DNA from: Caproiciproducens sp. CPB-2
GTDB taxonomy: Bacteria > Bacillota > Clostridia > Oscillospirales > Acutalibacteraceae
NCBI RefSeq assembly: GCF_036287215.1
Contig: NZ_CP142860.1
Location: 3,348,001-3,412,000 of the forward strand
Direction of reading: 5' to 3'
DNA: 64,000 nt
This document shows, one piece after another, positions 1-64,000 of this stretch. The notes under the pieces are model-generated. The model made no database searches. It saw only the letters and a program-made list of their open reading frames with translations, and was not told the DNA's origin. How positions within the stretch are numbered: the first letter of the stretch is position 1; the number at the start of each line of letters is the position of its first letter. The translations under genes and the position numbers were made by a program.

Positions 1-144
1 CCGTCCCGGAACCCCCTTCCGCATTCGGATTGTTTTCGATTTTCGCTTGCTTTGTGTGCGGGAGGGGGCAGGGGGTGAGTATCTATTTACCATATTTTTG
101 TGGTATACTATTCCATAAGAACCCATGAAACGAGGCTATGCCGG

Positions 145-972
145 GTGACGATTCTTCGAACAGGGTCAAAAAAGAAAAAAACCGGCCCCCCGCCGGAAAT
201 AACCGCCGCCGACCTGCCGGAAACGGCGGGCCCGACGTTCCGCGACCGGCTTTTGGGCGGGGCTGTGCTGCTTGCGGCCACGGGGCTGTTCCTCTGGCTC
301 ACGGTCGTTCTGTGCGGACCGCTTTTATCGCTGATCCGGGACCCCGACCGGTTTGAAAGCTTTATCCGCAGCCGGGGCGCGATGGGCCGCGCCGCGTTCC
401 TGGGCATCCAGATTCTGCAGGGCTTTCTCCCCATCCCGCTGGAGCTGACGACCATCGCGGGCGGCTACGCCTTCGGGCGGGTACAGGGCAGCCTGCTGAC
501 CCTCTGCTCGGTGATGATCTCCACCACCATCATCTTTTATTTCACCCGGATGTTCGGCCACCGGCTGATCGGCCTGTTCTTCACCCCCGCCCAGCGGAAA
601 CACATCCGCTACCTGCGCAGCCCCAAATCGCGCGATACCTTTTACTGGATCGTTTTCCTGATCCCCGGAATGCCCAAGCGCCTGTTCGTGTTTTCCGCCG
701 GCCTTGTGCCGCAGGATTTCGGCAGATTCCTGCTGATTTCCACCCTTGCGCGCACCCCGTCCCTGCTGGCCTGCTCCTTCGGGGGCTGGGCGCTCTTCAG
801 CGGCAATTACACACAGGCCGCCGTCCTCTTTGCGGCGACCGGCGCTTTGAGCGCCGCGGGCTACCTGCTGTACCGCACCGTCGCGAAGCATCCTGATAAA
901 AAGAAGGAGCTTTCTTCCCCGAAAAGCCCGTCGTTCCCCTCTTCCGCCGTGCTGAAAAAGAAAGAACGGTAA
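145..972 (+). CDS. VTT-domain (TVP38/TMEM64, DedA-like) membrane protein
   Basis: Polytopic membrane protein of the VTT/SNARE-associated family, about 275 residues. A basic, proline-rich cytoplasmic head (GSKKKKTGPPPE) is followed by a hydrophobic segment and then the family core around QGFLPIPLELTTIAGGYAFG, ending with further membrane segments and a lysine-rich tail. Members of this family are proposed to act in lipid or small-molecule movement across membranes; the substrate here cannot be read. I chose the GTG at 145 because an ACGAGG sequence lies about 9 bases upstream. An in-frame GTG at 100 has no ribosome binding site and overlaps a possible -10 (TATACT). The gene stands alone, about 390 bases before ilvB. 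Confidence 0.8.
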   Translation: MTILRTGSKKKKTGPPPEITAADLPETAGPTFRDRLLGGAVLLAATGLFLWLTVVLCGPLLSLIRDPDRFESFIRSRGAMGRAAFLGIQILQGFLPIPLELTTIAGGYAFGRVQGSLLTLCSVMISTTIIFYFTRMFGHRLIGLFFTPAQRKHIRYLRSPKSRDTFYWIVFLIPGMPKRLFVFSAGLVPQDFGRFLLISTLARTPSLLACSFGGWALFSGNYTQAAVLFAATGALSAAGYLLYRTVAKHPDKKKELSSPKSPSFPSSAVLKKKER

Positions 973-1065
973 TTCATCCAATTAAATCGCTAAAACGCTT
1001 GACTCATACCGGCAAAAAACTTATAATAACTTAAACACATTCGACGTTGGAAGACCGGGTAATGG

Positions 1066-1301
1066 ACTTGCCTTCCCGTATCCTCCGTCCATGAAAACCA
1101 CAACCGTATCGTGCCACACAAAGGTACTTTGGGGATACCCCGGGGGTGCAGGGGGATTTTATGGGACCCTCCCGCCGTTACCTTAGAACGACGGGATTAG
1201 CGATCCATTCATCTTTTTGCTTGCAGTCGAGTCCGCCGTAGGCGCATCCCGGACCGGCAGGTCCCCGCCCGGCCTGAGGGCAGACCATGCGGTCGGCAAG
1301 C
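1066..1301 (+). repeat. Intergenic repeat module, copy 1 (in front of ilvB)
   Basis: This stretch shares long near-identical blocks with 26720-26990 (inverted) and 29738-29950 (direct). The most conserved block contains GTGCCACA, then ACTTTGGGGATACCCCGG, then GGTGCAGGGGGATTTTATG. A second shared block reads CCCGGCCTGAGGGCAGACC followed by ATGCGGTCGGC. The copy fills nearly all of the space between the VTT gene and ilvB, so it lies in the ilvB 5' region. No ORF or T-box was seen in it. The right edge falls just after GCGGTCGGCA, the same end seen in other copies. Confidence 0.75.
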
Positions 1302-1360
1302 AAGAGGAAAACGGCGGCCCAAGCCGCTATAACAAATCAATGATTAAGAGGTGACTGTTT

Positions 1361-2986
1361 TTGATAAGCGGAGCAGAGATTATGGCGGAATGCCTGAAAA
1401 ACGAAAACGTGCAGATCGCCTTCGGATATCCCGGAGCAGCGATCTGTCCTTTCCTGGATTACCTATATCGCTCGCCGATCAAAAACGTTCTGGTGCGCGA
1501 GGAGCAGAACGCCGCTCACGAGGCCAGCGGATACGCCCGCGCAAGCGGAAAACCCGGCGTCTGCGTCGCGACCAGCGGGCCGGGCGCGACCAACCTGATT
1601 ACCGGCATCGCGACGGCCTACATGGACTCCATCCCGCTGATCGTCATCACGGGGCAGGTCAGTTCCGAGCTTCTGGGCCGCGACGTGTTCCAGGAGGCGG
1701 ACATCACCGGCGCCTGCGAGCCGTTCACCAAGCATTCCTATCTGGTGAAAAGCGCCGCGGACCTTCCGCGGATTTTCAAGGAAGCCTTTCATATCGCTTC
1801 CACAGGCCGGCCGGGACCGGTTCTGATCGACGTTCCGGTGGACATTCAGGCGGAAGAGGTGCCGGAATTCGTCTACCCGCAGAAGGCGAACATCATCGGG
1901 TACAAGCCCCGCACCACGGGACATGCCATGCAGATCAAAAAGGCTCTCTCCGCCATGGCCGAAGCGAAGCGCCCCGTCCTTGTCTGCGGCGGCGGCGTCG
2001 TGCTCGCCGGGGCGCGGGACGAGCTGGTCGCCTTCGCACAGAACAGCGGGATCCCGGTGGTTTCCACCATGATGGGCATCGGCGTAGTCCCCATGAACAG
2101 CCCGCTGTACCTCGGCATGATCGGGATGCACGGCCACAAAAACGCCAACCGCGCCATGCATGAGGCCGATCTGATCATCCTCTGCGGCGCGAGGGTCGGC
2201 GACCGGGCGGTATCCGCGCCGGAACAGATGGGGGAAAAGGCAACCATTATCCATATCGATATCGATCCCGCCGAAATCGGCAAAAATGTGACCGCCCATA
2301 TCCCCATCGTCGGCGACATCCGGCTGGTGCTGCGCGATTTCATCGAGCAGAGCGCCGTTTCGGTTCCGAAAGAGTGGATCGACGCCGTACTGCGGTATAA
2401 AAAAGAATTCGTCCCGGGCGGAGAACCGGACAACAGCAGCGGTTTTGTGGAGCCACGCTCCTTTATGCGCGTGCTTTCCTCACTGATGGAGGAGGACGCC
2501 ATCCTGACCGCCGACGTCGGCCAGAACCAGATCTGGGCGGCACGCAATTTCAACGTAAAGGAAGGCCGGTTCCTGACCTCCGGCGGACTGGGGACCATGG
2601 GCTACGCGCTCCCCGCCGCCATCGGCGCAAAGCTGGCCAAGCCCCGCCGACAGGTGCTGTGCATCTGCGGAGACGGTTCCTTCCAGATGGCCATGTGCGA
2701 GCTGGGTACGCTTTGCCAGAACAGCGTCAACATCAAGATCATCGTGATGCAGAACGACCGGCTGGGCATGGTGAAGGAAATACAGGACAACAAGTACGGC
2801 AGCCGCTACGCGATGACCCTGCTGCAGGGCAACCCCGATTTCGTGAAGATTGCGGAAGCTTACGGCATTCCCGCGGCGCTGGCCACCTCCAACGAAGAAG
2901 CGGAGCGCCTCGCCAGAGAAATGTTCACGTCCGACAGGGCTTTTATCCTGGTGTGCCGGGTCAACCCCGACGCGCCCACGATATAG
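1361..2986 (+). CDS. ilvB: Acetolactate synthase, large (catalytic) subunit
   Basis: Condenses two pyruvates to acetolactate (valine/leucine branch), or pyruvate with 2-oxobutyrate (isoleucine branch), using thiamine diphosphate and FAD in the cytoplasm. At 541 residues it is close to the usual 550-570. The N-terminal TPP domain has the catalytic glutamate in REEQNAAHEASGYARASG (about residues 45-62). The C-terminal TPP-binding motif starts at GDGSFQMAMCELGT (about 437). It starts at TTG with GAGGTG upstream. The small subunit ilvN follows after 13 bases and ilvC after that, so this is an ilvBNC operon. No T-box or leader peptide was found upstream; that space is occupied by a repeat module. 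Confidence 0.95.
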   Translation: MISGAEIMAECLKNENVQIAFGYPGAAICPFLDYLYRSPIKNVLVREEQNAAHEASGYARASGKPGVCVATSGPGATNLITGIATAYMDSIPLIVITGQVSSELLGRDVFQEADITGACEPFTKHSYLVKSAADLPRIFKEAFHIASTGRPGPVLIDVPVDIQAEEVPEFVYPQKANIIGYKPRTTGHAMQIKKALSAMAEAKRPVLVCGGGVVLAGARDELVAFAQNSGIPVVSTMMGIGVVPMNSPLYLGMIGMHGHKNANRAMHEADLIILCGARVGDRAVSAPEQMGEKATIIHIDIDPAEIGKNVTAHIPIVGDIRLVLRDFIEQSAVSVPKEWIDAVLRYKKEFVPGGEPDNSSGFVEPRSFMRVLSSLMEEDAILTADVGQNQIWAARNFNVKEGRFLTSGGLGTMGYALPAAIGAKLAKPRRQVLCICGDGSFQMAMCELGTLCQNSVNIKIIVMQNDRLGMVKEIQDNKYGSRYAMTLLQGNPDFVKIAEAYGIPAALATSNEEAERLAREMFTSDRAFILVCRVNPDAPTI

Positions 2987-2999
2987 GGAGGGCAGGAAA

Positions 3000-3500
3000 A
3001 TGAAATACACCCTTTCGATTTTAGTTGAAAACCAGCCCGGCGTCCTCTCAAAGGTGTCCGGCCTGTTTTCCCGCCGCGGCTTCAACATTGACAGCCTCGC
3101 CGTCGGCATCACCGAGGATCCCGCCATTTCCCGCATCACCATTGTGGTGAACGGCGACGAATATATTGTAGAACAGGTGGAAAAGCAGCTCAACAAGCTG
3201 ATTCCCGTCATCAAGGTCAAGGTGCTGCAGCCCGGCATGTTCATCAGCTGCGAGCTGTCGCTGATCAAGGTGAACTGTCAGACAAAGCAGCGCGCCGAAA
3301 TCATGAAGATCGTCGAGCTGATGCACGCCCAGATCGTGGACGTGGCCACCACCTCGCTGACCATCCAGCTGACGGACAACGACGAGCACACTCAGACGCT
3401 TATCAGCCTGTTAAAGCCCTACGGCATCAAGGAAATCGTCCGCGCGGGCACTCTGGCCATTGAAAAAGGCCCCACCACCGCCCGCAAACAGAACAGCTGA
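3000..3500 (+). CDS. ilvN: Acetolactate synthase, small (regulatory) subunit
   Basis: Regulatory partner of IlvB that stimulates activity and gives feedback inhibition by valine. It has 166 residues, the standard length. An ACT domain spans about residues 2-75 (YTLSILVENQPGVLSKVSGL, then SRRGFNIDSLAVG), followed by the C-terminal ALS_ss_C domain. The ATG at 3000 has GGGAGGGC 5-12 bases upstream, and the gene lies 13 bases after the ilvB stop. Translational coupling with ilvB is likely. Nothing unusual was seen. Confidence 0.95.
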   Translation: MKYTLSILVENQPGVLSKVSGLFSRRGFNIDSLAVGITEDPAISRITIVVNGDEYIVEQVEKQLNKLIPVIKVKVLQPGMFISCELSLIKVNCQTKQRAEIMKIVELMHAQIVDVATTSLTIQLTDNDEHTQTLISLLKPYGIKEIVRAGTLAIEKGPTTARKQNS

Positions 3501-4583
<1,083 letters not shown>

Positions 4584-4620
4584 TTTCACGATTTAAAACA
4601 TATAATCAAAAAGGTACTGA

Positions 4621-4694
4621 TTCCGCCGCATTTTTCCGGGGCATCTTACGATACGAAAGTCTGTTTCCGATGCCGCCCCGAAAAACCGGCGGAA
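4621..4694 (+). terminator. Long inverted repeat after ilvC
   Basis: The left arm reads TTCCGCCG, then TTTTTCCGGGGCATC. It pairs with GATGCCG-CCCCGAAAAA, then CGGCGGAA, and ATTTT follows. The arms are more than 20 bases with a 22-base loop. It most likely ends the ilv transcript. Its position immediately upstream of the next gene also fits an attenuator or RNA-stabilising hairpin. Confidence 0.6.
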
Positions 4695-4723
4695 TATTTT
4701 AACGAATGAAGGGAGCCATTGTT

Positions 4724-5485
4724 ATGTGGGACAGAGGGATTCTGAAATCCAATGCGAAAATCGCGCTGGGAGGGCGGTACTGGACCGCGTTCGGCGTGTC
4801 GCTTCTTGCCGCGGTTATTTCCGGCGGGTTTTCATGGTCTACAAGACGGTTCACGGTCAGCTTTGAGAACCTTCCGTGGAACGAAGGGATAACGTCCGTT
4901 GTGGCCGTGCTGTTAAGCCTGTCCGCAATCCTGATAGCCCTGATCGGCTTTCTTTATTATGTCTTCGTTTCTCTGCCGGTCTCCATCGGCGAAAGCCGGT
5001 ATTACGTGCGGAACCACTTCGGCGCGGCAGATTTCGGCACGCTGTTCAGCAGCTTCCGCTACGGCTACCTCAACAGCGCCGCCGCCATGCTCGTCACGGA
5101 AATCTTTATTTTCCTGTGGACGCTGCTGCTGATCATCCCCGGCATCATCAAACAGCTCGAATACTCCATGGTGCAGTATCTCCTTGCGGATAACCCCAGC
5201 CTGCCGGGCAGCCGGGCAAGGGAACTCAGCCGCATCCTGACAAACGGCGAAAAGGGCGCGATTTTTGTGCTGGGCCTTTCCTTCATCGGGTGGTACCTGC
5301 TCGGGGCCATCTGTTTCGGCGTGGGGATTTTCTTTGTGAATCCCTATTATCAGGCCACCATGGCGGAGCTTTATATCTTCCTGCGCGACCGCGCGATCCA
5401 GACCCATCAGATCGACCCGGCGGAGCTGGGGCTGGTTCCCCCGGCCGGACCGTATTACAATCCGGAAAATCCTCCCATCCTGTAA
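4724..5485 (+). CDS. DUF975 family integral membrane protein
   Basis: Uncharacterised membrane protein of the DUF975 family, 253 residues. The hallmark N-terminus is present (RGILKSNAKIALGGRYWTAF), followed by about four to five membrane segments, including LLIIPGIIKQLEYSMVQYLL, which resembles the conserved patch of this family. I chose ATG 4724 because GAAGGGAG lies 8 bases before it; an ATG at 4706 overlaps that ribosome binding site. Function is unknown. It follows the ilv operon after a long hairpin, so it is probably expressed separately or by readthrough. Confidence 0.8.
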   Translation: MWDRGILKSNAKIALGGRYWTAFGVSLLAAVISGGFSWSTRRFTVSFENLPWNEGITSVVAVLLSLSAILIALIGFLYYVFVSLPVSIGESRYYVRNHFGAADFGTLFSSFRYGYLNSAAAMLVTEIFIFLWTLLLIIPGIIKQLEYSMVQYLLADNPSLPGSRARELSRILTNGEKGAIFVLGLSFIGWYLLGAICFGVGIFFVNPYYQATMAELYIFLRDRAIQTHQIDPAELGLVPPAGPYYNPENPPIL

Positions 5486-5593
5486 AGCGTTACAGGGCGG
5501 GGAGATCGGATTCCTTTTATAACGCAAAAGACGGCGGACCGCGCCAGCCTGGGGGACTCAATCCCGGGGCGCGGGCCCGCCGCTTTTTTCCGC

Positions 5594-5812
5594 AAGGCAC
5601 AAAAAAACGCCGTACAGGAAAAATTTCCATATACAACGTCGTCAAAGTGCCGCGGACTGAAGATACCCCCCTGTACAAAATGAAAAACAGGCGGTATAAT
5701 AGTAACCGCAGAGCGCTGAGTATTCAGCTGTGTATGGAGCTTGGACTCCGTATGCAGGGCGGTTGGTATTCCCGTACCTTCCGCCTGCTTTGCACTTTTT
5801 ATTTGTGCCTTA
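5594..5812 (-). ncRNA. Structured RNA, copy A (paralogue of 36807-37027)
   Basis: About 219 nt. It is transcribed on the minus strand from a promoter whose -10 ends about 7 bases upstream of the RNA start. The 5' end AAGGCACAAA pairs with the 3' end TTTGTGCCTT. Inside are hairpins GGCGG-AA-GGUA...UACC-AA-CCGCC and CUGA...UCAG, a stem CCUGU...ACAGG, and a terminal stem-loop followed by seven U residues. Copy B keeps the same stems with different bases (for example CCUCU/AGAGG for CCUGU/ACAGG, and CCGA/UCGG for CUGA/UCAG). I cannot name the family; 6S-like and raiA-type RNAs are candidates, but the multi-hairpin fold is not canonical 6S. Confidence 0.75.
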
Positions 5813-5819
5813 CACGTAG

Positions 5820-5848
5820 ATTATAGCGCGTTTTTCAGGGATGCGCAA
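5820..5848 (-). promoter_or_regulatory. Sigma-A promoter of structured RNA copy A
   Basis: On the minus strand the -35 is TTGCGC (5848-5843) and the -10 is TATAAT (5825-5820), with a 17-bp spacer. Its placement puts transcription start at the first base of the end-pairing stem. Copy B has the matching promoter TTGCAC-17-TATAAT, and the spacer end ACGCGC is also conserved. Confidence 0.8.
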
Positions 5849-5883
5849 TATCAACCGCGAATATTTTCCAAAATTTGCAAATC

Positions 5884-5911
5884 GGGCCGCCATGTTTCGA
5901 CATGGCGGCCC
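5884..5911. terminator. Perfect hairpin between the chemotaxis gene and RNA copy A
   Basis: GGGCCGCCATG and CATGGCGGCCC form an 11-bp perfect stem with a 6-base loop. It lies 20 bases beyond the stop of the minus-strand chemoreceptor gene and upstream of the RNA promoter, so it most likely terminates the receptor transcript. Confidence 0.6.
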
Positions 5912-5932
5912 TTTCGTTCTGGGAAATGTCTT

Positions 5933-8050
5933 TCAGCTGTATTTTTCAACTACTGCGGGAAAGCTTTTAACGGATTCTTTAGGCTCCGGCGGGGTGACCG
6001 TCGGCGGGACGGCCTTCAGCGGGACGACCGCGCCGCTTTTTTTCGTCGCGCCCTCTCTCAGGCAGAACTTCGCCGCAAGCGCGCGCAGACGCCGGGCCTG
6101 TGCGGACAGGTCCTGGCTGACCGCCGCGTTTTCCTCCGAGGTTGCGGAATTCGTCTGTACTACCTGCGCGATCTGCTGAATCCCCTGCGTGACCTGCTCC
6201 ACGGCGGCGGCTTCGTCGCCGGTCGCCTCCGAAATTTCCGAAATCAGTCCGGCGGACTCGCTTGTCCGGGTCCTGATGTGCTGGAAGGACTCCGCGGTGG
6301 AGTTCGCGACCGTCATTCCGTTGTTGACCAGCGAAATCGTGTTCTCGATCAGCTTGGCGGTCTGGCCCGCGGCCTGGGCGCTCTTCCCGGCCAGATTCCG
6401 CACTTCGTCCGCGACAACGGAGAAGCCCTTGCCCGCCGCCCCGGCCCTTGCCGCTTCCACGGCGGCGTTCAGCGCCAGAATATTGGTCTGGAACGCGATG
6501 TCCTCGATCGTTTTGATGATCTTCCGGATTTCCGCCGAGGCCGAATGGATGTCGTTCATGGCGGACAGCATCTGTTCGATATCGCGGTTGCCCTTTTCCA
6601 CCGCCGTGGTGGATTCCTTCGCAATGGTACTGGCGACCGCCGCGTTTTTCGCGGTTTTCTGTATCTGGCCGGAAATTTCGGAAATGGTGGCGGAAAGCTG
6701 TTCCGTGGCGCCCGCCTGTTCCGAAGCGCCCTGCGAAAGCGCCGCCGCCCCGCTCGAAATCTGCTCCGAACGGAGGGAAACGGATTCCGCCGCGTGGTCA
6801 ATATCGGAAAACACCCCGTTCAGCGAATCGACGATCTGGTCAAGCGCGCTCCTGATCTCGGAGAAGTCGCCCAGATACTGCATCTGCGTCTTTACCGTCA
6901 GATCCCCTCTGGAAACTGCGTTCAGCACCTCGGAAATCTCCCCGATATACATCTGCAGGCTGCCGAGCGTATTTTCAAGCGCCCCGGCCACCTGACCGAC
7001 CTCGTCCTTTGTGTCGACCGTCAGCTTCACGGCGTCCTTGTTGCTGATGCCGATTTCCCCGTGCTCCATGTTGTTGGCCAGCGTCACGACCTGACCGAGC
7101 GGCTTTTTGACCCGCTTGCGGACGATCCTGCCCAAAATGACGGTGGCGATCACCATGACCACCAGCGCCGCGCCGATCGAAACGGCCACGGTCTGCATGG
7201 AGCGCTGTTCCGTCGCCGCAATGCTCTTCCCGGTAAACATCGCGCCGATCGCCTTTCCGTCAAATCCCAGAATCGGGACATAATTCACCATCATGGACGT
7301 ACCCATCACGTCCATTTTTCCCGTATAATTCTGCTTTTCGGTCAGGACCTTCCGCGCGACGGCCGCGTCCATTTTCGTTCCCGTCTGGCGCTTCTGATCC
7401 TTCATCAGGGTGGTGTTGACCCGCTCGTCCCCATAAAACACCGTGAAGTCACAGCCCGTGTACTGCTTGAGCTGGTCGATGACGTTGTGGTCCTCCAGCG
7501 ACTGTACGGTGGAAATCATGCCGATCAGGTTCCCGTACCGCTGCACCGGCGTGCCGCAGCAGATACCGAGCGTCTTGCCGGAAACCGCCTCGTTTACAAC
7601 CACGCTTTTCCCTTTCATGGCTTCCTGCACGTGATGGAGCTTTGAAAAGTCGGGAAGGTCAAAATCGGTGGTTGTGGAGTACAGCAGGTTTCCCCGCGCG
7701 TCCGTCAGAAAGGCATAGCTGATGTTGTAGGCCTTCACCCGGTTTTTCATGGATTCCACAATACTGTACTGGTTTCCGCCGGCCACCGCGTTCAAAAAAT
7801 CGGCGTCCTGGGACAGCTCCTGTCCCGCCTGCCTCAGGTTTGCCTCATAATTGGAAAGGATATTATCCAGCCCCTGCATGGCGGTTTGATTCTGCTCCTC
7901 GTAGGTATCCTCGAAAATCCAGCCCGTAAACAGGGAATTGATGGATACGACAACGGCCAGAGCAATCGCCAGCGTCCCGATAAAAAACACGGATAAGAGA
8001 GTACCCAAACTGTTTTTCCGAATTTTCCCTCTGCTTTTCAAAAAACTCAC
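5933..8050 (-). CDS. Methyl-accepting chemotaxis protein with Cache sensor
   Basis: Chemoreceptor of 705 residues that signals to CheA/CheW. Membrane segment 1 is at about residues 16-38. An extracytoplasmic Cache-type sensor follows (about 45-285, ending [19 protein letters not shown]), then membrane segment 2 (about 285-305), a HAMP linker and a long coiled-coil signalling domain. The hairpin tip is the family signature [21 protein letters not shown], followed by VADEVRNLA. No CheR-binding pentapeptide is seen at the C-terminus, which ends VVEKYS. No che genes are nearby. The neighbouring Cache/GGDEF protein suggests a local ligand-sensing pair, though the two have separate signals. Confidence 0.92.
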
Positions 8051-8227
8051 TCCTCAAATAAATTCAGGTCTGAGCCAGACATGTGCCGCAGTATCTTCCC
8101 CATTATAATTATCGGCAGGCACAACTGTTTTTTAATTTTTTGATGCAATTATAATTCACAATGTTTCCTTCTGTTTTTTGGTTATTCATCTAAATTTGTC
8201 ATGATAACAACATTGAAACTATGGATA

Positions 8228-8266
8228 ATATACAAATACCGCCCTGCCGGAAAGCATGGCGGTATC
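8228..8266 (-). terminator. Terminator of the diguanylate cyclase gene
   Basis: Read on the minus strand, ATACCGCC pairs with GGCGGTAT and the hairpin runs into TTTGTATAT, just past the stop codon at 8284. Confidence 0.5.
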
Positions 8267-8283
8267 TTCTGTTTGTGCGCCGC

Positions 8284-10362
8284 CTACAGCGCGGCCTGAA
8301 GGCCGCCTGCTTCGTACAGGCTGCACTTGTCTTTTCCGCTTTTCTTGGAACAGTATAGCGCCTCGTCCGCGTGGCGGTAAAGCTCCTCAAAGCATGTGCC
8401 GCCGTACGGGTAGAACGCTCCGCCCACGCTTGCCGAAATTTTATACATCTCGTCCTCGCCCGTATAGGCGCAGTGGAAAATTTCACAGATATCGTTCATC
8501 TTATCCCGGAGCAGGTCCGCCGAATCAATGTCCCTGATAAAAATAATAAACTCGTCGCCCCCGGTGCGGCCCACAATATCCGACGCGCGGAACAGCCGCT
8601 TGATGTCTGTGGAAACCTTTTTCAGGACCGCATCGCCGAAAATATGCCCGAGCGTGTCGTTGATATCCTTAAAATTGTCAATATCCACGATGATCAGGCC
8701 GTGAAGGGTATTTTTCTCCGATTTTTTCAGGCACTCCTCAATCATGGACTCGGTGGTGACCTTGTTGTAAAGCTGCGTCAGCAAATCCATCCTGGACCTG
8801 CTTTCCAGCTTCTGGATCATTTTCTTCTGGTGATCGGTGTCCACGATCAAGCCGATCGCGCGGTAAGGCTCCTTATTTTCGTCATACAGGATTTTGATGT
8901 TTACCGTGCACCAGATGTATTTGCCGTCGACGTTTTTCATCCGCACGTCGGTCGGACCGGGCTGGCCCCCGGCCCTGATCTTTCGGAAAAGCTGCGACAT
9001 GATCTCCTGGTCGGCGGGGTGGACCTGTTCAAAATTCGGGATATCGGAACCGGGCACCTGTGCCGCGGTGGAAAAACCAAATTTATTTGTCCAGTAGACG
9101 GTATGATAAATGTGGTTCTGACGGATGTCCCATTCAAAAACGACCTGATTGGTTTCTTCCATAATCAGCGCATACCGCGCCTCGCTGACCTTGAGCACGT
9201 CGGTGTCCTCCTTTATTTTTTCGATCAGATGGTTAAAAGCGGATGCCATTTCGGCAAACTCCCCTTTGTAACAGGCGGGCAGGCGGGTCTGGTAATCCCC
9301 TTTTTCCACCCTGACAAATTCCGCGGACATATCCCTGAGCGGGTTGAGAAAACGGTTGGCGGCTATGTAGGCGCAGCTGATCAGCGCTGCCGCCAGCACC
9401 AAAAGCGCCGCAAAATAAACCTTTAACATGCTCTGAAACGGACTCGCCAGCTCATCCGTCTCGACCGCGCTCAAAATAATCCAGCTTTTCCCGGCGACAC
9501 GGGAATAGTAGCCGAATTTTTCCATTCCGCCCGCCCAAAAGCGGATGACGCCGTTGGGGTTCTGGTCCAGGTCGATATTTTCAAGCTTTTTTCCGCTGAG
9601 ATCCCCTTCCAGCTTGATCTGGTCCGCGCTGTCCATCCGCTGGCCGACGCCCAGTATGTTTCCGCTGACAACGCTGCCCACGGAGTCCAGAATGACGGTC
9701 CGGCCCGTTTCCATAAAGGTCTGGCGGGTGATGAGGTCCAGATAAATCATGTCGATGGAGGACTGGATGGAGCCTTCGTAGACGCCGTCCTTATAAATCG
9801 GCACGGCAATCACGAAATAGTTCTGGCCGTCAATAAAATCCGGTTCGTGCATCCTGTCGGAAATATACAGCCCGTACGCCGGAACGGTCCGCATGTCCAC
9901 CTTGAGAAAGGACGGCTTTCCGATCAGCCGGCTGTCGTCGGACGCGATAATGACGCCTTTCCGGTTAATCAGGCTGGAACGCCTGACGAAATTCCCCTTG
10001 GAGTCCCCCTGCCCGTTGATGGTCTGTTTGTCGGTCATCGTCTTGAGGGTGTTCACCGTAATCGCCCGGTACTGCTCCAGATCCCTGTCCGGCGCCCCCG
10101 CGTTGGACGAAATCAGAAGCTCCTTCACCCCCGGCAGGTCGGAAGCCACTTCCAGCGCCATTTTCCGCTGGCTGAAAAACTGGTCCAGATTGTTGGCCGT
10201 CTGCATGGCGGTGGATTTCACGTTTGCCTGTAAAAGCTGCGAAGTGTTGCTCTGAAAGAAGAGAACGCTGAACACCATCACCAGAACCATCGGCAATATG
10301 GAAAAGACAGCCAGCAAAACAGTAAGATACTTCCTGATTCTCACCCGGCTGCCTTCTTTCAT
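8284..10362 (-). CDS. Diguanylate cyclase: Cache, HAMP, PAS, GGDEF
   Basis: Membrane enzyme predicted to make cyclic di-GMP from two GTP. The order is membrane segment 1 (about residues 9-30), an extracytoplasmic dCache-like sensor, membrane segment 2 (VYFAALLVLAAALISCAYI, about 310-330), HAMP, PAS (about 395-520) and GGDEF (about 530-690). The active site reads GRTGGDEFIIF with an intact product-inhibition site RASD just before it, so it is probably active and feedback-regulated. The start is uncertain. ATG 10362 lacks a good ribosome binding site, while an in-frame GTG at 10344 has GAAGG upstream, and a TTG at 10374 is also possible. Confidence 0.9.
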   Translation of the reverse strand: MKEGSRVRIRKYLTVLLAVFSILPMVLVMVFSVLFFQSNTSQLLQANVKSTAMQTANNLDQFFSQRKMALEVASDLPGVKELLISSNAGAPDRDLEQYRAITVNTLKTMTDKQTINGQGDSKGNFVRRSSLINRKGVIIASDDSRLIGKPSFLKVDMRTVPAYGLYISDRMHEPDFIDGQNYFVIAVPIYKDGVYEGSIQSSIDMIYLDLITRQTFMETGRTVILDSVGSVVSGNILGVGQRMDSADQIKLEGDLSGKKLENIDLDQNPNGVIRFWAGGMEKFGYYSRVAGKSWIILSAVETDELASPFQSMLKVYFAALLVLAAALISCAYIAANRFLNPLRDMSAEFVRVEKGDYQTRLPACYKGEFAEMASAFNHLIEKIKEDTDVLKVSEARYALIMEETNQVVFEWDIRQNHIYHTVYWTNKFGFSTAAQVPGSDIPNFEQVHPADQEIMSQLFRKIRAGGQPGPTDVRMKNVDGKYIWCTVNIKILYDENKEPYRAIGLIVDTDHQKKMIQKLESRSRMDLLTQLYNKVTTESMIEECLKKSEKNTLHGLIIVDIDNFKDINDTLGHIFGDAVLKKVSTDIKRLFRASDIVGRTGGDEFIIFIRDIDSADLLRDKMNDICEIFHCAYTGEDEMYKISASVGGAFYPYGGTCFEELYRHADEALYCSKKSGKDKCSLYEAGGLQAAL

Positions 10363-10761
10363 TGTGGATTTCAAATGTAAAATTCTGTAAATTTATTATA
10401 ACAGAAAATCCTTTTAATTCAATAGAATAATTTGGTACATGCAAATAATCATATAAATCTTTTGAAATTATTTTTATTTAAATTTAACAGATTTTTTGTG
10501 ACCAACTAAAAAAGCAACAAAAACAGACAGAATCCGCTGTTTACCGAAACGGACCGGGTTTTTTGTTGAGCGGGCTTTCTCTTCCGGCCCGGGCGGAAAA
10601 GGGCATAACGAAAGGCGCCGTTTCCCCCAAAAAACGGCGCCTGATGGGGAGGTCTATTGAAAGTGTGGTGTTGAAAGCGTTATCATTGCGGCATTTCTTA
10701 TGAATGTCTTCCCGTAGGGATGGATGTTACAGATTGACAAGCCCTTTCAGGAGACTCAAAT
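10363..10761. other. Non-coding gap with a strong hairpin
   Basis: No gene was seen. GGCGCCGTTT (10614-10623) and AACGGCGCC (10633-10641) form a strong hairpin followed, on the minus strand, by TTTCG, so it may stop minus-strand transcription. A weaker hairpin with a run of T lies near 10530-10565. The left 120 bases are AT-rich and probably hold the diguanylate cyclase promoter. Confidence 0.5.
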
Positions 10762-10977
10762 TCACTTGTTTGCTTTTATTTTGTTAATGAATCCTACCGC
10801 AAATATCAAAATGCCGATAATAAGATAGGAAGCAATAAACCCATTTAACAAAGAAACATATTCCCCTGACAGATTCCCTTTCAGGCTGCCCAGTATATTT
10901 ACCGAAAAATAACCCAGAGGGGTACTGAAAAAAATAATTATTAACCCCAAAAAGAACTGCAAACCATACTTTTTCAT
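10762..10977 (-). CDS. Small two-segment membrane protein, unknown
   Basis: A 71-residue protein with two hydrophobic segments (FFLGLIIIFFSTPLGYFSVNI and ASYLIIGILIFAVGFI) and a lysine-rich tail. I chose the ATG at 10977 because GACGAGGAGAAAAC precedes it; a longer frame to 11088 has no such signal. No family was recognised. It opens, on its right side, the island of small envelope proteins. Confidence 0.6.
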   Translation of the reverse strand: MKKYGLQFFLGLIIIFFSTPLGYFSVNILGSLKGNLSGEYVSLLNGFIASYLIIGILIFAVGFINKIKANK

Positions 10978-11133
10978 GTTTTCTCCTCGTCTAAGAAACC
11001 CGGCTGGGCCAATAAGCAACCGGAACTGCTGAATCCTTTTTTTGAAACATCCGATTCTGAATCCGCCGGCAGATGAAGGTATCGGCACCTGCCGGCAGCT
11101 CCTTCGCCTAAGTCATCCGATCATTGAAAAAGC

Positions 11134-11559
11134 TTATCCGCAGTAATCCTGGCAGGAAACGCTGATGCTTTCGACTGTGCCGTTGCGGTAAACTTTCGCT
11201 TTTATTTCGACTTCATAGGTATATCCGCTGGAAACATAATAGGAATTGTCGAAATAGAACGACTCGCCGCTGGTACTTAGCCCCGTCCAGGCTTTGACGG
11301 TTGTTTTGGTCGACCCGACCACCCGTTTCAGGTAAACGGTCGCGGTGATTTTAGTCGTGCCGCTTTTCCCCTCCACGATTGCGGAACAGTCCGCCCGCGT
11401 GCCGGAAAAGTCGAGGTAGGCCGCCGCGCTGTCGGTATTGGTGTACATAATATGCATATCGGAATCAGAGGAAGCGGGTTTTACCGTAGCAAACGCGGGG
11501 ACATTCACCGTAATCAGCAGAACAAGGGCAGTGACAAGGGCCATCAGTTTTGTTTTCAT
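11134..11559 (-). CDS. Small secreted protein with ECF-type promoter
   Basis: A 141-residue protein with a clear signal peptide (MKTKLMALVTALVLLITVNVP, cleavage near AFA). The mature part is rich in Ser, Thr and Tyr with alternating beta-strand character (TTKITATVYLKRVVGSTK, YTYEVEIKAKVYRNG) and two Cys near the C-terminus (CQDYC). It resembles small secreted DUF6147-type proteins, but this is only a weak impression. GAAGGTAATCTTT lies before the ATG. The ECF-like promoter block at 11601-11630 is about 42 bases upstream, so it is a likely target of the sigma factor encoded at 13888-14445. Confidence 0.7.
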   Translation of the reverse strand: MKTKLMALVTALVLLITVNVPAFATVKPASSDSDMHIMYTNTDSAAAYLDFSGTRADCSAIVEGKSGTTKITATVYLKRVVGSTKTTVKAWTGLSTSGESFYFDNSYYVSSGYTYEVEIKAKVYRNGTVESISVSCQDYCG

Positions 11560-11600
11560 AAAGATTACCTTCCTTTTCCATTTATTTTTCCTTCTACTAC

Positions 11601-11630
11601 ATTAACGACGGACCCCCCTGTTTTGTTACA
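11601..11630 (-). promoter_or_regulatory. ECF-type promoter block, copy 1
   Basis: On the minus strand the block reads TGTAACAAAAC, AGGGGGG, TCCGTCGTTAAT. TGTAAC fits an ECF -35 element and CGTC an ECF -10. The same block stands at 17099-17128 and 19141-19170, always on the minus strand and at the 5' side of a secreted or membrane-protein reading frame. A related sequence is inside the sigma gene at 14224-14253. Confidence 0.6.
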
Positions 11631-11660
11631 CTTTTTCCCAAACTTTTTTAAATTTATTTT

Positions 11661-11719
11661 TGCTGCTCCGCACTTTCGGCGATCCGGATCCGTTCGTCCT
11701 TTGAAATCGTGGAGCTGAG
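11661..11719 (-). pseudogene. 3' fragment of a DUF4367 anti-sigma-like gene
   Basis: These 59 bases differ at only about one position from 13165-13223, the 3' end of the DUF4367 gene. The fragment sits immediately upstream of the ECF promoter block of the secreted protein, in the same orientation. It looks like the scar of a recombination that once placed this target gene directly behind a sigma/anti-sigma operon. Confidence 0.75.
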
Positions 11720-11771
11720 TGTATCCAATTGGCTTTAAAGAGATTATCACTTTTTATTGATATAGGTCAGT

Positions 11772-11969
11772 TCATAAATGATCCTTTTCAATAGACTTAT
11801 AATGAAAGAGAACGATTATCAAAGAAATAATACAACTTCCAATCATCTCCCTTATAAAAAAAGCGGTAGAAAAAAGGGCAGGGTCTGATGCAAAAACAAG
11901 TACGAGGAAAAAGACAAACCAATTCAGAAAGAATTTTTTCCAGTTAATTAATTTTAATTTTTCTTTCAT
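11772..11969 (-). CDS. Small membrane protein, unknown
   Basis: A 65-residue protein with a basic N-terminus (MKEKLKLINWKKF) and two hydrophobic stretches (FLNWFVFFLVLVFA and MIGSCIISLIIVLF). AAAGGTGATTTC precedes the ATG. No family was recognised. It is AT-rich compared with core genes of the window, like most of this island. Confidence 0.55.
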   Translation of the reverse strand: MKEKLKLINWKKFFLNWFVFFLVLVFASDPALFSTAFFIREMIGSCIISLIIVLFHYKSIEKDHL

Positions 11970-12136
11970 GAAATCACCTTTAATAACAATTAATATCTAT
12001 CTGCCTCGCAGCTCCTCCGACTTTTTTTCGGGCTGTTTTGCAACAGCCTTTAAATCCAGTTTTCCCTATTTACATATTTTATTTTTAATGTATAATAACA
12101 CCAATTACTCTGGTTAAATATATGAGGAGGGACATA

Positions 12137-12361
12137 ATGATTAACAATAATATTTGCCCATATTGTGGAAATAATATGAAGTTAGGCTATTTGGGCGGAG
12201 TTCGTTATCAACTTGAATGGATCCCAGAAGGGGAAAAACAAAGGCCAACAATGTTATCTAAAAATACTGGAATACCCCTTAATAAAACAAGTATCTTAAA
12301 ATTTAATAAAGTATATGCCTATCATTGCGATAAATGTAATGTATTTATCATCCATAAATAA
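12137..12361 (+). CDS. Small zinc-ribbon protein (DUF6487/PF20097-like)
   Basis: A 74-residue protein with two CxxC knuckles, CPYCGN near the N-terminus and CDKC near the C-terminus, separated by a beta-rich stretch (LGYLGGVRYQLEWIPEG). This matches the short stand-alone zinc-ribbon family with a CPYC...G.L......W pattern. I chose ATG 12137 because GAGGAGGG is 5 bases upstream; the ATG at 12122 overlaps it. It is the only plus-strand gene of this island, preceded by an AT-rich promoter region. Confidence 0.7.
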   Translation: MINNNICPYCGNNMKLGYLGGVRYQLEWIPEGEKQRPTMLSKNTGIPLNKTSILKFNKVYAYHCDKCNVFIIHK

Positions 12362-12368
12362 AATAAAA

Positions 12369-12412
12369 AGCGCACCAGCTCATTGCGGAATTTCTCAAGA
12401 ATGTCCACCGGA
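12369..12412 (-). pseudogene. 5' fragment of a paralogue of the gene at 15899-16324
   Basis: Read on the minus strand it gives DILEKFRNELVRFLF, matching the N-terminus DFLERFRNKLVHFL of the protein at 15899-16324, after which homology stops. No complete frame follows. It appears to be a remnant of a duplicated gene pair. Confidence 0.6.
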
Positions 12413-12483
12413 ACCAGCCCTTTTCTTAAATACGATTTCAATACGAATTAGCCCTCCTAATACCCAGCGGGAAGGCCCCCTTC

Positions 12484-12620
12484 GCTTATTCAAGATTTAC
12501 AGGAATCTCGATCTTCTTTTCTTCCAATTGGACAATTGCGGTTTTGTAAAGACTTCTCCCGGAATCGTAATAGTCGTATATCGTAAAAGGAAGATGCGGA
12601 TTCTCTTTCTGGTCAGGCGT
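12484..12620 (-). pseudogene. 3' fragment of a paralogue of the gene at 15374-15874
   Basis: The minus strand encodes about 45 codons ending PFTIYDYYDSGRSLYKTAIV then QLEEKKIEIPVNLE and a stop. These are almost identical to the C-terminus of the protein at 15374-15874 (PFTIYDYYDPGRNLYKTAIV). The 5' part of the gene is missing. DNA identity is high, so the loss is recent. Confidence 0.75.
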
Positions 12621-12692
12621 CATGAAACAACAATTTTTCCATTCGATTTCCGTGGAAAGTAAAGGAGAGAGTTCCGGCCCTCTCCTTCCAAC

Positions 12693-13136
12693 TCATGGCA
12701 ACGGTTTTTTGATTAATGATTGAAGATTTTGAGGTAAATCATAACTTTTCAAATGCTCATATTTTTTCATGTTGACAGTCCCGTCTGCTGATATCTCAAA
12801 TGTCATTTTATCTCGTCCGACAGAAATATGGGGACCAACATAAGGTTCTAATTCGACTGTTACGGTATAAATTGAACTGCCTGCATCTCCGACAATACTT
12901 GTAATTTTAGAGTCTCCCAAATAGGCGGCGACTGTCGGCTCAATAGATATATACGGCTCGTAAAAATCATCAACAGATTTTTGAATTTTAGGAATTAAAA
13001 GTGTTATTACAATTTTATCTAATCTTTCTGAATCGTCCGAGCTCACAGGACTTTTACCTGTGTATCCTAAAGCATACACAGTAACACCGGCTGCAACAAT
13101 TACCAGCACCAGTGCAGTACTTAATAGCTTTTTCAT
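12693..13136 (-). CDS. Secreted DUF3888-like protein
   Basis: A 147-residue protein with an N-terminal signal or anchor (LLSTALVLVIVAAGVTVYAL). The mature part runs LDKIVITLLIPKIQKSVDDFYEPYI followed by a beta-rich domain (YTVTVELEPYVGPHISVGRDKMTFEI). This is the layout of DUF3888-type proteins, though the match is from memory. It lies 24 bases downstream of the DUF4367 gene on the same strand, so it is probably the third gene of the sigma operon. Confidence 0.65.
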   Translation of the reverse strand: MKKLLSTALVLVIVAAGVTVYALGYTGKSPVSSDDSERLDKIVITLLIPKIQKSVDDFYEPYISIEPTVAAYLGDSKITSIVGDAGSSIYTVTVELEPYVGPHISVGRDKMTFEISADGTVNMKKYEHLKSYDLPQNLQSLIKKPLP

Positions 13137-13160
13137 TTTATCGCCCCATATTATAATATA

Positions 13161-13895
13161 TTATTGCTGCTCCGCACTTTCGGCGATCCGGATCAGTTCG
13201 TCCTTTGAAATCGTGGAGCTGAGCACGAGGCTGGTCTTTTTGCTCTGCCAAAGGACATAGGACCTGTCCTGAGCCCCTTTTGCCTCGAAGAGGACCGCTT
13301 TTTCCCCTTTTATGGTAATTTCATGGTAAGTGGTATGCTCGGAGTCGATCGACATTTTCCCCGCCTTGTCCAAAGGCGTCTGCGTAAAGGTCACGGAAGC
13401 GCCCTTCCCGTCTTCATAAGTGGTTATGTGGACGGGACCGACATTCTTTTCCTCCGCCATAAAGAATCCTTCCGGAAGATACTGCGGCTCCCAAACTTCC
13501 GGCTGTTCCCCGGCGGGGGATTCTTCGGCGGGAGCGCCGCTTGTCGTTTCCTCAAAATAGATATCCACATGCTCCGCTTTCCACTCCAGTACGGAATTGA
13601 AAATGGCGTTCCTGCTCGCTTCCACGCTCAGCAGGCTTCCCAGGGAAACCGGGATGACGATGGAGGCAATGACCGCCGCCCGTTTCGCAAGCCGCAAAAA
13701 CTTCTTCTGCCTGCTCCGGCGGTCGCTTTCCCTGATAAGGTCCCGTATCCTTTTTGTAAGCCGTTCCGGGAGCGCGTACTCCCCGCTCAGCTCCTGCCCG
13801 GACGGAAGAGCGTCCAGTTCACGCTGGAAATCCTCCGCTGCCGCCGCTTTCAGAAGCGTGTCGAACAGCCGGACGTTCAGTTCCGATTCATTCAT
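13161..13895 (-). CDS. DUF4367 protein, probable anti-sigma factor
   Basis: A 244-residue protein. The cytoplasmic N-terminal part (to about residue 75) is followed by one membrane segment (AAVIASIVIPVSLGSLLSVEA). An acidic linker leads to an extracytoplasmic DUF4367 domain (YLPEGFFMAEEKNVGPVHITTYEDG... LYVLWQSKKTSLVLSS-like end). In this family the N-terminal part binds the cognate ECF sigma factor at the membrane. Its start overlaps the sigma gene by 8 bases, which supports co-translation. A 59-base copy of its 3' end is found at 11661-11719. Confidence 0.8.
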   Translation of the reverse strand: MNESELNVRLFDTLLKAAAAEDFQRELDALPSGQELSGEYALPERLTKRIRDLIRESDRRSRQKKFLRLAKRAAVIASIVIPVSLGSLLSVEASRNAIFNSVLEWKAEHVDIYFEETTSGAPAEESPAGEQPEVWEPQYLPEGFFMAEEKNVGPVHITTYEDGKGASVTFTQTPLDKAGKMSIDSEHTTYHEITIKGEKAVLFEAKGAQDRSYVLWQSKKTSLVLSSTISKDELIRIAESAEQQ

Positions 13896-14445
13896 TGCCT
13901 TTCTCCCTCCTGCTCATCTCTTGCATAAGCGCCTTTCTGGCACGCTGAAACCGAACGCGGACATTTTCCTGAGAAATTGCCAGCATTTTTGCGATTTCTT
14001 CATCCTCATACTCATAAATCAGCTTCAGTCTTAACACATCCCTGTAATGTTCGTTCAGGCAGGAAAGGCAGTCCATAACAAAATGATAGCTTTCCGCGGA
14101 AACGATCGATTCCAGCGGGGCGTCGTCCTCCGCTGCGGGGACTTCTGTTTCCAGCTCCTCCAGCGGAACACTGTGCCTGCGCTTTTCGCTTTTCAGCATG
14201 TCGTAAGAAATATGTCTCACTATGATAACGACTAACCCCCTGGTTTTGTTACAGTTTTCAAAGTGAAATTTTTGCAAATTGTCAATAATTTTAAGAAAAG
14301 CCTGTGAAACCGCGTCTTCCGCGCGGGCCTGATCCTTTAAAATGCCCTGCGCTATGTACAGCATGGTGCTGCCGTGCTTCTGGTAAAGCTCCTCTACGAA
14401 GCTTCGGTCCGCCTCGTTTTGAATTTCCTGTATAATAATCAGCAC
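13888..14445 (-). CDS. ECF RNA polymerase sigma factor
   Basis: A 185-residue sigma-70 family member. Region 2 spans about residues 12-90 (FVEELYQKHGSTMLYIAQGI ... DAVSQAFLKIIDNL). Region 4 spans about 118-175 (CLNEHYRDVLRLKLIYEYEDEEIAKML then SQENVRVRFQRARKAL). It starts at GTG with AAAGGGAATG upstream. The codons for NCNKTRGLVVIIVRH (14224-14253 region) nearly match, base for base, the ECF-type promoter block found three times in this island. It and the DUF4367 gene form a typical sigma/anti-sigma pair controlling envelope genes. Confidence 0.9.
   Translation of the reverse strand: MLIIIQEIQNEADRSFVEELYQKHGSTMLYIAQGILKDQARAEDAVSQAFLKIIDNLQKFHFENCNKTRGLVVIIVRHISYDMLKSEKRRHSVPLEELETEVPAAEDDAPLESIVSAESYHFVMDCLSCLNEHYRDVLRLKLIYEYEDEEIAKMLAISQENVRVRFQRARKALMQEMSRREKGNE
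14224..14253 (-). promoter_or_regulatory. ECF-promoter-like block inside the sigma gene
   Basis: On the minus strand it reads TGTAACAAAAC, CAGGGGG, TTAGTCGTTATC, matching the three intergenic blocks at about 24 of 30 positions. It lies within codons of the sigma factor. Whether it is a working internal promoter or the source of the intergenic copies cannot be told from sequence alone. Confidence 0.4.
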
Positions 14446-14632
14446 TTTTCATTCCCTTTCTTATTCACAAGAATTAAGTTATTGTTATTATAACAATTCA
14501 GTCGCAATTTTACAAATAAAAAAGGAAATTCACCCAGAAAATGGAAATTATAAGAGCAAAACCACGGACACCCTGCGGTATCCGTGGCCTTTATTAAGAG
14601 AAGAATATCTTTCCGGAGGAATACGCGGAATG

Positions 14633-14824
14633 TTATTTCTCCGGCTTATGATCTTTTGGGATATGCTTAGACAGGAATCTCCCGATATTATCTCTCCATA
14701 TGGTCATATTCAGGATGATCAGGCCTATGATCTTCAAAATATACCTGTCATTTGGCAAATACACCGTAATGATAAAAATGATATACCCAATACCCGCAAG
14801 GATGTACCCCTTTGCATTTTTCAA
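14633..14824 (-). CDS. Small membrane protein, unknown
   Basis: A 63-residue protein with a hydrophobic stretch YILAGIGYIIFIITVYL, a second IIGLIILNMTIW, and a basic tail (KHIPKDHKPEK). AGAAG lies about 9 bases before the ATG, which is a modest signal. The gene is 33 bases downstream of the next minus-strand gene, so it probably belongs to the same transcript. No family was recognised. Confidence 0.5.
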   Translation of the reverse strand: MKNAKGYILAGIGYIIFIITVYLPNDRYILKIIGLIILNMTIWRDNIGRFLSKHIPKDHKPEK

Positions 14825-14857
14825 CTTCTACATTCCTCCGAAACCATTCATAGCCGC

Positions 14858-15319
14858 TTATTTTCGTTCAAAAAAAACAAGCATAGTCAGGAAAGCGATA
14901 CCGGCGGCGATGACCAGCAGATTGATCACCTGTTCTTTTTGAATCATTAATTTATTTTGTGCTTTGCTTTCCCGAACAATTTTAATAATATCCGGAATCA
15001 AAAGGACGACAAACGACGCGATTGCGAAGAAGAAATAATACCGTCTGGAAAGAAAGGCCAGGATAAGAGGAACTCCCCAGAACGCCCGGCATATCAGCTG
15101 AAAGCTGCTTTCCGTTTCTCCGTCGCTTTTCCCTGCAATCCTGAGCACCAGCTTTTCAATACTGTCCCGGGACAGAATCATAAAATATACAGCTATAGCG
15201 GCCACCTTAAAAGCATACCAGTCAAATGGTGCCAAAATTGCGAAAACGCCGGCTGCAGAAGCTATGAACGGAAGCGCCGGATGATCGATTATCTTTTCTA
15301 TACGTTTCAATTCCCACAT
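14858..15319 (-). CDS. Membrane protein with about four segments, unknown
   Basis: A 153-residue protein. Hydrophobic segments are visible at PALPFIASAAGVFAILA, AFKVAAIAVYFMILS, YYFFFAIASFVVLLI and INLLVIAAGIAFLTMLVF. I chose ATG 15319 because AGGGGGGA precedes it. No family was recognised. It lies in a run of same-strand envelope genes (16324 down to 14633). Confidence 0.6.
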   Translation of the reverse strand: MWELKRIEKIIDHPALPFIASAAGVFAILAPFDWYAFKVAAIAVYFMILSRDSIEKLVLRIAGKSDGETESSFQLICRAFWGVPLILAFLSRRYYFFFAIASFVVLLIPDIIKIVRESKAQNKLMIQKEQVINLLVIAAGIAFLTMLVFFERK

Positions 15320-15373
15320 TCCCCCTGACTGATTTTGTGATATCCGCGTAGACGGGCGCACGGTACTTTTCTT

Positions 15374-15874
15374 TTACTCAAGATTTACAGGAATCTCAAT
15401 ATCTTTCTCTTCCAACCGGACAATTGCGGTTTTGTAAAGATTCCTCCCGGGATCGTAATAGTCGTATATTGTAAAAGGAAAATTCGGATTTACTTTTCGA
15501 TCAGGTATATCAACAAACGAAATCGTGTTGGCAGACTCCCCGTTTCCCCTGACAAGCTGAATATCGCAGCGCGACACATTTTCCCAATGGCCGTCAAGGG
15601 ATACCTCTCCCACAATAAACCCTTTTACATCCTTCAGCTCCTCTCTTGAATCATAAATCCAGATATAGGGAGATTTCTTCTCCAAAAAGGTGTCATAGTC
15701 CCGGTAACGGGTGAACTGTACGCAAACACTGCCGTTCTTTCCGCTGTACTGCGCGTTTTCCGGTTCCGGACGTCCGCCGGGGAAAAAGAAAACGGCAGCC
15801 ATGAGCACAAGGCAGCAAAGTATCACGCCCCCCGGTACTGTTTCCCGCCTGGTAAAATGTTTCGTAAATTTCAT
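15374..15874 (-). CDS. Membrane-anchored protein, unknown; has a broken duplicate
   Basis: A 166-residue protein with an N-terminal anchor (GGVILCCLVLMAAVFFF) and a soluble domain of alternating strands ending IYDYYDPGRNLYKTAIVRLE then EKDIEIPVNLE. It follows the gene at 15899 after 24 bases, with GAAGGGAGGAA before the ATG. A truncated, nearly identical copy of its last 45 codons is at 12484-12620. No family was recognised. Confidence 0.6.
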   Translation of the reverse strand: MKFTKHFTRRETVPGGVILCCLVLMAAVFFFPGGRPEPENAQYSGKNGSVCVQFTRYRDYDTFLEKKSPYIWIYDSREELKDVKGFIVGEVSLDGHWENVSRCDIQLVRGNGESANTISFVDIPDRKVNPNFPFTIYDYYDPGRNLYKTAIVRLEEKDIEIPVNLE

Positions 15875-15898
15875 GATTTACCCATTCCTCCCTTCCGT

Positions 15899-16324
15899 TT
15901 ATTCCTCCGGCCTTTTCGGGCGGTATTTCCAGTCACCGACAGCGCGGAGGATCAGGGCCACGATGAACACACCGGAAAAAGCGCGCGTAATCCACAGCGG
16001 CGGCTCCGGAATCAGCAGGAAAAGCAGCCAGATGAGAAAAAAGAGGAAGAAAACCCGATCGATAAACCGGTAAATATGATAAAAAGGGCCGCTCCCGGGC
16101 TGTATGGGAAGATAGTTGTTTTCCGTTATGCCTGCCTGGCTAATTTCAACAGTTACAACGATGAGCCAAATTAAACCCGCTCTGGTCTGCCAGTAGGGTT
16201 GGGGATAAGACCAGACAATCAAAATCAATATCATCAATACAAACGCTATGAACAGATAAAACCGCTCAACGAGTGGAACTAAAAAGTGCACCAGCTTATT
16301 ACGGAATCTTTCAAGAAAATCCAC
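15899..16324 (-). CDS. Membrane protein, unknown; has a broken duplicate
   Basis: A 141-residue protein with about four hydrophobic segments (FYLFIAFVLMILILIVWSY, AGLIWLIVVTVEI, VFFLFFLIWLLFLLI, AFSGVFIVALILRAV) and a basic C-terminus (KYRPKRPEE). It is first in the run of genes 15899, 15374, 14858, 14633. A fragment of its N-terminal coding sequence lies at 12369-12412. No family was recognised. Confidence 0.6.
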   Translation of the reverse strand: MDFLERFRNKLVHFLVPLVERFYLFIAFVLMILILIVWSYPQPYWQTRAGLIWLIVVTVEISQAGITENNYLPIQPGSGPFYHIYRFIDRVFFLFFLIWLLFLLIPEPPLWITRAFSGVFIVALILRAVGDWKYRPKRPEE

Positions 16325-16441
16325 TGGACCACCCTCTTCTTTCGTTTATTTCGATGCACACTTTTTTCAAATTCCCCCTCGAAATCCGCGAAACTTGAAG
16401 TGTTTCATTGAGAGAAATGAGACTTCATTAATTCAGAAAAA

Positions 16442-17047
16442 TCAGTGCGCTTCTTCCACGATCGGTGCATCAAAAGGAAAATTGGCAATGATAGGATCTA
16501 AAGATACCTGTGGAACGAGCCTCGTTTCTAACAGAAAATTAGTTAGGCCAATATATTTTATCGTTTCCTGGTTGATTTCGTCGTCTTCATAGATGGCCAA
16601 GAACCCCTCTATTTCCTGACGCTGGTTTTCATATTGATCTCCTCCCAAATCGTCAGGTAAGCGACTGGCGGTGTATGGAATCAAATTATGTTTATAGACC
16701 TTCCAGTTGGATGAATTCAATTCGTCCAGCTTCCATTTTTTCATCATCAACCGCAATAATTCATTGTCCCGCTTCTTCACAGACAGCATTGCTTTTTCCC
16801 GGTCCTGGAAGGTACAGAGCAGCCTGTTTTTCCTGCCGTTGATTTCCGCAACATTTTTAATGACCACAGGTTCTATCTCATGCATCTGTGAGCTAACAGA
16901 TGCTCTTGAATTCTCCGGATATACTTGTATGGAACTGGAGGTAGTTACTCTTCCCTGCGAACTTTTTATAAGGAAGCAAACGACTAAGGCCAGGACAACG
17001 ATTCCAAGGATTTCTATTACCGTTGATCGCTTTCGTGTTTTCTTCAT
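16442..17047 (-). CDS. Single-anchor extracytoplasmic protein, unknown
   Basis: A 201-residue protein with a basic head (MKKTRKRSTV), one membrane segment (IEILGIVVLALVVCFLI) and a charged extracytoplasmic domain (REKAMLSVKKRDNELLRLMM). I chose ATG 17047 because AAGGAAGTG lies 5 bases before it. The ECF-type block at 17099-17128 is about 52 bases upstream, so it is a second predicted target of the local sigma factor. No family was recognised. Confidence 0.6.
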   Translation of the reverse strand: MKKTRKRSTVIEILGIVVLALVVCFLIKSSQGRVTTSSSIQVYPENSRASVSSQMHEIEPVVIKNVAEINGRKNRLLCTFQDREKAMLSVKKRDNELLRLMMKKWKLDELNSSNWKVYKHNLIPYTASRLPDDLGGDQYENQRQEIEGFLAIYEDDEINQETIKYIGLTNFLLETRLVPQVSLDPIIANFPFDAPIVEEAH

Positions 17048-17098
17048 ACAACACTTCCTTTTACGGGATGACGGAACCTTTCTTTTTCTCTCTACAAC

Positions 17099-17128
17099 AT
17101 TAACGACTGACCCCCTTGTTTTGTTACA
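17099..17128 (-). promoter_or_regulatory. ECF-type promoter block, copy 2
   Basis: The minus strand reads TGTAACAAAAC, AAGGGGG, TCAGTCGTTAAT. Conservation with copies 1 and 3 extends a further 12-15 bases upstream (GGGAAAAAG). It lies upstream of the anchored protein whose ATG is at 17047. Confidence 0.6.
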
Positions 17129-17173
17129 CTTTTTCCCAAAATTTTTTATAAACAATTCCACAGGAGGACAAAC

Positions 17174-17213
17174 AAAAAGCGGCCGTAAGTACACTTTGTA
17201 CTCATGGTGCCGT
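17174..17213 (-). terminator. Terminator of the gene at 17272
   Basis: On the minus strand an imperfect hairpin (CGGCACCATGAGTACA / TGTACTTACGGCCG) is followed by TTTTTG. It is a close sequence relative of the uraA terminator at 19265-19302. Confidence 0.6.
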
Positions 17214-17271
17214 TGTGTGATCTGACTGTTTTATTCCCACTTTTAAAGGCCTTCCTTTGGCTCTTTTATTG

Positions 17272-17460
17272 TTATTTCCGGTTGTATATTATTATTAATG
17301 ATAAAATATATACAGTAGAAAGTATCCAGTAGATAATTTTCGTAATAAAGGCCATTTTATGATTTCCTTTTTTCTCAAAGTAACTGCCGATAATATTCGT
17401 TAAGACCAATACGATAACCCAAATAATCATAAAAATAATATTTAGATATTTATCTAACAT
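17272..17460 (-). CDS. Small membrane protein, unknown
   Basis: A 62-residue protein with two hydrophobic segments (YLNIIFMIIWVIVLVLTNIIG and IIYWILSTVYILSLIIIY) around a charged loop EKKGNHKM. I chose ATG 17460, with AGGAG about 13 bases upstream, over a longer frame that overlaps the 3' end of the RodA-like gene region. It lies directly behind that gene on the same strand. Function unknown. Confidence 0.5.
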   Translation of the reverse strand: MLDKYLNIIFMIIWVIVLVLTNIIGSYFEKKGNHKMAFITKIIYWILSTVYILSLIIIYNRK

Positions 17461-17538
17461 TATGCTTCTGACACTCCTTTTGGCTATATGACCTATTATA
17501 ATTTTTGTTATCAGAATCGGTGTGATCATTTGTTGAAA

Positions 17539-18699
17539 TTATTTGGTATTCAGGGCCAAGCCTCCATAATCAAACCTATCGTGATGCATGTAAACACTGA
17601 GCACCAATCCAAATCCAAAATATAAACAGGCAGCAGAAGACCCCCCTGCGCTGAAGAACGGTAAAGTAATTCCCATTACAGGAAGCAAATCCAAACACAT
17701 CCCTAAGTTAAAAAGCATTTGTGAAGTAATCATCCCAAAAAATCCTATACAGATTGAACTGCCCAATAAATCTTTGGTGTTTTTCGCAATGCGCAGCGTA
17801 TGTAACAGAAATAAAAAAAGCAAAAGCACCGCGCCTGAACAACCTATTAAGCCTAATTGTTCTCCAATTGCAGAAAATATAAAATCACTCTGCTGTACGG
17901 ATACTAAGCAATTGTTTACCCGCGGACTTTGGAACAGACCACGTCCCCAAAGTCCACCGCTGCCAATGGATGTCCTCGCCTGAATTTGCTGATAGCCGTA
18001 ATGAAGAGGATCCGAATCTAAATTGTAGGTAATTAATATACGGCTTTTTTGATAATCCGACATAATGTATTTCCAGGCTACCGGTACCAGAATGAATAAT
18101 GATAATGCCAGCCCAAAGAAATATCTCAATGGAATCCCTGCTCCAAACGCCATGAACAGAAACATACAGAAAAATATGATAGCCGCTCCATCATCCCCCT
18201 GTAAATGGACGAGGGCAATCGGAATAAGGGCATGCAGCGCCAAGAGAATTACGTGTAAAAAAGACGAAAGCTTTCCGCGTATCTTTAATTCGTTTAAATG
18301 CTTTGAAAAAGAGATCAAAAAGCCAATTTTCGTCAATTCGCTGGGCTGAAAGGTGCCTATAACCGGTACGCTTATCCATGCCTTCGCATTAACCCCGTCA
18401 GCCCCTGTAACCGGTTTCCCGAATTTTAAAGTAAAGATAAGTAAGAAAACGCAAAAGCCCGCCACCACATACCAATAAGCACTTATTTCCTTATAGTCTA
18501 AGAATGTGATGAATATGGCTCCGGAATATCCAATCACCATTGCAATGAATTGAGTTGTAAAATAGCTACGGGAATTATCTGGCGGTGTCGGTATTGTTTT
18601 CAATATTAAAAGTCCATATGCCGAGATAAGCAACATTAAAAGCCAATATAATTTATCTGTCGATAAAAAGTAACGATAGACGTTCTTCCATATCCCCAA
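17539..18699 (-). CDS. RodA/FtsW/SpoVE (SEDS) family protein
   Basis: SEDS peptidoglycan polymerase-like membrane protein, 386 residues with about ten segments. Family landmarks include GADGVNAKAWISVPVIGTFQPSELTKIGF (about 95-123), where the lysine-rich Trp/Pro-Ser-Glu motif stands, the YQQIQARTSIGSGGLWGRGL loop, and the C-terminal GITLPFFSAGGSS signature. SEDS proteins polymerise glycan strands with a class B PBP partner, but none is encoded here. It is more AT-rich than core genes and lies in the accessory island, so it may be a horizontally acquired or dedicated paralogue. Confidence 0.85.
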   Translation of the reverse strand: MGIWKNVYRYFLSTDKLYWLLMLLISAYGLLILKTIPTPPDNSRSYFTTQFIAMVIGYSGAIFITFLDYKEISAYWYVVAGFCVFLLIFTLKFGKPVTGADGVNAKAWISVPVIGTFQPSELTKIGFLISFSKHLNELKIRGKLSSFLHVILLALHALIPIALVHLQGDDGAAIIFFCMFLFMAFGAGIPLRYFFGLALSLFILVPVAWKYIMSDYQKSRILITYNLDSDPLHYGYQQIQARTSIGSGGLWGRGLFQSPRVNNCLVSVQQSDFIFSAIGEQLGLIGCSGAVLLLFLFLLHTLRIAKNTKDLLGSSICIGFFGMITSQMLFNLGMCLDLLPVMGITLPFFSAGGSSAACLYFGFGLVLSVYMHHDRFDYGGLALNTK

Positions 18700-18834
18700 A
18701 TTTTACTCCTCCGATTGAGTCTTAAAGTAAACTAACCACAATAAAATGAATATTTAGAAAAGACTGGGATTACCAAATTCAGTAACCCCAGTCAGAAGAC
18801 AGAACAATTACTGGCTTTTATTTGTGCTTTTTCC

Positions 18835-19000
18835 TCTATCTGTAAACTTTAAAATCTAAATGAAATGGATAGTCTGGATATGGCTTAGAAATGCGGAAGA
18901 AATATTTATCACTCGTATTTAAGTTATAAAAACGCACTCCGCCAGTGACTTTTCCACTTGAACTTGGAATAGTTGTTTGCCATTCTCCTTTATTTTTATC
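18835..19000 (-). pseudogene. 3' fragment of a small secreted-protein gene
   Basis: The minus strand encodes ...NDKNKGEWQTTIPSSSGKVT then GGVRFYNLNTSDKYFFRISK then PYPDYPFHLDFKVYR and a stop. Only about 60 codons are open, because a TGA stop and a frame change interrupt it upstream and no start with a ribosome binding site is in frame. The alternative frame beginning ATGGGTAAGG near 19050 does not join it. The ECF block at 19141-19170 stands upstream, so it was probably once a sigma target like the protein at 11134. Confidence 0.5.
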
Positions 19001-19140
19001 ATTGTCTGTATGTGGCGGAAATGAGTGGGGGAATTTTCACCCCAAACCTTACCCATCGGAATCATCTCTTCTCAGTTAATTTATTCTAAATGCGTGTCGC
19101 GCGCCATGCATTTAACGGCTTTTATTTTTCCTTCTATAGC

Positions 19141-19170
19141 ATTAACGACGGACCCCCCTGTTTTGTTACA
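19141..19170 (-). promoter_or_regulatory. ECF-type promoter block, copy 3
   Basis: Identical over 30 bases to copy 1 (TGTAACAAAAC, AGGGGGG, TCCGTCGTTAAT on the minus strand), with the flanking GAAAAAAGTG also conserved. The only minus-strand frame downstream is the broken fragment at 18835-19000. Confidence 0.6.
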
Positions 19171-19264
19171 CTTTTTTCCAAAAATTTTTTATGTTTTTAG
19201 ATTACTTCTTTCGAGCTGGCAGCGAGGCAGAAAACTGATTTCCCTTAAAACAGAACCGCGACTG

Positions 19265-19302
19265 AAAAAGCGGCCATGAGTACAGGGTGTACTCATGGCC
19301 GC
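19265..19302 (-). terminator. Terminator of uraA
   Basis: On the minus strand a perfect 15-bp stem (GCGGCCATGAGTACA / TGTACTCATGGCCGC) with a 3-base loop is followed by TTTTTC. It lies 36 bases past the uraA stop. Confidence 0.85.
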
Positions 19303-19338
19303 TGTGCGGTATTCTTTTATTTCTGTCTATCGAGGGGA

Positions 19339-20733
19339 TTATTCCTCCAACGCCGGTTTTTCCCTTCCGATATTCAGAACCAGGTTCAGCAGGATTCCGA
19401 AAATCGCCGCGGTGGCAATTGCCGGGAATTTCGCGCCGAACATGGGGATCATGCCGTCGGAAAACGCGAAGCTGCCGCCGATGCCGATGGTCAGGACGGT
19501 GGCGATGATCGCGAGGTTGCGCGAGTCGAACATGTCGACCTTTTTGCTGATCATAATGGTTACGCCCTGCGACGCGATGACCCCGAACAGGTAAATGGAA
19601 ATGCCGCCGATCACCGCGTTGGGAATCGAGTAGACCGCCGCGGTCAGCGGGGTAAAGCAGGAAATAACCATGGTGATGATGGCCGCCGCAATCAGCATCG
19701 GCGTGGAAAAGTTCTTGGTAATCGCCATGGTGCTCAGGTTTTCGCCGTAATTGGTGCCGGCCGGCCCGCCGACCACGCCGGAAATCATATCGCCAAGGCC
19801 GTCGCCGATCAGGTTCAGCCCCAGCTTGTCCGAAATATTGTACCGCTTGTCAGAGCCCTTTTTTCTCGCAAGATTGTTTACATAGATATCGAGCTGATAA
19901 AGATGGGCCGTAGATTCCGGAATAGTGGCAATCGCGATCGGCATAATCGCCCCGACCGCCGCCCAGCTTGCCACCGGCAAAGTGAAGTGCGGGAGCGCGA
20001 AGCCGATGGCCGGAATGGAAAACAGGGAGCTTGTTTCCGGAATTTTATTGAAGTCGCAGAAGGCGATTCCATAGATGCCGCCAAGAACCAGCGCCAGAAC
20101 ATATCCGGTCAGAAGGCCGAGCAGAATCGGGATCTGGCCCCAGGTGCCTTTCAGGTAAACGGAGAACAGGACGGTCACGAGCAGGGTCACAAGGCAGATG
20201 GCCCACGACAGATTCAGCGCAAGCGCCTTTGCCGCGTCGGTCACGCCGTTCGGCAGGTTCGTGGGGTTGCTCAGGGCCGTGCCCGCGAGGGAAAGACCGA
20301 TCACCATGGCAATGCTGCCCGTAATGGTGGGAGGAAGGACTTTTTCGATCGCCTCCTGCCCGAACTGCTTGATGATAATCCCGGCCGCAATGGAAACCAG
20401 TCCGGAAAGGACGATGCCGAACTGCGCGGCGGCGATTTTGTTGTCGGCCACCGGGCCGGCAAACGCCTGTGCGCCCGTGATGGAGCAGATCGCCGTGATG
20501 TACGAAAAACTCGATCCGTAGAAAAGCGGGATTTTTCTTCCTGTAATCAGGATAAATCCGACGGTTGCAAGTCCGCTTGCAAAGATCGTGGTGGAAACAT
20601 GGAATCCGGTGAGCAGCGCGACCAGCACCGTTGCCGGAAACATCACGATGATCTGCTGAAACGCGAACAGCAGCAGTTTCAGAAAGGGTGGCTTTTCATC
20701 AGGCAAATAGCCCGCTGCGGGTTTGGTTGACAA
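19339..20733 (-). CDS. uraA: Uracil/xanthine permease (NCS2 family)
   Basis: Proton-coupled nucleobase transporter of the inner membrane, 464 residues with about 14 segments. The NCS2 core is visible at IIKQFGQEAIEKVLPPTITG then SIAMVIGLSLAG (about 137-170) and at AIATIPESTAHL, where the conserved acidic residue for substrate/proton binding stands. It starts at TTG with ACGGAGGGATC upstream. The promoter and terminator are both visible, so it is monocistronic. Uracil is the likeliest substrate, but xanthine is possible. It is divergent from fbp. Confidence 0.88.
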   Translation of the reverse strand: MSTKPAAGYLPDEKPPFLKLLLFAFQQIIVMFPATVLVALLTGFHVSTTIFASGLATVGFILITGRKIPLFYGSSFSYITAICSITGAQAFAGPVADNKIAAAQFGIVLSGLVSIAAGIIIKQFGQEAIEKVLPPTITGSIAMVIGLSLAGTALSNPTNLPNGVTDAAKALALNLSWAICLVTLLVTVLFSVYLKGTWGQIPILLGLLTGYVLALVLGGIYGIAFCDFNKIPETSSLFSIPAIGFALPHFTLPVASWAAVGAIMPIAIATIPESTAHLYQLDIYVNNLARKKGSDKRYNISDKLGLNLIGDGLGDMISGVVGGPAGTNYGENLSTMAITKNFSTPMLIAAAIITMVISCFTPLTAAVYSIPNAVIGGISIYLFGVIASQGVTIMISKKVDMFDSRNLAIIATVLTIGIGGSFAFSDGMIPMFGAKFPAIATAAIFGILLNLVLNIGREKPALEE

Positions 20734-20777
20734 GGACGATCCCTCCGTTTATTCAATTGGTTTTTGGCTTTCCGATT

Positions 20778-20806
20778 ATTATACCGTATAATTATCCACA
20801 ATACAA
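20778..20806 (-). promoter_or_regulatory. Sigma-A promoter of uraA
   Basis: On the minus strand TTGTAT (20806-20801), a 17-bp spacer and TATAAT (20783-20778) stand about 45 bases upstream of the TTG start. Confidence 0.7.
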
Positions 20807-20923
20807 CATAAAATTTAATTTTTGTTCTTTATTATTTTACGCCGTTGCGATTGATTTTTTGTTGAAATTATACTATCCTATAAAAGTAAGCGTCAAAATC
20901 AACAAGAATATTCATCTGATATA

Positions 20924-20932
20924 TGCTATAAT
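20924..20932 (+). promoter_or_regulatory. Extended -10 promoter of fbp
   Basis: TGCTATAAT, an extended -10 element, lies 56 bases before the fbp ATG. No good -35 was seen. Its position fits a short leader carrying the GAGGAGG ribosome binding site. Confidence 0.5.
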
Positions 20933-20987
20933 CACAATTCAATGCGCTGCCCATGGGCCAACGAATAAGAATGAGGAGGCAGATTTC

Positions 20988-22919
20988 ATGATTGACGAGC
21001 GCTATCTAAAGCTTCTGGCCAAGGATTATCCGAACGCACAGGCCGCCGCATCCGAAATTATCAACCTCAGAGCGATTCTAAGCCTGCCGAAAGGCACCGA
21101 ATATTTTTTCAGCGATCTTCACGGAGAACACGAAGCTTTCCTGTACCAGTTAAAAAGCGCGTCCGGCGTCGTCCGGAAAAAGGTCGACGAGCTGTTTGAG
21201 CAGTCCCTGTCCGAGGGGGAACGCACGGCGCTCGCCAGACTGATTTATTACCCGGAAACGGAGTACTGCGCCGCAAAACAGCGGGAACCGGCGTTTGACG
21301 ACTGGTGCCGCATCACCATTTACCGTCTGGTAGAGGTCTGTAAGGAAGCGTCCTCCAAATACACCCGTTCCAAGGTCCGCAAAAAGCTGCCTGAAAGCTT
21401 CGCCTATATCATCGACGAGCTCCTGCACGCGGACGGCGGCAGCAACAAGCCGCATTACCACAGCGAAATCATCCGCTCCATTGTGTCGACCCGCATGAGC
21501 GAGGAATTTATTACCGCGCTGTGCAACCTGATCCAGCAGCTTTTGATCGACAAATTACATATCATCGGCGATATTTTCGACCGCGGCCCGCGCGCCGACG
21601 CGATTATGGACGCGCTGATCAACTGCCACGACGTAGACATCCAGTGGGGCAACCACGATATCTCCTGGATGGGCGCCGCCGCCGGGAACTGGGCGTGCAT
21701 TGCCAACGTGGTGCGGCTGGGAATCAGCTACAACAATTTCGACCTGCTGGAGGACGGCTACGGCATCAACCTGCGCGCGCTGTCCATCTTTGCGGAACAG
21801 ACCTATCACGACGACCCGTGCGAGGCCTTCATCCCCCATATCCTGGACGAAAACCAGTACGACCCGGTGGATATCCCGCTGGCGGCGAAAATGCACAAGG
21901 CCATGGCGGTCATCCAGTTCAAAGTAGAATCCCAGCTCATTAAAAAGCATCCGGAATATCATATGGACGACCGGATTCTTCTGGATAAAATCAACTTCGA
22001 GAAAGGGACGGTCACGCTCGGCGGCAAAGAATACCCCCTGCGCGACAAGCTCTTCCCCACGGTGGACCCCAAGCATCCGCTGGAGCTGACCCACGCGGAA
22101 ACCGAGCTGATGAAAACCGTCGCGTCCTCGTTCAGCCACAGCGAACGGCTGGAAAAGCACATCCGTTTCCTGTATTCCCACGGCAGCATGTACCTGCGCA
22201 TCAATTCCAACCTGCTGTACCACGGGTGCATCCCGCTCCGGGAGGACGGCAGCCTTGACTGCGTCCGTCTTTACGGCCATGACCATTCCGGACGCGAATA
22301 TCTGGAATTTCTCGACGGTATGGTGCGCGCCGCCTATTTCGCGCCGCCCGGTTCCCCGGAGCGCGAAAACGCGCGCGACCTGATGTGGTACCTGTGGAGC
22401 GGGGCGAGGTCCCCCCTGTTCGGGAAAGCGAAGATGGCCACGTTCGAGCGCTATTTTATCGACGCCCCCGAAACGCACCGGGAGAAAATGAATCCCTACT
22501 ATACGCATATCGAGCACCGCTCCACCTGCGAAATGCTGTTAAGGGAATTCGGCCTTGACCCGTCCTCGTCGCACATCATCAACGGCCACGTCCCCGTGAA
22601 AGCGGGAGAAGTGCCGGTCAAGGGCGAGGGCCTTCTGTTTATGATCGACGGCGGCATCTCCAAATCCTACCAGTCCCAGACCGGGATCGGGGGCTACACC
22701 TTCATTGCGAATTCCCGCTATCTGGCGCTGGCGGAGCACAAGCCGCTGAAATCCGGCTGCAACGTGTGCGAGACTTCCCCGAAGGTCATGGTGGTGGAGG
22801 CGATCAAGCAGCGCGTCACCGTGGCGGACACCGACAACGGCGCCGAGCTCAGCCGCCAGATCGAAGAGCTGACCGCGCTGCTGCAGGCTTACCGCAGCGG
22901 CGCCATCAAGGAAAAATAA
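20988..22919 (+). CDS. fbp: Fructose-1,6-bisphosphatase, class III
   Basis: Gluconeogenic enzyme hydrolysing fructose 1,6-bisphosphate to fructose 6-phosphate. It has 643 residues, typical of the Firmicutes class III family. Metallophosphatase motifs are FFSDLHGEHEAF (about 40-51), GDIFDRGPRAD and WGNHDISWMG, with later metal ligands in NGHVPVKAGEVPVKGEG. ATG 20988 follows GAGGAGGCAGATTTC; an upstream in-frame extension has no ribosome binding site. mutY follows after 26 bases on the same strand. Confidence 0.95.
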   Translation: MIDERYLKLLAKDYPNAQAAASEIINLRAILSLPKGTEYFFSDLHGEHEAFLYQLKSASGVVRKKVDELFEQSLSEGERTALARLIYYPETEYCAAKQREPAFDDWCRITIYRLVEVCKEASSKYTRSKVRKKLPESFAYIIDELLHADGGSNKPHYHSEIIRSIVSTRMSEEFITALCNLIQQLLIDKLHIIGDIFDRGPRADAIMDALINCHDVDIQWGNHDISWMGAAAGNWACIANVVRLGISYNNFDLLEDGYGINLRALSIFAEQTYHDDPCEAFIPHILDENQYDPVDIPLAAKMHKAMAVIQFKVESQLIKKHPEYHMDDRILLDKINFEKGTVTLGGKEYPLRDKLFPTVDPKHPLELTHAETELMKTVASSFSHSERLEKHIRFLYSHGSMYLRINSNLLYHGCIPLREDGSLDCVRLYGHDHSGREYLEFLDGMVRAAYFAPPGSPERENARDLMWYLWSGARSPLFGKAKMATFERYFIDAPETHREKMNPYYTHIEHRSTCEMLLREFGLDPSSSHIINGHVPVKAGEVPVKGEGLLFMIDGGISKSYQSQTGIGGYTFIANSRYLALAEHKPLKSGCNVCETSPKVMVVEAIKQRVTVADTDNGAELSRQIEELTALLQAYRSGAIKEK

Positions 22920-22945
22920 ACCGATAAGGAAATTGAAAACGACTC

Positions 22946-24046
22946 ATGGATGATCAACTGCAGAAAATCGTACAGCCGCTGCTCTCGTGGTACGACGCGA
23001 ACGCGCGCGTTCTGCCGTGGCGCGGCAACCCCACGCCCTACCGGGTCTGGGTTTCGGAAATCATGCTCCAGCAGACGCGGGTGGAGGCGGTAAAGCCCTA
23101 CTTTGAACGCTTTACTTCGGAGCTTCCCACCGTCGCCGCGCTTGCCGCCGCGCCGGAGGAGCAGCTGATGAAGCTGTGGGAGGGCCTGGGCTACTACAGC
23201 CGCGCCCGCAACCTGCAAAAGGCGGCGCGCGCCGTTGTGGAGCGGTACGGCGGCGTTTTGCCCGAACAGCCGGAGGAGCTTCTGCCCCTGCCCGGCATCG
23301 GGGAGTACACCGCGGGCGCCGTCGCGTCCATTGCCTACGGCAAACCGGCCCCGGCGGTGGACGGCAACGTCCTGCGCGTTCTGTCGCGCGTGACCGCCAG
23401 CCGGGAACCCGTCGGCGACCTTTCCGTAAAGCGCGGTTTTGCCGAACGGCTGCGGGAAATTTACCCCGCCGGGCGCGCCGGCGCTTTTACCCAGTCGCTG
23501 ATGGAGCTGGGCGCGATCGTCTGCGTGCCCAACGCCGCGCCGAAATGCGGGGAATGCCCCCTGTCCGCCCTCTGCGCGGCGCACGCGCAAGGCATTGAGC
23601 AGGAGCTGCCGGTGAAGGCGGAAAAAAAGAAGCGGACCGTTGAGGAAAAAACCGTCTTTCTGATCCTCAGCGGTAAGAAAGCCGCGCTGCGGAAGCGGCC
23701 GGAAAAGGGCCTTCTGGCGGGGCTTTGGGAATTTCCCAACACCCCCGGCAGACTTTCTTCACAGCAGGCGGCGGATTGGTTGAAAGCTTTGGGCGTTTCT
23801 CCCGTAAAAATAGAGCGCCTTCCCGCGTCGAAGCATATTTTCACCCACAGGGAGTGGCACATGGCAAATTACCTCGTTACAGCGAAAAACGCCGCACCGG
23901 ATGGTGCCGCGCCGGACAGTGCCGCGCCGGACGGTGCCGCGCCGGACGGCGGCCTCGTCTGGGCGGACCGCGAAGAACTGGCCCAAACCTATACGCTGCC
24001 GACCGCCTTCCAGGGCTGCCTGCGGCAGTTTCTTTCCCGAAGCTGA
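22946..24046 (+). CDS. mutY: A/G-specific adenine DNA glycosylase
   Basis: Removes adenine mispaired with guanine or 8-oxoguanine. It has 366 residues. The helix-hairpin-helix domain contains LPGIGEYTAGAVASIAYG with the catalytic Asp in PAVDGNVLRVLSRV. A 4Fe-4S cluster is bound by CVPNAAPKCGECPLSALC, and a C-terminal NUDIX-like 8-oxoG recognition domain follows. In that domain residues about 316-332 are a repeat of the five-residue unit AAPDG/AAPDS encoded by a 15-base tandem repeat, which looks like a recent expansion in a surface loop. Confidence 0.92.
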   Translation: MDDQLQKIVQPLLSWYDANARVLPWRGNPTPYRVWVSEIMLQQTRVEAVKPYFERFTSELPTVAALAAAPEEQLMKLWEGLGYYSRARNLQKAARAVVERYGGVLPEQPEELLPLPGIGEYTAGAVASIAYGKPAPAVDGNVLRVLSRVTASREPVGDLSVKRGFAERLREIYPAGRAGAFTQSLMELGAIVCVPNAAPKCGECPLSALCAAHAQGIEQELPVKAEKKKRTVEEKTVFLILSGKKAALRKRPEKGLLAGLWEFPNTPGRLSSQQAADWLKALGVSPVKIERLPASKHIFTHREWHMANYLVTAKNAAPDGAAPDSAAPDGAAPDGGLVWADREELAQTYTLPTAFQGCLRQFLSRS

Positions 24047-24314
24047 AAACCCCGGAAAACGGAAAAGGCCGTCAATCCGGATGGCTCCGGTCTGACGGTC
24101 TTCCTATTCGTAAGTTGTACTGCGTAAAAAATATCCGATAACGGTTGTAGTATAGCACAATTTTTTTGAATTAACAATGAATAAATTGTGAACATTTCGA
24201 CTTTTTCTTCGTATTTTGCAAATTACAGCAATTTTACCCGGAATTGCGAGATCCCTGTTACAGAATCAACTGGAAATGCCGTAATCGTATTTGGTGTTAA
24301 AAAAGGAGAATCAG

Positions 24315-25073
24315 ATGAAAGCTTTGATCACCGGGGCCAGCTCCGGCATGGGCCGGGATATGGCAAAAATTCTGAGCGACAGGGGCTGCGGCCTGATTCT
24401 GGCCGCCCGCCGGAGGGACCGGCTGGAACAGCTCTCTTCCTCGCTGAAAACCCCCGCGCGGATCATCTGCGCGGACCTTTCCGTGGAGGCGGAGTGCCTG
24501 GCGCTTTACGAGCAGGTCCGGAGCGAAAACATCGATATCCTGATCAACAACGCGGGGCTGGGCGTTTTCGGCGCGTTCGACAAAACCGACCTGGAAAAGG
24601 AGCTGCGGATGATCGACACCAACATCCGCGCCGTGCATATCCTGACCAAGCTTTTCCTCAAGGATTTCAAGGCGAAAAACGCGGGCTACATCATGAACGT
24701 CGCCTCTTCTGCCGCCTTTCAGCCGGGCCCGCTGCTTTCCTCCTATTACGCCTCCAAGGCGTATGTCCTGCGCCTGACGGAAGCCGTTTACGAGGAGCTG
24801 CGCCGCAGCGGCAGCCGCGTGCATATCTGCGCGCTCTGCCCCGGGCCGGTCCGCACGGAATTCGATTCGGTCGCCGACGTGAAATTCAGCGTAAACGGGC
24901 TGGAAAGCCGGTATGTCGCGGAATACGCCATCCGGAAAATGTTTGCGGGAAAGCTCGTGATCGTCCCCGGCGCGCTGATGAAATGCACCCGTTTCTTCGG
25001 CAGGTTCCTTCCCGAAAAACCGATGCTCCGGATCGCCTACCATATGCAGAAGCGGAAAACCGGCGAAAAATAA
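24315..25073 (+). CDS. Short-chain dehydrogenase/reductase, unknown substrate
   Basis: An SDR oxidoreductase of 252 residues. The dinucleotide motif TGASSGMGRDMA is at residues 6-17, NNAG at about 85, and the catalytic Ser...Tyr-x3-Lys in SSAAFQPGPLLSSYYASKAY. The cofactor loop AARRRDRLEQ carries several arginines, favouring NADP(H). AAAGGAG lies 6 bases before ATG 24315. The order resembles YqjQ/DltE-like SDRs that act on fatty or keto substrates, but no substrate can be read. It is monocistronic, with a terminator after it. Confidence 0.85.
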   Translation: MKALITGASSGMGRDMAKILSDRGCGLILAARRRDRLEQLSSSLKTPARIICADLSVEAECLALYEQVRSENIDILINNAGLGVFGAFDKTDLEKELRMIDTNIRAVHILTKLFLKDFKAKNAGYIMNVASSAAFQPGPLLSSYYASKAYVLRLTEAVYEELRRSGSRVHICALCPGPVRTEFDSVADVKFSVNGLESRYVAEYAIRKMFAGKLVIVPGALMKCTRFFGRFLPEKPMLRIAYHMQKRKTGEK

Positions 25074-25080
25074 ACGGCAC

Positions 25081-25119
25081 CCCGGCGCCTTCGTACAAAA
25101 CGGAGCGCCGGGGGCTTTT
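25081..25119 (+). terminator. Terminator of the SDR gene
   Basis: CCCGGCGC pairs with GCGCCGGG and is followed by GGCTTTTT, just past the stop codon. It also separates the convergent phosphatase gene. Confidence 0.8.
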
Positions 25120-25124
25120 TCTGT

Positions 25125-25955
25125 TCAGTGGATATCCAGCAGCTTTTCAATCGCGTCTGCCACGCCGTCCTCTTCATTGGTCAGCGTTACGTAATCGGCG
25201 ATTTGGCGGACGGATTCGTGGCCGTTGCCCATCGCCACGCCGCAGCCGGCGAATTTCAGCATCTGCAGGTCGTTGCGCTCGTCGCCGAAAGCCATGACCT
25301 GCTCCGGGGAAATCGCAAGCATGGTGCACAGGTGGCTCAGCGCGTCGCCCTTGCTGGTGGCGGCGGCGTTGATTTCCAGATTGTTTCCGAAGGAAGCCGT
25401 AATGGCGTATTCCCTTTTTTGCGTCAGCTTTTCCACCAACTCCCGGCGGACGTCCTCCTCCATAAAGGGAATATTGATCTTTTCAAGGCAGAAACCGTTT
25501 TTCTTCAAAAATCCGGGAAGGTCTTCCACAAAAGTCTGATATTTCAGGATCATATCCCGCAGGATCGGGGGGTAGTCGCGGAAGGTCGAAAGTAAACTGT
25601 AGTGTTTTTGATCGATATAGGAATGCCCTTCCGCGTAAGCTTCCACCATCACGTGATAGGGCATCAGGAAATCAATGATCCAGTCGCTTTCCTCAACCGT
25701 CATCTGGTTCGCGTAAATCACCCTGTCCTTTTCCAGATCCACCGCGGAGGCGCCGTTGGACGTAATGGCGTACCGAATGGAACCGACATCAAGCATTTCC
25801 TTCGGAATCATCTTACGCATGCGGCCCGTAGCCGGCACAAGCTCAATTCCCCGCGCGGCGGCGGCCCTCAGGATCCGAACGGTTTTTGGCGACACGGTTT
25901 TATCCGTTTTCAGAACGGTTCCGTCCATGTCGAGTGCAATCAGTTTGATGTCCAA
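25125..25955 (-). CDS. HAD-superfamily phosphatase, Cof subfamily
   Basis: Cytoplasmic sugar-phosphate or cofactor phosphatase of the Cof/IIB HAD group, 276 residues. Motif I is ALDMDGTVLKTDKT (residues 7-20), motif II includes TSNGA, a lysine is in the expected place, and motif IV is GDERNDLQML (about 226-235). A C2B-type cap lies between. Substrates of these enzymes are broad and cannot be read from sequence. It is convergent with the SDR gene. Confidence 0.88.
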   Translation of the reverse strand: MDIKLIALDMDGTVLKTDKTVSPKTVRILRAAAARGIELVPATGRMRKMIPKEMLDVGSIRYAITSNGASAVDLEKDRVIYANQMTVEESDWIIDFLMPYHVMVEAYAEGHSYIDQKHYSLLSTFRDYPPILRDMILKYQTFVEDLPGFLKKNGFCLEKINIPFMEEDVRRELVEKLTQKREYAITASFGNNLEINAAATSKGDALSHLCTMLAISPEQVMAFGDERNDLQMLKFAGCGVAMGNGHESVRQIADYVTLTNEEDGVADAIEKLLDIH

Positions 25956-26200
25956 AATTGATTTCCTCCTCAGATTTTTGTGTTTGGTTCTATTATAACA
26001 TGCTTAGCCGCCCCGGGTGAGCATCCCGCCGTTTTATTCCTGACAAAGTCCGATTTTCGTGTCAATCCACCAATAAAAAGAATTTTTATTTAAAAATTTT
26101 TTATCTATTTAATCTTTTATTTTCATTAGAGTGTATGTTATAATGTACTCGTATACCGTAATTTTTTAATAAATTTATTAAAATCGGGAAGTGATTTATA

Positions 26201-27281
26201 ATTAGAAATAAGAGTGGGAGTCCGGCCCGTTCATCCGCGGTTTCCTCCGCCAGCTTTTTGAAGGACGCTTTAAAAAGCATCTTCGTGCCGGGTGCCGCCA
26301 CTTCCGTTTCTTTTCTGATTGTAAAGTTATCCGGCAGTTACGACCATTTGGCAGTTGTGTATGTTCCTGCGGTTGTGCTGGTTTCAAGATTCACCGCGGG
26401 CTATCTGTGGGGAAGCCTTGCGGCAATCGCCGGTGTGATCAGTACAAACGATTACCGTACCCTGAAAGCGGAAACCGGCGAAGATTTCCCCGGCGGCCTG
26501 TTCACGAAAGGCGGCCTGACCATCGACTTTGACAAACATATGGTCGCCGTGGACGGAACGGACGTCCATTTTACGCAGATTGAGTTCAAAATCGTCGCTC
26601 TGCTGGCCAGCGTGCCGACCGCATGGTCCGCGCCCGGCGCGACGGAGGGAGTTCCTTCGGAAACGTATCATTGCAATTCAACAAATAACTTTCTGAGAGC
26701 ATCACCGCAAGTATGAGTTAATCGTCAGCTTTGCCCTCAGGCCGGGCGGGCCCCTACTTTCGGTTCTTGTACGAAAGTAGGCAAAGTACGCGCAGGGGGA
26801 TTTTGGACCTGCCGGCCCGGGATGCGCCTACGGCGGACTCGACTGCAAGCAAAAAGATGAATGGATCGCTAATTCCGTCGTTTTAAGTAACGGCGGGAGT
26901 GCTTCATAAAATCCCCCTGCACCCCCGGGGTATCCCCAAAGTACCTTTGTGTGGCACGATACTACTGTGGTTTTCATTGACGGAGGAACGGAAAAATAGA
27001 GTCGAACTCCTTCAGTCAGGCGTCGCGCCCGGCGCGCCGGAGGGAGTTTCGGAGCAATCGGACTTCGTTTAACGTAAGCCGACTGGAAGCATCGCCGTAG
27101 GCGAGTGCTGACCTATGCTTTCATCATCAATCAGGTGTGGGGGCATTTCGCGCAAAGCGACCGGCAGATCCTGCGCGTAAATATGGCAAATATCCGCCGC
27201 AAAATCGAGCAGAACCCCGCCGGGCTCAAGTACATATTGACGGAAGTCGGCGTCGGCTACCGCATGAGCGACGAGCCGTAG
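26201..27281 (+). pseudogene. KdpD-like DUF4118/KdpE-like winged-helix gene split by a repeat insertion
   Basis: The 5' part encodes membrane segments like the KdpD DUF4118 domain (GSYDHLAVVYVPAVVLVSRF), then the start of an OmpR/KdpE-type winged helix (LTIDFDKHMVAVDGTDVHFT then QIEFKIVALLAS). After 493 foreign bases (26612-27104) the same domain resumes as VLTYAFIINQVWGHFAQSDR then QILRVNMANIRRKIEQ and ends EVGVGYRMSDEP-stop. The receiver and histidine-kinase domains are absent, so the gene may already have been a fusion remnant. The best ribosome binding site (GGGAAGTGAT) precedes an ATT at 26201; a TTG at 26258 is the other possible start. Confidence 0.8.
26612..27104 (-). mobile_element. 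Composite repeat insertion inside the winged-helix gene
   Basis: A 493-base insertion with no ORF of its own. Its middle (26720-26990) is an inverted copy of the repeat modules at 1066-1301 and 29738-29950. Its right end (27030-27104) matches 37268-37356 inverted. Both junctions carry GTGC (26612-26615 and 27105-27108), a possible 4-bp target duplication. The two ends, joined, would give the 27-bp unit of the array at 37153-37287. No transposase is encoded, so movement would have to be in trans. Confidence 0.7.
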
Positions 27282-27463
27282 CACCGAAAAACGGTTTTTT
27301 CCTTTTTTCCCAGGGGGTTTTATAAACTTTATCGTTATTTTTTTAACACTCGGCCTGAATTTTCGTCTCTAAGAGAAATTAGCAATGATTTCCAGTCTCT
27401 TTGAAGCCGTGCGTATAAACGCCCCATTTTGTAAATTCTAATATTATATCTGGAGGGATTGTC

Positions 27464-28417
27464 ATGAAAAAAGGTAATAAAATCAGCATCCTCGGCGCGG
27501 GAAACGTAGGCGCCACAATCGCATATACGCTCACTCTGGACGGAATGGCGTCCGAAATCGTTCTGGTGGACATCAACCAGAACAAAGCGAAGGGCGAGGC
27601 CATGGACATTATCCAGGGAACCGCGCTGTGTCCGCCGGTAAACATCTACGCCGGCGATTACCCGGACATCCGGGATTCGGACATCGTCATCGTGACCCTG
27701 GGCGGCGCGCGCAAACCCGGACAGTCCAGAATTGACCTTGCGCAGGGCAACGTCAACATCATCAAGAGCGTCATGCCCCAGGCCGTGCGTTACGCGCCGG
27801 ACGCAATTTATGTCGTTGTCAGCAACCCGGTGGACATCGTCACCTACACGATTCTGAAAACAACGGGCCTTCCGGAATCGCACGTTTTCGGCTCCGGTAC
27901 GCTGCTGGATTCCAGCCGCCTGCGCGAAAGCCTTGCGCATACGCTCGGAATCAGCCCGAAAAATATCCATGCCTATATGTTCGGCGAGCACGGCGATTCT
28001 TCCATGGTTCCGTGGTCCCTCACCAGCATCGGCGGCATCCCGCTGAAAACCTATCTCAACAGTATGAGCGACAGGAACCCCGATTTCAAAGAGCTGGACC
28101 TTGCGGCGATTGAAGCCGAGGTCCACACCTCCGGCGCACAGGTCATCAGCCTGAAGGGCGCGACCTACTACGCGATCGCGCTGTCCGCGCGCCGTATCTG
28201 CGAGTGCATTCTCCGCGATACGAACACGGTCACCACTCTTTCCGGCATGATCCACGGCGCCTACGGCATTGACGACGTCTGCCTCAGCCTTCCGTTCGTC
28301 CTCGACTGCCACGGAATCAGCAGCATGAAGACGCCCGAACTGACCGCCGAGGAACAGGAAAAACTGCTCGCCAGCGCCAATGTCCTGAAGAGTACCATCG
28401 CTTCTCTCGATATCTAA
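27464..28417 (+). CDS. ldh: L-lactate dehydrogenase
   Basis: Reduces pyruvate to L-lactate with NADH, regenerating NAD in fermentation. It has 317 residues. The Rossmann motif GAGNVGATIAYTL is at residues 10-22. Substrate-binding and catalytic segments are GARKPGQSRIDL (loop Arg) and the proton-acceptor His in GEHGDSSMVPWS. Gln versus Arg at the specificity position (RKPGQSR) favours lactate over malate. TGGAGGG precedes the ATG. Malic enzyme follows 19 bases later on the same strand, a plausible pyruvate/malate node operon. Confidence 0.93.
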   Translation: MKKGNKISILGAGNVGATIAYTLTLDGMASEIVLVDINQNKAKGEAMDIIQGTALCPPVNIYAGDYPDIRDSDIVIVTLGGARKPGQSRIDLAQGNVNIIKSVMPQAVRYAPDAIYVVVSNPVDIVTYTILKTTGLPESHVFGSGTLLDSSRLRESLAHTLGISPKNIHAYMFGEHGDSSMVPWSLTSIGGIPLKTYLNSMSDRNPDFKELDLAAIEAEVHTSGAQVISLKGATYYAIALSARRICECILRDTNTVTTLSGMIHGAYGIDDVCLSLPFVLDCHGISSMKTPELTAEEQEKLLASANVLKSTIASLDI

Positions 28418-28436
28418 TTTGAAAGGATGTATATAA

Positions 28437-29609
28437 ATGGATTACGCAAAGGAATCGCTCAGGCTTCACCGTGAATGGAAGGGCAAGATCGAGGTCGTCT
28501 GCCGCGCGCCGCTGAAGACGCGCGACGATCTGTCGCTCGCTTACACCCCCGGCGTTGCCCAGCCCTGCCTTGAAATTCAAAAGGATGTCAACCAAAGTTA
28601 CGAACTGACCCGCCGCTCCAACCTTGTGGCGGTTGTCACCGACGGCACCGCGGTGCTCGGACTCGGCGACATCGGCCCGGAAGCGGGTATGCCGGTTATG
28701 GAAGGCAAATGCGCCCTATTTAAGGCTTTCGGCGACGTGGACGCGATTCCGCTCTGCGTCCGTTCCAAGGAAGTGGACGACATCGTCAACACCGTCCGTC
28801 TGCTCGCGGGCAGCTTCGGCGGCGTCAATCTGGAGGATATCTCCGCTCCCCGCTGTTTTGAAATCGAAAGAAAATTGAAAGAGTGCTGCGATATTCCGAT
28901 TTTCCACGACGACCAGCACGGCACCGCAGTTGTTACCCTTGCCGCCATGCTCAACGCGCTGAAGCTTACCGGAAAGAAGCTTGACGAAATCCGGGTCGTC
29001 ACCAGCGGCGCGGGCGCGGCGGGAATCGCCATCATCAAGCTGCTGATCGCGCTCGGCCTGAAGGACGTCATCATGTGCGACCGCAGCGGCGCCATTTACG
29101 AGGGCCGCGAGGGCCTCAACGCCGAAAAGAAGGAAATGGCCGCGATCACCAACCGCAGCAAACGCAGCGGCAGCCTTGCGGACGTGCTCAAGGGCGCGGA
29201 TGTGTTCATCGGCGTTTCCGCTCCGGGCTGCGTGACCCAGGAAATGGTCAGGAGCATGAACAAAGACCCCATCCTGTTCCCGATGGCGAACCCGACTCCG
29301 GAAATCATGCCCGACCTGGCTCTCGCAGCGGGCGCCGCGGTGGTCGGTACCGGCCGCAGCGATTTCCCGAACCAGATCAACAACGTTCTGGCTTTCCCCG
29401 GCATTTTCCGCGGAGCGCTGGATGTCCGCGCAAGCGATATCAACGATGAAATGAAGATCGCCGCTGCTTACGCGATCGCGGGCTTCGTCACCGACGACAA
29501 GCTTTCTGCGGAGTATATCATCCCGAGCGCGCTCGACCGCAGCGTGGCCGCCGCTGTTGCGAAGGCCGTTGCGGAAGCCGCCCGTAAAACCGGCGTGGCA
29601 AGAATCTGA
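28437..29609 (+). CDS. NAD-dependent malic enzyme
   Basis: Oxidative decarboxylation of malate to pyruvate, or the reverse. It has 390 residues, the short bacterial form without the phosphotransacetylase tail. Motifs are AYTPGVAQPC (about 36-45), TDGTAVLGLGDIGPEAGMPV, the metal/substrate site FHDDQHGTAVVT, and an NAD-binding fold beginning VVTSGAGAAGIAI. AAAGGATG is upstream. It is co-directional with ldh after 19 bases and ends at a strong terminator. Cofactor choice (NAD rather than NADP) is inferred from family habit. Confidence 0.92.
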   Translation: MDYAKESLRLHREWKGKIEVVCRAPLKTRDDLSLAYTPGVAQPCLEIQKDVNQSYELTRRSNLVAVVTDGTAVLGLGDIGPEAGMPVMEGKCALFKAFGDVDAIPLCVRSKEVDDIVNTVRLLAGSFGGVNLEDISAPRCFEIERKLKECCDIPIFHDDQHGTAVVTLAAMLNALKLTGKKLDEIRVVTSGAGAAGIAIIKLLIALGLKDVIMCDRSGAIYEGREGLNAEKKEMAAITNRSKRSGSLADVLKGADVFIGVSAPGCVTQEMVRSMNKDPILFPMANPTPEIMPDLALAAGAAVVGTGRSDFPNQINNVLAFPGIFRGALDVRASDINDEMKIAAAYAIAGFVTDDKLSAEYIIPSALDRSVAAAVAKAVAEAARKTGVARI

Positions 29610-29624
29610 TATCTGTTCGCCAAA

Positions 29625-29657
29625 AGCCCTTTCTCTTTTCAGAGAAAGGGCTTTTTT
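29625..29657 (+). terminator. Terminator of the ldh-malic enzyme operon
   Basis: AGCCCTTTCTC pairs perfectly with GAGAAAGGGCT, followed by TTTTT, 16 bases past the malic enzyme stop. Confidence 0.9.
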
Positions 29658-29689
29658 GAGGTTCGGCCGAAGATTTGCTCGTCCGGCTA

Positions 29690-30032
29690 CTCCCTCAGCC
29701 GCTTCGCGTCAGCCCTCTCATAGAGTAGGCTGCCAACTTTTCCGTACCCCCCGTCAATGAAAACCGCGAAGATGATGTGCCACATAAAAACACTTTGGGG
29801 ATACCCCGGGGGTGCAGGGGGATTTTATGGAACCCTCCCGCCGGGAATTCAAAATCCCCCTGCGCGTACTTTGCCTACTTTCGTACAAGAACCGAAAGTA
29901 GGGGCCTGCCCGGCCTGAGGGCAGACCATGCGGTCGGCACTCGCCTACGGCGGCGCTCTCAGATAGTTGCATATTGAATCGGTCTCGGAGCACTCAGAAA
30001 CACCTCCCGGCGCGGCAGAGGGAGTTAACACC
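29690..30032 (+). repeat. Composite intergenic repeat, copy 3
   Basis: This 343-base gap holds the shared module (29738-29950), with the ACTTTGGGGATACCCCGG block, the GCAGGGGGATTTTATG block and ACTTTCGTACAAGAACCGAA also found at 26760. It continues directly (GGTCGGCACTCGCCTACGG) into a second module ending CGGCGCGGCAGAGGGAGTT. The join has the same sequence as the 27-bp array unit at 37153-37287. No gene was seen. Confidence 0.75.
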
Positions 30033-30045
30033 GTGTTTTTGCGCC

Positions 30046-30180
30046 AAAAAAGAGGTTAAGGAAAAAATCCTTAACCTCTCAACATATACAGACCTTACCG
30101 CCCACATGGACAGTATGCAAGATGCATGGCGCTAATTCCAATATATCGCGCGAACCACGATTGTTCGTACTGTATAACTA
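30046..30180 (-). ncRNA. Small RNA downstream of phosphoglucomutase, about 135 nt
   Basis: It has its own promoter (TTGACA-17-TATACT) and ends in an intrinsic terminator, GAGGTTAAGG...CCTTAACCTC with a run of T, all on the minus strand. No ORF with a ribosome binding site lies between. Predicted pairs are AUACAG with CUGUAU (closing), CGAAC with GUUCG, GCGC with GCGC, and AUGCA with UGCAU. It is not a leader, because no minus-strand gene follows. I do not recognise the family. It could be a trans-acting sRNA or a short 6S or SRP-class RNA, but SRP signature bases were not found. Confidence 0.6.
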
Positions 30181-30186
30181 TTACTT

Positions 30187-30215
30187 AGTATATCCCGAAA
30201 CTTTGATTTTGTCAA
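30187..30215 (-). promoter_or_regulatory. Consensus sigma-A promoter of the small RNA
   Basis: On the minus strand TTGACA (30215-30210), a 17-bp spacer and TATACT (30192-30187). It begins 31 bases past the phosphoglucomutase stop codon. Confidence 0.75.
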
Positions 30216-30246
30216 CCCTTTTTCGCGTTTATTTCAAATTTATTTT

Positions 30247-31953
30247 TCAGCCAATTCCCAAAGCACCGGGCGCCGTTTCCTTCAGCTTTTCCACCAGCGC
30301 CGTCGATTTTTCCTTATCCGCGCCCTTGGCCGAAATGTAAATCTTGATTTTCGGTTCCGTCCCGCTGGGACGTACCGTCAGCTTGCTCCCGTTTTCCAGC
30401 CGGTACTCCAGCACGTTGGATTTCGGCAGCAAAATATCGCTCATGGTACCGCCGTCACACCGCTTTGAGGTTTTGTAGTCGCTCCATCCGCTCACCCTGC
30501 ATCCGGCGGCCTCCTTCGGCGCGTTTGCGCGCAGGTTCTCCATGATGCGGTCCATCTGGATCATCCCGTCCTCGCCCTCAAAGCCGAAGCTGACCTGGCT
30601 GTTTTCGTAGTAGCCGTATTTTTGATAAAGCGCGTCCATCGCGTCCACAAGGGTCATGCCCTTTTTCCTGTAATCGTAAGCCATCTGGCAGATCAGCATG
30701 CTGGCGTCCACAGCATCCTTGTCGCGGACATACCCGCCGGAAAGATAGCCGTAGCTCTCCTCAAAGCCGAAGATATAGCGGTCGGCTTCCCCGTTCTCCT
30801 CCAGCAGCGCAATCTGGTCGCCGATGTATTTGAACCCGGTCAGCACGTGCCGCAGCTCGATTCCGTAGTCCTTTGCGACAGCCGCCGTCATGTCGGTGCT
30901 GACAATGGTGGTCACCGCCACGGGATTTTTCGGCATGGTGCCGTTCTGCAGGCGGCCGCGGGCGATAAAGTCGAGCAGAAGCACACCCACCTCATTGCCG
31001 CTCATCAGGATGAATTTACCGTGCTGGTTGACGGCGATCCCGCAGCGGTCGCAGTCCGGGTCGGTGGCAAGCAGCAGGTCCGGCTGTACCTTCTCGCAAA
31101 GGTCAAGCCCCTTCTGCAGCGCCTCTTTGATTTCCGGGTTCGGGAACGGGCAGGTGGCAAAGGTCCCGTCCGGGAATTCCTGCTCCGGCACGACGGCAAC
31201 GTCCTTCACGCCGATTTTGTCCAGAATCCGGGTGACGCAGACGCGCCCCGTCCCGTTCAGCGGCGTATAGACCACCTTCAGACCCTCGCATTTTTCCGCA
31301 AAGACCCGCTGTTTCATCACTTCTTCCAGGAAGGAATCGATCACTTCGTCCGGAATATAGCTGACAGTCCCGGCTTTTACGGCATCGTCGAAATTTACGC
31401 GCTTCACGTCGTCGAAAATATCGAGGCTGTTGATCTCGCTTAAAACCTCGTCCGCCATTTCAAGGGCGATCTGGCAGCCGTCGCTGCCGTAGGCCTTGTA
31501 CCCGTTGTATTTGGCGGGGTTGTGGCTGGCGGTAATGCAGATGCCCGCGTCGCAGTGCAGATAACGCACCGCGTAAGAAAGCGTCGGGGTCGGGGAAAGC
31601 CAGGGATAAATATGCGCCTGAATCCCGTTCGCGGCCAGCACCGCGGCGCTTTCGCGCGCGAAGACGTCCGATTTGATGCGGCTGTCGTACGCGATCGCCA
31701 CGGACGGCGACTTTCCGTGCTTGTTCAGATAATTGGCAAGGCCCTGCGTCGCCTTGCGGACGGTATAAACATTCATCCGGTTGGTGCCCGCGCCGATCAC
31801 GCCGCGCAGGCCGCCTGTGCCGAATTCCAGATTGCGGTAGAAACGGTCGTTGATCTCTTCGGGCTGATTCTGAATTTTTTTCAGTTCTTCGGTTAAATCA
31901 GGGTCGTCCAGCTTCGTATTGAGCCATCTTTCATATTCCGTCATGAAAAACAT
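30247..31953 (-). CDS. Alpha-phosphoglucomutase/phosphomannomutase
   Basis: Interconverts hexose 1- and 6-phosphates, feeding glycogen, cell-wall and exopolysaccharide precursors. It has 568 residues, the length of the PgcA-type Firmicutes enzyme. The phosphoserine loop is CITASHNPAKYNGYKAYG (about 137-154), the Mg2+ loop LLATDPDCDRCGIAV, the sugar loop FGFEESYGYL, and the phosphate-binding site RPSGTEPKIKIYIS at the end. CTTTGGAAAGGAATG precedes the start. Monocistronic by appearance. Confidence 0.93.
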   Translation of the reverse strand: MFFMTEYERWLNTKLDDPDLTEELKKIQNQPEEINDRFYRNLEFGTGGLRGVIGAGTNRMNVYTVRKATQGLANYLNKHGKSPSVAIAYDSRIKSDVFARESAAVLAANGIQAHIYPWLSPTPTLSYAVRYLHCDAGICITASHNPAKYNGYKAYGSDGCQIALEMADEVLSEINSLDIFDDVKRVNFDDAVKAGTVSYIPDEVIDSFLEEVMKQRVFAEKCEGLKVVYTPLNGTGRVCVTRILDKIGVKDVAVVPEQEFPDGTFATCPFPNPEIKEALQKGLDLCEKVQPDLLLATDPDCDRCGIAVNQHGKFILMSGNEVGVLLLDFIARGRLQNGTMPKNPVAVTTIVSTDMTAAVAKDYGIELRHVLTGFKYIGDQIALLEENGEADRYIFGFEESYGYLSGGYVRDKDAVDASMLICQMAYDYRKKGMTLVDAMDALYQKYGYYENSQVSFGFEGEDGMIQMDRIMENLRANAPKEAAGCRVSGWSDYKTSKRCDGGTMSDILLPKSNVLEYRLENGSKLTVRPSGTEPKIKIYISAKGADKEKSTALVEKLKETAPGALGIG

Positions 31954-31971
31954 TCCTTTCCAAATATAGAA

Positions 31972-32058
31972 ACTCCACCGCTTGCCTTTGCGGCAGCCCC
32001 CTCGGGGAAGCGGCTGATCCCCCGCCGCCTTCCGTGAGGGAGGCGGCGCGCCAAAGGG
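31972..32058 (-). repeat. Palindromic intergenic repeat R2, copy a
   Basis: Inverted copy of 37350-37435 (GCGCGCC, CTCCCTCAC, GGCGGGGGAT, CCCCGAGGGGGCTGCCGC, GGAGT). It contains several short palindromes (CCCCCTCGGGG, CCTCCCTCAC/GTGAGGGAGG) and lies between the phosphoglucomutase and phosphodiesterase genes. It is outside coding frames. Confidence 0.7.
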
Positions 32059-32140
32059 AGTTACTCCCGGCAGGCCGAAACAGGGCTTTCAGCATTTCAT
32101 AATTCTCATTAAGATTACCATTTGTTCCGAAAAGTGTCAA

Positions 32141-32605
32141 TCAGATTTTCACGATATTTGTGACAACGCCATTCTCCGTAATATCGAGGATTCCGTAAGT
32201 GCCCCGGCTCCCGTTCAGGCTGCCGGGATTCATGATATACAGCCCGTCCTCGTAATCCGTCATCGCGTAATGGGTATGGCCGAACAAAAGGATGTCCGCC
32301 TTGCGGCCGCGCGCCGCCTCAACCGACGTATACAATCCGTATTTAACATTATATGTATAACCATGAGTATAGAAAATGTGCTTGCCAGAAAGGGTGATGT
32401 CCCCGTCCACCGGCAGCGTGGAACCCCAGTCGCAGTTCCCGCGCACCAGAAGAAACATTTTTTCGGGGAAGCTGCTCTGGATTTCCTGCGCTTCCTCCGC
32501 CCCGTCCCCCAGGTGGATGACCACCTCGGCGGCGGGCTGTCTTAAAATTGCCTCGCGCAGGGCGTAAGCATCCCTGTGCGTGTCTGAAACCACTAAAATC
32601 CGCAT
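32141..32605 (-). CDS. Metallophosphoesterase, YfcE/MJ0936 family
   Basis: Cytoplasmic metal-dependent phosphodiesterase of 154 residues. Motifs in order are VSDTHRD (residues 5-11), IHLGDGAEE, VRGNCDWG, FYTHGYTYN and LLFGHTHYAM, then MNPGSLNGSRG. These supply the standard two-metal ligand set. Enzymes of the family cleave model phosphodiesters and some cyclic nucleotides; the physiological substrate is not known. Co-directional with, but separated by a repeat from, the phosphoglucomutase gene. Confidence 0.9.
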   Translation of the reverse strand: MRILVVSDTHRDAYALREAILRQPAAEVVIHLGDGAEEAQEIQSSFPEKMFLLVRGNCDWGSTLPVDGDITLSGKHIFYTHGYTYNVKYGLYTSVEAARGRKADILLFGHTHYAMTDYEDGLYIMNPGSLNGSRGTYGILDITENGVVTNIVKI

Positions 32606-32687
32606 TTAAAAAAACCTCCGAATGGCGGCGGCTTTCCGCCGTCATATATGAAAGTCCCGCATCATACAATGATAGCGGGGTGATTGT

Positions 32688-32858
32688 ATGCCAAACAATG
32701 ATTCACAAAAACAGCTGTTGGAAAGCCTGATCAACCAGCTTAGTCCGACGGACCGCAAGAAGCTGCAGGATGTGCTTGCCGACAAAACCGCTACGGAAAA
32801 AATACTCAGCACACCACAGGCTCAGGAACTTTTAAAGAAATTTTCGGGAGGAAAATAA
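32688..32858 (+). CDS. Small charged protein, first of a three-gene cassette
   Basis: A 56-residue protein (MPNNDSQKQLLESLINQL, then SPTDRKKLQDVLADKTATEK, ending KKFSGGK), predicted all-helical. It is preceded by GCGGGGTGATTGT. Its stop abuts the ATG of the next gene (the TAA ends at 32858), and the coding end carries the next ribosome binding site (GGGAGGAAAATAA). No family name is known to me. The tight spacing shows co-translation with the following 121-residue protein. Confidence 0.75.
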   Translation: MPNNDSQKQLLESLINQLSPTDRKKLQDVLADKTATEKILSTPQAQELLKKFSGGK

Positions 32859-33224
32859 ATGGACGATCTTGCCGCTATGCTCAGTGAGCTGTTAAAGAGT
32901 CCGGGCGCCATGGATAAGCTCAAAGGGCTTGCCAGCGGCCTGTTGGGCGGCGCGGCGGCGGAGCCGGCGGCAGGCGGCGACGCTCCCCCACCGGAGCCGC
33001 CCGACGGCGGTCCTCCGCTCGGGATCGATGCCGAGGCTCTGCAAATGATGACGAAAATCGCGCCGCTGCTTTCCAGCTTCCGGCAGGAAGACGACAGCAC
33101 AAGGTTTCTGCACGCCCTGCGGCCCCTTCTCAGCGAGGAGCGTCAAAAAAAGCTTGATGAAGCCATCAAGCTTTTGCAGTTGATGCGGCTCCTTCCTCTT
33201 TTCAAAAGCAGCGGAATATTCTGA
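32859..33224 (+). CDS. Ala/Gly/Pro-linker helical protein, second of the cassette
   Basis: A 121-residue protein. The N-terminal helix is MDDLAAMLSELLKSPGAMDK then LKGLASGLLGG. A low-complexity linker rich in Ala, Gly and Pro follows (about 31-55), then a second helical domain with LQMMTKIAPLLSSFRQEDDS and LRPLLSEERQKKLDEAIKLL. No signal peptide or membrane segment was seen. It begins right at the end of the first cassette gene and ends 10 bases before the third. Function is unknown; association with a membrane or spore structure would be guesswork. Confidence 0.75.
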   Translation: MDDLAAMLSELLKSPGAMDKLKGLASGLLGGAAAEPAAGGDAPPPEPPDGGPPLGIDAEALQMMTKIAPLLSSFRQEDDSTRFLHALRPLLSEERQKKLDEAIKLLQLMRLLPLFKSSGIF

Positions 33225-33234
33225 GGTGTAAATC

Positions 33235-33618
33235 ATGGCTGACAATTATACTTATGATTTTCAGCGCCTGCAGCAGGACGCGATCCGCAGGGCGCGGGAA
33301 ATGCAGGCGAGGGCCCGGGTACCCGCCCCGCCGCTGAACCAAAGCGCGCCCGGTCCGCCGGCCGCACCCGCGGCGCAGCCTTCCCCGGCACCGCCGCAGC
33401 AGCACAGCGCTCCGGCCCCGCAGCATGTTTCCGCGCCGGCAGCCGGGCAGCAGCATGGGCACGAACCGTCCTTCGGCCCGCTTACCCCCGTCAAGGATAT
33501 TTTCGACAGCCTGATGAGCGACAGCGAACGCACGCTGATTCTGGTGCTGATTCTCCTGCTGACGGAGGAAAAGGCGGACATCGGGCTGATTTTCGCGCTG
33601 ATGTATCTGGTTCTGTGA
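33235..33618 (+). CDS. Pro/Ala-rich protein with hydrophobic C-terminus, third of the cassette
   Basis: A 127-residue protein. The N-terminal segment is NYTYDFQRLQQDAIRRAREM and is followed by a disordered Pro/Ala/Gln/His region (about 30-80). The conserved-looking C-terminus carries DIFDSLMSDSERTLILVLIL then LLTEEKADIGLIFALMYLVL, two hydrophobic helices. That C-terminal pattern suggests a membrane or self-assembly anchor. GAGGTG precedes the ATG. It closes the three-gene cassette and is convergent with the membrane protein at 33622. Confidence 0.75.
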   Translation: MADNYTYDFQRLQQDAIRRAREMQARARVPAPPLNQSAPGPPAAPAAQPSPAPPQQHSAPAPQHVSAPAAGQQHGHEPSFGPLTPVKDIFDSLMSDSERTLILVLILLLTEEKADIGLIFALMYLVL

Positions 33619-33621
33619 CCG

Positions 33622-34515
33622 TCAGCCCTCCGGGGCCTGTATGGCGTAAACATATTCCTGACCGGTAGAGGGGTCGGTTTTCAGTACATAATCCATATAT
33701 TTGGTGGGGGTAGGAGCGGCGACGGTGCTGGTCGTCTGCGTGCGCCACGTATCGCTGGGCGAAACGTAGCCGACATGCAGAACGGTGCTGTCGCCCTGTT
33801 TTTTTGCGCTCTCCGTATAGGGCAGAAAGCTGCTGTCCGAAGAGTACAGCGCCACGTGGAACTGGTTTTCCTCCGAATTGTATTCAAAGAAGGTTTCCTG
33901 GGCGGGCGTTTTCGGCTGAAGCTGACAGTCCGGGCCGAACAGCGCGCGGCAGGAATCCACCACGTCGCCGAGCGGGACCAGGATTCTGCCCGCGTCGTCG
34001 TAGCTGTTGTAATTGGTCCCGTTGTTTTCCGTGATGGTTTTCCACAGGGAAGCGTTCAGGACAAACTCCTCGTCGGCCTTGTCGGGGGACGCAAAGGGCT
34101 TCGGGTCCTGCATCACGACGGTGGTGAGGAAGGAATCGTAGGCGCGCAGCTTGCTGTCGTCGGTCGCCGCGAAATAGATGCTTTTCCCGATGGCGGCGGC
34201 AATGAACCCGACGCCGACCAGCGCGAGGATCAGCACCAGCGCGCCGACCGCCACTCCGTAGCGGTGCCGCCTGCGCCGTACCGTCCTGGCGGGTCTTTCC
34301 GGCACCTCCGGTTCTTCCGGCTCCGGCTCCAGCCCGTCGTCCCATTTTGTTAAAAGCTCCTCGCCTTCGTCCTGCTGCTCCTCCGGCAGGAAATCGTCGA
34401 TTTCAATATCCTGCGGCGGCTCCGCGGTCTCCGGCTGTTCCGCCGGCTTGTCGCCGTACACGCCGCGATAGTCGGCCGAGAACCCCTCTATCTTCCTTCT
34501 CTGTCTTTTACTCAT
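33622..34515 (-). CDS. Single-pass membrane protein, unknown
   Basis: A 297-residue protein. It has an acidic cytoplasmic part (about 1-85, with repeated Glu/Pro), a basic stop-transfer patch RTVRRRRHRYG and one membrane segment (VAVGALVLILALVGVGFIAA). The extracytoplasmic domain is about 185 residues (LRAYDSFLTTVVMQDPKPFA ... FHVALYSSDSSFLPYT ... KYMDYVLKTDPSTGQEYVYA). No family was recognised. Its stop is only 4 bases from the stop of the convergent small-protein cassette. It lies 18 bases downstream of proA on the same strand and may share its transcript. Confidence 0.7.
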   Translation of the reverse strand: MSKRQRRKIEGFSADYRGVYGDKPAEQPETAEPPQDIEIDDFLPEEQQDEGEELLTKWDDGLEPEPEEPEVPERPARTVRRRRHRYGVAVGALVLILALVGVGFIAAAIGKSIYFAATDDSKLRAYDSFLTTVVMQDPKPFASPDKADEEFVLNASLWKTITENNGTNYNSYDDAGRILVPLGDVVDSCRALFGPDCQLQPKTPAQETFFEYNSEENQFHVALYSSDSSFLPYTESAKKQGDSTVLHVGYVSPSDTWRTQTTSTVAAPTPTKYMDYVLKTDPSTGQEYVYAIQAPEG

Positions 34516-34533
34516 CTGAAAATACTCCGTTTT

Positions 34534-35778
34534 CTATCTTATTTGGCCGCTGCCGCTGATAATAAACTTCGTAGACGTCAGTTCATTTGCGCCCATCGGC
34601 CCGCGCGCGTGCAGCTTCTGCGTGGAAATGCCGATTTCCGCGCCCAGCCCGAATTCGCCCCCGTCGGTAAAACGGGTGGAAGCGTTGACGTACACCGCCG
34701 CGGAATCCACCTGCTCCGTGAATTTCTGCGCGTTTTCATAGCTTTTTGTTACGATCGCCTCGCTGTGGCCGCTGGAGTACCGCGCGATATGCTCGATCGC
34801 CTCGTCGATGCCGCCTACCACCTTGACCGCGAGGATATAATCCAGATATTCGGTCGCCCAGTCCTCTTCCACCGCGGGAATCACGCCGGGGCCGAGGATT
34901 TCCCTCGTCCGTTCGCAGCCGCGGATTTCCACGTTCTTCTCGTCGAGCCGCGCCTTGATGACCGGCAGCGCCTTTTCGGCGATATCCCGGTGGACAAGCA
35001 CGGTTTCGATCGCGTTGCAGACGGACGGGCGCGAGGTCTTCGCGTTATCAATAATATTCGCCGCCATATCAATGTCGGCGGAGTCGTCCACATAGACGTG
35101 GCAGTTGCCCGAGCCGGTCTCGATCACTGGCACGCGGGAATTCTGGACCACGGACTGAATCAGCCCCCGGCCCCCGCGCGGGATCAGCACGTCGATCGCT
35201 CCGGTAAGCCGCATCATTTCCACAGAGGAGGCGCGGCTGGTGTCCTGTACCAGCTGGATGCTGTTTTTCGGCAGCCCGGCTTCCTCCGTTGCGGCGCGCA
35301 TGATTTCGGCAATGCAGGTGTTGGAGCGGATGGCCTCCTTGCCGCCGCGCAGGATGACCGCGTTCCCCGCCTTCAGGCAGAGCGCCGCGGCGTCCGCCGT
35401 GACATTGGGCCTTGCCTCGTAAATAATGCCGATGACGCCGAGCGGTACGCGCACCTGCTCGATTTTCAGGCCGTTGGGCCGCACGCCGCCGCCCACAACC
35501 GTCCCGATCGGGTCGGTCTGCGCCGCAACGCCGCGGATTCCCTCCGCCATCCCTTTGATTCTAACGGGGTTCAGCGTCAGCCGGTCCAGCAGGGATTCGC
35601 TCATGCCGCTTTCCCGGGCGGCTTTTAAATCCAGTCCGTTGGCGGAAAGGATTTCCTTTTCCCCGTTTTCAATCGCCGCCGCCATCGCGGAAAGCGCGGC
35701 GTTTTTCTTCGCTCCCGCCGAGGCAAGGACGCGGGCGGCTTCCTTCGCGTTTTTTCCCATTTGTTCTATCACGGTCAT
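34534..35778 (-). CDS. proA: Gamma-glutamyl phosphate reductase
   Basis: Second step of proline synthesis: gamma-glutamyl phosphate to glutamate semialdehyde with NADPH. It has 414 residues, the family norm, with an aldehyde-dehydrogenase-like fold. The catalytic Cys is in the segment KTSRPSVCNAIETVLVHRD (about 248-266). Further landmarks are VPLGVIGIIYEARPNVTADA and RFTDGGEFGLGAEIGISTQK. GGGGTG precedes the ATG. proB lies 19 bases upstream in the same direction, so the two form the proBA operon. Confidence 0.95.
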   Translation of the reverse strand: MTVIEQMGKNAKEAARVLASAGAKKNAALSAMAAAIENGEKEILSANGLDLKAARESGMSESLLDRLTLNPVRIKGMAEGIRGVAAQTDPIGTVVGGGVRPNGLKIEQVRVPLGVIGIIYEARPNVTADAAALCLKAGNAVILRGGKEAIRSNTCIAEIMRAATEEAGLPKNSIQLVQDTSRASSVEMMRLTGAIDVLIPRGGRGLIQSVVQNSRVPVIETGSGNCHVYVDDSADIDMAANIIDNAKTSRPSVCNAIETVLVHRDIAEKALPVIKARLDEKNVEIRGCERTREILGPGVIPAVEEDWATEYLDYILAVKVVGGIDEAIEHIARYSSGHSEAIVTKSYENAQKFTEQVDSAAVYVNASTRFTDGGEFGLGAEIGISTQKLHARGPMGANELTSTKFIISGSGQIR

Positions 35779-35797
35779 GGTATCACCCCTTCTTATC

Positions 35798-36598
35798 TTA
35801 CCGCTTTCCCGTGCCGAAAAGTGTCCCTATTTGTACACCGTCGAAAAGCTGGTACAGTGCTTTCGGGTCCGCGCCGCTCATCACGCAGCAGGGGATGCCC
35901 GCCTCGTTCGCGATCGCTGCCGCGCTCACCTTGGTGCTCATTCCGCCCGTCCCGCGGTTGGAGCCGGTCCCGCCCGCCAGCGCGCGGATCCCGTCCGTGA
36001 CCTGCGCCACATAGGGGATGCGCTTTGCTTCGGGGTCCACGCGGGGGTTCGCGTCGTACAGGCCGTCGATATCCGTCAGGATGACCAGCAGGTCCGCGTC
36101 CGTCAGCACGGCGACCGTTGCGGAAAGCGTGTCGTTGTCGCCGAAATTGTTGCCGACCAGCTCGTCGATGGCGACGGAGTCGTTTTCGTTGACGACCGGG
36201 ATAATGCCCATTTTGATCAGTTCGGTAAAGGTGTTCTGGGTGTTCCGTTTGTTGTGCTCGTTCGCGACCACGTCCCCGGTCAAAAGCACCTGAGCGACCG
36301 TCTGGTTGTACTCGCCGAACAGCTTGTCGTACATGAACATCAGCTCACACTGGCCCACCGCGGCGATCGCCTGTTTTTTCTCCGTTTCCTGCGGTCGTTC
36401 CGGCAGCCCGAGCTTTCCGACGCCGACGCCGATTGCCCCGGAGGTGACAAGGACGATTTCCCTGCCCGCGTTCTGAAGGTCGGTCAGCACCTTACACAGC
36501 GTTTCCATCCTGCGCAGGTTCAGTTTCCCGTTTTCGTAAGTAAGGGTGGAGGTACCCACCTTAACGACGATTCTTTTTGCCTGTGTTACAGCCGACAT
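35798..36598 (-). CDS. proB: Glutamate 5-kinase without PUA domain
   Basis: First step of proline synthesis: phosphorylates the glutamate side chain with ATP. It has 266 residues, corresponding to the amino-acid-kinase domain alone; the C-terminal PUA domain of the E. coli type is missing, as in many Clostridia. Motifs are VVKVGTSTLTYENGKLN (residues 11-27), VTSGAIGVGVGKLGL, VNENDSVAIDEL, LTDIDGLYDANP and GTGGMSTKVSAA. Proline feedback sites lie in the kinase domain and appear present. It overlaps nothing and leads the proBA unit. Confidence 0.94.
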   Translation of the reverse strand: MSAVTQAKRIVVKVGTSTLTYENGKLNLRRMETLCKVLTDLQNAGREIVLVTSGAIGVGVGKLGLPERPQETEKKQAIAAVGQCELMFMYDKLFGEYNQTVAQVLLTGDVVANEHNKRNTQNTFTELIKMGIIPVVNENDSVAIDELVGNNFGDNDTLSATVAVLTDADLLVILTDIDGLYDANPRVDPEAKRIPYVAQVTDGIRALAGGTGSNRGTGGMSTKVSAAAIANEAGIPCCVMSGADPKALYQLFDGVQIGTLFGTGKR

Positions 36599-36769
36599 GT
36601 TCCATTCTCCTAAAATTTTTATACCCTAAATTATATCATAATCCGCCGGGGTTTTGAAGGAATATCTTTTGAACGAACGGTAAATTCCGCAAAAATCCGG
36701 GGTTTTTTTCGGGCAGAAGCGGCGCGCGCCCATCAATCCCCATATTTTTCCCTAATTTTCCATTATCTA

Positions 36770-36798
36770 TTGCACAATTAGAAAAAACGCGCTATAAT
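36770..36798 (+). promoter_or_regulatory. Sigma-A promoter of structured RNA copy B
   Basis: TTGCAC (36770-36775), a 17-bp spacer ending ACGCGC, and TATAAT (36793-36798). The copy A promoter has the same -10, spacer end and spacing. Confidence 0.85.
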
Positions 36799-36806
36799 CG
36801 GTTTTG

Positions 36807-37027
36807 TAAGGCACAAATAAAAGTGCAGCGCAGGAACGGGGTGTCTCACCACCCCGCCCCCCTGCATACGGAGAGCACGCTCCATACACAACCGAAAAAT
36901 CGGCACGCTGCGGATATTATTATACCGCCTCTTTACCGTTTTGTACAGAGGGGATTTTGTATCCGCGGGCACCTGACGACGTTGTATATGGATAAGAATA
37001 TCCGTGTACGGCGTTTTTTTGTGCCTT
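36807..37027 (+). ncRNA. Structured RNA, copy B (paralogue of 5594-5812)
   Basis: About 221 nt. The ends AAGGCACAAA and TTTGTGCCTT pair. Next, GCAGCG pairs with CGCUGC and encloses three hairpins (GCAGG...CCUGC with CGGGGUG...CACCCCG on top; GGAG...CUCC; CCGA...UCGG). A second arm has GCGGAUA with UAUCCGC around CCUCU...AGAGG. Near the 3' end a 15-bp stem (CGUUGUAUAUGGAUA with UAUCCGUGUACGGCG, including G-U pairs) is followed by seven U, a textbook terminator fixing the strand. Several stems differ from copy A by paired changes. The family is not identified. Confidence 0.78.
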
Positions 37028-37152
37028 GCCGCAGGAAGGCCGGCGGCGAGAGTCCCCCTTTTTGGCTTTTTCCACCGGTTCTTTTTGTGTTAAATTCTTA
37101 AAAACAACTTACTCCTTCCGGCGCGCCGGACCTGCCGGTCGGGAAAGCGCCT

Positions 37153-37287
37153 GGACCATGCGGTCGGCACTCGCCTGCGGGACCATGCGGTCGGCACTCG
37201 CCTACGGGACCATGCGGTCGGCACTCGCCTACGGGACCATGCGGTCGGCACTCGCCTACGGGACCATGCGGTCGGCAGGCGCCTACG
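37153..37287 (+). repeat. Tandem array of five 27-bp units
   Basis: The unit is GGACCATGCGGTCGGC followed by ACTCGCCTACG, repeated five times head to tail. The inner three are identical, with single changes in the first (TGCG) and last (AGGCG). There are no spacers, so it is not a CRISPR. Each unit carries a small palindrome (GACC-ATGC-GGTC). The same sequence occurs once at 29927-29950, where two repeat modules join. Confidence 0.9.
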
Positions 37288-37435
37288 GCGATGCTTCCAA
37301 TCAGTTTACGTTCAATCGAAGTCTGATGCTCCGAAACTCCCTTCGTCGCGCCGGGCGCGCCACCTCCCTCACAGAGGGAGGCGGGGGATTCGGCCCCCTC
37401 CCCGAGGGGGCTGCCGCGAAGCGGCTGGGGGAGTC
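37288..37435 (+). repeat. Repeat modules beyond the tandem array, including R2 copy b
   Basis: 37268-37356 matches the right end of the insertion at 27030-27104 (inverted), including TCCGAAACTCCCT and GCGCCGGGCGCGCC. It runs into R2 copy b (37350-37435), the counterpart of 31972-32058. The rest of the gap from 37436 to 37580 holds nothing recognisable. Confidence 0.7.
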
Positions 37436-37582
37436 AGATATAAGTTCAAGTAGAAAAGAAAGTAACCCGGCCCCCATTTTTTGAAGGGGCCGCCACTTGG
37501 TGGAGGAGTTTAACATATGCTTGGCCGGGCGGAGGCCGTCCCTCCCCCCGGAACCAGGCGGGAAAATTTTTGGCCTGCAAAT

Positions 37583-37613
37583 AAAAAACTCCCGGAATTG
37601 TTCTCCGGGAGTT
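37583..37613 (-). terminator. Terminator of pnp
   Basis: On the minus strand AACTCCCGG pairs with CCGGGAGTT around an 8-base loop, followed by TTTTTAT, 28 bases past the pnp stop. Confidence 0.88.
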
Positions 37614-37640
37614 CTCTTTATAAAATGAAGTTGATTCCGC

Positions 37641-39887
37641 TTAGTCCTTCGGTTCGCGCGGCTTGTTGGTGTTTGCGATAAAGCCGTTGCTTGCGCGGGG
37701 ACGGTCGTCACGGCGGTCATCGCGGCGGCGGTCGTCGCGGCGCGGCGCGGGACGGCGGGGAGAATCGGAAATCTCATTTTCCGGGGTAAGGCCCTCCACC
37801 TCGATCAGAGCGTCGCGGCGGGAAAGGTTCAGCCTGCCCTTGTCGTCTATTTCCAGCACCTTGACCATGATTTCGTCGCCGACATTGACGACGTCGGTCA
37901 CCTTCTCGGTGCGCTTGACGTCCAGACGGGAAATATGCACAAGGCCCTCTTTGCCGGGCGCAATTTCCACAAACGCGCCGAAGTCCATCAGACGGGTCAC
38001 CTTGCCGTTGTAAATCGCGCCCGGCTCGGGGTCGTTCACGATCGTATCGATAATGGTCATTGCGCGCTGGCAGTTTTCGGCGTCGATACCGGAAACGAAC
38101 ACGTGTCCGTCCTCTTCCACATCGACCTTCACGTCGCACTCGGCGCAGATTTTCTGGATCACCTTGCCGCCGGTGCCAATCACTTCGCGGATCTTTTCAA
38201 CCGGAATCAGGGTGGACAGCATTTTGGGGGCGTACTTGGAAAGCTCCTTGCGCGGCTCCGGAATCGCCTTGAGAATGACCTCGTCAAGGATATAGTCCCT
38301 TGCGTGGTGGGTTTTCTCCAGCGCTTCCCTGACCATTTCGGGGGTAAGGCCGTCGATCTTCAGATCCATCTGAATGGCGGTAATGCCTTCGTGCGTACCG
38401 GCAACCTTAAAGTCCATGTCGCCGAAGAAGTCCTCAAGCCCCTGAATGTCGACCATGGTCATCCAGCGGTCGCCCTCGGTAATCAGCCCGCAGGAAATAC
38501 CGGCGACGGGCGCCTTGATCGGCACGCCGGCGGCCATCAGGGCCAGCGTGGAGCCGCAGATGGAAGCCTGGGAGGTGGAGCCGTTGGAGGACAGCACCTC
38601 GGAAACAAGGCGGTAGGCGTACGGGAACTCTTCAACGGACGGGATGACCGGGACCAGCGCCCTTTCGGCAAGCGCGCCGTGGCCGATTTCGCGGCGGCCC
38701 GGGCCGCGGCTCGGTTTTGTCTCGCCTACGGAGTAGGACGGGAAATTATACTGGTGGATATAGCGTTTGCTTGTTTCCTCGTCAATGCCGTCCAGCATCT
38801 GGCTGTCGCTGACGGGGCCGAGGGTGACGACGGTCAGAACCTGCGTCTGCCCTCTGGTAAACATGCCGGACCCGTGTACGCGCGGCAGAAGGTCAACCTC
38901 TGCGGCGAGCGGGCGCATGTCGTCCATTCCTCTGCCGTCCACACGCTTTTTCTCGTCGAGCAGCCAGCGGCGGACAATATATTTCTGCGTTTTGTACATG
39001 CACTCGTCGATCTTGGCCGCCTGATCGGGGTAAATCTCGTCGAATTTCTCATGTACCTTTTCATAAACCGGCTTCAGCCTTGCGTCGCGCACGGTCTTGT
39101 CGTCGGTGTCCAGCGCAATTTTGACCTCTTCCATCGCAAACGCTTTGACGGCGCTGAGCATTTCCTCATCCGGCTCGTTGCTGGGATAGGAAAATTTCTC
39201 TTTGCCGATTTCGGCCTGAATGCCCTTGATAAACGTAATGATCTTCTGGTTGGCCTCGTGCCCGGCCATAATGCCGTTGTACATCACTTCGTCGCTGACG
39301 ATGTCCGCGCCCGCCTCGATCATGGCGATGCGGGAATCGGTGGAGGCGACGGTGACGGCCATTTTGGAAACCTTGCGCTGCTCCGAGGTCGGGTTGATCA
39401 CGTACTGCCCGTCCACATAGCCGACGGAAACACCGGAGATCGGGCCCTTCCACGGGATATCGGAAATGCTGAGCGCGATGGAGGTACCCACCATGGCGGC
39501 GATTTCCGGCGCGCAGTCGTGGTCGACCGACATCACCGTAGCGACGACGGAAACATCGTTGCGCATATCCTTCGGGAACAGCGGGCGGATCGGGCGGTCG
39601 ATCACGCGGGAGGTCAGAATCGCCTTGTCGCTCGGGCGGCCCTCGCGCTTAATGTAGGAGCCCGGGATCCGGCCGACGGAATAGAGCTTTTCCTCAAAAT
39701 CAACGGAAAGCGGAAAGAAATCCACGCCCTCGCGGGGCTTGGGGGACGCGGTCGCCGCAACGTGGATGACGGTCTCGCCGTAGCGGACCAGGCACTCGCC
39801 GTTCGCAAGCTGCCCCATTTTTCCGGTCTCGATCACCAGCGGGCGTCCGGCAAAGTCAGTCTCGTAAACCTTAAAATTTTCAAACAT
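37641..39887 (-). CDS. pnp: Polyribonucleotide nucleotidyltransferase
   Basis: Phosphorolytic 3'-5' exoribonuclease and RNA polymerase of the degradosome. It has 748 residues. Two RNase PH domains come first (about 10-225 and 320-550, the second including GPGRREIGHGALAERAL), then KH (IPVEKIREVIGTGGKVIQKI, about 560-580) and S1 (GAIYNGKVTRLMDFGAFVEI, about 625-645). The tail is Arg/Asp-rich (PRRPAPRRDDRRRDDRRDDR), a disordered extension. GGAGGAACAAT precedes the ATG. It follows rpsO, the usual order, with a terminator-like hairpin between them. Confidence 0.96.
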   Translation of the reverse strand: MFENFKVYETDFAGRPLVIETGKMGQLANGECLVRYGETVIHVAATASPKPREGVDFFPLSVDFEEKLYSVGRIPGSYIKREGRPSDKAILTSRVIDRPIRPLFPKDMRNDVSVVATVMSVDHDCAPEIAAMVGTSIALSISDIPWKGPISGVSVGYVDGQYVINPTSEQRKVSKMAVTVASTDSRIAMIEAGADIVSDEVMYNGIMAGHEANQKIITFIKGIQAEIGKEKFSYPSNEPDEEMLSAVKAFAMEEVKIALDTDDKTVRDARLKPVYEKVHEKFDEIYPDQAAKIDECMYKTQKYIVRRWLLDEKKRVDGRGMDDMRPLAAEVDLLPRVHGSGMFTRGQTQVLTVVTLGPVSDSQMLDGIDEETSKRYIHQYNFPSYSVGETKPSRGPGRREIGHGALAERALVPVIPSVEEFPYAYRLVSEVLSSNGSTSQASICGSTLALMAAGVPIKAPVAGISCGLITEGDRWMTMVDIQGLEDFFGDMDFKVAGTHEGITAIQMDLKIDGLTPEMVREALEKTHHARDYILDEVILKAIPEPRKELSKYAPKMLSTLIPVEKIREVIGTGGKVIQKICAECDVKVDVEEDGHVFVSGIDAENCQRAMTIIDTIVNDPEPGAIYNGKVTRLMDFGAFVEIAPGKEGLVHISRLDVKRTEKVTDVVNVGDEIMVKVLEIDDKGRLNLSRRDALIEVEGLTPENEISDSPRRPAPRRDDRRRDDRRDDRPRASNGFIANTNKPREPKD

Positions 39888-40011
39888 ATTGTTCCTCCAT
39901 TTTATTTGATACGGGAGGCAACAGGTTTAGCAATAAAACCAGCATCCGGACCCCGGCTGTTCGTTTCACTGCTAAGTCCCGCGTCTTCCCATAAAATTTA
40001 CGGTTGTTCAC

Positions 40012-40047
40012 AAAAAGCCTAAAGGCAGGCGGTTTGCACCGCCTGCC
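40012..40047 (-). terminator. Terminator/attenuator after rpsO
   Basis: On the minus strand GGCAGGCGGT pairs with ACCGCCTGCC, followed by TTTAGGCTTTTTG. It lies in the rpsO-pnp interval, where some readthrough is usual. Confidence 0.8.
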
Positions 40048-40061
40048 CAAACAAACTGTAA

Positions 40062-40325
40062 TTACTTGCGGATACCGAGCTTGGCAATAATCGCACGATA
40101 GCGCTCAATATCAACTTTCTGCAAATAGTTGAGCAGGTTTCTTCTTGAGCCAACCATTTTCAGCAGGCCGCGGCGTGAGTGGTGATCCTTCTGATGGGTC
40201 TTCAGATGCTCGGTCAGGTCGTTGATTCTCTTGGTGAGAACCGCGATCTGAACCTCCGCGGAACCCGTGTCGCCCTCATGCGTGGCATACTCTTTAATAA
40301 TTGCTGTTTTTTCTTCTTTTAACAT
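40062..40325 (-). CDS. rpsO: 30S ribosomal protein S15
   Basis: Primary 16S rRNA-binding protein of the small-subunit platform, 87 residues. The family signature is intact: [20 protein letters not shown] (about 20-39), then [20 protein letters not shown] then [27 protein letters not shown] lies before the ATG. It lies between ribF and pnp. The mRNA leader may carry an S15 autoregulatory fold, which I could not confirm. Confidence 0.97.
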
Positions 40326-40465
40326 AGTGTTTCCACCCTTTCATCAATTAACCCTCAGTCACAGAAAAAGGCCGGTGAATTCCCCGAAGGGGCTTACTCC
40401 TGAATCCGGGAAAGGGGCATAATGCTGTATTATTATAGCATGCCGATTTTGGTTTGTAAATCATT

Positions 40466-41407
40466 TTATGATGCGTCAGAGGAAAAACCGCCGTTTTTCC
40501 GAAAATATTCCCTGGCCTGCTCCCCATTTTTCAGTATTTCCGCTTTCAGCTCGTCCAATCCGGCAAATTTGCGCTCCGGGCGGAGGAACCGGATCAGGTC
40601 CACCCGCACGGTCTCGCCGTAGATGTCGGGCCCGTGGTAATCGGTCAGCCAGGTTTCCGCCAGCACGGCGGGCGACCCCACCGTCGGCTTGATTCCCACA
40701 TTGGTAACGCCGCAGTACCGCTCCCCGCCGAAAAACACTCTGGAAATATAAACGCCGAAACGCGGAAGGACAAAATCCTTCGGCACCGCCTGGTTCAGCG
40801 TGGGGGTGCCCAGCTCCCGCCCGAGCCGACGCCCGTGCAGGACCGGCAGGATGTACCCGTAGGGCCGTCCCAGCAGCCTTGCCGCCTCGTCCACGTCGCC
40901 GTTCGCGATCATGGAGCGGATGCGTGTGGAACTGACCGGTTCGCCGTCCAGCAGGACGGCGTGGGTCACGGCGGTTTCCATTCCGCGTTCCCCGCAGAGG
41001 CGGGAAAGCAGCCTGCTGTCCCCTTTTCCGCCGCGCCCGAACGTGAAGTTGAACCCGCAGCAGACTTTTTTCGCGCGGCAGACCTTTTGCAGAATCTGGC
41101 CGACGAATTCCTCCGCGGACAAATCCTTTACCGCCGAAAAATCCAGGATGTACAGCTGTTCCACACCGAATTCTTCCAGCAGGCGGATTTTCTGCTCCTG
41201 CGTAATGATCTCCCCGCCCGCGCTTCCGCCCAGATCGGTGAGCGGATTGTGCGCGAAGGTGAGCACCGTTGGGACAAGGCCCTTCTTCTTCGCCTCCACC
41301 GCCGTGGAAATCACCTTTCTGTGGCCGATATGCAAACCGTCAAAGCTGCCCAGCGCGACGGCGGAATCGCCAGAGGCGGGCGTCAAATCGTAGTAAACGT
41401 TCATCAT
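40466..41407 (-). CDS. ribF: Bifunctional riboflavin kinase/FAD synthetase
   Basis: Makes FMN from riboflavin and FAD from FMN. The 313 residues carry an N-terminal nucleotidyltransferase domain (ALGSFDGLHIGHRKVISTA, about 18-36) and a C-terminal flavokinase domain (GRELGTPTLNQAVPKDFVLP then RFGVYISRV, about 195-225). I chose ATG 41407, with GGAGAAGAATGC upstream; ATG 41404 is equally possible. It is the distal gene of the rimP-to-ribF operon. Confidence 0.93.
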   Translation of the reverse strand: MMNVYYDLTPASGDSAVALGSFDGLHIGHRKVISTAVEAKKKGLVPTVLTFAHNPLTDLGGSAGGEIITQEQKIRLLEEFGVEQLYILDFSAVKDLSAEEFVGQILQKVCRAKKVCCGFNFTFGRGGKGDSRLLSRLCGERGMETAVTHAVLLDGEPVSSTRIRSMIANGDVDEAARLLGRPYGYILPVLHGRRLGRELGTPTLNQAVPKDFVLPRFGVYISRVFFGGERYCGVTNVGIKPTVGSPAVLAETWLTDYHGPDIYGETVRVDLIRFLRPERKFAGLDELKAEILKNGEQAREYFRKNGGFSSDAS

Positions 41408-41460
41408 GCATTCTTCTCCAGTATCAAGACTTGCAAAATCCGCGGTCCCTTTTGCCAAAA

Positions 41461-42375
41461 TCAGTTCCCTTCCTCATAGAAAAGCCGCAGCACGGAAAGC
41501 TCCGCTTTTTCCCTGTCGACAGCCCCCAGCCCTAAAAAGCTTCCTTCGGGGGAGAGCACGCGCAGAAAGGCGCCGTCCGTTCTGTCCCCCGGCAAGCCCG
41601 GAAGGCGTTCCAGACTGAGCGCGCCGCCGTTGCAGAACCGCCGCGCCTGCGCGCCCGTCACCCGCAGCGCGGGGCGGCTGAGAAACAGGCTTTCGGTCGG
41701 CCGGACCTTCCGCCCCAGCGTTCCCTGTTCGGAAAGCCGCTTCGCCTCGTCCAGCGAAACCGCGTCCTTCAGCGAAAATCCGGCGGCCCGCGTCCTTCTC
41801 AGCGAGGACATCACGCCGAACGTCCCCAGCCTTTCGCCGATGTCCGCGCAGAGAGTCCGTATATAGGTTCCCGCGGAACAGCGCACGGTCAGCGCGCCGC
41901 TCCGGGTGTTTTCGTCAAATTCATTCAGAATCAGCTCATAAATCGTAACCGGGCGCTTGTCGCGCTCCACCTCTATCCCCTGCCGCGCAAGGGTGTAAAG
42001 CCGCTGTCCGTTCTTCTGCACCGCAGAGTACATCGGCGGAATCTGCCAGATATTTCCGCGGAAATAAGGCAGCACGGCTTCTATTTGGGCCTTTTGGATC
42101 CTTTCGCCGCATTCCTGCAGCTTTCTGCCGGTAATGTCCTGTGTGTCGGTGCGGTACCCAAGCTGAAAACCGGCACGGTATTCCTTGTCCGTGTCGTCCA
42201 GAAGCGAAGCCGCCCGCGTCGCCTTTCCCAAAAGCAGGGGCAGAACCCCGGTGGCCATCGGGTCAAGGGTGCCGGTGTGGCCGATTTTCTTCTGTCCGCA
42301 AAGGCGGCGCATCACCGCCACCACGTCAAACGAGGTGAAGTCCTGCGGCTTGTCTATCACGATGACCCCGTTCAT
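41461..42375 (-). CDS. truB: tRNA pseudouridine-55 synthase
   Basis: Forms pseudouridine 55 in the T loop of tRNAs. It has 304 residues. The N-terminal motif is IDKPQDFTSFDVVAVMRRLC. The catalytic Asp is in GHTGTLDPMATGVLPLLLGK (about 34-53), and ECSAGTYIRTL appears as VRCSAGTYIRTLCADIGERL. A short C-terminal PUA-like region ends the protein. It sits between nrnA and ribF in the usual operon order. Confidence 0.95.
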   Translation of the reverse strand: MNGVIVIDKPQDFTSFDVVAVMRRLCGQKKIGHTGTLDPMATGVLPLLLGKATRAASLLDDTDKEYRAGFQLGYRTDTQDITGRKLQECGERIQKAQIEAVLPYFRGNIWQIPPMYSAVQKNGQRLYTLARQGIEVERDKRPVTIYELILNEFDENTRSGALTVRCSAGTYIRTLCADIGERLGTFGVMSSLRRTRAAGFSLKDAVSLDEAKRLSEQGTLGRKVRPTESLFLSRPALRVTGAQARRFCNGGALSLERLPGLPGDRTDGAFLRVLSPEGSFLGLGAVDREKAELSVLRLFYEEGN

Positions 42376-42402
42376 GGCTTCCCTCCCGTCGCCTGCCGTA
42401 TT

Positions 42403-43347
42403 TTAAAGATGCCTGCCGATCTCCGCAAGAATCTGCGCCTCGGCTTCCTCCAGGGTGGTGTTAAAGGTACATCCCGCCGCTCCCGCGTGTCCGCCGCCGC
42501 CGAAAACGGCGCAGATTTCGGAAGCGTTCTGCGGCGGCTGTGCCCGCAGAGAAATTTTGTACCCGCCGTCCGCCTTTTCGCGGATGGTCACGCCGATGAC
42601 CACGCCCTCGATCGCGCGGGGAATGGAGGCCAGTCCCTCGATGTCGCCCTCTGTCGCGCCGGTGCTTGCGATCATCTCATTGGTAATTTTAATGACCGCG
42701 ACGCGGTTGTCGTAAAAATAGCGGATGGTATCCATGACGCAGCGCTCCATATCGATGCGCGCGCGGCTTTTCGTGTCGAACATCGCACGGTTGATCCGGT
42801 GCCCGTCGGCGCCTTTTTCAACAAGGTCCGCGGCAATACGGTAGGTGGCCGGGGTCACGTTGATGTATTTGAAGCAGCCGGTGTCCGTCGTAATGCCCGT
42901 ATAAAGGCAATCCGCGATCACGGAATCCATTTCGACGCCCAGCAGATTGAGCAGGTCGAAAATAATCTCGCAGGTGGCGGCCGCTTTCGCGTCCAGACAG
43001 GTGCGTTTCGCGTAATCGGAATTGGAGGGGTGATGGTCGATGCAGAGGTCAACCCTGTCCCCGTAAAGGCTCTGGTTCGGTTCGCCGATCAGCTGCAGGT
43101 CGGCAATGTCCACCGCGACGACCGTTTCGGGGGAGAACGTCTCCTCTTTCACGCCGCTGAAAAGGTACCGGTATTTCGGCACGATCTCATCGGAGCAGCG
43201 GATCATGGCATGCCTGCCCATTTTCTGCAGGCCCCGGCAAAGCGCCGTGGCGGAGCCCAGGGTGTCGCCGTCCGGATACTGGTGGCTTAAAATCAGGATA
43301 TGGTCGGCTTCCCGCAGAAAATCGGCCGCCTCGCTTCGGGTTATCAT
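42403..43347 (-). CDS. nrnA: DHH-family nanoRNase/pAp phosphatase
   Basis: Degrades short oligoribonucleotides and dephosphorylates 3'-phosphoadenosine 5'-phosphate. It has 314 residues. The DHH domain has HQYPDGDTLGSA (about 22-33) and the signature CIDHHPSNSDY. The DHHA1 domain ends with FGGGGHAGAAGCTF (about 288-301). Its start overlaps the rbfA stop by 4 bases (ATGA), indicating translational coupling. This is its usual place between rbfA and truB in Firmicutes. Confidence 0.93.
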   Translation of the reverse strand: MITRSEAADFLREADHILILSHQYPDGDTLGSATALCRGLQKMGRHAMIRCSDEIVPKYRYLFSGVKEETFSPETVVAVDIADLQLIGEPNQSLYGDRVDLCIDHHPSNSDYAKRTCLDAKAAATCEIIFDLLNLLGVEMDSVIADCLYTGITTDTGCFKYINVTPATYRIAADLVEKGADGHRINRAMFDTKSRARIDMERCVMDTIRYFYDNRVAVIKITNEMIASTGATEGDIEGLASIPRAIEGVVIGVTIREKADGGYKISLRAQPPQNASEICAVFGGGGHAGAAGCTFNTTLEEAEAQILAEIGRHL

Positions 43348-43694
43348 TTTTTATCACCTCTTAAATCGTTGAGCATCCGCGAAATATTCGCGCTGTATTC
43401 GATGGAGTCGGTCGCTTTGAAGGTAAGCTCCGGCACATGCCTGAGCTGAAGCCGCGCGCCAAGCTCGTGACGGATAAAGCCGGACGCCGATTTCAGGCCG
43501 GTAACGGCCTGCTTCGCCCGCTCCATCCCCTCCATTGCGCTGACAAAAACCGTGCAGTAAGATAAATCGCTTGTGACGTCCACCCGGACAATACTGATCA
43601 GCCCCTGTACCCGCGGGTCTTTCAGCTCGCGGAAGATTGCCGTCAGCTCCCTTTTGATATCCTCGGTCGTCCGTCCCATTCTGTGGCTGGCCAT
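43344..43694 (-). CDS. rbfA: Ribosome-binding factor A
   Basis: 16S rRNA 5'-end maturation factor binding the 30S subunit. It has 116 residues with a KH-like fold. Recognisable parts are RMGRTTEDIKRELTAIFREL then KDPRVQGLISIVRVDVTSDL then SYCTVFVSAM and RHELGARLQLRHVPELTFKA. It follows infB after 30 bases and overlaps nrnA by 4. Confidence 0.95.
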   Translation of the reverse strand: MASHRMGRTTEDIKRELTAIFRELKDPRVQGLISIVRVDVTSDLSYCTVFVSAMEGMERAKQAVTGLKSASGFIRHELGARLQLRHVPELTFKATDSIEYSANISRMLNDLRGDKK

Positions 43695-43724
43695 TTTCTA
43701 CCTCCGTATCTTACCCTTTCGGGA

Positions 43725-46226
43725 TCAGTCCCTGTATTCCTCCATCACAAAGGCTTCCAGGATATCCCCTTCCTTGATGTCGTTGAAGCGCTCGAGACCG
43801 ATGCCGCAGTCGTAGCCCTCGGCGACCTCTTTCACGTCGTCCTTGAAACGGCGCAGGGAAGCGATCTTATCCTCCGTGATGACAATCCCGTCGCGCACAA
43901 CGCGAATCTGTGCGACGCGGGTGATTTTGCCCGTCGTAACGTGGGCGCCCGCAACGGTACCCACATTGGTGATTTTATAGACCTCGCGGCACTCGGCCTT
44001 GCCCAGGGGCAGTTCGCGGAATTTCGGCGCAAGCATGCCCTTCATGGCGGACTCGATTTCGTCGATACAGTCGTAGATGATGCGGTACAAACGCATATCC
44101 ACGCCGTCGCGCTTGGCGTTTTCCTCGGCGACCGGGTCGGGCCGCACGTTAAAGCCGACGATAATGGCGTTGGAAGCGGAAGCGAGCATGACATCGGATT
44201 CGCTGATCGCGCCCACGCCGCCGTGAATGACGTTGACGCGGACTTCCTCGTTGCCCAGCTTCTCCAGCGACTGGCGGACCGCTTCCACGGAGCCCTGCAC
44301 ATCGGCCTTTACAATGATCTGCAGCTCCTTCATATCGCCCTGCTTCATCTGGTCGAACAGATTGTCAAGGGTGACCTTGGTGCGGGAGTTGAAACGCTCT
44401 TCCTTCAGCTCGGTGCGGCGCTGCTCCACCAGCTCCCTTGCGAGGCGCTCGTCGGACACGGCGTTGAAGATATCGCCGCCGGTCGGCACGTCGTCAAGGC
44501 CGGTGATCTCCACCGGGACGCTCGGGCCCGCCTGCTCGATCTTCTGCCCGTCCGCGTTCGTCATGGCGCGCACGCGGCCCACGGTGGTGCCGGCGACAAT
44601 GATATCGCCGGTGCGGAGCGTCCCGTTCTGGACCAGCATGGTCGCAATCGGGCCGCGGCCCTTGTCAAGCCTTGCCTCAATCACGGTGCCCTTTGCGGCG
44701 CGGTCCGGGTTGGCCTTCAGCTCCTTCATGTCCGCCGTCAGGATGATCATTTCCAGAAGGTCCTTGATGCCGGTCTTCTTCACGGCGGAAACCGGGATGC
44801 ACGGCGTGTCGCCGCCCCATTCCTCCGGAACAAGGTCGTACTCCGTCAGCTGTTCCATGACATGCTGCGGGTTTGCGCCCGGCTTATCCATTTTGTTGAT
44901 CGCGACGATGATGGAAACCTCCGCGGCCTTGGCGTGATGGATCGCCTCCACGGTCTGCGGCATGATGCCGTCGTCCGCGGCGACCACCAGAACGGCGATA
45001 TCCGTTACCTGCGCGCCTCTGGCGCGCATGGTGGTAAACGCTGCGTGGCCCGGGGTGTCCAGGAAGGTGACGTCGCGCTTGCCCAGCTTTACCTGGTACG
45101 CGCCGATGTGCTGGGTAATGCCGCCGGCCTCGGAGGCGGTGACGTTCGCGTGGCGGATGGCGTCCAGAAGGGACGTCTTGCCGTGGTCGACGTGGCCCAT
45201 GACGACCACAACGGGCGCGCGCGGCACGAGGTTGTCGTCCTTGTCCTCGCTGTCGTCGATGATCTGTTCCTCAATGGTGACGACGACTTCCTTTTCCACC
45301 TTCGCGTGGAATTCCATGGCGGCGAGGGAAGCGGTGTCGAAGTCGACGGTGTCGTTGACGGCGGCAAACACGCCCAGAGCCATCAGCTTCTTGATGACCT
45401 CGGCGGCGGTGGCCTTCAGGCGGAGCGCCAGCTCGCCGACCGTAATCTCCTCCGGAATCTGGATGGTGATCGGTTTCGCCTTGCGCTCCAGCGCGATGCG
45501 GCGCAGACGCTCGGCCTCGGTCTCCTTGCGGGAATTCCTCGGCCTGCCGCGGTACTGGGAGCTGCGCTGGGTCAGCTTCTGCTTCTGCACGGTATTGTTC
45601 GTGTTGATTTTCTCGGAAGCGAGACGGTCGTATTTTTCGTTGTATTTATCAAGCTCCACATGGGACGATCTCGTATCGACAATCCTGCCCTCGGTGCGTT
45701 TGATCGCGCTGCCGGAGTCGCCGGACGGCTGCGGTCTTCTCTGCATGGTGCTCTGCTGCGGTCTGGGCGCCGCGGGGGTCTTGTGCTGCTGGGGGGCCTT
45801 GGGTCCGACCGGCGTAATCTTGCCCGGCTTTACGGCCTTGCGCGTAGGCGGGACAGAGCCCTGCGCACTCTGTGCGGGGCGTGCCTGAGCTCCGGGCCGC
45901 TGCTGCGCTCCCTGCGCCGGACGCGGAGCCCTGGCCTGCTGCTGTACGGGCGGACGGGGCGCGGGCTTCTGCGGCTGGATGATGACATCCGGCTTTTCCG
46001 GCTCCACGACGGTCTCGTTCCGGTTCGCCTGAGCGAAATACGTGTCAAGGCTTTCGCTGCTGTTCTTCTGTGTAAACGTTTCAAAAACGAGATCGAGTTC
46101 GCTTTCGTTGAGAGCCGTCATATGTTTTTTTGTTTCGCCGGTATACTTCTCCAAAGTATCAATGACATCCTTATTCGGGACGTTCAAATCCTTTGCCACC
46201 TCATGGACCCTGTATTTCATCATCAT
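43725..46226 (-). CDS. infB: Translation initiation factor IF-2
   Basis: GTPase that places initiator tRNA on the 30S subunit. It has 833 residues. The N-terminal IF2_N helical domain ([20 protein letters not shown]) is followed by a Pro/Gln/Ala-rich variable region (about 75-165) and a second IF2_N domain. The G domain has [12 protein letters not shown] (about 343-354), DTPGHAAF and NKMDKP. Domains II-IV end with [20 protein letters not shown]. Three tandem ATG codons follow GAGGAGGAATTTGAT. It is the centre of the nusA-infB operon. Confidence 0.97.
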
Positions 46227-46244
46227 ATATCAAATTCCTCCTCA

Positions 46245-46562
46245 TTACTCTGTGGCCGCCTGTGCCCGGGAAAGCTCAAGCAGCTTTTTAGCGAACCCTG
46301 CGTCATTCACCGCTACAACTCCGGTTCGCTTCCCAAGAGCCATGCTGATTTCGTCCATTACCGCCCCGCAGATAACCACCGCGGTTCCTTCTTCTTTGGC
46401 CGCCCGCCGGACGCCTCCGGCGGTTCGGGGGGAAAGGTCCGCCGCCAGCAGTATCAGCGCGGCGCTTCCCTTCCTCAGCGATTCGATCGCCGCGTCATTG
46501 CCGAGCGAAAGCCTTCCGGCCCGGCGGGCAATGCCGAGAAGATGTAAGATTTTTTCATTCAT
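46245..46562 (-). CDS. L7Ae-family RNA-binding protein YlxQ
   Basis: A 105-residue protein of the L7Ae/L30e fold that binds kink-turn RNA. It shows MNEKILHLLGIARRAGRLSL then GNDAAIESLRKGSAALILLA then ADLSPRTAGGVRRAAKEEGT. I chose ATG 46562, which overlaps the ylxR 3' end by 8 bases; a longer frame reads back through ylxR in another phase. Its place between ylxR and infB is conserved. Confidence 0.88.
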   Translation of the reverse strand: MNEKILHLLGIARRAGRLSLGNDAAIESLRKGSAALILLAADLSPRTAGGVRRAAKEEGTAVVICGAVMDEISMALGKRTGVVAVNDAGFAKKLLELSRAQAATE

Positions 46563-46824
46563 TCCGGCTGATTTCCTCCTCCATACGGTCAAATACCTCG
46601 TCGGGGATTTTGCAGGAGAAGGCTTTTTCAAATCTTCTCGCCTTTCGCGCCGCTTTCAGGCAGTCTATGCTCCTGCACACATATGCGCCGCGCCCCGGCC
46701 TGCGTCCTGTCAAATCAAGAGATATTTCCTGTTCGGGCGATTTTACCACCCGCACAAGCTCTTTTTTCGGTTTCATCTCTCCGCACCCCGAGCACATCCG
46801 CATCGGTACTTTTCTTTCATGCAT
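46555..46824 (-). CDS. YlxR (DUF448) nucleic-acid-binding protein
   Basis: An 89-residue protein with the YlxR signature MRMCSGCGEMKPKKELVRVV near the N-terminus and GRRPGRGAYVCRSIDCLKAA then RKARRFEKAF. Homologues bind RNA or act as regulators; one is linked to RNase P. I chose ATG 46824, with GGCGGTG upstream. A GTG at 46833 is the alternative. It lies in the standard nusA-ylxR-ylxQ-infB order. Confidence 0.88.
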   Translation of the reverse strand: MHERKVPMRMCSGCGEMKPKKELVRVVKSPEQEISLDLTGRRPGRGAYVCRSIDCLKAARKARRFEKAFSCKIPDEVFDRMEEEISRNE

Positions 46825-46851
46825 CCCATACACCGCCTGTTCAAAAAGAAT

Positions 46852-47910
46852 TTACTTCTGCTCTTCCTCGCCAAAGAAGCCGCTTTCCGGCTTGATATCT
46901 ATCTTCCAGCCGGTCAGCTTGGCGGCAAGGCGGGCGTTCTGCCCCTTGTTGCCGATCGCGAGGGAGAGCTGGCTGTCCGGCACGGTCACGCGGCAGGCGT
47001 GGGAGCCGTCCTGCGCCGGGGTGACGGAAAGGACGTCCGCGGGCGACAGCGCGGAGGCGATAAACTGCGCCGGATCCTCGCTGTACTCCACAATGTCGAT
47101 CTTTTCGCCGCCCAGCTCGTTTACGATATTGGAAACGCGCGCGCCGCGGGAGCCGATGCAGGCGCCGACGGCGTCGACGTCCGGATTATGGCTCAGGACC
47201 GCGATTTTTGTGCGGGACCCCGCTTCGCGGGAAACCGCCTTTATCTCCACCGTGCCGTCGTAGATCTCCGGCACCTCGGTTTCAAACAATCTCTTGACCA
47301 GATCGGGGTGGACGCGGCTGATCATAGCGCGCGGGCCCTTCTCGGTTTCCTTGACGTCGACCACGTACACCTTGATGTGGTCGCCCTCCGTCAGCTTTTC
47401 GTCGCCGACCTGTTCGCTCTTGGGCAGAATGGCTTCGGCCTTGCCGATCATCAGCGTCGCCGCGCCCGTGCGGGGGTCGACCCGCTCCACCAAAGCGCTG
47501 ACCAGCTCCTGATGCTTGCTCTGGAACTCCTGCATCATCTGGCCGCGCTCGCCGTCGCGGATGCCCTGCCGGATGATGTTGCGGGCGGTCTGCGCCGCGA
47601 TGCGCCCGAATTCCTTGGTGTTCAGCTGAACGCCGACCACTTCGCCGATGTCCGTTTTCGGGTCGATTTTGCGCGCGTCCTCCAACAGAATTTCTTTTCC
47701 CTGGTCGCTTATGTCCTCAACGACGGTCTTGCGCAGATAAACTTCGAACGTCCCTTTCGCCGGATCCATGTTTATCACACAGTCCTCGTTGCCGTAGCTG
47801 TTTTTGCAGGCTGTGACAATCGCCTTTTTGATCCTGTCGAGCATAAAGTCGACCGGAATGCCCCTTTCTTTTTCCAACAGAGCAAGGGCCTCGAAAACTT
47901 CGCTGTTCAT
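46852..47910 (-). CDS. nusA: Transcription termination/antitermination factor NusA
   Basis: Binds RNA polymerase and nascent RNA. It has 352 residues, the short Firmicutes type without C-terminal acidic repeats. The N-terminal domain (MNSEVFEALALLEKERGIPV) is followed by S1 (about 130-200), KH1 with RVHPDLVKRLFETEVPEIYD, and KH2 with DAVGACIGSRGARVSNIVNE and SLAIGNKGQNARLAAKLTGW. Its ATG overlaps the rimP stop by 4 bases, and GGAGGTATTGAG lies upstream. Confidence 0.96.
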   Translation of the reverse strand: MNSEVFEALALLEKERGIPVDFMLDRIKKAIVTACKNSYGNEDCVINMDPAKGTFEVYLRKTVVEDISDQGKEILLEDARKIDPKTDIGEVVGVQLNTKEFGRIAAQTARNIIRQGIRDGERGQMMQEFQSKHQELVSALVERVDPRTGAATLMIGKAEAILPKSEQVGDEKLTEGDHIKVYVVDVKETEKGPRAMISRVHPDLVKRLFETEVPEIYDGTVEIKAVSREAGSRTKIAVLSHNPDVDAVGACIGSRGARVSNIVNELGGEKIDIVEYSEDPAQFIASALSPADVLSVTPAQDGSHACRVTVPDSQLSLAIGNKGQNARLAAKLTGWKIDIKPESGFFGEEEQK

Positions 47911-48407
47911 TCCTCAATACCTCCAACAATATCATCATCCACCAGCCGCACCGACGAGGCATCCCTGGCGGCCAGCGAAATCGTTACTCCTTCCTCCGTT
48001 TGAAGGACCATGGTATTCTCCCGATAATCTTCCAGCACGGCGGTCAGCTCGCGCCGCCCGTCCTCCAGGGGACGGATCAGCTTCACACGCACCGCGGAAC
48101 CCAGGAACGCCTGAAAATGCTCCTCGCGCACAAGCTCCCGGTCGATTCCCGGGGAGGAAACCTCCAGACAGTACGACCGGTCGATCGGGTCGAGTTCGTC
48201 GAGCGGGCCGTTGATCGCGCGGCTCATTTTTTCACAGTCCTCAATGCCCACGCCGCCCTCTTTGTCAATAAAAATCCTCAGAAACCAGTCGGCTCCCTCT
48301 TTCAGGAAGCGGACGTCCCAGACGGAAAGCCCCAGCCCGGCCGCGATCGGCGCGGCAAGCTTCCATACCGCTTCGACGGTATTTCCGTTCTTTTTCTTAT
48401 AAGCCAA
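47907..48407 (-). CDS. rimP: Ribosome maturation factor RimP
   Basis: 30S assembly factor, 166 residues, first gene of the operon. It shows WKLAAPIAAGLGLSVWDVRF then LKEGADWFLRIFIDKEGGVG (about 14-53) and SYCLEVSSPGIDRELVREEH, the family core, with an SH3-like C-terminal domain. The start is TTG with GAGGTGAACAGGG upstream. A terminator-like hairpin for the preceding spoVT gene stands only 20-50 bases before it, so the operon promoter is not obvious. Confidence 0.93.
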   Translation of the reverse strand: MAYKKKNGNTVEAVWKLAAPIAAGLGLSVWDVRFLKEGADWFLRIFIDKEGGVGIEDCEKMSRAINGPLDELDPIDRSYCLEVSSPGIDRELVREEHFQAFLGSAVRVKLIRPLEDGRRELTAVLEDYRENTMVLQTEEGVTISLAARDASSVRLVDDDIVGGIEE

Positions 48408-48426
48408 CCCTGTTCACCTCATAATA

Positions 48427-48456
48427 CAAACAAAAGAGCGGGTCGCCCCACTCTTT
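48427..48456 (-). terminator. Probable terminator of spoVT
   Basis: On the minus strand AAAGAGTGGGG and CCCGCTCTTTT form a hairpin followed by GTTTGTA. It stands between spoVT and rimP. Confidence 0.6.
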
Positions 48457-48531
48457 CATCCTTCATAATATTACTTATTTATAATATCACAACAAAACTG
48501 CGAATGCAAGGGGGAAAAGTGAATAATACGC

Positions 48532-49068
48532 TTATTCCTCCATCTGTTTTCCCAAGAAGGATGCTGCGACCTGCGCGAGCTTGGTTTCACTTTCCGTGGG
48601 AACCTCGTCGCCGTCGTTTCCGAGCAGGACTACCGCCCCGGTCACGTCGCTGGAAGCGATGATGGGATAAACGACTTCCGCCGTCCTGTCCACACCCTCC
48701 ACGGGCCGGAACGCGGACTTTCCCTTGCTGATAAAATTCGTGCGGCTCTGCATGCATTCCTCAAGCTCGGGGGTCACGCGGCGCTCCAGAAATTCCTTGC
48801 GCGAAACGCCGGCCGCCGCGACGACATGGTCGCGGTCACAGATAATGGCGGGCGCGTTGATCGCTTTGCTCAGTACATCCGCGTACTGCCCGGCGAAGGT
48901 GGAAAGCTCGCCCACAGGCGAGTATTTTTTAAAAATGACCCCTCCCTGCGTATCGGTAAAAATTTCAAGCGCGTCGCCTTCGCGTATGCGAAGCGTGCGG
49001 CGTATCTCCTTTGGGATGACAACGCGGCCTAAATCATCAATTCTTCTGACTATTCCTGTGGCTTTCAA
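48532..49068 (-). CDS. spoVT: Stage V sporulation transcription factor T
   Basis: Regulator of forespore genes, 178 residues. The N-terminal AbrB swapped-hairpin DNA-binding domain reads MKATGIVRRIDDLGRVVIPK then EIRRTLRIREGDALEIF (1-37). A GAF domain fills the rest (about 57-175), with AINAPAIICDRDHVVAAAGV. Its presence indicates a spore-forming lineage. AGGAGGTAATAAAATT precedes the ATG. It is monocistronic. Confidence 0.94.
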   Translation of the reverse strand: MKATGIVRRIDDLGRVVIPKEIRRTLRIREGDALEIFTDTQGGVIFKKYSPVGELSTFAGQYADVLSKAINAPAIICDRDHVVAAAGVSRKEFLERRVTPELEECMQSRTNFISKGKSAFRPVEGVDRTAEVVYPIIASSDVTGAVVLLGNDGDEVPTESETKLAQVAASFLGKQMEE

Positions 49069-49409
49069 TTTTATTACCTCCTGTGCGGTGTTGTCTGTGC
49101 TTATTATCCGCAGGAATCTCTTTGCTATGCAGTATTTGACAAGGATGATTTTGGGAAAATTTTTTCATTTGCTCCCGGCGGCGCACCGCCCGCCGGAAAT
49201 CCGCGCTTTTCCCGCGCGGCGGCGTCAACAGATCCGAAAGCCGGGGCGAGCAGGGGCGCAGCCAACGCGGTCAGCAAAATTGTAAAACAATTTTGCGGTT
49301 GCGCGACTTTCCCGACTGCCTGAGGAAAATACGGTAATACTTGTAAACGGAAGGAACCCGTACTATAATAAATCATATTAAGTTTTCCCGAATAAATGGA
49401 GGTTTTACA
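49069..49409. other. Intergenic region with a perfect 23-bp palindrome
   Basis: No gene was seen. GCAAAATTGT-AAA-ACAATTTTGC (49274-49296) is a perfect inverted repeat in an otherwise GC-rich stretch, about 45 bases upstream of the lipoprotein promoter -35. It could be an operator or a short hairpin. Confidence 0.5.
49341..49369 (+). promoter_or_regulatory. Sigma-A promoter of the lipoprotein gene
   Basis: TTGTAA (49341-49346), a 17-bp spacer and TATAAT (49364-49369), 40 bases before the start codon. Confidence 0.75.
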
Positions 49410-49862
49410 TTGAAAAAACTGATAAAATTATGCGCCGCGGTCCTTGCGGCGGCGGCCCTGTTCGCGTTTGCGGGCTGTTCGGCGCGCACGCCGGTTTCGG
49501 CGGACGAATTTAAAAAGCAGGCGGAAGCGGCCGGGTTTACGGTGACGGATTCCTCCGCGAATGCAAACGCGGAAAAATACCTGTCCGCGGTCAAAAGCGA
49601 GACCGGCACGGAGCTGGCGTTCCTTGCCTTCTCCTCCGAAAGCGCCGCGACGGAGATGTACACGAACCTCAAGTCGGGCATTGCCTCCGGCACGGACGGC
49701 GACGCGCAGAACGTCGACTCCTCCTCCTATAATAAATACACCCTTGTAAACGGCGAGCTGAACCACATTCTGGTGAGAATGAATAAAACCATTGTGTACG
49801 GCAAGGCGACCACAACCTATAAAAGCCAGATCGAGGACTTTTTCAGCGCGATCAAATACTGA
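49410..49862 (+). CDS. Small lipoprotein, unknown
   Basis: A 150-residue protein with a lipoprotein signal peptide (KLCAAVLAAAALFAFAGC, lipobox FAGC at residues 20-23). The mature domain contains SADEFKKQAEAAGFTVTDSS, LAFLAFSSESAATEMYTNLK and a C-terminal YKSQIEDFFSAIKY. It starts at TTG with ATGGAGGTTTTACA upstream. It stands alone between a promoter and a terminator. The fold resembles small PsbP/DUF-type substrate-free lipoproteins, but no family was recognised. Confidence 0.8.
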   Translation: MKKLIKLCAAVLAAAALFAFAGCSARTPVSADEFKKQAEAAGFTVTDSSANANAEKYLSAVKSETGTELAFLAFSSESAATEMYTNLKSGIASGTDGDAQNVDSSSYNKYTLVNGELNHILVRMNKTIVYGKATTTYKSQIEDFFSAIKY

Positions 49863-49875
49863 ACCCGTTTTCATA

Positions 49876-49926
49876 AGGCTCCCCTGACAGACGCGGACGC
49901 AGCGCTTGTCGGGGGAGCCTTTTTGA
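49876..49926 (+). terminator. Terminator of the lipoprotein gene
   Basis: AGGCTCCCC...GGGGGAGCCT with inner pairing TGACA/TGTC, followed by TTTTTG, 14 bases past the stop. Confidence 0.88.
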
Positions 49927-49944
49927 TATGTGAACTATCATAAT

Positions 49945-50535
49945 TTAAAACAGCTTTCCGCCGGTAAAGCCCGCGAAGGCCATGGACAGGATCCCGACGT
50001 AGATCAGCACGGCGGGCAGCCCGCCGAACGCTTTGGGCATATCCGGGTTCCTGCAGATTTCCGGCGTATGGGAAAAAACGAGGGCGGCCAGAAAGAACGC
50101 CGCGCCCGTACCGAGGGCAAAGCCGACGGCGTCCGGCAAAGCGAGCTTCAGGCTTTTCAGCACGTACGGCATGGAGAGCACGACCGTATTCATTGCCGCC
50201 GGGGCCAGAATCTGCCCGTATTTCCTGTAAAACCGCGCGGAAAAGGTTTTCAGGACAAACGCCGCGATCAGATAGGCGGCCGCGCTGCAAAAAGCCAGCA
50301 GGGCCGGCCGCAGGACAACCAGCGTCTGGCTGCCCGCAAGCAGCGGGCTGAGAAAATAAGCCGCGGCCATGGAAATCAGCGTAAAAACCGTCACGAAGGC
50401 AGAATACATTCCGAGCATTTTCGGCCTGCGCCCCGCGCGGAGCACGCGGCTGAACCCAATGCCCCCGGCAAACAGGATATTTTCCGTGCTGACCGCCAGA
50501 AGCGCGGCCAAAAGCATCTGTACAAAGGTGTTCAT
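49945..50535 (-). CDS. RnfA/NqrE-like membrane protein lacking the Fe-S cysteines
   Basis: A 196-residue protein with six membrane segments, the size and pattern of RnfA, ending in the family-like AFGGLPAVLIYVGILSMAFAGFTGG. In known RnfA/NqrE two cysteines ligate an intramembrane 2Fe-2S cluster, in GICPFLGVS and TTNCAVLG. Here the aligned places read FAGGIGFSRVL and AMNTVVLS, so both cysteines are gone. It is the last gene of the operon; its start overlaps the RnfE-like stop by 4 bases. It probably pairs with the RnfE-like protein in the membrane, but the redox role is doubtful. Confidence 0.85.
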   Translation of the reverse strand: MNTFVQMLLAALLAVSTENILFAGGIGFSRVLRAGRRPKMLGMYSAFVTVFTLISMAAAYFLSPLLAGSQTLVVLRPALLAFCSAAAYLIAAFVLKTFSARFYRKYGQILAPAAMNTVVLSMPYVLKSLKLALPDAVGFALGTGAAFFLAALVFSHTPEICRNPDMPKAFGGLPAVLIYVGILSMAFAGFTGGKLF

Positions 50536-51179
50536 ATGCGGGGCACCCTCCTTCTGCCGCCTTTTTTACCGCGCTTTTCATTGACCCACTGGACGAACGC
50601 GGCGAAAAACCCCAGCAGGAGGAAGCCGAAAAACGGCAGGGAAACGCCCGCGTCGGCGGTGCCGTACACCCCCATGTTGGTGTGCCACAGGCTTCCCTTG
50701 AGCCAGAGCTCCCGGACGGCGGCGCTCAGGCAGACGACCGCGGCAAAGCCGGCGGAACACCCCAGAGCGTCCGCGGCCACCGCCCAGCCGATGTGGGTGG
50801 GCGCGTAGTCGTTCGCGCGGGAAAGGATCATGGAGTTGCCGATCATCAGAGCGGCGAACATGCCCAGGGCGGTCACCGACCCGGGGAGCAGCTTTTCCGT
50901 CAGCCACGCGGCGGGCAGATACAGGACCGCGGAAACCGTCAGGACCAGCCCCGGACGGATCCACAGGGGCACCATTTCCCCCACCAGGCAGAACAAAAGG
51001 GACAGCGGCAGGGTCAGGAAAAGGAACAGGAGGGACAGCTCAACGGCGTTCCTCATATTGTAGCCGCCCGCAACAACGGGGTAAAGCCCGAGCGCGCCCA
51101 CCAGAACGGGGTTTTTGAAAAACGCTCCGTTCAAAAAGATCGTGCCCGTTTCGCGCAGCAGGGTTTTCTTATTCGTCAT
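50532..51179 (-). CDS. RnfE/NqrD-like membrane protein lacking the Fe-S cysteines
   Basis: A 215-residue membrane protein. The N-terminal part FKNPVLVGALGLYPVVAGGY aligns with the RnfE pattern ENPVLVLVLGMCPTLAVTT, with Cys replaced by Tyr. The second site LGMFAALMIGNSMILSRAND aligns with LGIFIPLIVVNCIILARAE, with Cys replaced by Ser. The tail is very basic (NEKRGKKGGRRRVPRI). It overlaps the RnfD-like gene by 11 bases upstream and the RnfA-like gene by 4 downstream. rnfG, which normally stands between D and E, is absent. Confidence 0.85.
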   Translation of the reverse strand: MTNKKTLLRETGTIFLNGAFFKNPVLVGALGLYPVVAGGYNMRNAVELSLLFLFLTLPLSLLFCLVGEMVPLWIRPGLVLTVSAVLYLPAAWLTEKLLPGSVTALGMFAALMIGNSMILSRANDYAPTHIGWAVAADALGCSAGFAAVVCLSAAVRELWLKGSLWHTNMGVYGTADAGVSLPFFGFLLLGFFAAFVQWVNEKRGKKGGRRRVPRI

Positions 51180-52146
51180 ACGGTTCCTCCCCCAGTCTCA
51201 GCGCCCCCAGCAGCAGAGAATCAATCTGCGGGGTTGCGGCGTTGGCAATGATGACGGCGAAGACGGCCCCCTGTTCAAACGCGCCGAAGCGGCGGAACAT
51301 CATCACCAGAAAACCGGCAAAGGCGCCGTAAAAAATGCGTCCCGGGATCCTGTGCGGGGCGGTCACCGGGTCGGTGACCATGAATACGGAACAGAAAAGC
51401 AGGGACCCCGACATCAGCTCGTATTTCACAGAGGTCAGCGGGCCGCACGCGATTCTGGGGAAAAACGCCGCGATCAGCACGGCGGCGGCCAGAAACGAAG
51501 CCGTGATCTCCCACCTTGCCGTGCGTTTCAGGAACAGGAAAAGCCCGCAGGCGCAGATCACCAGGATTCCGGTCGTTCCCAGCGGGCCGGGAAACACGCC
51601 CCACAGCATGTCGAGCGGCAGGATGCCCGGCTTCAGCCCGCTTTTTAAAACGGCGGCGGGCGAAGGGGCCAGCACCGCGGCAAAGTCCCGATACGGGGGA
51701 ATCGTCTGGGCGGCCGCCGGGTCGAAATAGGAAAACATCTCCTTCGGCCAGCACAGCACGGCAAAGGCGACGCCCGACGCCGCCGGATTAAACGGCGTAT
51801 GACCGATGGAGCCGAACGGCATCTTCGCGGCCAGAATCGCAAAGGCGGCCGCCGCGCAGGGCAGCCACAGGGGGGCGTTGAGCGGCATCAGCATGGTGAT
51901 CATCATCCCCGTGACAAGGGAGGACCCGTCGGAAAGGCTGATGCTCTTTGTCTGGATCAGGCTGAACGCAATCTCACAGACCGCACAGGCCAGCATGGTC
52001 ACGCCCGCCGTCACGAGCGGGCGCGGCCCGTAGTGCACCACGGGCAGGACGAGCAGCATGGCAAGCGCGAACAGCACGTCGCGCATCATGGAGGCTACGG
52101 AGGCTTCGCTTTTTACAAAAGGCGCTCTCGCTTCATTCAACGTCAA
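51169..52146 (-). CDS. RnfD-like membrane protein without flavinylation motif
   Basis: A 325-residue protein with about nine membrane segments. The RnfD/NqrB family is shown by SLSDGSSLVTGMMITMLMPL then NAPLWLPCAAAAFAILAAKM (about 70-110), FNPAASGVAFAVLCWP, and the late CSVFMVTDPVTAPHRIPGRI then FYGAFAGF. Known RnfD carries FMN covalently on Thr of an S/T-G-A-T motif after the NPA segment. The equivalent stretch here (PYRDFAAVLAPSPAAVLKSG) has none. It overlaps the RnfC-like gene by 4 bases and the RnfE-like gene by 11. Confidence 0.87.
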   Translation of the reverse strand: MTLNEARAPFVKSEASVASMMRDVLFALAMLLVLPVVHYGPRPLVTAGVTMLACAVCEIAFSLIQTKSISLSDGSSLVTGMMITMLMPLNAPLWLPCAAAAFAILAAKMPFGSIGHTPFNPAASGVAFAVLCWPKEMFSYFDPAAAQTIPPYRDFAAVLAPSPAAVLKSGLKPGILPLDMLWGVFPGPLGTTGILVICACGLFLFLKRTARWEITASFLAAAVLIAAFFPRIACGPLTSVKYELMSGSLLFCSVFMVTDPVTAPHRIPGRIFYGAFAGFLVMMFRRFGAFEQGAVFAVIIANAATPQIDSLLLGALRLGEEPYDE

Positions 52147-53171
52147 TCGAAGTCACCGCTTTTCTTATAGGCCGCCGCCTTCGAAACGGCGGCGCGCAGA
52201 TCGATTCCGGAAGGGCAGGCGACGGCGCAGGCCGAGCAGCCGATGCATTTCTGCACGTTCAGCATCCTGACAGGGTCCGGGCTGGCGCTTTGTATCTCCC
52301 TTAAAACTTTCCACGGCACAATGCCGCGCGGGCACGCCCGCTCGCATTTCTCACAGCCGATGCAGGGATAGGTCTTGTTTCTGGGGGGTTTTCGCAGCGC
52401 GATCACACAGCGCGTCGCCGCCGTGACCGGCTCGGACAGGTCGGTGACGGCCTTCCCCGTAACGGAAGAACCGGTGATGACCACCTTTGTCTTTTCGCTC
52501 GCTTCGCAGGCGTCCAGCAGAAATTTCAGCGGCGTGCCGATACGCACCCGCAGGTTCCGCCAGTGCTCCACCCCGTCGCCCGCCACCGTCGCCACGGTAA
52601 AGCTCTGGGGCTCGTTTTCGTCCACGGCGGCGGTCAGCGCCAGAAGCGCCTGCGCGCCGACGTACGCGGCGTTTTTCCCGGAGGCGTACAGCTTCCGTTT
52701 CAAGAGCACCCGCGCCGGGTACCGTTCGCCCGCAACGATCAGATCCGCCTGCGGGTTGATTTTCCGAATTGCGCGCGCCTCCCGGGAAGCCGCCACGGCG
52801 ATTTTATTCTCCGCCGCACCGCACGCCCGCGCGGCAAGCACCAGCCCGGCGATGATCGCGTGCGTATTTTCCCGCAGCACCGCCATGGCGCTCGTCGTGC
52901 AGGGATCCTCGTCAAAGCAGCAGGCCACAAGCATATCCGGCTTCAACCGGCGCAGCCGCCTCAGCTTCTTGTCCAGCGCCGCACCGTCGAACTCGTCGAC
53001 GATCCCGGCGGCCTCGGCGGCGGCGATAATCCCGCCGGCGTCAAGCTTCCCCTTCCGCGGCGGAAGCGGCCTCGGCTCCTCAATGCCCTCCGGAACGGGA
53101 AGATCCTTTATTTTATGTCTCAGCGAAGCTGATTTTTGCTGCTCCAGCTTTACGCCGCGCTGCAGTATCAC
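52143..53171 (-). CDS. RnfC-like protein with two 4Fe-4S motifs, N-terminally reduced
   Basis: 342 residues against about 440 for RnfC. The two ferredoxin-type motifs CIGCEKCERACPRGIVPWKV and CIGCSACAVACPSGIDLRAA are intact (about 273-330), and the preceding SLBB-like part (SSVTGKAVTDLSEPVTAATR) is recognisable. The N-terminal barrel and the glycine-rich GGAGFPTHVK and ECEPY segments that form the FMN/NADH site in RnfC are missing; the aligned place reads CCFDEDPC. It starts at GTG, 18 bases after rpe. It probably binds two clusters at the membrane but should not bind NADH as RnfC does. Confidence 0.82.
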   Translation of the reverse strand: MILQRGVKLEQQKSASLRHKIKDLPVPEGIEEPRPLPPRKGKLDAGGIIAAAEAAGIVDEFDGAALDKKLRRLRRLKPDMLVACCFDEDPCTTSAMAVLRENTHAIIAGLVLAARACGAAENKIAVAASREARAIRKINPQADLIVAGERYPARVLLKRKLYASGKNAAYVGAQALLALTAAVDENEPQSFTVATVAGDGVEHWRNLRVRIGTPLKFLLDACEASEKTKVVITGSSVTGKAVTDLSEPVTAATRCVIALRKPPRNKTYPCIGCEKCERACPRGIVPWKVLREIQSASPDPVRMLNVQKCIGCSACAVACPSGIDLRAAVSKAAAYKKSGDFD

Positions 53172-53189
53172 GCCGTCATTCCCCCGTTT

Positions 53190-53834
53190 CTATTTTTGCC
53201 CGGCCGCCGCTTTCAGGTCCCGGATCGCCTGTGCGGCATTCTCCGCCTTGAATACGCTTGTCCCCGCCACGCACACATCCGCGCCCGCCTGTGCGGCCGT
53301 CCGGATGGTGGAGGGATTGATTCCGCCGTCCACCTGAACCAGCAGCTCCGGCCTGCGGGCTTTCAGCGTCCGGATCTTTTCCATCATGTCCTCCATAAAG
53401 CGCTGGCCGCCGAACCCCGGCTCCACCGTCATGACAAGCACCATGTACAGCTTGTCCAGATACGGGAACAGTGTTTCTGCGGGAGTGCCCGGCTTTACGG
53501 ACAGCGCCGGCTTCGCGCCGCCCGCGCGGATGGTTTTCAGCGTTTTTTCCGTGTCGGATTTCGATTCTATATGAAAAGTAATAATATCCGCTCCGGCGTC
53601 TAAAAAATCAGGGACATACCGGAGCGGTTCATCGATCATCAGATGCACGTCAAAAGGTTTTTCCGTAAATCCGCGCACGGCCCTGATCACCGGCGCACCG
53701 AAAGTCAGGTTTGGCACAAAATGCCCATCCATTACATCCAGATGGATCCAGTCCGCGCCGCAGAGATCCATTCTCCTTACTTCATTTCCAAGCTGTGAAA
53801 AATCCGAGGAAAGCACCGAAGGCGCTATTAGCAT
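53190..53834 (-). CDS. rpe: Ribulose-phosphate 3-epimerase
   Basis: Interconverts ribulose 5-phosphate and xylulose 5-phosphate. The 214 residues form a TIM barrel. Motifs are IAPSVLSSDFSQLGNEV (residues 3-19), DWIHLDVMDGHFVPNLTFG (metal His/Asp), FDVHLMIDEP, MTVEPGFGGQRFM and QVDGGINPSTI. It stands 18 bases ahead of the RnfC-like gene on the same strand, so it may lead that operon, a curious pairing. Confidence 0.94.
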   Translation of the reverse strand: MLIAPSVLSSDFSQLGNEVRRMDLCGADWIHLDVMDGHFVPNLTFGAPVIRAVRGFTEKPFDVHLMIDEPLRYVPDFLDAGADIITFHIESKSDTEKTLKTIRAGGAKPALSVKPGTPAETLFPYLDKLYMVLVMTVEPGFGGQRFMEDMMEKIRTLKARRPELLVQVDGGINPSTIRTAAQAGADVCVAGTSVFKAENAAQAIRDLKAAAGQK

Positions 53835-54054
53835 ATTGATTCCTCCATTGCTTTTTCCTTTATTCTACCCTAAATAAATTGTTTTTTCAACGTTTTCAGA
53901 ACCGGTTCCCTCAAACTTTATAGCGCCTGCCGGGAACGGATCCCCGGCAGACGATCTATAATGAAGCGGTTTCAATATTTTCCCCGCACTCTATTGTATG
54001 CATGAATTCGCTTTTTGGCAGTAAAAAAGCTCCGCGTCCGCGAAGCTTTTTCCG

Positions 54055-54348
54055 CTATTTCCCATCGCGGCCGGAAGGGTCGTCCCCGGGGGCGTCTCCT
54101 CTGTTTTTCCTGCTTTCCCTGTAGTAAACCGCACAGGCAAGCGCCAGCGCCGCCGCGGTAAGCCCGCGCAGCGCCCAGCCCCAGGCCCCGGAAAACGGGT
54201 TGACCGCAAGGGCGGCATCCGCAAACCACCATCCGCCCAAAAGGAGAAAGAACGCACCCAGCGCGTAAAAAACACGGTTTTCCCGGCTCATCCGGAAAAT
54301 CAGGATCAAGCCGGCGGCAACCCACATCGCCGCATATACGTAAGGCAA
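54055..54348 (-). CDS. Three-segment small membrane protein, unknown
   Basis: A 97-residue protein with hydrophobic segments YVYAAMWVAAGLILIF, VFYALGAFFLLLGGWWFADA and GLTAAALALACAVYY, and a charged tail (SRKNRGDAPGDDPSGRDGK). GATTTGCC stands before the ATG, a poor ribosome binding site. It has no neighbour in tight spacing. No family was recognised. Confidence 0.6.
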   Translation of the reverse strand: MPYVYAAMWVAAGLILIFRMSRENRVFYALGAFFLLLGGWWFADAALAVNPFSGAWGWALRGLTAAALALACAVYYRESRKNRGDAPGDDPSGRDGK

Positions 54349-54410
54349 ATCAACCGCTCCCCGCTATTATGATATTTTATCATAATATGAATCGGGATTT
54401 CTGTCAACTG

Positions 54411-54713
54411 TTACGCGCAGGTTTTCGCGGTCCTGCGCAGCCTGCCCTGCGCATGCTGGGGATGCCTGTGCATCCGGCGGCGGCGCACGGCGGCTTCCCG
54501 CCTGAGCTGCAAAAAGCAGCAGAAGGCCACGACGGCCTGCAGAACAAACTGGACGGTCTGGAACAGCCAGTTCCCCTCGCCGGAGAGAAGAGAAAGCACC
54601 CCCATCGCCGCGGTCATCCCCAGCAGCGCGCGGCCGGACTGCGTCCGCGGCCTGAATTTTTTGGCCATGACGCCCGCCGCCAGCAGCATGACCGTTCCCG
54701 TTAAAAGATTCAT
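54411..54713 (-). CDS. Small membrane protein with basic tail, unknown
   Basis: A 100-residue protein with hydrophobic segments NLLTGTVMLLAAGVMA, ALLGMTAAMGVLSLL and TVQFVLQAVVAFCCFLQL, and a strongly basic, His/Arg-rich C-terminus (RREAAVRRRRMHRHPQH). I chose ATG 54713 with AGGGGGAT upstream. Lies behind an AT-rich promoter region. No family was recognised. Confidence 0.6.
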   Translation of the reverse strand: MNLLTGTVMLLAAGVMAKKFRPRTQSGRALLGMTAAMGVLSLLSGEGNWLFQTVQFVLQAVVAFCCFLQLRREAAVRRRRMHRHPQHAQGRLRRTAKTCA

Positions 54714-54871
54714 CGTTTTATCCCCCTGCCCCAAAACCGTTCATATGTTCTATTTATTGTCCTAATAATAACACATATGTTCTATTGAATGCAAGCTTTC
54801 TTTTTCAAAAAGTTTTGCGCGGGGACATCCGCGGGACAGCAAAAGGAGCGGGGTTTCCCCCGCTCCCTGTA

Positions 54872-56092
54872 TTACAGAACATAAATATTCATCCTGCGGT
54901 TTCCAAACTGCCGGCACTGCGCGACCGTGTTGAAGTACAGGTCGGCGACAATGCGCCCGTCCATTACCCCGCCGCCGGTATCCGCCGCAATGGCGTAACC
55001 GTAAACGACCTTGCCGTCCGGGGAACAGATATAAAGCCTGCTGCCGTAGGGGATGATCTTCGGATTGACCGCGACCAGGCCGAACGCCGCCGCCCGCCCG
55101 GTCGAGGTTCTTCCCCCGCCGGTGTAGCCGGTGCATTTTCCGGAAACGCATTTCTTATAGGAAACGGTCTTTCCGTTCTGGTCGGTGATCGTTCCGTTGC
55201 CGTTGATCACGGCGGCGCCCGCCGCTTTTTTCTTTGTTCCGACCAGGGTCACCTGATCGACCGGCTGTTCCAGCACGGTGGCGCTGACGACCTCGCTGGA
55301 GGCAACCTTCCCTTCCACCAGCTTCTGGCGGGTAACCACGGACTGGCTGCCGGCTTTGCCGGAAGTCTTGACCTTGATCTGCCCTTTATAAAGGCCGGCG
55401 CTGTTTTCGTTTTTGTTTTTGAACGCGACCGGCTGGATGCTGGTGATTTCCTGATAGGTCACCCTTGAGACGGAAATCTTCATTCCCTCGCCGACCGGGG
55501 CGTCCTTCTCCACGTTGACAATGTCCTCCGCGCCGAGCGAAACCCCGGCTTGCTCAAGCGCCTGGGCGACCGTGCCTTCGCCGACGAGCACGGATTTCGT
55601 CTGCCCGTCCGCGGTCATGCTGACGGTAAAATGTCTTTTCACCTGAATGTCCGTTTCCTGCGTAACCTTTTCAGCCGGCTTCGGAGTAACCACATCGTTT
55701 GCTTTCAGCGTTACCGCCGCCGTGGAAAGCGCCTTTGCCACCGTATCGCCGTAATGCAGCGTAACGGTTTTTACGTCGCCGTCCGCGCTGACATCCGCCT
55801 GAATCGCGGTTCTCACAGTGATGAGGATCTTCCCGTCCGGGGTCGGTTCGGGGCTGCGTTCAACAATATCGTTTTCGCCGGGCTTGACATTTGCCGCGGC
55901 AAGAATTTCATCCGTCCCATCCCTGTACAGCTGTACGGATCTCTTTTCTCCGTTATAATCGACCACTGCGTTGCGCGTTACCGCCGCCACCGTGATCACG
56001 GAACTGACCGTAATCACAATCATCATAGCCAGAGCAGCTGCTCTTTTCATCGAGGTTTGCAGCCAGGCCGTATTTCGTGTGAAAAATTGCAT
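54872..56092 (-). CDS. G5/DUF348 and 3D-domain cell-wall protein (YabE/Rpf-like)
   Basis: Secreted or membrane-anchored protein of 406 residues. The N-terminal membrane segment is AALAMMIVITVSSVITVAA. Three DUF348 repeats follow (about 43-85, 98-140, 150-200: VQLYRDGTDEILAAANVKPG, TVTLHYGDTVAKALSTAAVT, HFTVSMTADGQTKSVLVGEG). Then comes a G5 domain (about 205-280) and a C-terminal 3D domain with VNPKIIPYGSRLYI, GYAIAADTGGGVMDGRIVAD and a final IYVL. 3D domains are transglycosylase-like, with catalytic Asp residues. A consensus promoter and a structured leader of about 90 nt precede it. Confidence 0.9.
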   Translation of the reverse strand: MQFFTRNTAWLQTSMKRAAALAMMIVITVSSVITVAAVTRNAVVDYNGEKRSVQLYRDGTDEILAAANVKPGENDIVERSPEPTPDGKILITVRTAIQADVSADGDVKTVTLHYGDTVAKALSTAAVTLKANDVVTPKPAEKVTQETDIQVKRHFTVSMTADGQTKSVLVGEGTVAQALEQAGVSLGAEDIVNVEKDAPVGEGMKISVSRVTYQEITSIQPVAFKNKNENSAGLYKGQIKVKTSGKAGSQSVVTRQKLVEGKVASSEVVSATVLEQPVDQVTLVGTKKKAAGAAVINGNGTITDQNGKTVSYKKCVSGKCTGYTGGGRTSTGRAAAFGLVAVNPKIIPYGSRLYICSPDGKVVYGYAIAADTGGGVMDGRIVADLYFNTVAQCRQFGNRRMNIYVL

Positions 56093-56187
56093 TTGTTCAC
56101 CCTTTTCCCTGCTTCGGCAGGGTAAATATGGGCCTTGCCCACCACCTTGCCGAGCGTCAGTTTTTAGAGCATTGATCTAATGGCGTA

Positions 56188-56216
56188 ATTATATTCACCT
56201 AATGCATAATTGTCAA
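56188..56216 (-). promoter_or_regulatory. Perfect sigma-A promoter of the G5/3D gene
   Basis: On the minus strand TTGACA (56216-56211), a 17-bp spacer and TATAAT (56193-56188). The leader to the ATG is about 90 nt and holds hairpins GGGC-AAG-GCCC and CCCTGC-CGAA-GCAGGG just before the ribosome binding site (AAAGGGTGAACAA). Confidence 0.85.
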
Positions 56217-56700
56217 ATTATCATCGGTCGCAAATTTGTAGATATTGCACAAAGCCTTTCCAGCGAATATTCGGAAATTCCGCCTTAATTTTCTGCGTCC
56301 GCACAAATATTCCTTTTCTTGCGCTTTCAAAGAAACTCTTTTCTGTGCAAAATGCAAGAAAATCAAAGTTACAAACTTGTTACAAATATTACAGCATTGT
56401 TTACACTGTAAAGGATTGGGTTTTTTCGCCGCTTTTTCACCGTTTTTCTGAACGATCGGTTAAAATCAGCGGCTCTGCGCCTGAGTTTTTGGCTATTGTG
56501 AACAGTGTTTCAAAACCTGTCGTTTTTGATACAATTCCGCCTTTCCGCCGAGGAGCGGTCCAGGCCTGAAAAACCGGTTTTCGTTTATTTTCGCTGCCTG
56601 GATCCGGCGCCGAAAGACACAACGCAACCACACTATATATAGTATATGAAGGCCGTCCAAAAAGAGCGCGAACTCTGCCGGAAAAATGCTATATATAATG
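56217..56700. other. Long non-coding gap
   Basis: About 480 bases without a supportable gene, AT-rich on the left half. It holds a short palindrome ACTATATATAGT (near 56630) and no strong hairpin with a T run. Frames on either strand lack ribosome binding sites. It may hold distal regulatory sequence for the G5/3D gene. Confidence 0.4.
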
Positions 56701-56728
56701 AAAAAGGACTCCGGTCATCCGGAGCCCC
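56701..56728 (-). terminator. Terminator of the pentapeptide-repeat gene
   Basis: On the minus strand GGGCTCCGG pairs with CCGGAGTCC, followed by TTTTTC, overlapping the end of the coding region. Confidence 0.8.
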
Positions 56729-56729
56729 T

Positions 56730-57377
56730 TTACCGTACAATCAATCCTAAGTATCTCGACAGGTCGCAGGCCTGTACCGCAGTGACGGCCGCCCCCTGCA
56801 GCTCCGGCCCGGAGAGCAGGATTCCCGCGATTTCACAGGTTGTAAAATCGATCCCTTTGAGCGGCGCGTGAAGAAATTCCGACCGGGTCAGATCGCATCT
56901 CTGGAACCCGACCGACTTGAAGGCGCACAGCTGAAAACTCGCGTTTGAAAAGTCGCTTTCCGCAAAGAGGCAGCCTTTCATTTTCACCGAGGATAAATTC
57001 CCATAGGTACAGATGCATTTTTCTATGGCGACGCTTTCAAAAGACGACTCTGAAAAATTGACGCCCAGCATCTTGCAGTTCTCAAACCGTACCCTGCGCA
57101 GCAGGCACCTGGAAAAGTCGGCATTGGAAAGATCGCAGCCGCTGAAAACAACATCCGCAAAATACTGGTTGCCAAACCCGCTTTCCGCCAGACGGCAGTT
57201 TTCGAAAAAACACTTCAGAATGTCGGCGCCGCAGGCCGCCGTGCCGTTTTGCACCGCGTTCCGGAAGTGGTAGCCTTTCACGTCCCGTTCTTCCTCCTGT
57301 GCCTGCCAAACGGCTTCTTTCAGATTTCCCGATTCCGTCAACTGCTCCGAGAGCTTTGGTTCTTCCGTTTTTATCAT
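56730..57377 (-). CDS. Pentapeptide-repeat protein
   Basis: A 215-residue protein whose region from about 45 to 200 follows the A(D/N)LXX pentapeptide pattern: VVFSGCDLSNADFSRCLLRR, VRFENCKMLGVNFSESSFES, MKGCLFAESDFSNASFQLCA. Such proteins form a right-handed quadrilateral beta helix. Qnr/MfpA members mimic DNA and protect gyrase, but many have unknown roles. I chose ATG 57377 with GGAGTG upstream. It lies downstream of, and slightly apart from, the HxlR regulator on the same strand. Confidence 0.8.
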   Translation of the reverse strand: MIKTEEPKLSEQLTESGNLKEAVWQAQEEERDVKGYHFRNAVQNGTAACGADILKCFFENCRLAESGFGNQYFADVVFSGCDLSNADFSRCLLRRVRFENCKMLGVNFSESSFESVAIEKCICTYGNLSSVKMKGCLFAESDFSNASFQLCAFKSVGFQRCDLTRSEFLHAPLKGIDFTTCEIAGILLSGPELQGAAVTAVQACDLSRYLGLIVR

Positions 57378-57387
57378 TTCGTTTTCT

Positions 57388-57735
57388 TCACTCCTGTGAA
57401 TTTTTTGTCCCTGCAATATTCATTTGCTCCGTTCCCCAGGCGGCCAGCTCGTTCAGCGCCGGCATCAGGCTCTCTCCCGACCGGCTCAGGGAATATTCCA
57501 CGTGCGGCGGTATTTCCATGTACTGAACCCGTCGTACCAGCCCGCTTCCTTCCAGTTCCTTCAGGGACTGCGACAGCATCATGTTGGTGATTCCGCAGAC
57601 GCACCGTTTCAGTTCATTGTACCTTAAAACGCCCTTGCAGCTGAGCGCCCACAGAATCGGAAGCTTCCATTTTCCGCCGATCAGCTGCAGGGCATACGTG
57701 ACCGGGCATTGCCCAATCCTTTCTTCCTTTTCCAT
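57388..57735 (-). CDS. HxlR-family transcriptional regulator
   Basis: A 115-residue winged-helix (MarR-like) regulator. The family signature reads CPVTYALQLIGGKWKLPILW then ALSCKGVLRYNELKRCVCGI (9-48), followed by MLSQSLKELEGSGLVRRVQY then MEIPPHVEYSLSRSGESLMP. Cys residues at 10, 33, 44 and 46 could allow redox sensing. It is divergent from the FMN-binding-fold gene at 57851 across a 115-bp gap, the usual arrangement for an HxlR protein and its target. The pentapeptide gene begins 10 bases after its stop. Confidence 0.9.
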   Translation of the reverse strand: MEKEERIGQCPVTYALQLIGGKWKLPILWALSCKGVLRYNELKRCVCGITNMMLSQSLKELEGSGLVRRVQYMEIPPHVEYSLSRSGESLMPALNELAAWGTEQMNIAGTKNSQE

Positions 57736-57850
57736 CCCGTTTCCCCCTATACTCAGAAAATTCTTCCTTAGTCATAAAAATCTGCATACTTGCATGATTC
57801 ATTCTTTATTTTATAATAATATCATACAGAAACAAAAAGGAGCAATGATT

Positions 57851-58246
57851 ATGGACGAAATTCTTCAATTTTTAACCGAAAATCCCACCTTTTACCTCGC
57901 CACGGTGGAAGGCAGCGTTCCCAAAGTCCGCCCTTTCGGGTTTGTCATGAAATACGACGGGAAGCTCTGCTTCTGCACCAACAACCGTAAAAATGTTTAT
58001 AAACAGATGAAGGAAAACCCCCATATTGAAATCTCAACAACCAACAAGGACAGCGAATGGCTGCGCCTGAGGGGGAAGGCGGTTTTCTGCACCAGCAGGG
58101 AAAGCAAGCAGGCCGCGCTGGCGGCGGCGCCTTACCTTTCCAATCTATATCAGATTGACGACGGTATTTTTGAGGTTTTTTTCATTGATGAAGCGGAAGC
58201 CACTTTCAGCAATATGAAGGGCGAATCCAGAACCGTCCGGCTTTAA
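57851..58246 (+). CDS. Pyridoxamine 5'-phosphate oxidase-like flavin protein
   Basis: A 131-residue split-barrel protein. It shows ILQFLTENPTFYLATVEGSV then PKVRPFGFVMKYDGKLCFCT then NNRKNVYKQM, the pattern of small FMN/F420-type or heme-linked split-barrel oxidoreductases. I chose ATG 57851, with AAAGGAG 8 bases upstream. Regulated probably by the divergent HxlR gene. Some homologues are linked to nitro-compound or aldehyde responses, but this is inference only. Confidence 0.85.
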   Translation: MDEILQFLTENPTFYLATVEGSVPKVRPFGFVMKYDGKLCFCTNNRKNVYKQMKENPHIEISTTNKDSEWLRLRGKAVFCTSRESKQAALAAAPYLSNLYQIDDGIFEVFFIDEAEATFSNMKGESRTVRL

Positions 58247-58292
58247 CCGTACCTCCACGGGCCGTATTAAGGCCAAATGACAGGAATCAAAA

Positions 58293-58325
58293 GGTCCCCG
58301 CAGACAAGCTGCGGGGACCTTTTTG
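58293..58325 (+). terminator. Terminator of the split-barrel gene
   Basis: GGTCCCCGCAG pairs perfectly with CTGCGGGGACC, followed by TTTTTG. Confidence 0.9.
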
Positions 58326-58521
58326 ATCCGACGGAGCCGAACCCCTTGAAACAGAGAAAACCCGCACGGATACAACGCCGTGCGGGTAAAATCATCTGGA
58401 AAAGCCGCATTTATCGGCGTTTACCGTTGAATAACGTGAAGCAGCGTTTTGTGGTTTTCAACAGTTTGTTGCGACGGTTTTGCGGCAGATGCATCGCCAT
58501 AAATATCATTTTCTGAGCTGA

Positions 58522-58690
58522 ACATTATAGAATCCTGCCGTCGGATATGTACCATCGATATTTCCATTCAGATCCATTTCGACATTAAGCAACTTGACGC
58601 CGGATATATCGATATTAACGTCCTGTGGCAAGACACCTGCTGTGGCGGGATCGCTTTCATACTTATATAAAATTTGGATTTAGGATGCTC
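58522..58690 (-). pseudogene. 3' remnant of an NPCBM-like domain gene
   Basis: The minus strand encodes IQILYKYESDPATAGVLPQD then VNIDISGVKLLNVEMDLNGN then IDGTYPTAGFYNVQLRK and a stop, preceded at once by a TAA. The pattern (LY.S then V.IDISGVK.L.VE.D) resembles the end of an NPCBM carbohydrate-binding-associated domain. No start or upstream part is present. The remainder of 58330-58800 shows nothing recognisable. Confidence 0.5.
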
Positions 58691-58802
58691 TTTTTTATAA
58701 GTTGAACAGCGTCTGCTTTTCCGCCGACAGGACAAACCGAAAAGGGCTGAACTCATGTGAACTTTTGATTCCTAATGTGGGTTTCAACACAAATTCCGGT
58801 AA

Positions 58803-59702
58803 TCAGTTGCTATAGGATCCCCCGACAAGGCCGTTCAAAAGGCTGGAAGCATTATTCGTATATGATTTTGCCTCATTTAGCAGCGACGTCAACCCCGTCG
58901 GCAGATACTGCGGATAAACCTGCTTCACGACAAACAGCATGACCAACGTCAACACCGCGAAAGACAGGAAACAGACATAAACCGATTTATCTTCCTCGAC
59001 GGCCGCAGTGCCATTCAGAGCCTCAAAAGTAAAGTACGGCTGCAGGAGCAAGCTCAGGCAAGCGAGCCCAATACCCAGCTTGAAGTTAATCCAGAGTCCC
59101 ACAATGCCGAGCAGCAGCAGCGGGGCAGCTGCCAGACTGTTGGCGCCTGAAACGCAGAGCATGTGCCTGTATGTAGCCTGACCCTTGAAAATTTTGCTGA
59201 ACACCAGCAGAATCCCTGCGAACAGCAAGGCTGCGGCAACCGCCAGAATCAGGGACAGGAAAAAGATTTTGCCCATCGGAAAATTGACCAGATTTGCAAT
59301 ATCGTCAGAATTTCCGAAGGAGTTCCCGCTCGACCGGCCAAAGATGGAACCGACGGCGAAGGAGATCCTTTGGAGCGCGTCTGCAAGGGCGGCGGTGATC
59401 TGGCTGCAAAAAGCATCCATAAACAGGCCAAACACGATTGCCTGTATCCCGATTAAACCCAATGCCGCGTTTGAGTCCGCAGAAGCGGCAAATGATCTCA
59501 TCATCTGTGAAGGCGCTCGGAAAGACCGTTTGATCAAGCTCCAAAGCCCCTGGAGGTATCCTCCCGCCTTGCTGGCCGAAACAACGGCCTGCGCAACTTT
59601 TTCTTCCGTTTTGGAAGGTACCGCCCGCGAAGAAATATCCCGGCAGTGGCACTCTTCTCCTTCTTCCAAGGATCTGCCGCAATAAACACAAAACTTTGCC
59701 AT
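58803..59702 (-). CDS. Zinc-ribbon YIP1-like membrane protein
   Basis: A 299-residue protein. The N-terminal zinc knuckle is KFCVYCGRSLEEGEECHC (4 Cys). Five or so membrane segments follow (about 75-270), including FFLSLILAVAAALLFAGILL and GANSLAAAPLLLLGIVGLWI. The layout fits YIP1-family membrane proteins with an added ribbon. I chose ATG 59702 with GAGGGGG upstream. It follows the next zinc-ribbon protein after 14 bases, so they are co-transcribed. Confidence 0.75.
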   Translation of the reverse strand: MAKFCVYCGRSLEEGEECHCRDISSRAVPSKTEEKVAQAVVSASKAGGYLQGLWSLIKRSFRAPSQMMRSFAASADSNAALGLIGIQAIVFGLFMDAFCSQITAALADALQRISFAVGSIFGRSSGNSFGNSDDIANLVNFPMGKIFFLSLILAVAAALLFAGILLVFSKIFKGQATYRHMLCVSGANSLAAAPLLLLGIVGLWINFKLGIGLACLSLLLQPYFTFEALNGTAAVEEDKSVYVCFLSFAVLTLVMLFVVKQVYPQYLPTGLTSLLNEAKSYTNNASSLLNGLVGGSYSN

Positions 59703-59716
59703 ATTAAATTTCCCCC

Positions 59717-61144
59717 TCAATAATAATTTCTGTACAGAGCAAGGCCGGTCGCATCTTCGATGAGCCATTTGCCGTCAATCAGCGTGTACGTAAAGGAAAT
59801 CTCACCCTTATCCGTATAGGACTGCTGTTGAGGAGGCATCGTGGAATCCATATAGTTCGGCGACACCGCCGTATAAGCGTAATTGAAATCGGTCGTGAGT
59901 TTGATAAACAGGCCCGAATTTTCCCCGGAATCCAGAACTTGAGTGTTGAAATCAGAGACCGAGATGCTCTTGAATCCATTGTCGCTGTGGTCGCCCGCTG
60001 CTATTTGATCAAGAAGGCGATCATAGTTTTCTGACAAATAACTTTGTACGTTACTGTCGGAAATGAAAGAATTTTTGATGCTGTCAAAGCCCTTTCCGGC
60101 GACGGCAGACGCATAGATATCCTGAATGGTCTGCTGCGCCTGCTGAGACACCTGGTCCAGAATTGACTTTTTCACTTGCAAGCCACCTACCTGGGCATTC
60201 AGTCTATCGCCGTCAGCGGTAACATTTTCTGTATAGTCATCGGTATATGGCGAAGTGACCTTAAGCACATGGGTTCCGGCAAAAATATTTTTAATCTGGT
60301 AACTTACGGGCTGATTGTTTTGATCATTCGGGCTGCCTGAAGAATCCGAAGAAGAGTCCCCGGAGGAAACATCCTCCGCCTTGGCGGAATCAGGAATCTT
60401 TACGCCATCCAGATATGCAGTCGTCCCATAGGGCACCGTGATGTCTGCTTCAGGTGTGATATACCCTCCCGGAGAGACTTTCCATGTATCAAACAAAAAG
60501 AAGTTCTTTTGGGGTTGCTTAACCAGGATCACCGGCACGGTCTGCGGTTCCGTTTCCCCCTGCACGGTATACTGAACCGTGATGACCTTTGTCAGACCGC
60601 CAGCCAATAACGGATCCTTCATTTGATCGTCTGTTCCGTTCGACGTACCGCTCTTCAGTGTTTTTTCATCAAGGATGCTGTAATTGACAATTTTCTGCGC
60701 CCCCACGGATTTCTCCATCATTTTCGCAAAATTGGCCTCATTAATGAAATCACTTTCCGTAACATCCAGGAAAGGATAGGCCTTCGCCCAGTCCTTGGCC
60801 TGGATGGCCCCAAAATAAGTCTGAGCGCATTTTTCGGGACTGTTCATCTGCTTGGCAACATTGTAAAGAGCCGCGCACGCGACAATAAGCACCACGATAA
60901 TTGCCATAGTAATTTTAGTAGATGTTTTCATCGGTGTTCCCGGCTTTACGGCAGCTGTACCGGACTGATAAACATAGGTGGGAGCCGCCGTATGGGAATC
61001 CTGTACAGGCGGCGAAAATCCGGCGTCGCTTTGCTGCGGCTGAGAGGCTTGGGCCTCTGAAAAAGCCTGCGAGACATCCGCGCCGCAGTTCGAGCAGAAT
61101 ACTGCGTCATCGTCATTTTTCGTTCCGCATTGTGGGCAAAACAT
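59717..61144 (-). CDS. Zinc-ribbon, single-pass envelope protein (TcaA-like layout)
   Basis: A 475-residue protein. The zinc ribbon is MFCPQCGTKNDDDAVFCSNC (1-20), followed by a Gln/Pro linker, one membrane segment (ITMAIIVVLIVACAALYNVA, about 78-97) and a long extracytoplasmic part. That part carries a DUF-type helical domain (CAQTYFGAIQAKDWAKAYPF) and a PEGA-like beta segment (PYGTTAYLDGVKIPDSAKAE). The C-terminus contains EISFTYTLIDGKWLIEDATG, NTF2-like in appearance. The overall order resembles TcaA of staphylococci, linked to cell-envelope stress. Leads the pair with the YIP1-like gene. Confidence 0.78.
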   Translation of the reverse strand: MFCPQCGTKNDDDAVFCSNCGADVSQAFSEAQASQPQQSDAGFSPPVQDSHTAAPTYVYQSGTAAVKPGTPMKTSTKITMAIIVVLIVACAALYNVAKQMNSPEKCAQTYFGAIQAKDWAKAYPFLDVTESDFINEANFAKMMEKSVGAQKIVNYSILDEKTLKSGTSNGTDDQMKDPLLAGGLTKVITVQYTVQGETEPQTVPVILVKQPQKNFFLFDTWKVSPGGYITPEADITVPYGTTAYLDGVKIPDSAKAEDVSSGDSSSDSSGSPNDQNNQPVSYQIKNIFAGTHVLKVTSPYTDDYTENVTADGDRLNAQVGGLQVKKSILDQVSQQAQQTIQDIYASAVAGKGFDSIKNSFISDSNVQSYLSENYDRLLDQIAAGDHSDNGFKSISVSDFNTQVLDSGENSGLFIKLTTDFNYAYTAVSPNYMDSTMPPQQQSYTDKGEISFTYTLIDGKWLIEDATGLALYRNYY

Positions 61145-61216
61145 GTTGAACGCTCCTTAATATATAAAATATGTGAAAGCCAAGTGCAAACAACGCTGCG
61201 TAAATCAACCGGCCGT

Positions 61217-61765
61217 TTATTTCATCGACTGTTTCGCATCATCGTAATCCCGAAACCCTTGTTCCTGCGCGATGTGGTCGGCCTGCCGCCTTTGAAAGTC
61301 AGGCTGGACATTCTTTTGATCGACTTCCCGCCTGACGTTTGCCGCCTGAACCGTTCTGTCCCCCAATTCGACGCCTGCCATAGAAAAAGATGCTTTAAAT
61401 ACAACTTTGAAAATCAAGAACACGACAATCAGCAACCCGCCGATGATTTGTAAGATCGTGAAGAAAACAATTCTCCCCGCATTGTTCAAGCTGCGGTTGC
61501 GGATCGCCAGAACAACGATTGGCAAAAGCATTGCAAGGACCATCGGAATAATTTCTGAGGCCTGCGGGGTCGAACCGTGTACCAGCAATAAGCCGACTGC
61601 GATAGGCAAGGCCAAAATTCCGAACATTAAAGCAAGGTTGCCGCCGCTGAACGGGTTATAGCCCGTCTCCGCATACACTTTTTGAGTATATCTGATCAGA
61701 GCTTTATACCCAAAAAGCAAAGCCACGATTCCAATAATCACCGCAATAATTAATCCCGTTTGCAT
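61217..61765 (-). CDS. Membrane protein, four segments, unknown
   Basis: A 182-residue protein with membrane segments GLIIAVIIGIVALLFGYKAL, LALMFGILALPIAVGLLLV, IIPMVLAMLLPIVVLAI and IVFFTILQIIGGLLIVVFLI, and a charged cytoplasmic tail rich in Arg, Asp and Gln (about 130-182). AGGAGGAAATTAAA precedes the ATG. It lies 72 bases upstream of the zinc-ribbon pair on the same strand. No family was recognised. Confidence 0.68.
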   Translation of the reverse strand: MQTGLIIAVIIGIVALLFGYKALIRYTQKVYAETGYNPFSGGNLALMFGILALPIAVGLLLVHGSTPQASEIIPMVLAMLLPIVVLAIRNRSLNNAGRIVFFTILQIIGGLLIVVFLIFKVVFKASFSMAGVELGDRTVQAANVRREVDQKNVQPDFQRRQADHIAQEQGFRDYDDAKQSMK

Positions 61766-61872
61766 TTTAATTTCCTCCTAAACATTTCCCTGATCTCTTA
61801 TTCCTTTATATAAACATAAGGTGCTTAAACACCTTCATGATAGATTGAAAAAGCACGCTTTGAATTCTGATC

Positions 61873-63210
61873 TCAGCCGATTTTCTCAAAGCTCAGTCTG
61901 GCTTTTTTGGCAAAGGCTTCGGCGACCGTACCCGCGTACCCGCGAATTGTTTTGAGAGAATACATGCCGTTGCATAGATTATCCGGAATTTTCTTGATTG
62001 TGGACGGAAAAGTGATCGTCTCCATATTTTCACAGCCATAGAACATGCACTCACTAATTTCCGCGACGCCTTCCGGAATCACGACACCCTGCAGGCCCCA
62101 GCAATCGATAAATTCATCATCACCGAAGTACTGCGCTTTTTTAGGAAGCGTTATGGTACTGGTGTTCTTTGAGAACTTCGGATAATAGCGCTCCTCCCTG
62201 CCAAGCATGCCGTTGTCTTCCACACTGGTGATAACGTACACGTTGGTTCCGCATCTTCCAAACGCCTCATAACCGATATCCTGCACGCTGTCCGGAACCG
62301 TAAGTTCCGTAAGGCCGTAGCAGGAGAAAAACGCGTGGCCGCCGACCCTTGTAACCGTATTCGGAATGATAATAGAAGTAATTTTATGTGCGTCCTGCAC
62401 AGCCTGCGAAAGAGCGGGGTCGGGCGTGTCCCCGTGAAGCTTCCAGCCCGTCAAGTCCTGACTGAACGCGGAATCCCCGATTTCCGTCACGCCCGAAGGG
62501 ATGGTGACCTGCCCTCCATTTCCGACGTATTCCGCCAGAACGGTTCCGTCCATGATAAAATCGCCGCTGCGCGTATAGGAAGCCGGGCGGTTGGCCTTCT
62601 CCCGTGTAATCGGGATAAACTTCAGGCCATACTGCTTTGCGTACTTCTCCGCCGCCGAGCCCGACACACCGTAGATCGTAAGCGAATACAGCTGGGCATA
62701 ATGGTCTCCGCTCGTACTCAGGTAAAACACATTTTTACCGAAGCTGGTAACGCTTTCGGGAATCACAATGGCGGTCAGGTTCGTATCCCCGGAAAAGGCA
62801 CCCTCCTCAATGGAGGTCACACCGTTCGGAATATGGACATAAGCAAGGGAAGGACAGGAAGATAAAGCGCTTGGGCCGATAATTCTCAGGCTCGCGGGAA
62901 GCGTAACCCTTCTCAGGTTCTCGCAGCCTGCAAAACTGGCAGAACCGATCGTCTGCACCCCTTCCGAAACCACCGCAGTTACAAGATTCTTATTGACTTC
63001 AAAGGCGCCATCCGCGCTCTCCGCTGGATTGGTGATTATTTTGACACCTGACGGGGTAACGACATCTTTCTCGTTGCCGGTATAATGATAAAGAATACCG
63101 TTCGCTATTTCGAATCCACTGCTCTGCGCATTCGCTGCAAAGGCCTTCAGCGGTGCAGCCAATCCCAAAAGCAGCACCAGCGCCAAAGCCATACTGAGAA
63201 ATTTTTTCAC
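61873..63210 (-). CDS. Secreted leucine-rich-repeat (BspA/LRR_5) protein
   Basis: A 445-residue protein starting at GTG with AAGGGGA upstream. The signal peptide is VKKFLSMALALVLLLGLAAP-LKAFA. It has at least eight BspA-type leucine-rich repeats such as GVQTIGSASFAGCENLRRVT, LPASLRIIGPSALSSCPSLA, IPNGVTSIEEGAFSGDTNLT and IPEGVAEISECMFYGCENME. Such proteins mediate surface contacts in gut and environmental bacteria. No sortase signal or other anchor is visible, so it is probably released. Confidence 0.85.
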   Translation of the reverse strand: MKKFLSMALALVLLLGLAAPLKAFAANAQSSGFEIANGILYHYTGNEKDVVTPSGVKIITNPAESADGAFEVNKNLVTAVVSEGVQTIGSASFAGCENLRRVTLPASLRIIGPSALSSCPSLAYVHIPNGVTSIEEGAFSGDTNLTAIVIPESVTSFGKNVFYLSTSGDHYAQLYSLTIYGVSGSAAEKYAKQYGLKFIPITREKANRPASYTRSGDFIMDGTVLAEYVGNGGQVTIPSGVTEIGDSAFSQDLTGWKLHGDTPDPALSQAVQDAHKITSIIIPNTVTRVGGHAFFSCYGLTELTVPDSVQDIGYEAFGRCGTNVYVITSVEDNGMLGREERYYPKFSKNTSTITLPKKAQYFGDDEFIDCWGLQGVVIPEGVAEISECMFYGCENMETITFPSTIKKIPDNLCNGMYSLKTIRGYAGTVAEAFAKKARLSFEKIG

Positions 63211-63356
63211 TTCAATATCCCCTTTTTTAAAATATTTTTGCTTTTCTAAGTAACAGGACAATTGAAAGAAGGGATTGGTTTTAATTGGAACGATATTTTT
63301 AAATTTTTCCCTTATGGCTTTGATAAAAAAAGGATTATGGTCTTTTGTGACTATAA

Positions 63357-64000
63357 TTATTGTTTCAAGTCAACAAACGTAGAAGTTGGATCTGTCCCTG
63401 CCTGATCAGACCAATAATAATTCACAAAGTATTTTTCCTTCTCGACAGCAATACCCCAGCCACCTACTACTACATTCTCTTCCGGCGTACCCACCGAGCT
63501 GCCAAATACTGATTTTAGCTGCTGGTATGTCATGCCGCCTTTTAATTGGGAATCTATCGGATCATCTTTTTTTACAACAACTACAGTGATTTTTGTAGAT
63601 GCCTCTGGCGGTATCACAGGAAAGATAAATTGAAACGGTGTTCTGTTGTCATGATATGCTATTACCGCACCCCCGCTATAATTTCCGGGGCTGTAATAAT
63701 CCTTACCGAGTCTGTCCGACAGCTGTTGCAGCGTTAGCCCCAAATAATCAATTGCGTATCCGGTGGACATTTTCTCTGTGCCCGAACTTGTCGTCTGCGA
63801 GCTTGATGAAGGCGCGGTGCTGGATGTATTTTCAGAGGAAGTCGTTGAATCGGATTGACTGACTATATAAAAATCATACACTTCACCGACCTTCTTCGCT
63901 TCAAATGGCATATCCCCGGATATTAATGATTTTAAAGTAAGCGTCATGGGGGAAACATTAGGCCCTTCTTCGGTTTTAACCATTTCTTCCATAGTTGGGT
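63357..64000 (-). CDS. Extracytoplasmic protein, partial at the window edge
   Basis: At least 211 residues; the 5' part may lie beyond the window. A Ser/Thr-rich linker (SDSTTSSENTSSTAPSSSSQ) is followed by two similar segments, DYLGLTLQQLSDRLGKDYYS and KGGMTYQQLKSVFGSSVGTP, each followed by beta strands. This resembles tandem YjgB/DUF4309-type or SmpA-like modules in cell-envelope proteins. The ATG near 63992 has no clear ribosome binding site in view, so the true start is probably upstream. It is in line with the LRR protein. Confidence 0.6.
   Translation of the reverse strand, partial: PTMEEMVKTEEGPNVSPMTLTLKSLISGDMPFEAKKVGEVYDFYIVSQSDSTTSSENTSSTAPSSSSQTTSSGTEKMSTGYAIDYLGLTLQQLSDRLGKDYYSPGNYSGGAVIAYHDNRTPFQFIFPVIPPEASTKITVVVVKKDDPIDSQLKGGMTYQQLKSVFGSSVGTPEENVVVGGWGIAVEKEKYFVNYYWSDQAGTDPTSTFVDLKQ

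Follow-up and report, generated by a model that had tools for sequence, protein, structure and literature searches.

Organization of the C-D-E-A locus

The window, which is the whole 64,000-nucleotide stretch of Caproiciproducens sp. CPB-2 DNA that was analysed, contains a run of four genes whose products resemble the RnfC, RnfD, RnfE and RnfA subunits of the Rnf complex. Together with rpe, they are arranged as follows:

53190..53834, minus strand, rpe (ribulose-phosphate 3-epimerase), 18 bp upstream of the rnfC-like gene
52143..53171, minus strand, RnfC-like protein, 342 residues, GTG start, Fer4 family matches (Pfam)
51169..52146, minus strand, RnfD-like membrane protein, 325 residues, PF03116 match
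50532..51179, minus strand, RnfE-like membrane protein, 215 residues, PF02508 match
49945..50535, minus strand, RnfA-like membrane protein, 196 residues, PF02508 match

All four reading frames are open, and consecutive frames overlap, by 4 bp (C/D), 11 bp (D/E) and 4 bp (E/A). Neither rnfB nor rnfG is present among the open reading frames of the locus, and no FMN_bind gene is found there; the genome is a single contig of 3,446,181 bases with a completeness of 98.43. The overlapping C-, D-, E- and A-like genes without rnfB or rnfG, described in a sequence-only reading of this DNA, can thus be seen directly in the open reading frame coordinates of 49945–53171, and neither missing gene lies adjacent. 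That reading had also proposed to look for a complete rnfCDGEAB in the rest of the genome, and one is present at C1:2205015-2209954.

In the profile search against Rnf families, which it had likewise proposed, the A and E proteins matched PF02508 with 53.2 and 77.6 bits (gathering cut-off 23.8), and the D protein matched PF03116 with 248.9 bits (cut-off 27.7). All four proteins stay below the NCBIfam Rnf cut-offs, with scores of 57.3/229.3 for rnfA, 57.8/213.4 for rnfE, 182.8/207.05 for rnfD and 114.7/245.95 for rnfC. Compared with the nearest relative, L036, the dN/dS ratios of the four genes are 0.092–0.156. Judged by these ratios, the operon is maintained by purifying selection, which argues strongly against decay as the cause of motif loss; the claim that the frames are intact, tightly coupled and not decayed therefore holds.

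The RnfA/RnfE pair has no cluster ligands

Residue positions were mapped onto the A. woodii Rnf numbering, as given in PMC11889175. In the CPB-2 complex, the four canonical [2Fe-2S] cysteines A-C25, A-C113, E-C25 and E-C108 are all replaced (0/4 retained), by S29 and T117 in the RnfA-like protein and by Y33 and S116 in the RnfE-like protein, as expected from the earlier claim that the intramembrane Fe-S cysteines are all missing. Among distinct rows of the relatives, A-Cys25 occurs in 0/92 and E-Cys108 in 0/97. Of 92 distinct complexes, window included, 45 have none of the four cysteines, 23 have E25 only, 23 have A113 only and one has both; the maximum is two of four.

Other functional positions are retained to different degrees. 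The Na+ ligand N112 of A. woodii RnfA, which is N116 in the CPB-2 protein, is conserved in 84/92 rows; the gate residue L103 of RnfE is present in 83/97 and R67 of RnfE in 71/97. E115 of RnfE, the partner of R67, is kept in 24/97 rows and the gate residue L108 of RnfA in 13/92. Two RnfB-contact residues of RnfA, R154 and E158, are found in 20/92 and 15/92 rows, respectively, in a scattered manner. The third contact position, K32, is still basic in 60/92, which counts against loss of the RnfB-contact surface.

We also considered conserved cysteines elsewhere at the same helix faces, and no relocated set was found in the A and E rows. None of the 92 A rows has a cysteine within four columns of A25, and a relocated A25 ligand was rejected. 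Near E108, a cysteine lies within four columns in 28/97 E rows; in most Caproiciproducens relatives it is two residues before E108 (ICNS, VCNS), where CPB-2 reads IGNS. A moved A/E cluster was rejected, because RnfA has no matching cysteine set.

The RnfC-like protein keeps its Fe-S motifs and lacks the FMN/NADH loop

The RnfC-like protein contains two intact CxxCxxCxxxC [4Fe-4S] motifs, formed by Cys270, Cys273, Cys276 and Cys280 and by Cys309, Cys312, Cys315 and Cys319. The part corresponding to residues 45–115 of canonical RnfC is absent. The FMN/NADH loop GGxGFP is gone, with D59xxD62 in its place, and ECEPY is changed to DEDPC (87–91). Loss of GGAGFPTHVK and ECEPY with retention of both cysteine motifs was what the sequence-only reading had reported. 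The pattern is general: GGxGFP occurs in 0/88 RnfC-like rows and both cysteine motifs occur in 87/88. Among 81 distinct C proteins, each of the eight Fe-S cysteines is conserved in 80–81, and the two glycines of the loop are replaced by Asp in 76 and 70, respectively.

The RnfD-like protein keeps its riboflavin ligands

In the RnfD-like protein, the riboflavin ligands N123 and D249 of A. woodii are retained as N120 and D259. Across the relatives, D249 is conserved in 86/97 rows and N123 in 84/97, the latter count being biased, as 80 loci had been fetched by the pattern [FV][NV]PAAAGxAF. The flavinylated T156 of RnfD corresponds to S162, in the context AP[S]P as against the canonical TTA[T]P, which bears out the claim that the flavinylation motif is missing. 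The acceptor column is Ser in 69/97 relatives and Thr in 6/97. By motif only, the ApbE-type context [ST]xA[ST] is present in 6/105 rows versus 12/16 canonical or reference rows. The canonical RnfD of the CPB-2 genome is itself of the Ser type (TTA[S]P), and ApbE is encoded in the genome. The retained riboflavin site, like the C-less relatives described below, had been overlooked in the earlier reading; some redox features remain in the system.

Relatives form one clade and include loci without RnfC

C-D-E-A relatives are found in Caproiciproducens and in many other genera of its order, among gut and reactor bacteria. In the D tree they form one clade (SH-aLRT 100 with 97 rows; 100/100 with 45 rows); by this tree, the systems with Cys-less A/E and motif-less D do group together, a point on which the earlier reading had proposed a check. 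Four PF02508 copies, equal to a second A/E pair, are present in 29/38 genomes, and only the two of this system in 9/38; an FMN_bind protein is absent from six of the nine.

Fifteen rows, two of them from the same contig, have D-E-A without C, a count that excludes two contig-edge loci (L108 and L151). RnfC-less loci of this kind are seen in Subdoligranulum and Merdimmobilis. Three of these C-less rows, L153, L161 and L162, retain N123 of RnfD. Joint loss of C and N123 amounts to one independent pair on the starred branches and three on all branches, with only three C changes on the tree. Persistence of D-E-A where RnfC is lost implies that its basic job is independent of the RnfC electron path.

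One origin or two

Four genomes of another family hold a similarly stripped C-D-E-A, which groups with a complete relative when D proteins are compared in a tree: stripped L054 pairs with complete L197 (same genus code) at 100/99, and three stripped rows join L202 with an SH-aLRT of 98. The D protein of L054 shares 64% identity with that of L197 and 34% with CPB-2 RnfD. A single origin was not rejected by the AU test (p 0.083); L054 fell inside the main clade in the first D tree, with a weak support of 61, and the C tree placed the stripped rows between the two groups. For these trees, D rows longer than 360 residues were trimmed to the last 345 and C rows to the last 440–445, and long-branched rows were retained. 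Based on the tree positions, stripping to C-D-E-A may have happened twice independently.

Neighbouring genes and regulation

The rpe gene is a conserved neighbour: of the 76 named loci that include an A gene, 71 have it. For Caproicibacterium lactatifermentans, a Rex site ahead of rpe has been predicted (PMC9600882). Control by NADH-sensing Rex is unsupported here: against the Rex consensus, the best match in the window is 10/14 bases, as good as the best one upstream of the canonical rnfC that served as comparison, and the best in 70 other loci is 11 of 14. DUF4015 (PF13200, glycosidase-like) adjoins the A gene in 36/68 named loci with room; no match was found in the CPB-2 genome. We rejected it as a specific partner, because it also lies behind canonical rnfB in 4/16 canonical loci, and in L201 and L202; it is an old Rnf neighbour.

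A probable repurposed Rnf core

By sequence, the system has lost the ferredoxin-oxidising half (RnfB and the A/E [2Fe-2S] ligands), the extracytoplasmic half (RnfG and the RnfD flavinylation motif) and the RnfC NADH/FMN loop, and it has retained the RnfC [4Fe-4S] motifs, the RnfD riboflavin ligands and the A-E-D membrane scaffold. This pattern, together with its preservation in many relatives, suggests a membrane job different from that of the canonical Rnf pump present in the same bacterium. Most likely, C-D-E-A is a redox-gated or redox-sensing membrane device and not a ferredoxin:NAD oxidoreductase. The earlier proposal of a repurposed complex, in which the electron path is reduced or different or the core is non-redox, gains from the selection on the genes, their occurrence in many genera, the single clade and the loss of A25 and E108 throughout.

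More specifically, we favour, at about even chances, a short cytosolic path that leads from the RnfC clusters to the riboflavin of RnfD, with an A/E module devoid of a cluster. The four proteins would form a complex like that of Rnf, and a one-electron carrier of the cytosol would exchange electrons with the RnfC clusters and with riboflavin in the cytosol-facing RnfD pocket. Such a path would no longer follow the U-shaped route of Rnf across the membrane. The A/E pair, without a cluster and with part of the Na+ ligand and gate positions left, might then act as ion conduit or gate. Ongoing electron transfer is favoured by the conserved clusters of C and riboflavin ligands of D; the loci without C suggest that it can be dispensed with, and speak against the short path. 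A broader statement can be offered only tentatively: that an Rnf/Nqr-type core was uncoupled from electron transfer across the membrane and is now a redox-gated (wholly non-redox where RnfC-less) ion-moving or transport complex, with the stripping having occurred twice in one order.

In every member, D-E-A could instead have a non-redox role as transporter, channel or scaffold, with RnfC clusters that are regulatory or structural. Such a core is possible, if somewhat doubtful; the conservation of the eight RnfC cysteines and the D riboflavin ligands wherever C is present is hard to explain otherwise than by redox function, and C-less L153, L161 and L162 keep N123. Electron export across the membrane, from RnfC via RnfD to an acceptor on the outer side, would require continued flavinylation of the RnfD serine or, in its place, a quinone or some diffusible carrier. 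The Ser/Thr acceptor column, the Ser-type canonical RnfD of the same genome and the encoded ApbE speak for it; however, the rarity of the [ST]xA[ST] context and the missing FMN_bind protein in six of nine genomes with only this system make it unlikely.

A hybrid in which C-D-E-A uses the RnfB and RnfG encoded by the cell's own canonical operon is conceivable where a second A/E pair exists, as in 29/38 genomes. We consider it very improbable: the ligands of the cluster lying between RnfB and RnfG have been lost, the second pair is missing in 9/38 genomes and FMN_bind in six of those nine. Motif losses in A, E, D and C could in principle mark a decaying rnf duplicate. This is hardly credible in view of the intact overlapping frames, dN/dS of 0.09–0.16, the presence in many genera and the new conserved Asp motif in RnfC.

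Comparison with known systems

Like Rnf (RnfABCDGE, ferredoxin:NAD+ oxidoreductase; A. woodii 9eri, C. tetanomorphum 7zc6, A. vinelandii 8ahx), C-D-E-A has the RnfC Fe-S motifs and RnfD riboflavin ligands. Different from Rnf, it is without RnfB, RnfG, the AE [2Fe-2S] ligand set, the RnfD flavinylation motif, the RnfC FMN/NADH loop and part of the RnfC N-terminal region, and it forms its own clade. NqrB, NqrD and NqrE of Na+-NQR (NqrABCDEF) are homologous to its membrane subunits. NqrA, as described in PMC11889175, is a precedent for an RnfC homologue that has lost its cofactors; unlike NqrA, the C-D-E-A protein retains the Fe-S motifs. No NqrC-like gene lies at the locus, the AE ligands are lost, and the proteins are closer to RnfC and RnfD in sequence and structure. 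PMC8238504 and PMC11334425 describe NQR/RNF-like two-gene systems, in which one protein joins an RnfD domain to a PF00175 NAD-binding domain and the other is an FMN_bind protein. Like C-D-E-A, they are partial Rnf/Nqr derivatives with an RnfD-like domain without flavinylation site; C-D-E-A differs in having C, E and A, in the absence of FMN_bind at the locus and in a D protein with only PF03116 above cut-off. No description of a C-D-E-A system was found among the literature matches listed (titles and abstract starts, most subscription journals being outside the scope).

How electron flow is coupled to ion movement in Rnf and Nqr is still debated. According to PMC11889175, the buried A/E cluster is the gate of Na+ pumping. 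The relatives provide a large natural set of A/E/D scaffolds without this gating cluster, some also without the RnfC branch; with this set, the scaffold's requirements for redox can be told apart from those for another job, and the proteins can be tested. The label 'electron transport complex subunit', assigned by homology, should be avoided for such genes, and their presence in gut and chain-elongating bacteria should not be counted as evidence for energy conservation by Rnf. For the chain-elongating strain BL-6, PMC7764203 reports four Rnf subunit genes, along with a discussion of the Ech complex, and places the strain with Clostridium jeddahense. Since the Faecalispora jeddahensis genome (L109) contains only the two PF02508 copies of the C-D-E-A system, the four rnf genes of BL-6 probably represent this same system.

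Locus and home genome

The window is G000:C1:3348001-3412000, where G000 is its single-contig genome (3,446,181 bases) and C1 the contig. Four overlapping genes, C, D, E and A, form the stripped locus; their products match RnfC-, RnfD-, RnfE- and RnfA-like profiles, all four under the NCBIfam Rnf cut-offs. The features of the region, in window positions, are:

49410-49862 (+): small lipoprotein-like gene, convergent with the A gene
49945-53171 (-): stripped genes C, D, E and A, behind rpe, with overlaps of 4, 11 and 4 bp
54872-56092 (-): gene for a DUF348/G5/3D-domain protein, upstream of rpe

A second, normal rnfCDGEAB operon is located ~1.19 Mb from the stripped locus. Its RnfD (locus L035, 6356-7309) has Ser, not Thr, as the flavinylation-site residue (TTA[S]P). 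The genome encodes two ApbE proteins and gives one short ApbE match; a search of it for DUF4015 returned no match. Two RnfC-related extras (G000:C1:2667950-2668918 and 2862062-2862976), which score 104.1 and 93.7 bits against the C profile, lie near neither rnf locus. Judged by its named relatives, the genome belongs in or beside Caproiciproducens (Acutalibacteraceae): Caproiciproducens sp. R1 has the closest named RnfA-like protein (96%), and the top named locus in the D-alignment scan of named genomes belongs to C. faecalis. Relatives of the A protein are annotated as 'Rnf-Nqr domain containing protein' or 'electron transport complex protein RnfA'.

Residues kept and lost

Residue numbering follows the A. 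woodii complex, as given in excerpts of the cryo-EM paper PMC11889175 and in PDB chain rows, and a script found every named letter at its stated number. For A and E, residue counts refer to distinct rows (aligned sequences), including the window and excluding L054, a locus from another family (f7). At the [2Fe-2S] (AE) cluster ligands A25, A113, E25 and E108, the window has S, T, Y and S, respectively. Cys is found at A25 in 0/92 rows, at A113 in 24/92, at E25 in 26/97 and at E108 in 0/97. Of 92 complexes, 45 lack all four Cys, 46 retain a single one and 1 retains two, so the losses vary by lineage. Judged by these residues, no member of the stripped set is able to bind the AE cluster in the known way.

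The flavinylation context [ST]xA[ST] of RnfD is present in 6/105 rows, compared to 12/16 canonical or reference rows; the riboflavin ligands are kept as N in 84 and D in 86 of the 97 distinct rows. Each of the eight Fe-S Cys of RnfC is present in 80-81 of 81 distinct rows. None of the 88 RnfC rows has the GGxGFP loop; two Gly positions of this FMN/NADH loop became Asp in 76/81 and 70/81 rows, and acidic residues occupy the three ECE positions of ECEPY in 76, 67 and 66 of 81. The equivalent of canonical residues 45-115 is largely absent in 48/88 RnfC rows, one of them a fragment. Since defining Rnf features are absent, the system is classed, on sequence, as an Rnf derivative and not as an Rnf complex.

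Selection

Compared to the nearest relative, locus L036, dN/dS is 0.125 for C, 0.103 for D, 0.156 for E and 0.092 for A; it is 0.145 for rpe. Against two further loci, L037 and L042, the values are 0.085-0.34; the maximum is that of A against L042, a comparison in which synonymous sites are almost saturated. Decay of the stripped locus is largely ruled out by the range of 0.092-0.156 for its four genes against L036; the newly conserved Asp motif in RnfC is also unlike the outcome of decay.

Proposed electron path and independence from canonical Rnf

The U-shaped electron path of Rnf is impossible without RnfB, the AE cluster and RnfG. A short path could instead connect the RnfC clusters with the RnfD riboflavin. 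A, E and D may serve ion conduction or gating, a role that would persist without the short path.

PF02508 copies were counted in 38 genome handles, two pairs of which are the same genome. Four such proteins were found in 29/38, and only the two of the stripped system in 9/38: G003 (85% complete), G195, four f7 genomes and the genomes of loci L106, L109 and L112. FMN_bind gave no match in 6 of these nine genomes, thus dependence on RnfG is not possible everywhere. One of the nine, the genome of L109, is that of Faecalispora jeddahensis. Excerpts of PMC7764203 give strain BL-6 only four Rnf subunit genes and cluster the strain with Clostridium jeddahense; these four are probably the stripped system's genes.

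Loci without C

No C gene is present at the locus in 17/105 D rows; two of these are contig edges, leaving 15 rows, among which L050 and L171 are the same contig. In whole-genome searches of nine C-less genomes, the sole near-full-length RnfC shared a contig with the canonical operon in 9/9. At the position of riboflavin ligand N123, 12/15 C-less rows have V or S and 86/88 rows with C have N, counts in which the fetch pattern for 80 named loci (best 80 of 147) allowed N or V only; C loss and N123 change involve too few events on the tree for a statistical test. A long E tail of 67-495 aa is found in 11/15 C-less rows, whereas the maximum with C is 68; one of 15 canonical E proteins has a tail, of 290 aa. 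By eye, the C-less tails are charged and of low complexity, as in L047, L050, L060, L062 and L135 (129-495 aa). Four E proteins scanned from C-less loci contain no extra Pfam domain above cut-off.

Distribution and phylogeny

The order was sampled with 247 genomes at least 90% complete, including the window's, using the family A profile and a cut of 128 bits, an empirical threshold that weak members may escape. An A protein of at least 128 bits was found in 39/247 genomes of the order and in 2/398 of the phylum, namely the window's genome and one from its family. Gene order was read in 17 of the 39, and all 17 have the stripped set, with or without C; four are of the L054 type. Each of five loci scoring no more than 127 bits (L191, L192, L193, L196 and L197) is a complete rnfCDGEAB operon. 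In the window's genus, the system is present in 9/10 other genomes, one cut by a contig end; the tenth genome is 85% complete. The D-alignment scan of named genomes found 147 relatives. The best 80 of these were retained and cover Caproiciproducens, Caproicibacter, Anaeromassilibacillus, Faecalispora, Acetanaerobacterium, Negativibacillus, Angelakisella, Merdimmobilis and many MAGs. A Subdoligranulum variabile record labelled plasmid carries rpe-D-E-A, without C.

In the D tree (114 rows), 97/98 stripped-set rows share one branch (SH-aLRT 100), the exception being L054; a careful tree with 67 rows groups 45/46 at 100/100, with L054 again outside. Four f7 genomes (L054, L198, L199 and L200) carry C-D-E-A-DUF4015 with losses of the same kind. 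Their ligand positions are R and V in A, and F and G in E; GGxGFP is absent, and RnfD has TAA[N]P, but AAA[N]P in L200. The RnfC Fe-S Cys and RnfD riboflavin ligands are retained. Complete rnfCDGEAB-DUF4015 operons are present in L202 (the same as L197), which shares the genus code of this group, and in L201, which shares the family. Because the stripped f7 rows group with the complete f7 row in the D trees, while the AU test on one origin gave p 0.083 and the C tree left the number of origins undecided, an independent second stripping in f7 is likely, but not proven.

Genomic slot and neighbours

Of the named loci (best 80 of 147), 76 have an A gene, and rpe is present at 71 of these; at the other five, the contig starts within C or D or shortly ahead of it. 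Within the same best 80 of 147, mecA separates rpe from D in 40/71 loci that have both, and DUF4015 is behind A in 36/68 with room. In L065 (genome G039, another family of the order), positions 2662-11959 hold rpe, a complete rnfCDGEAB and then DUF4015 in one slot. This arrangement could be the source of the stripped locus; it suggests, without showing, that the stripped locus occupies an old rnf slot, the canonical operon being the other copy in these genomes.

The DUF4015 (PF13200) protein is glycosidase-like (e.g. L049:9171-10451). It is found behind stripped and some complete rnf operons, and may therefore be a general Rnf neighbour. The MecA-like adaptor gene between rpe and D is on the opposite strand (e.g. 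L109:6083-6673; loci L094-L173). In 12 named loci (best 80 of 147), a family of small proteins akin to the product of window 49410-49862 is encoded behind the stripped genes.
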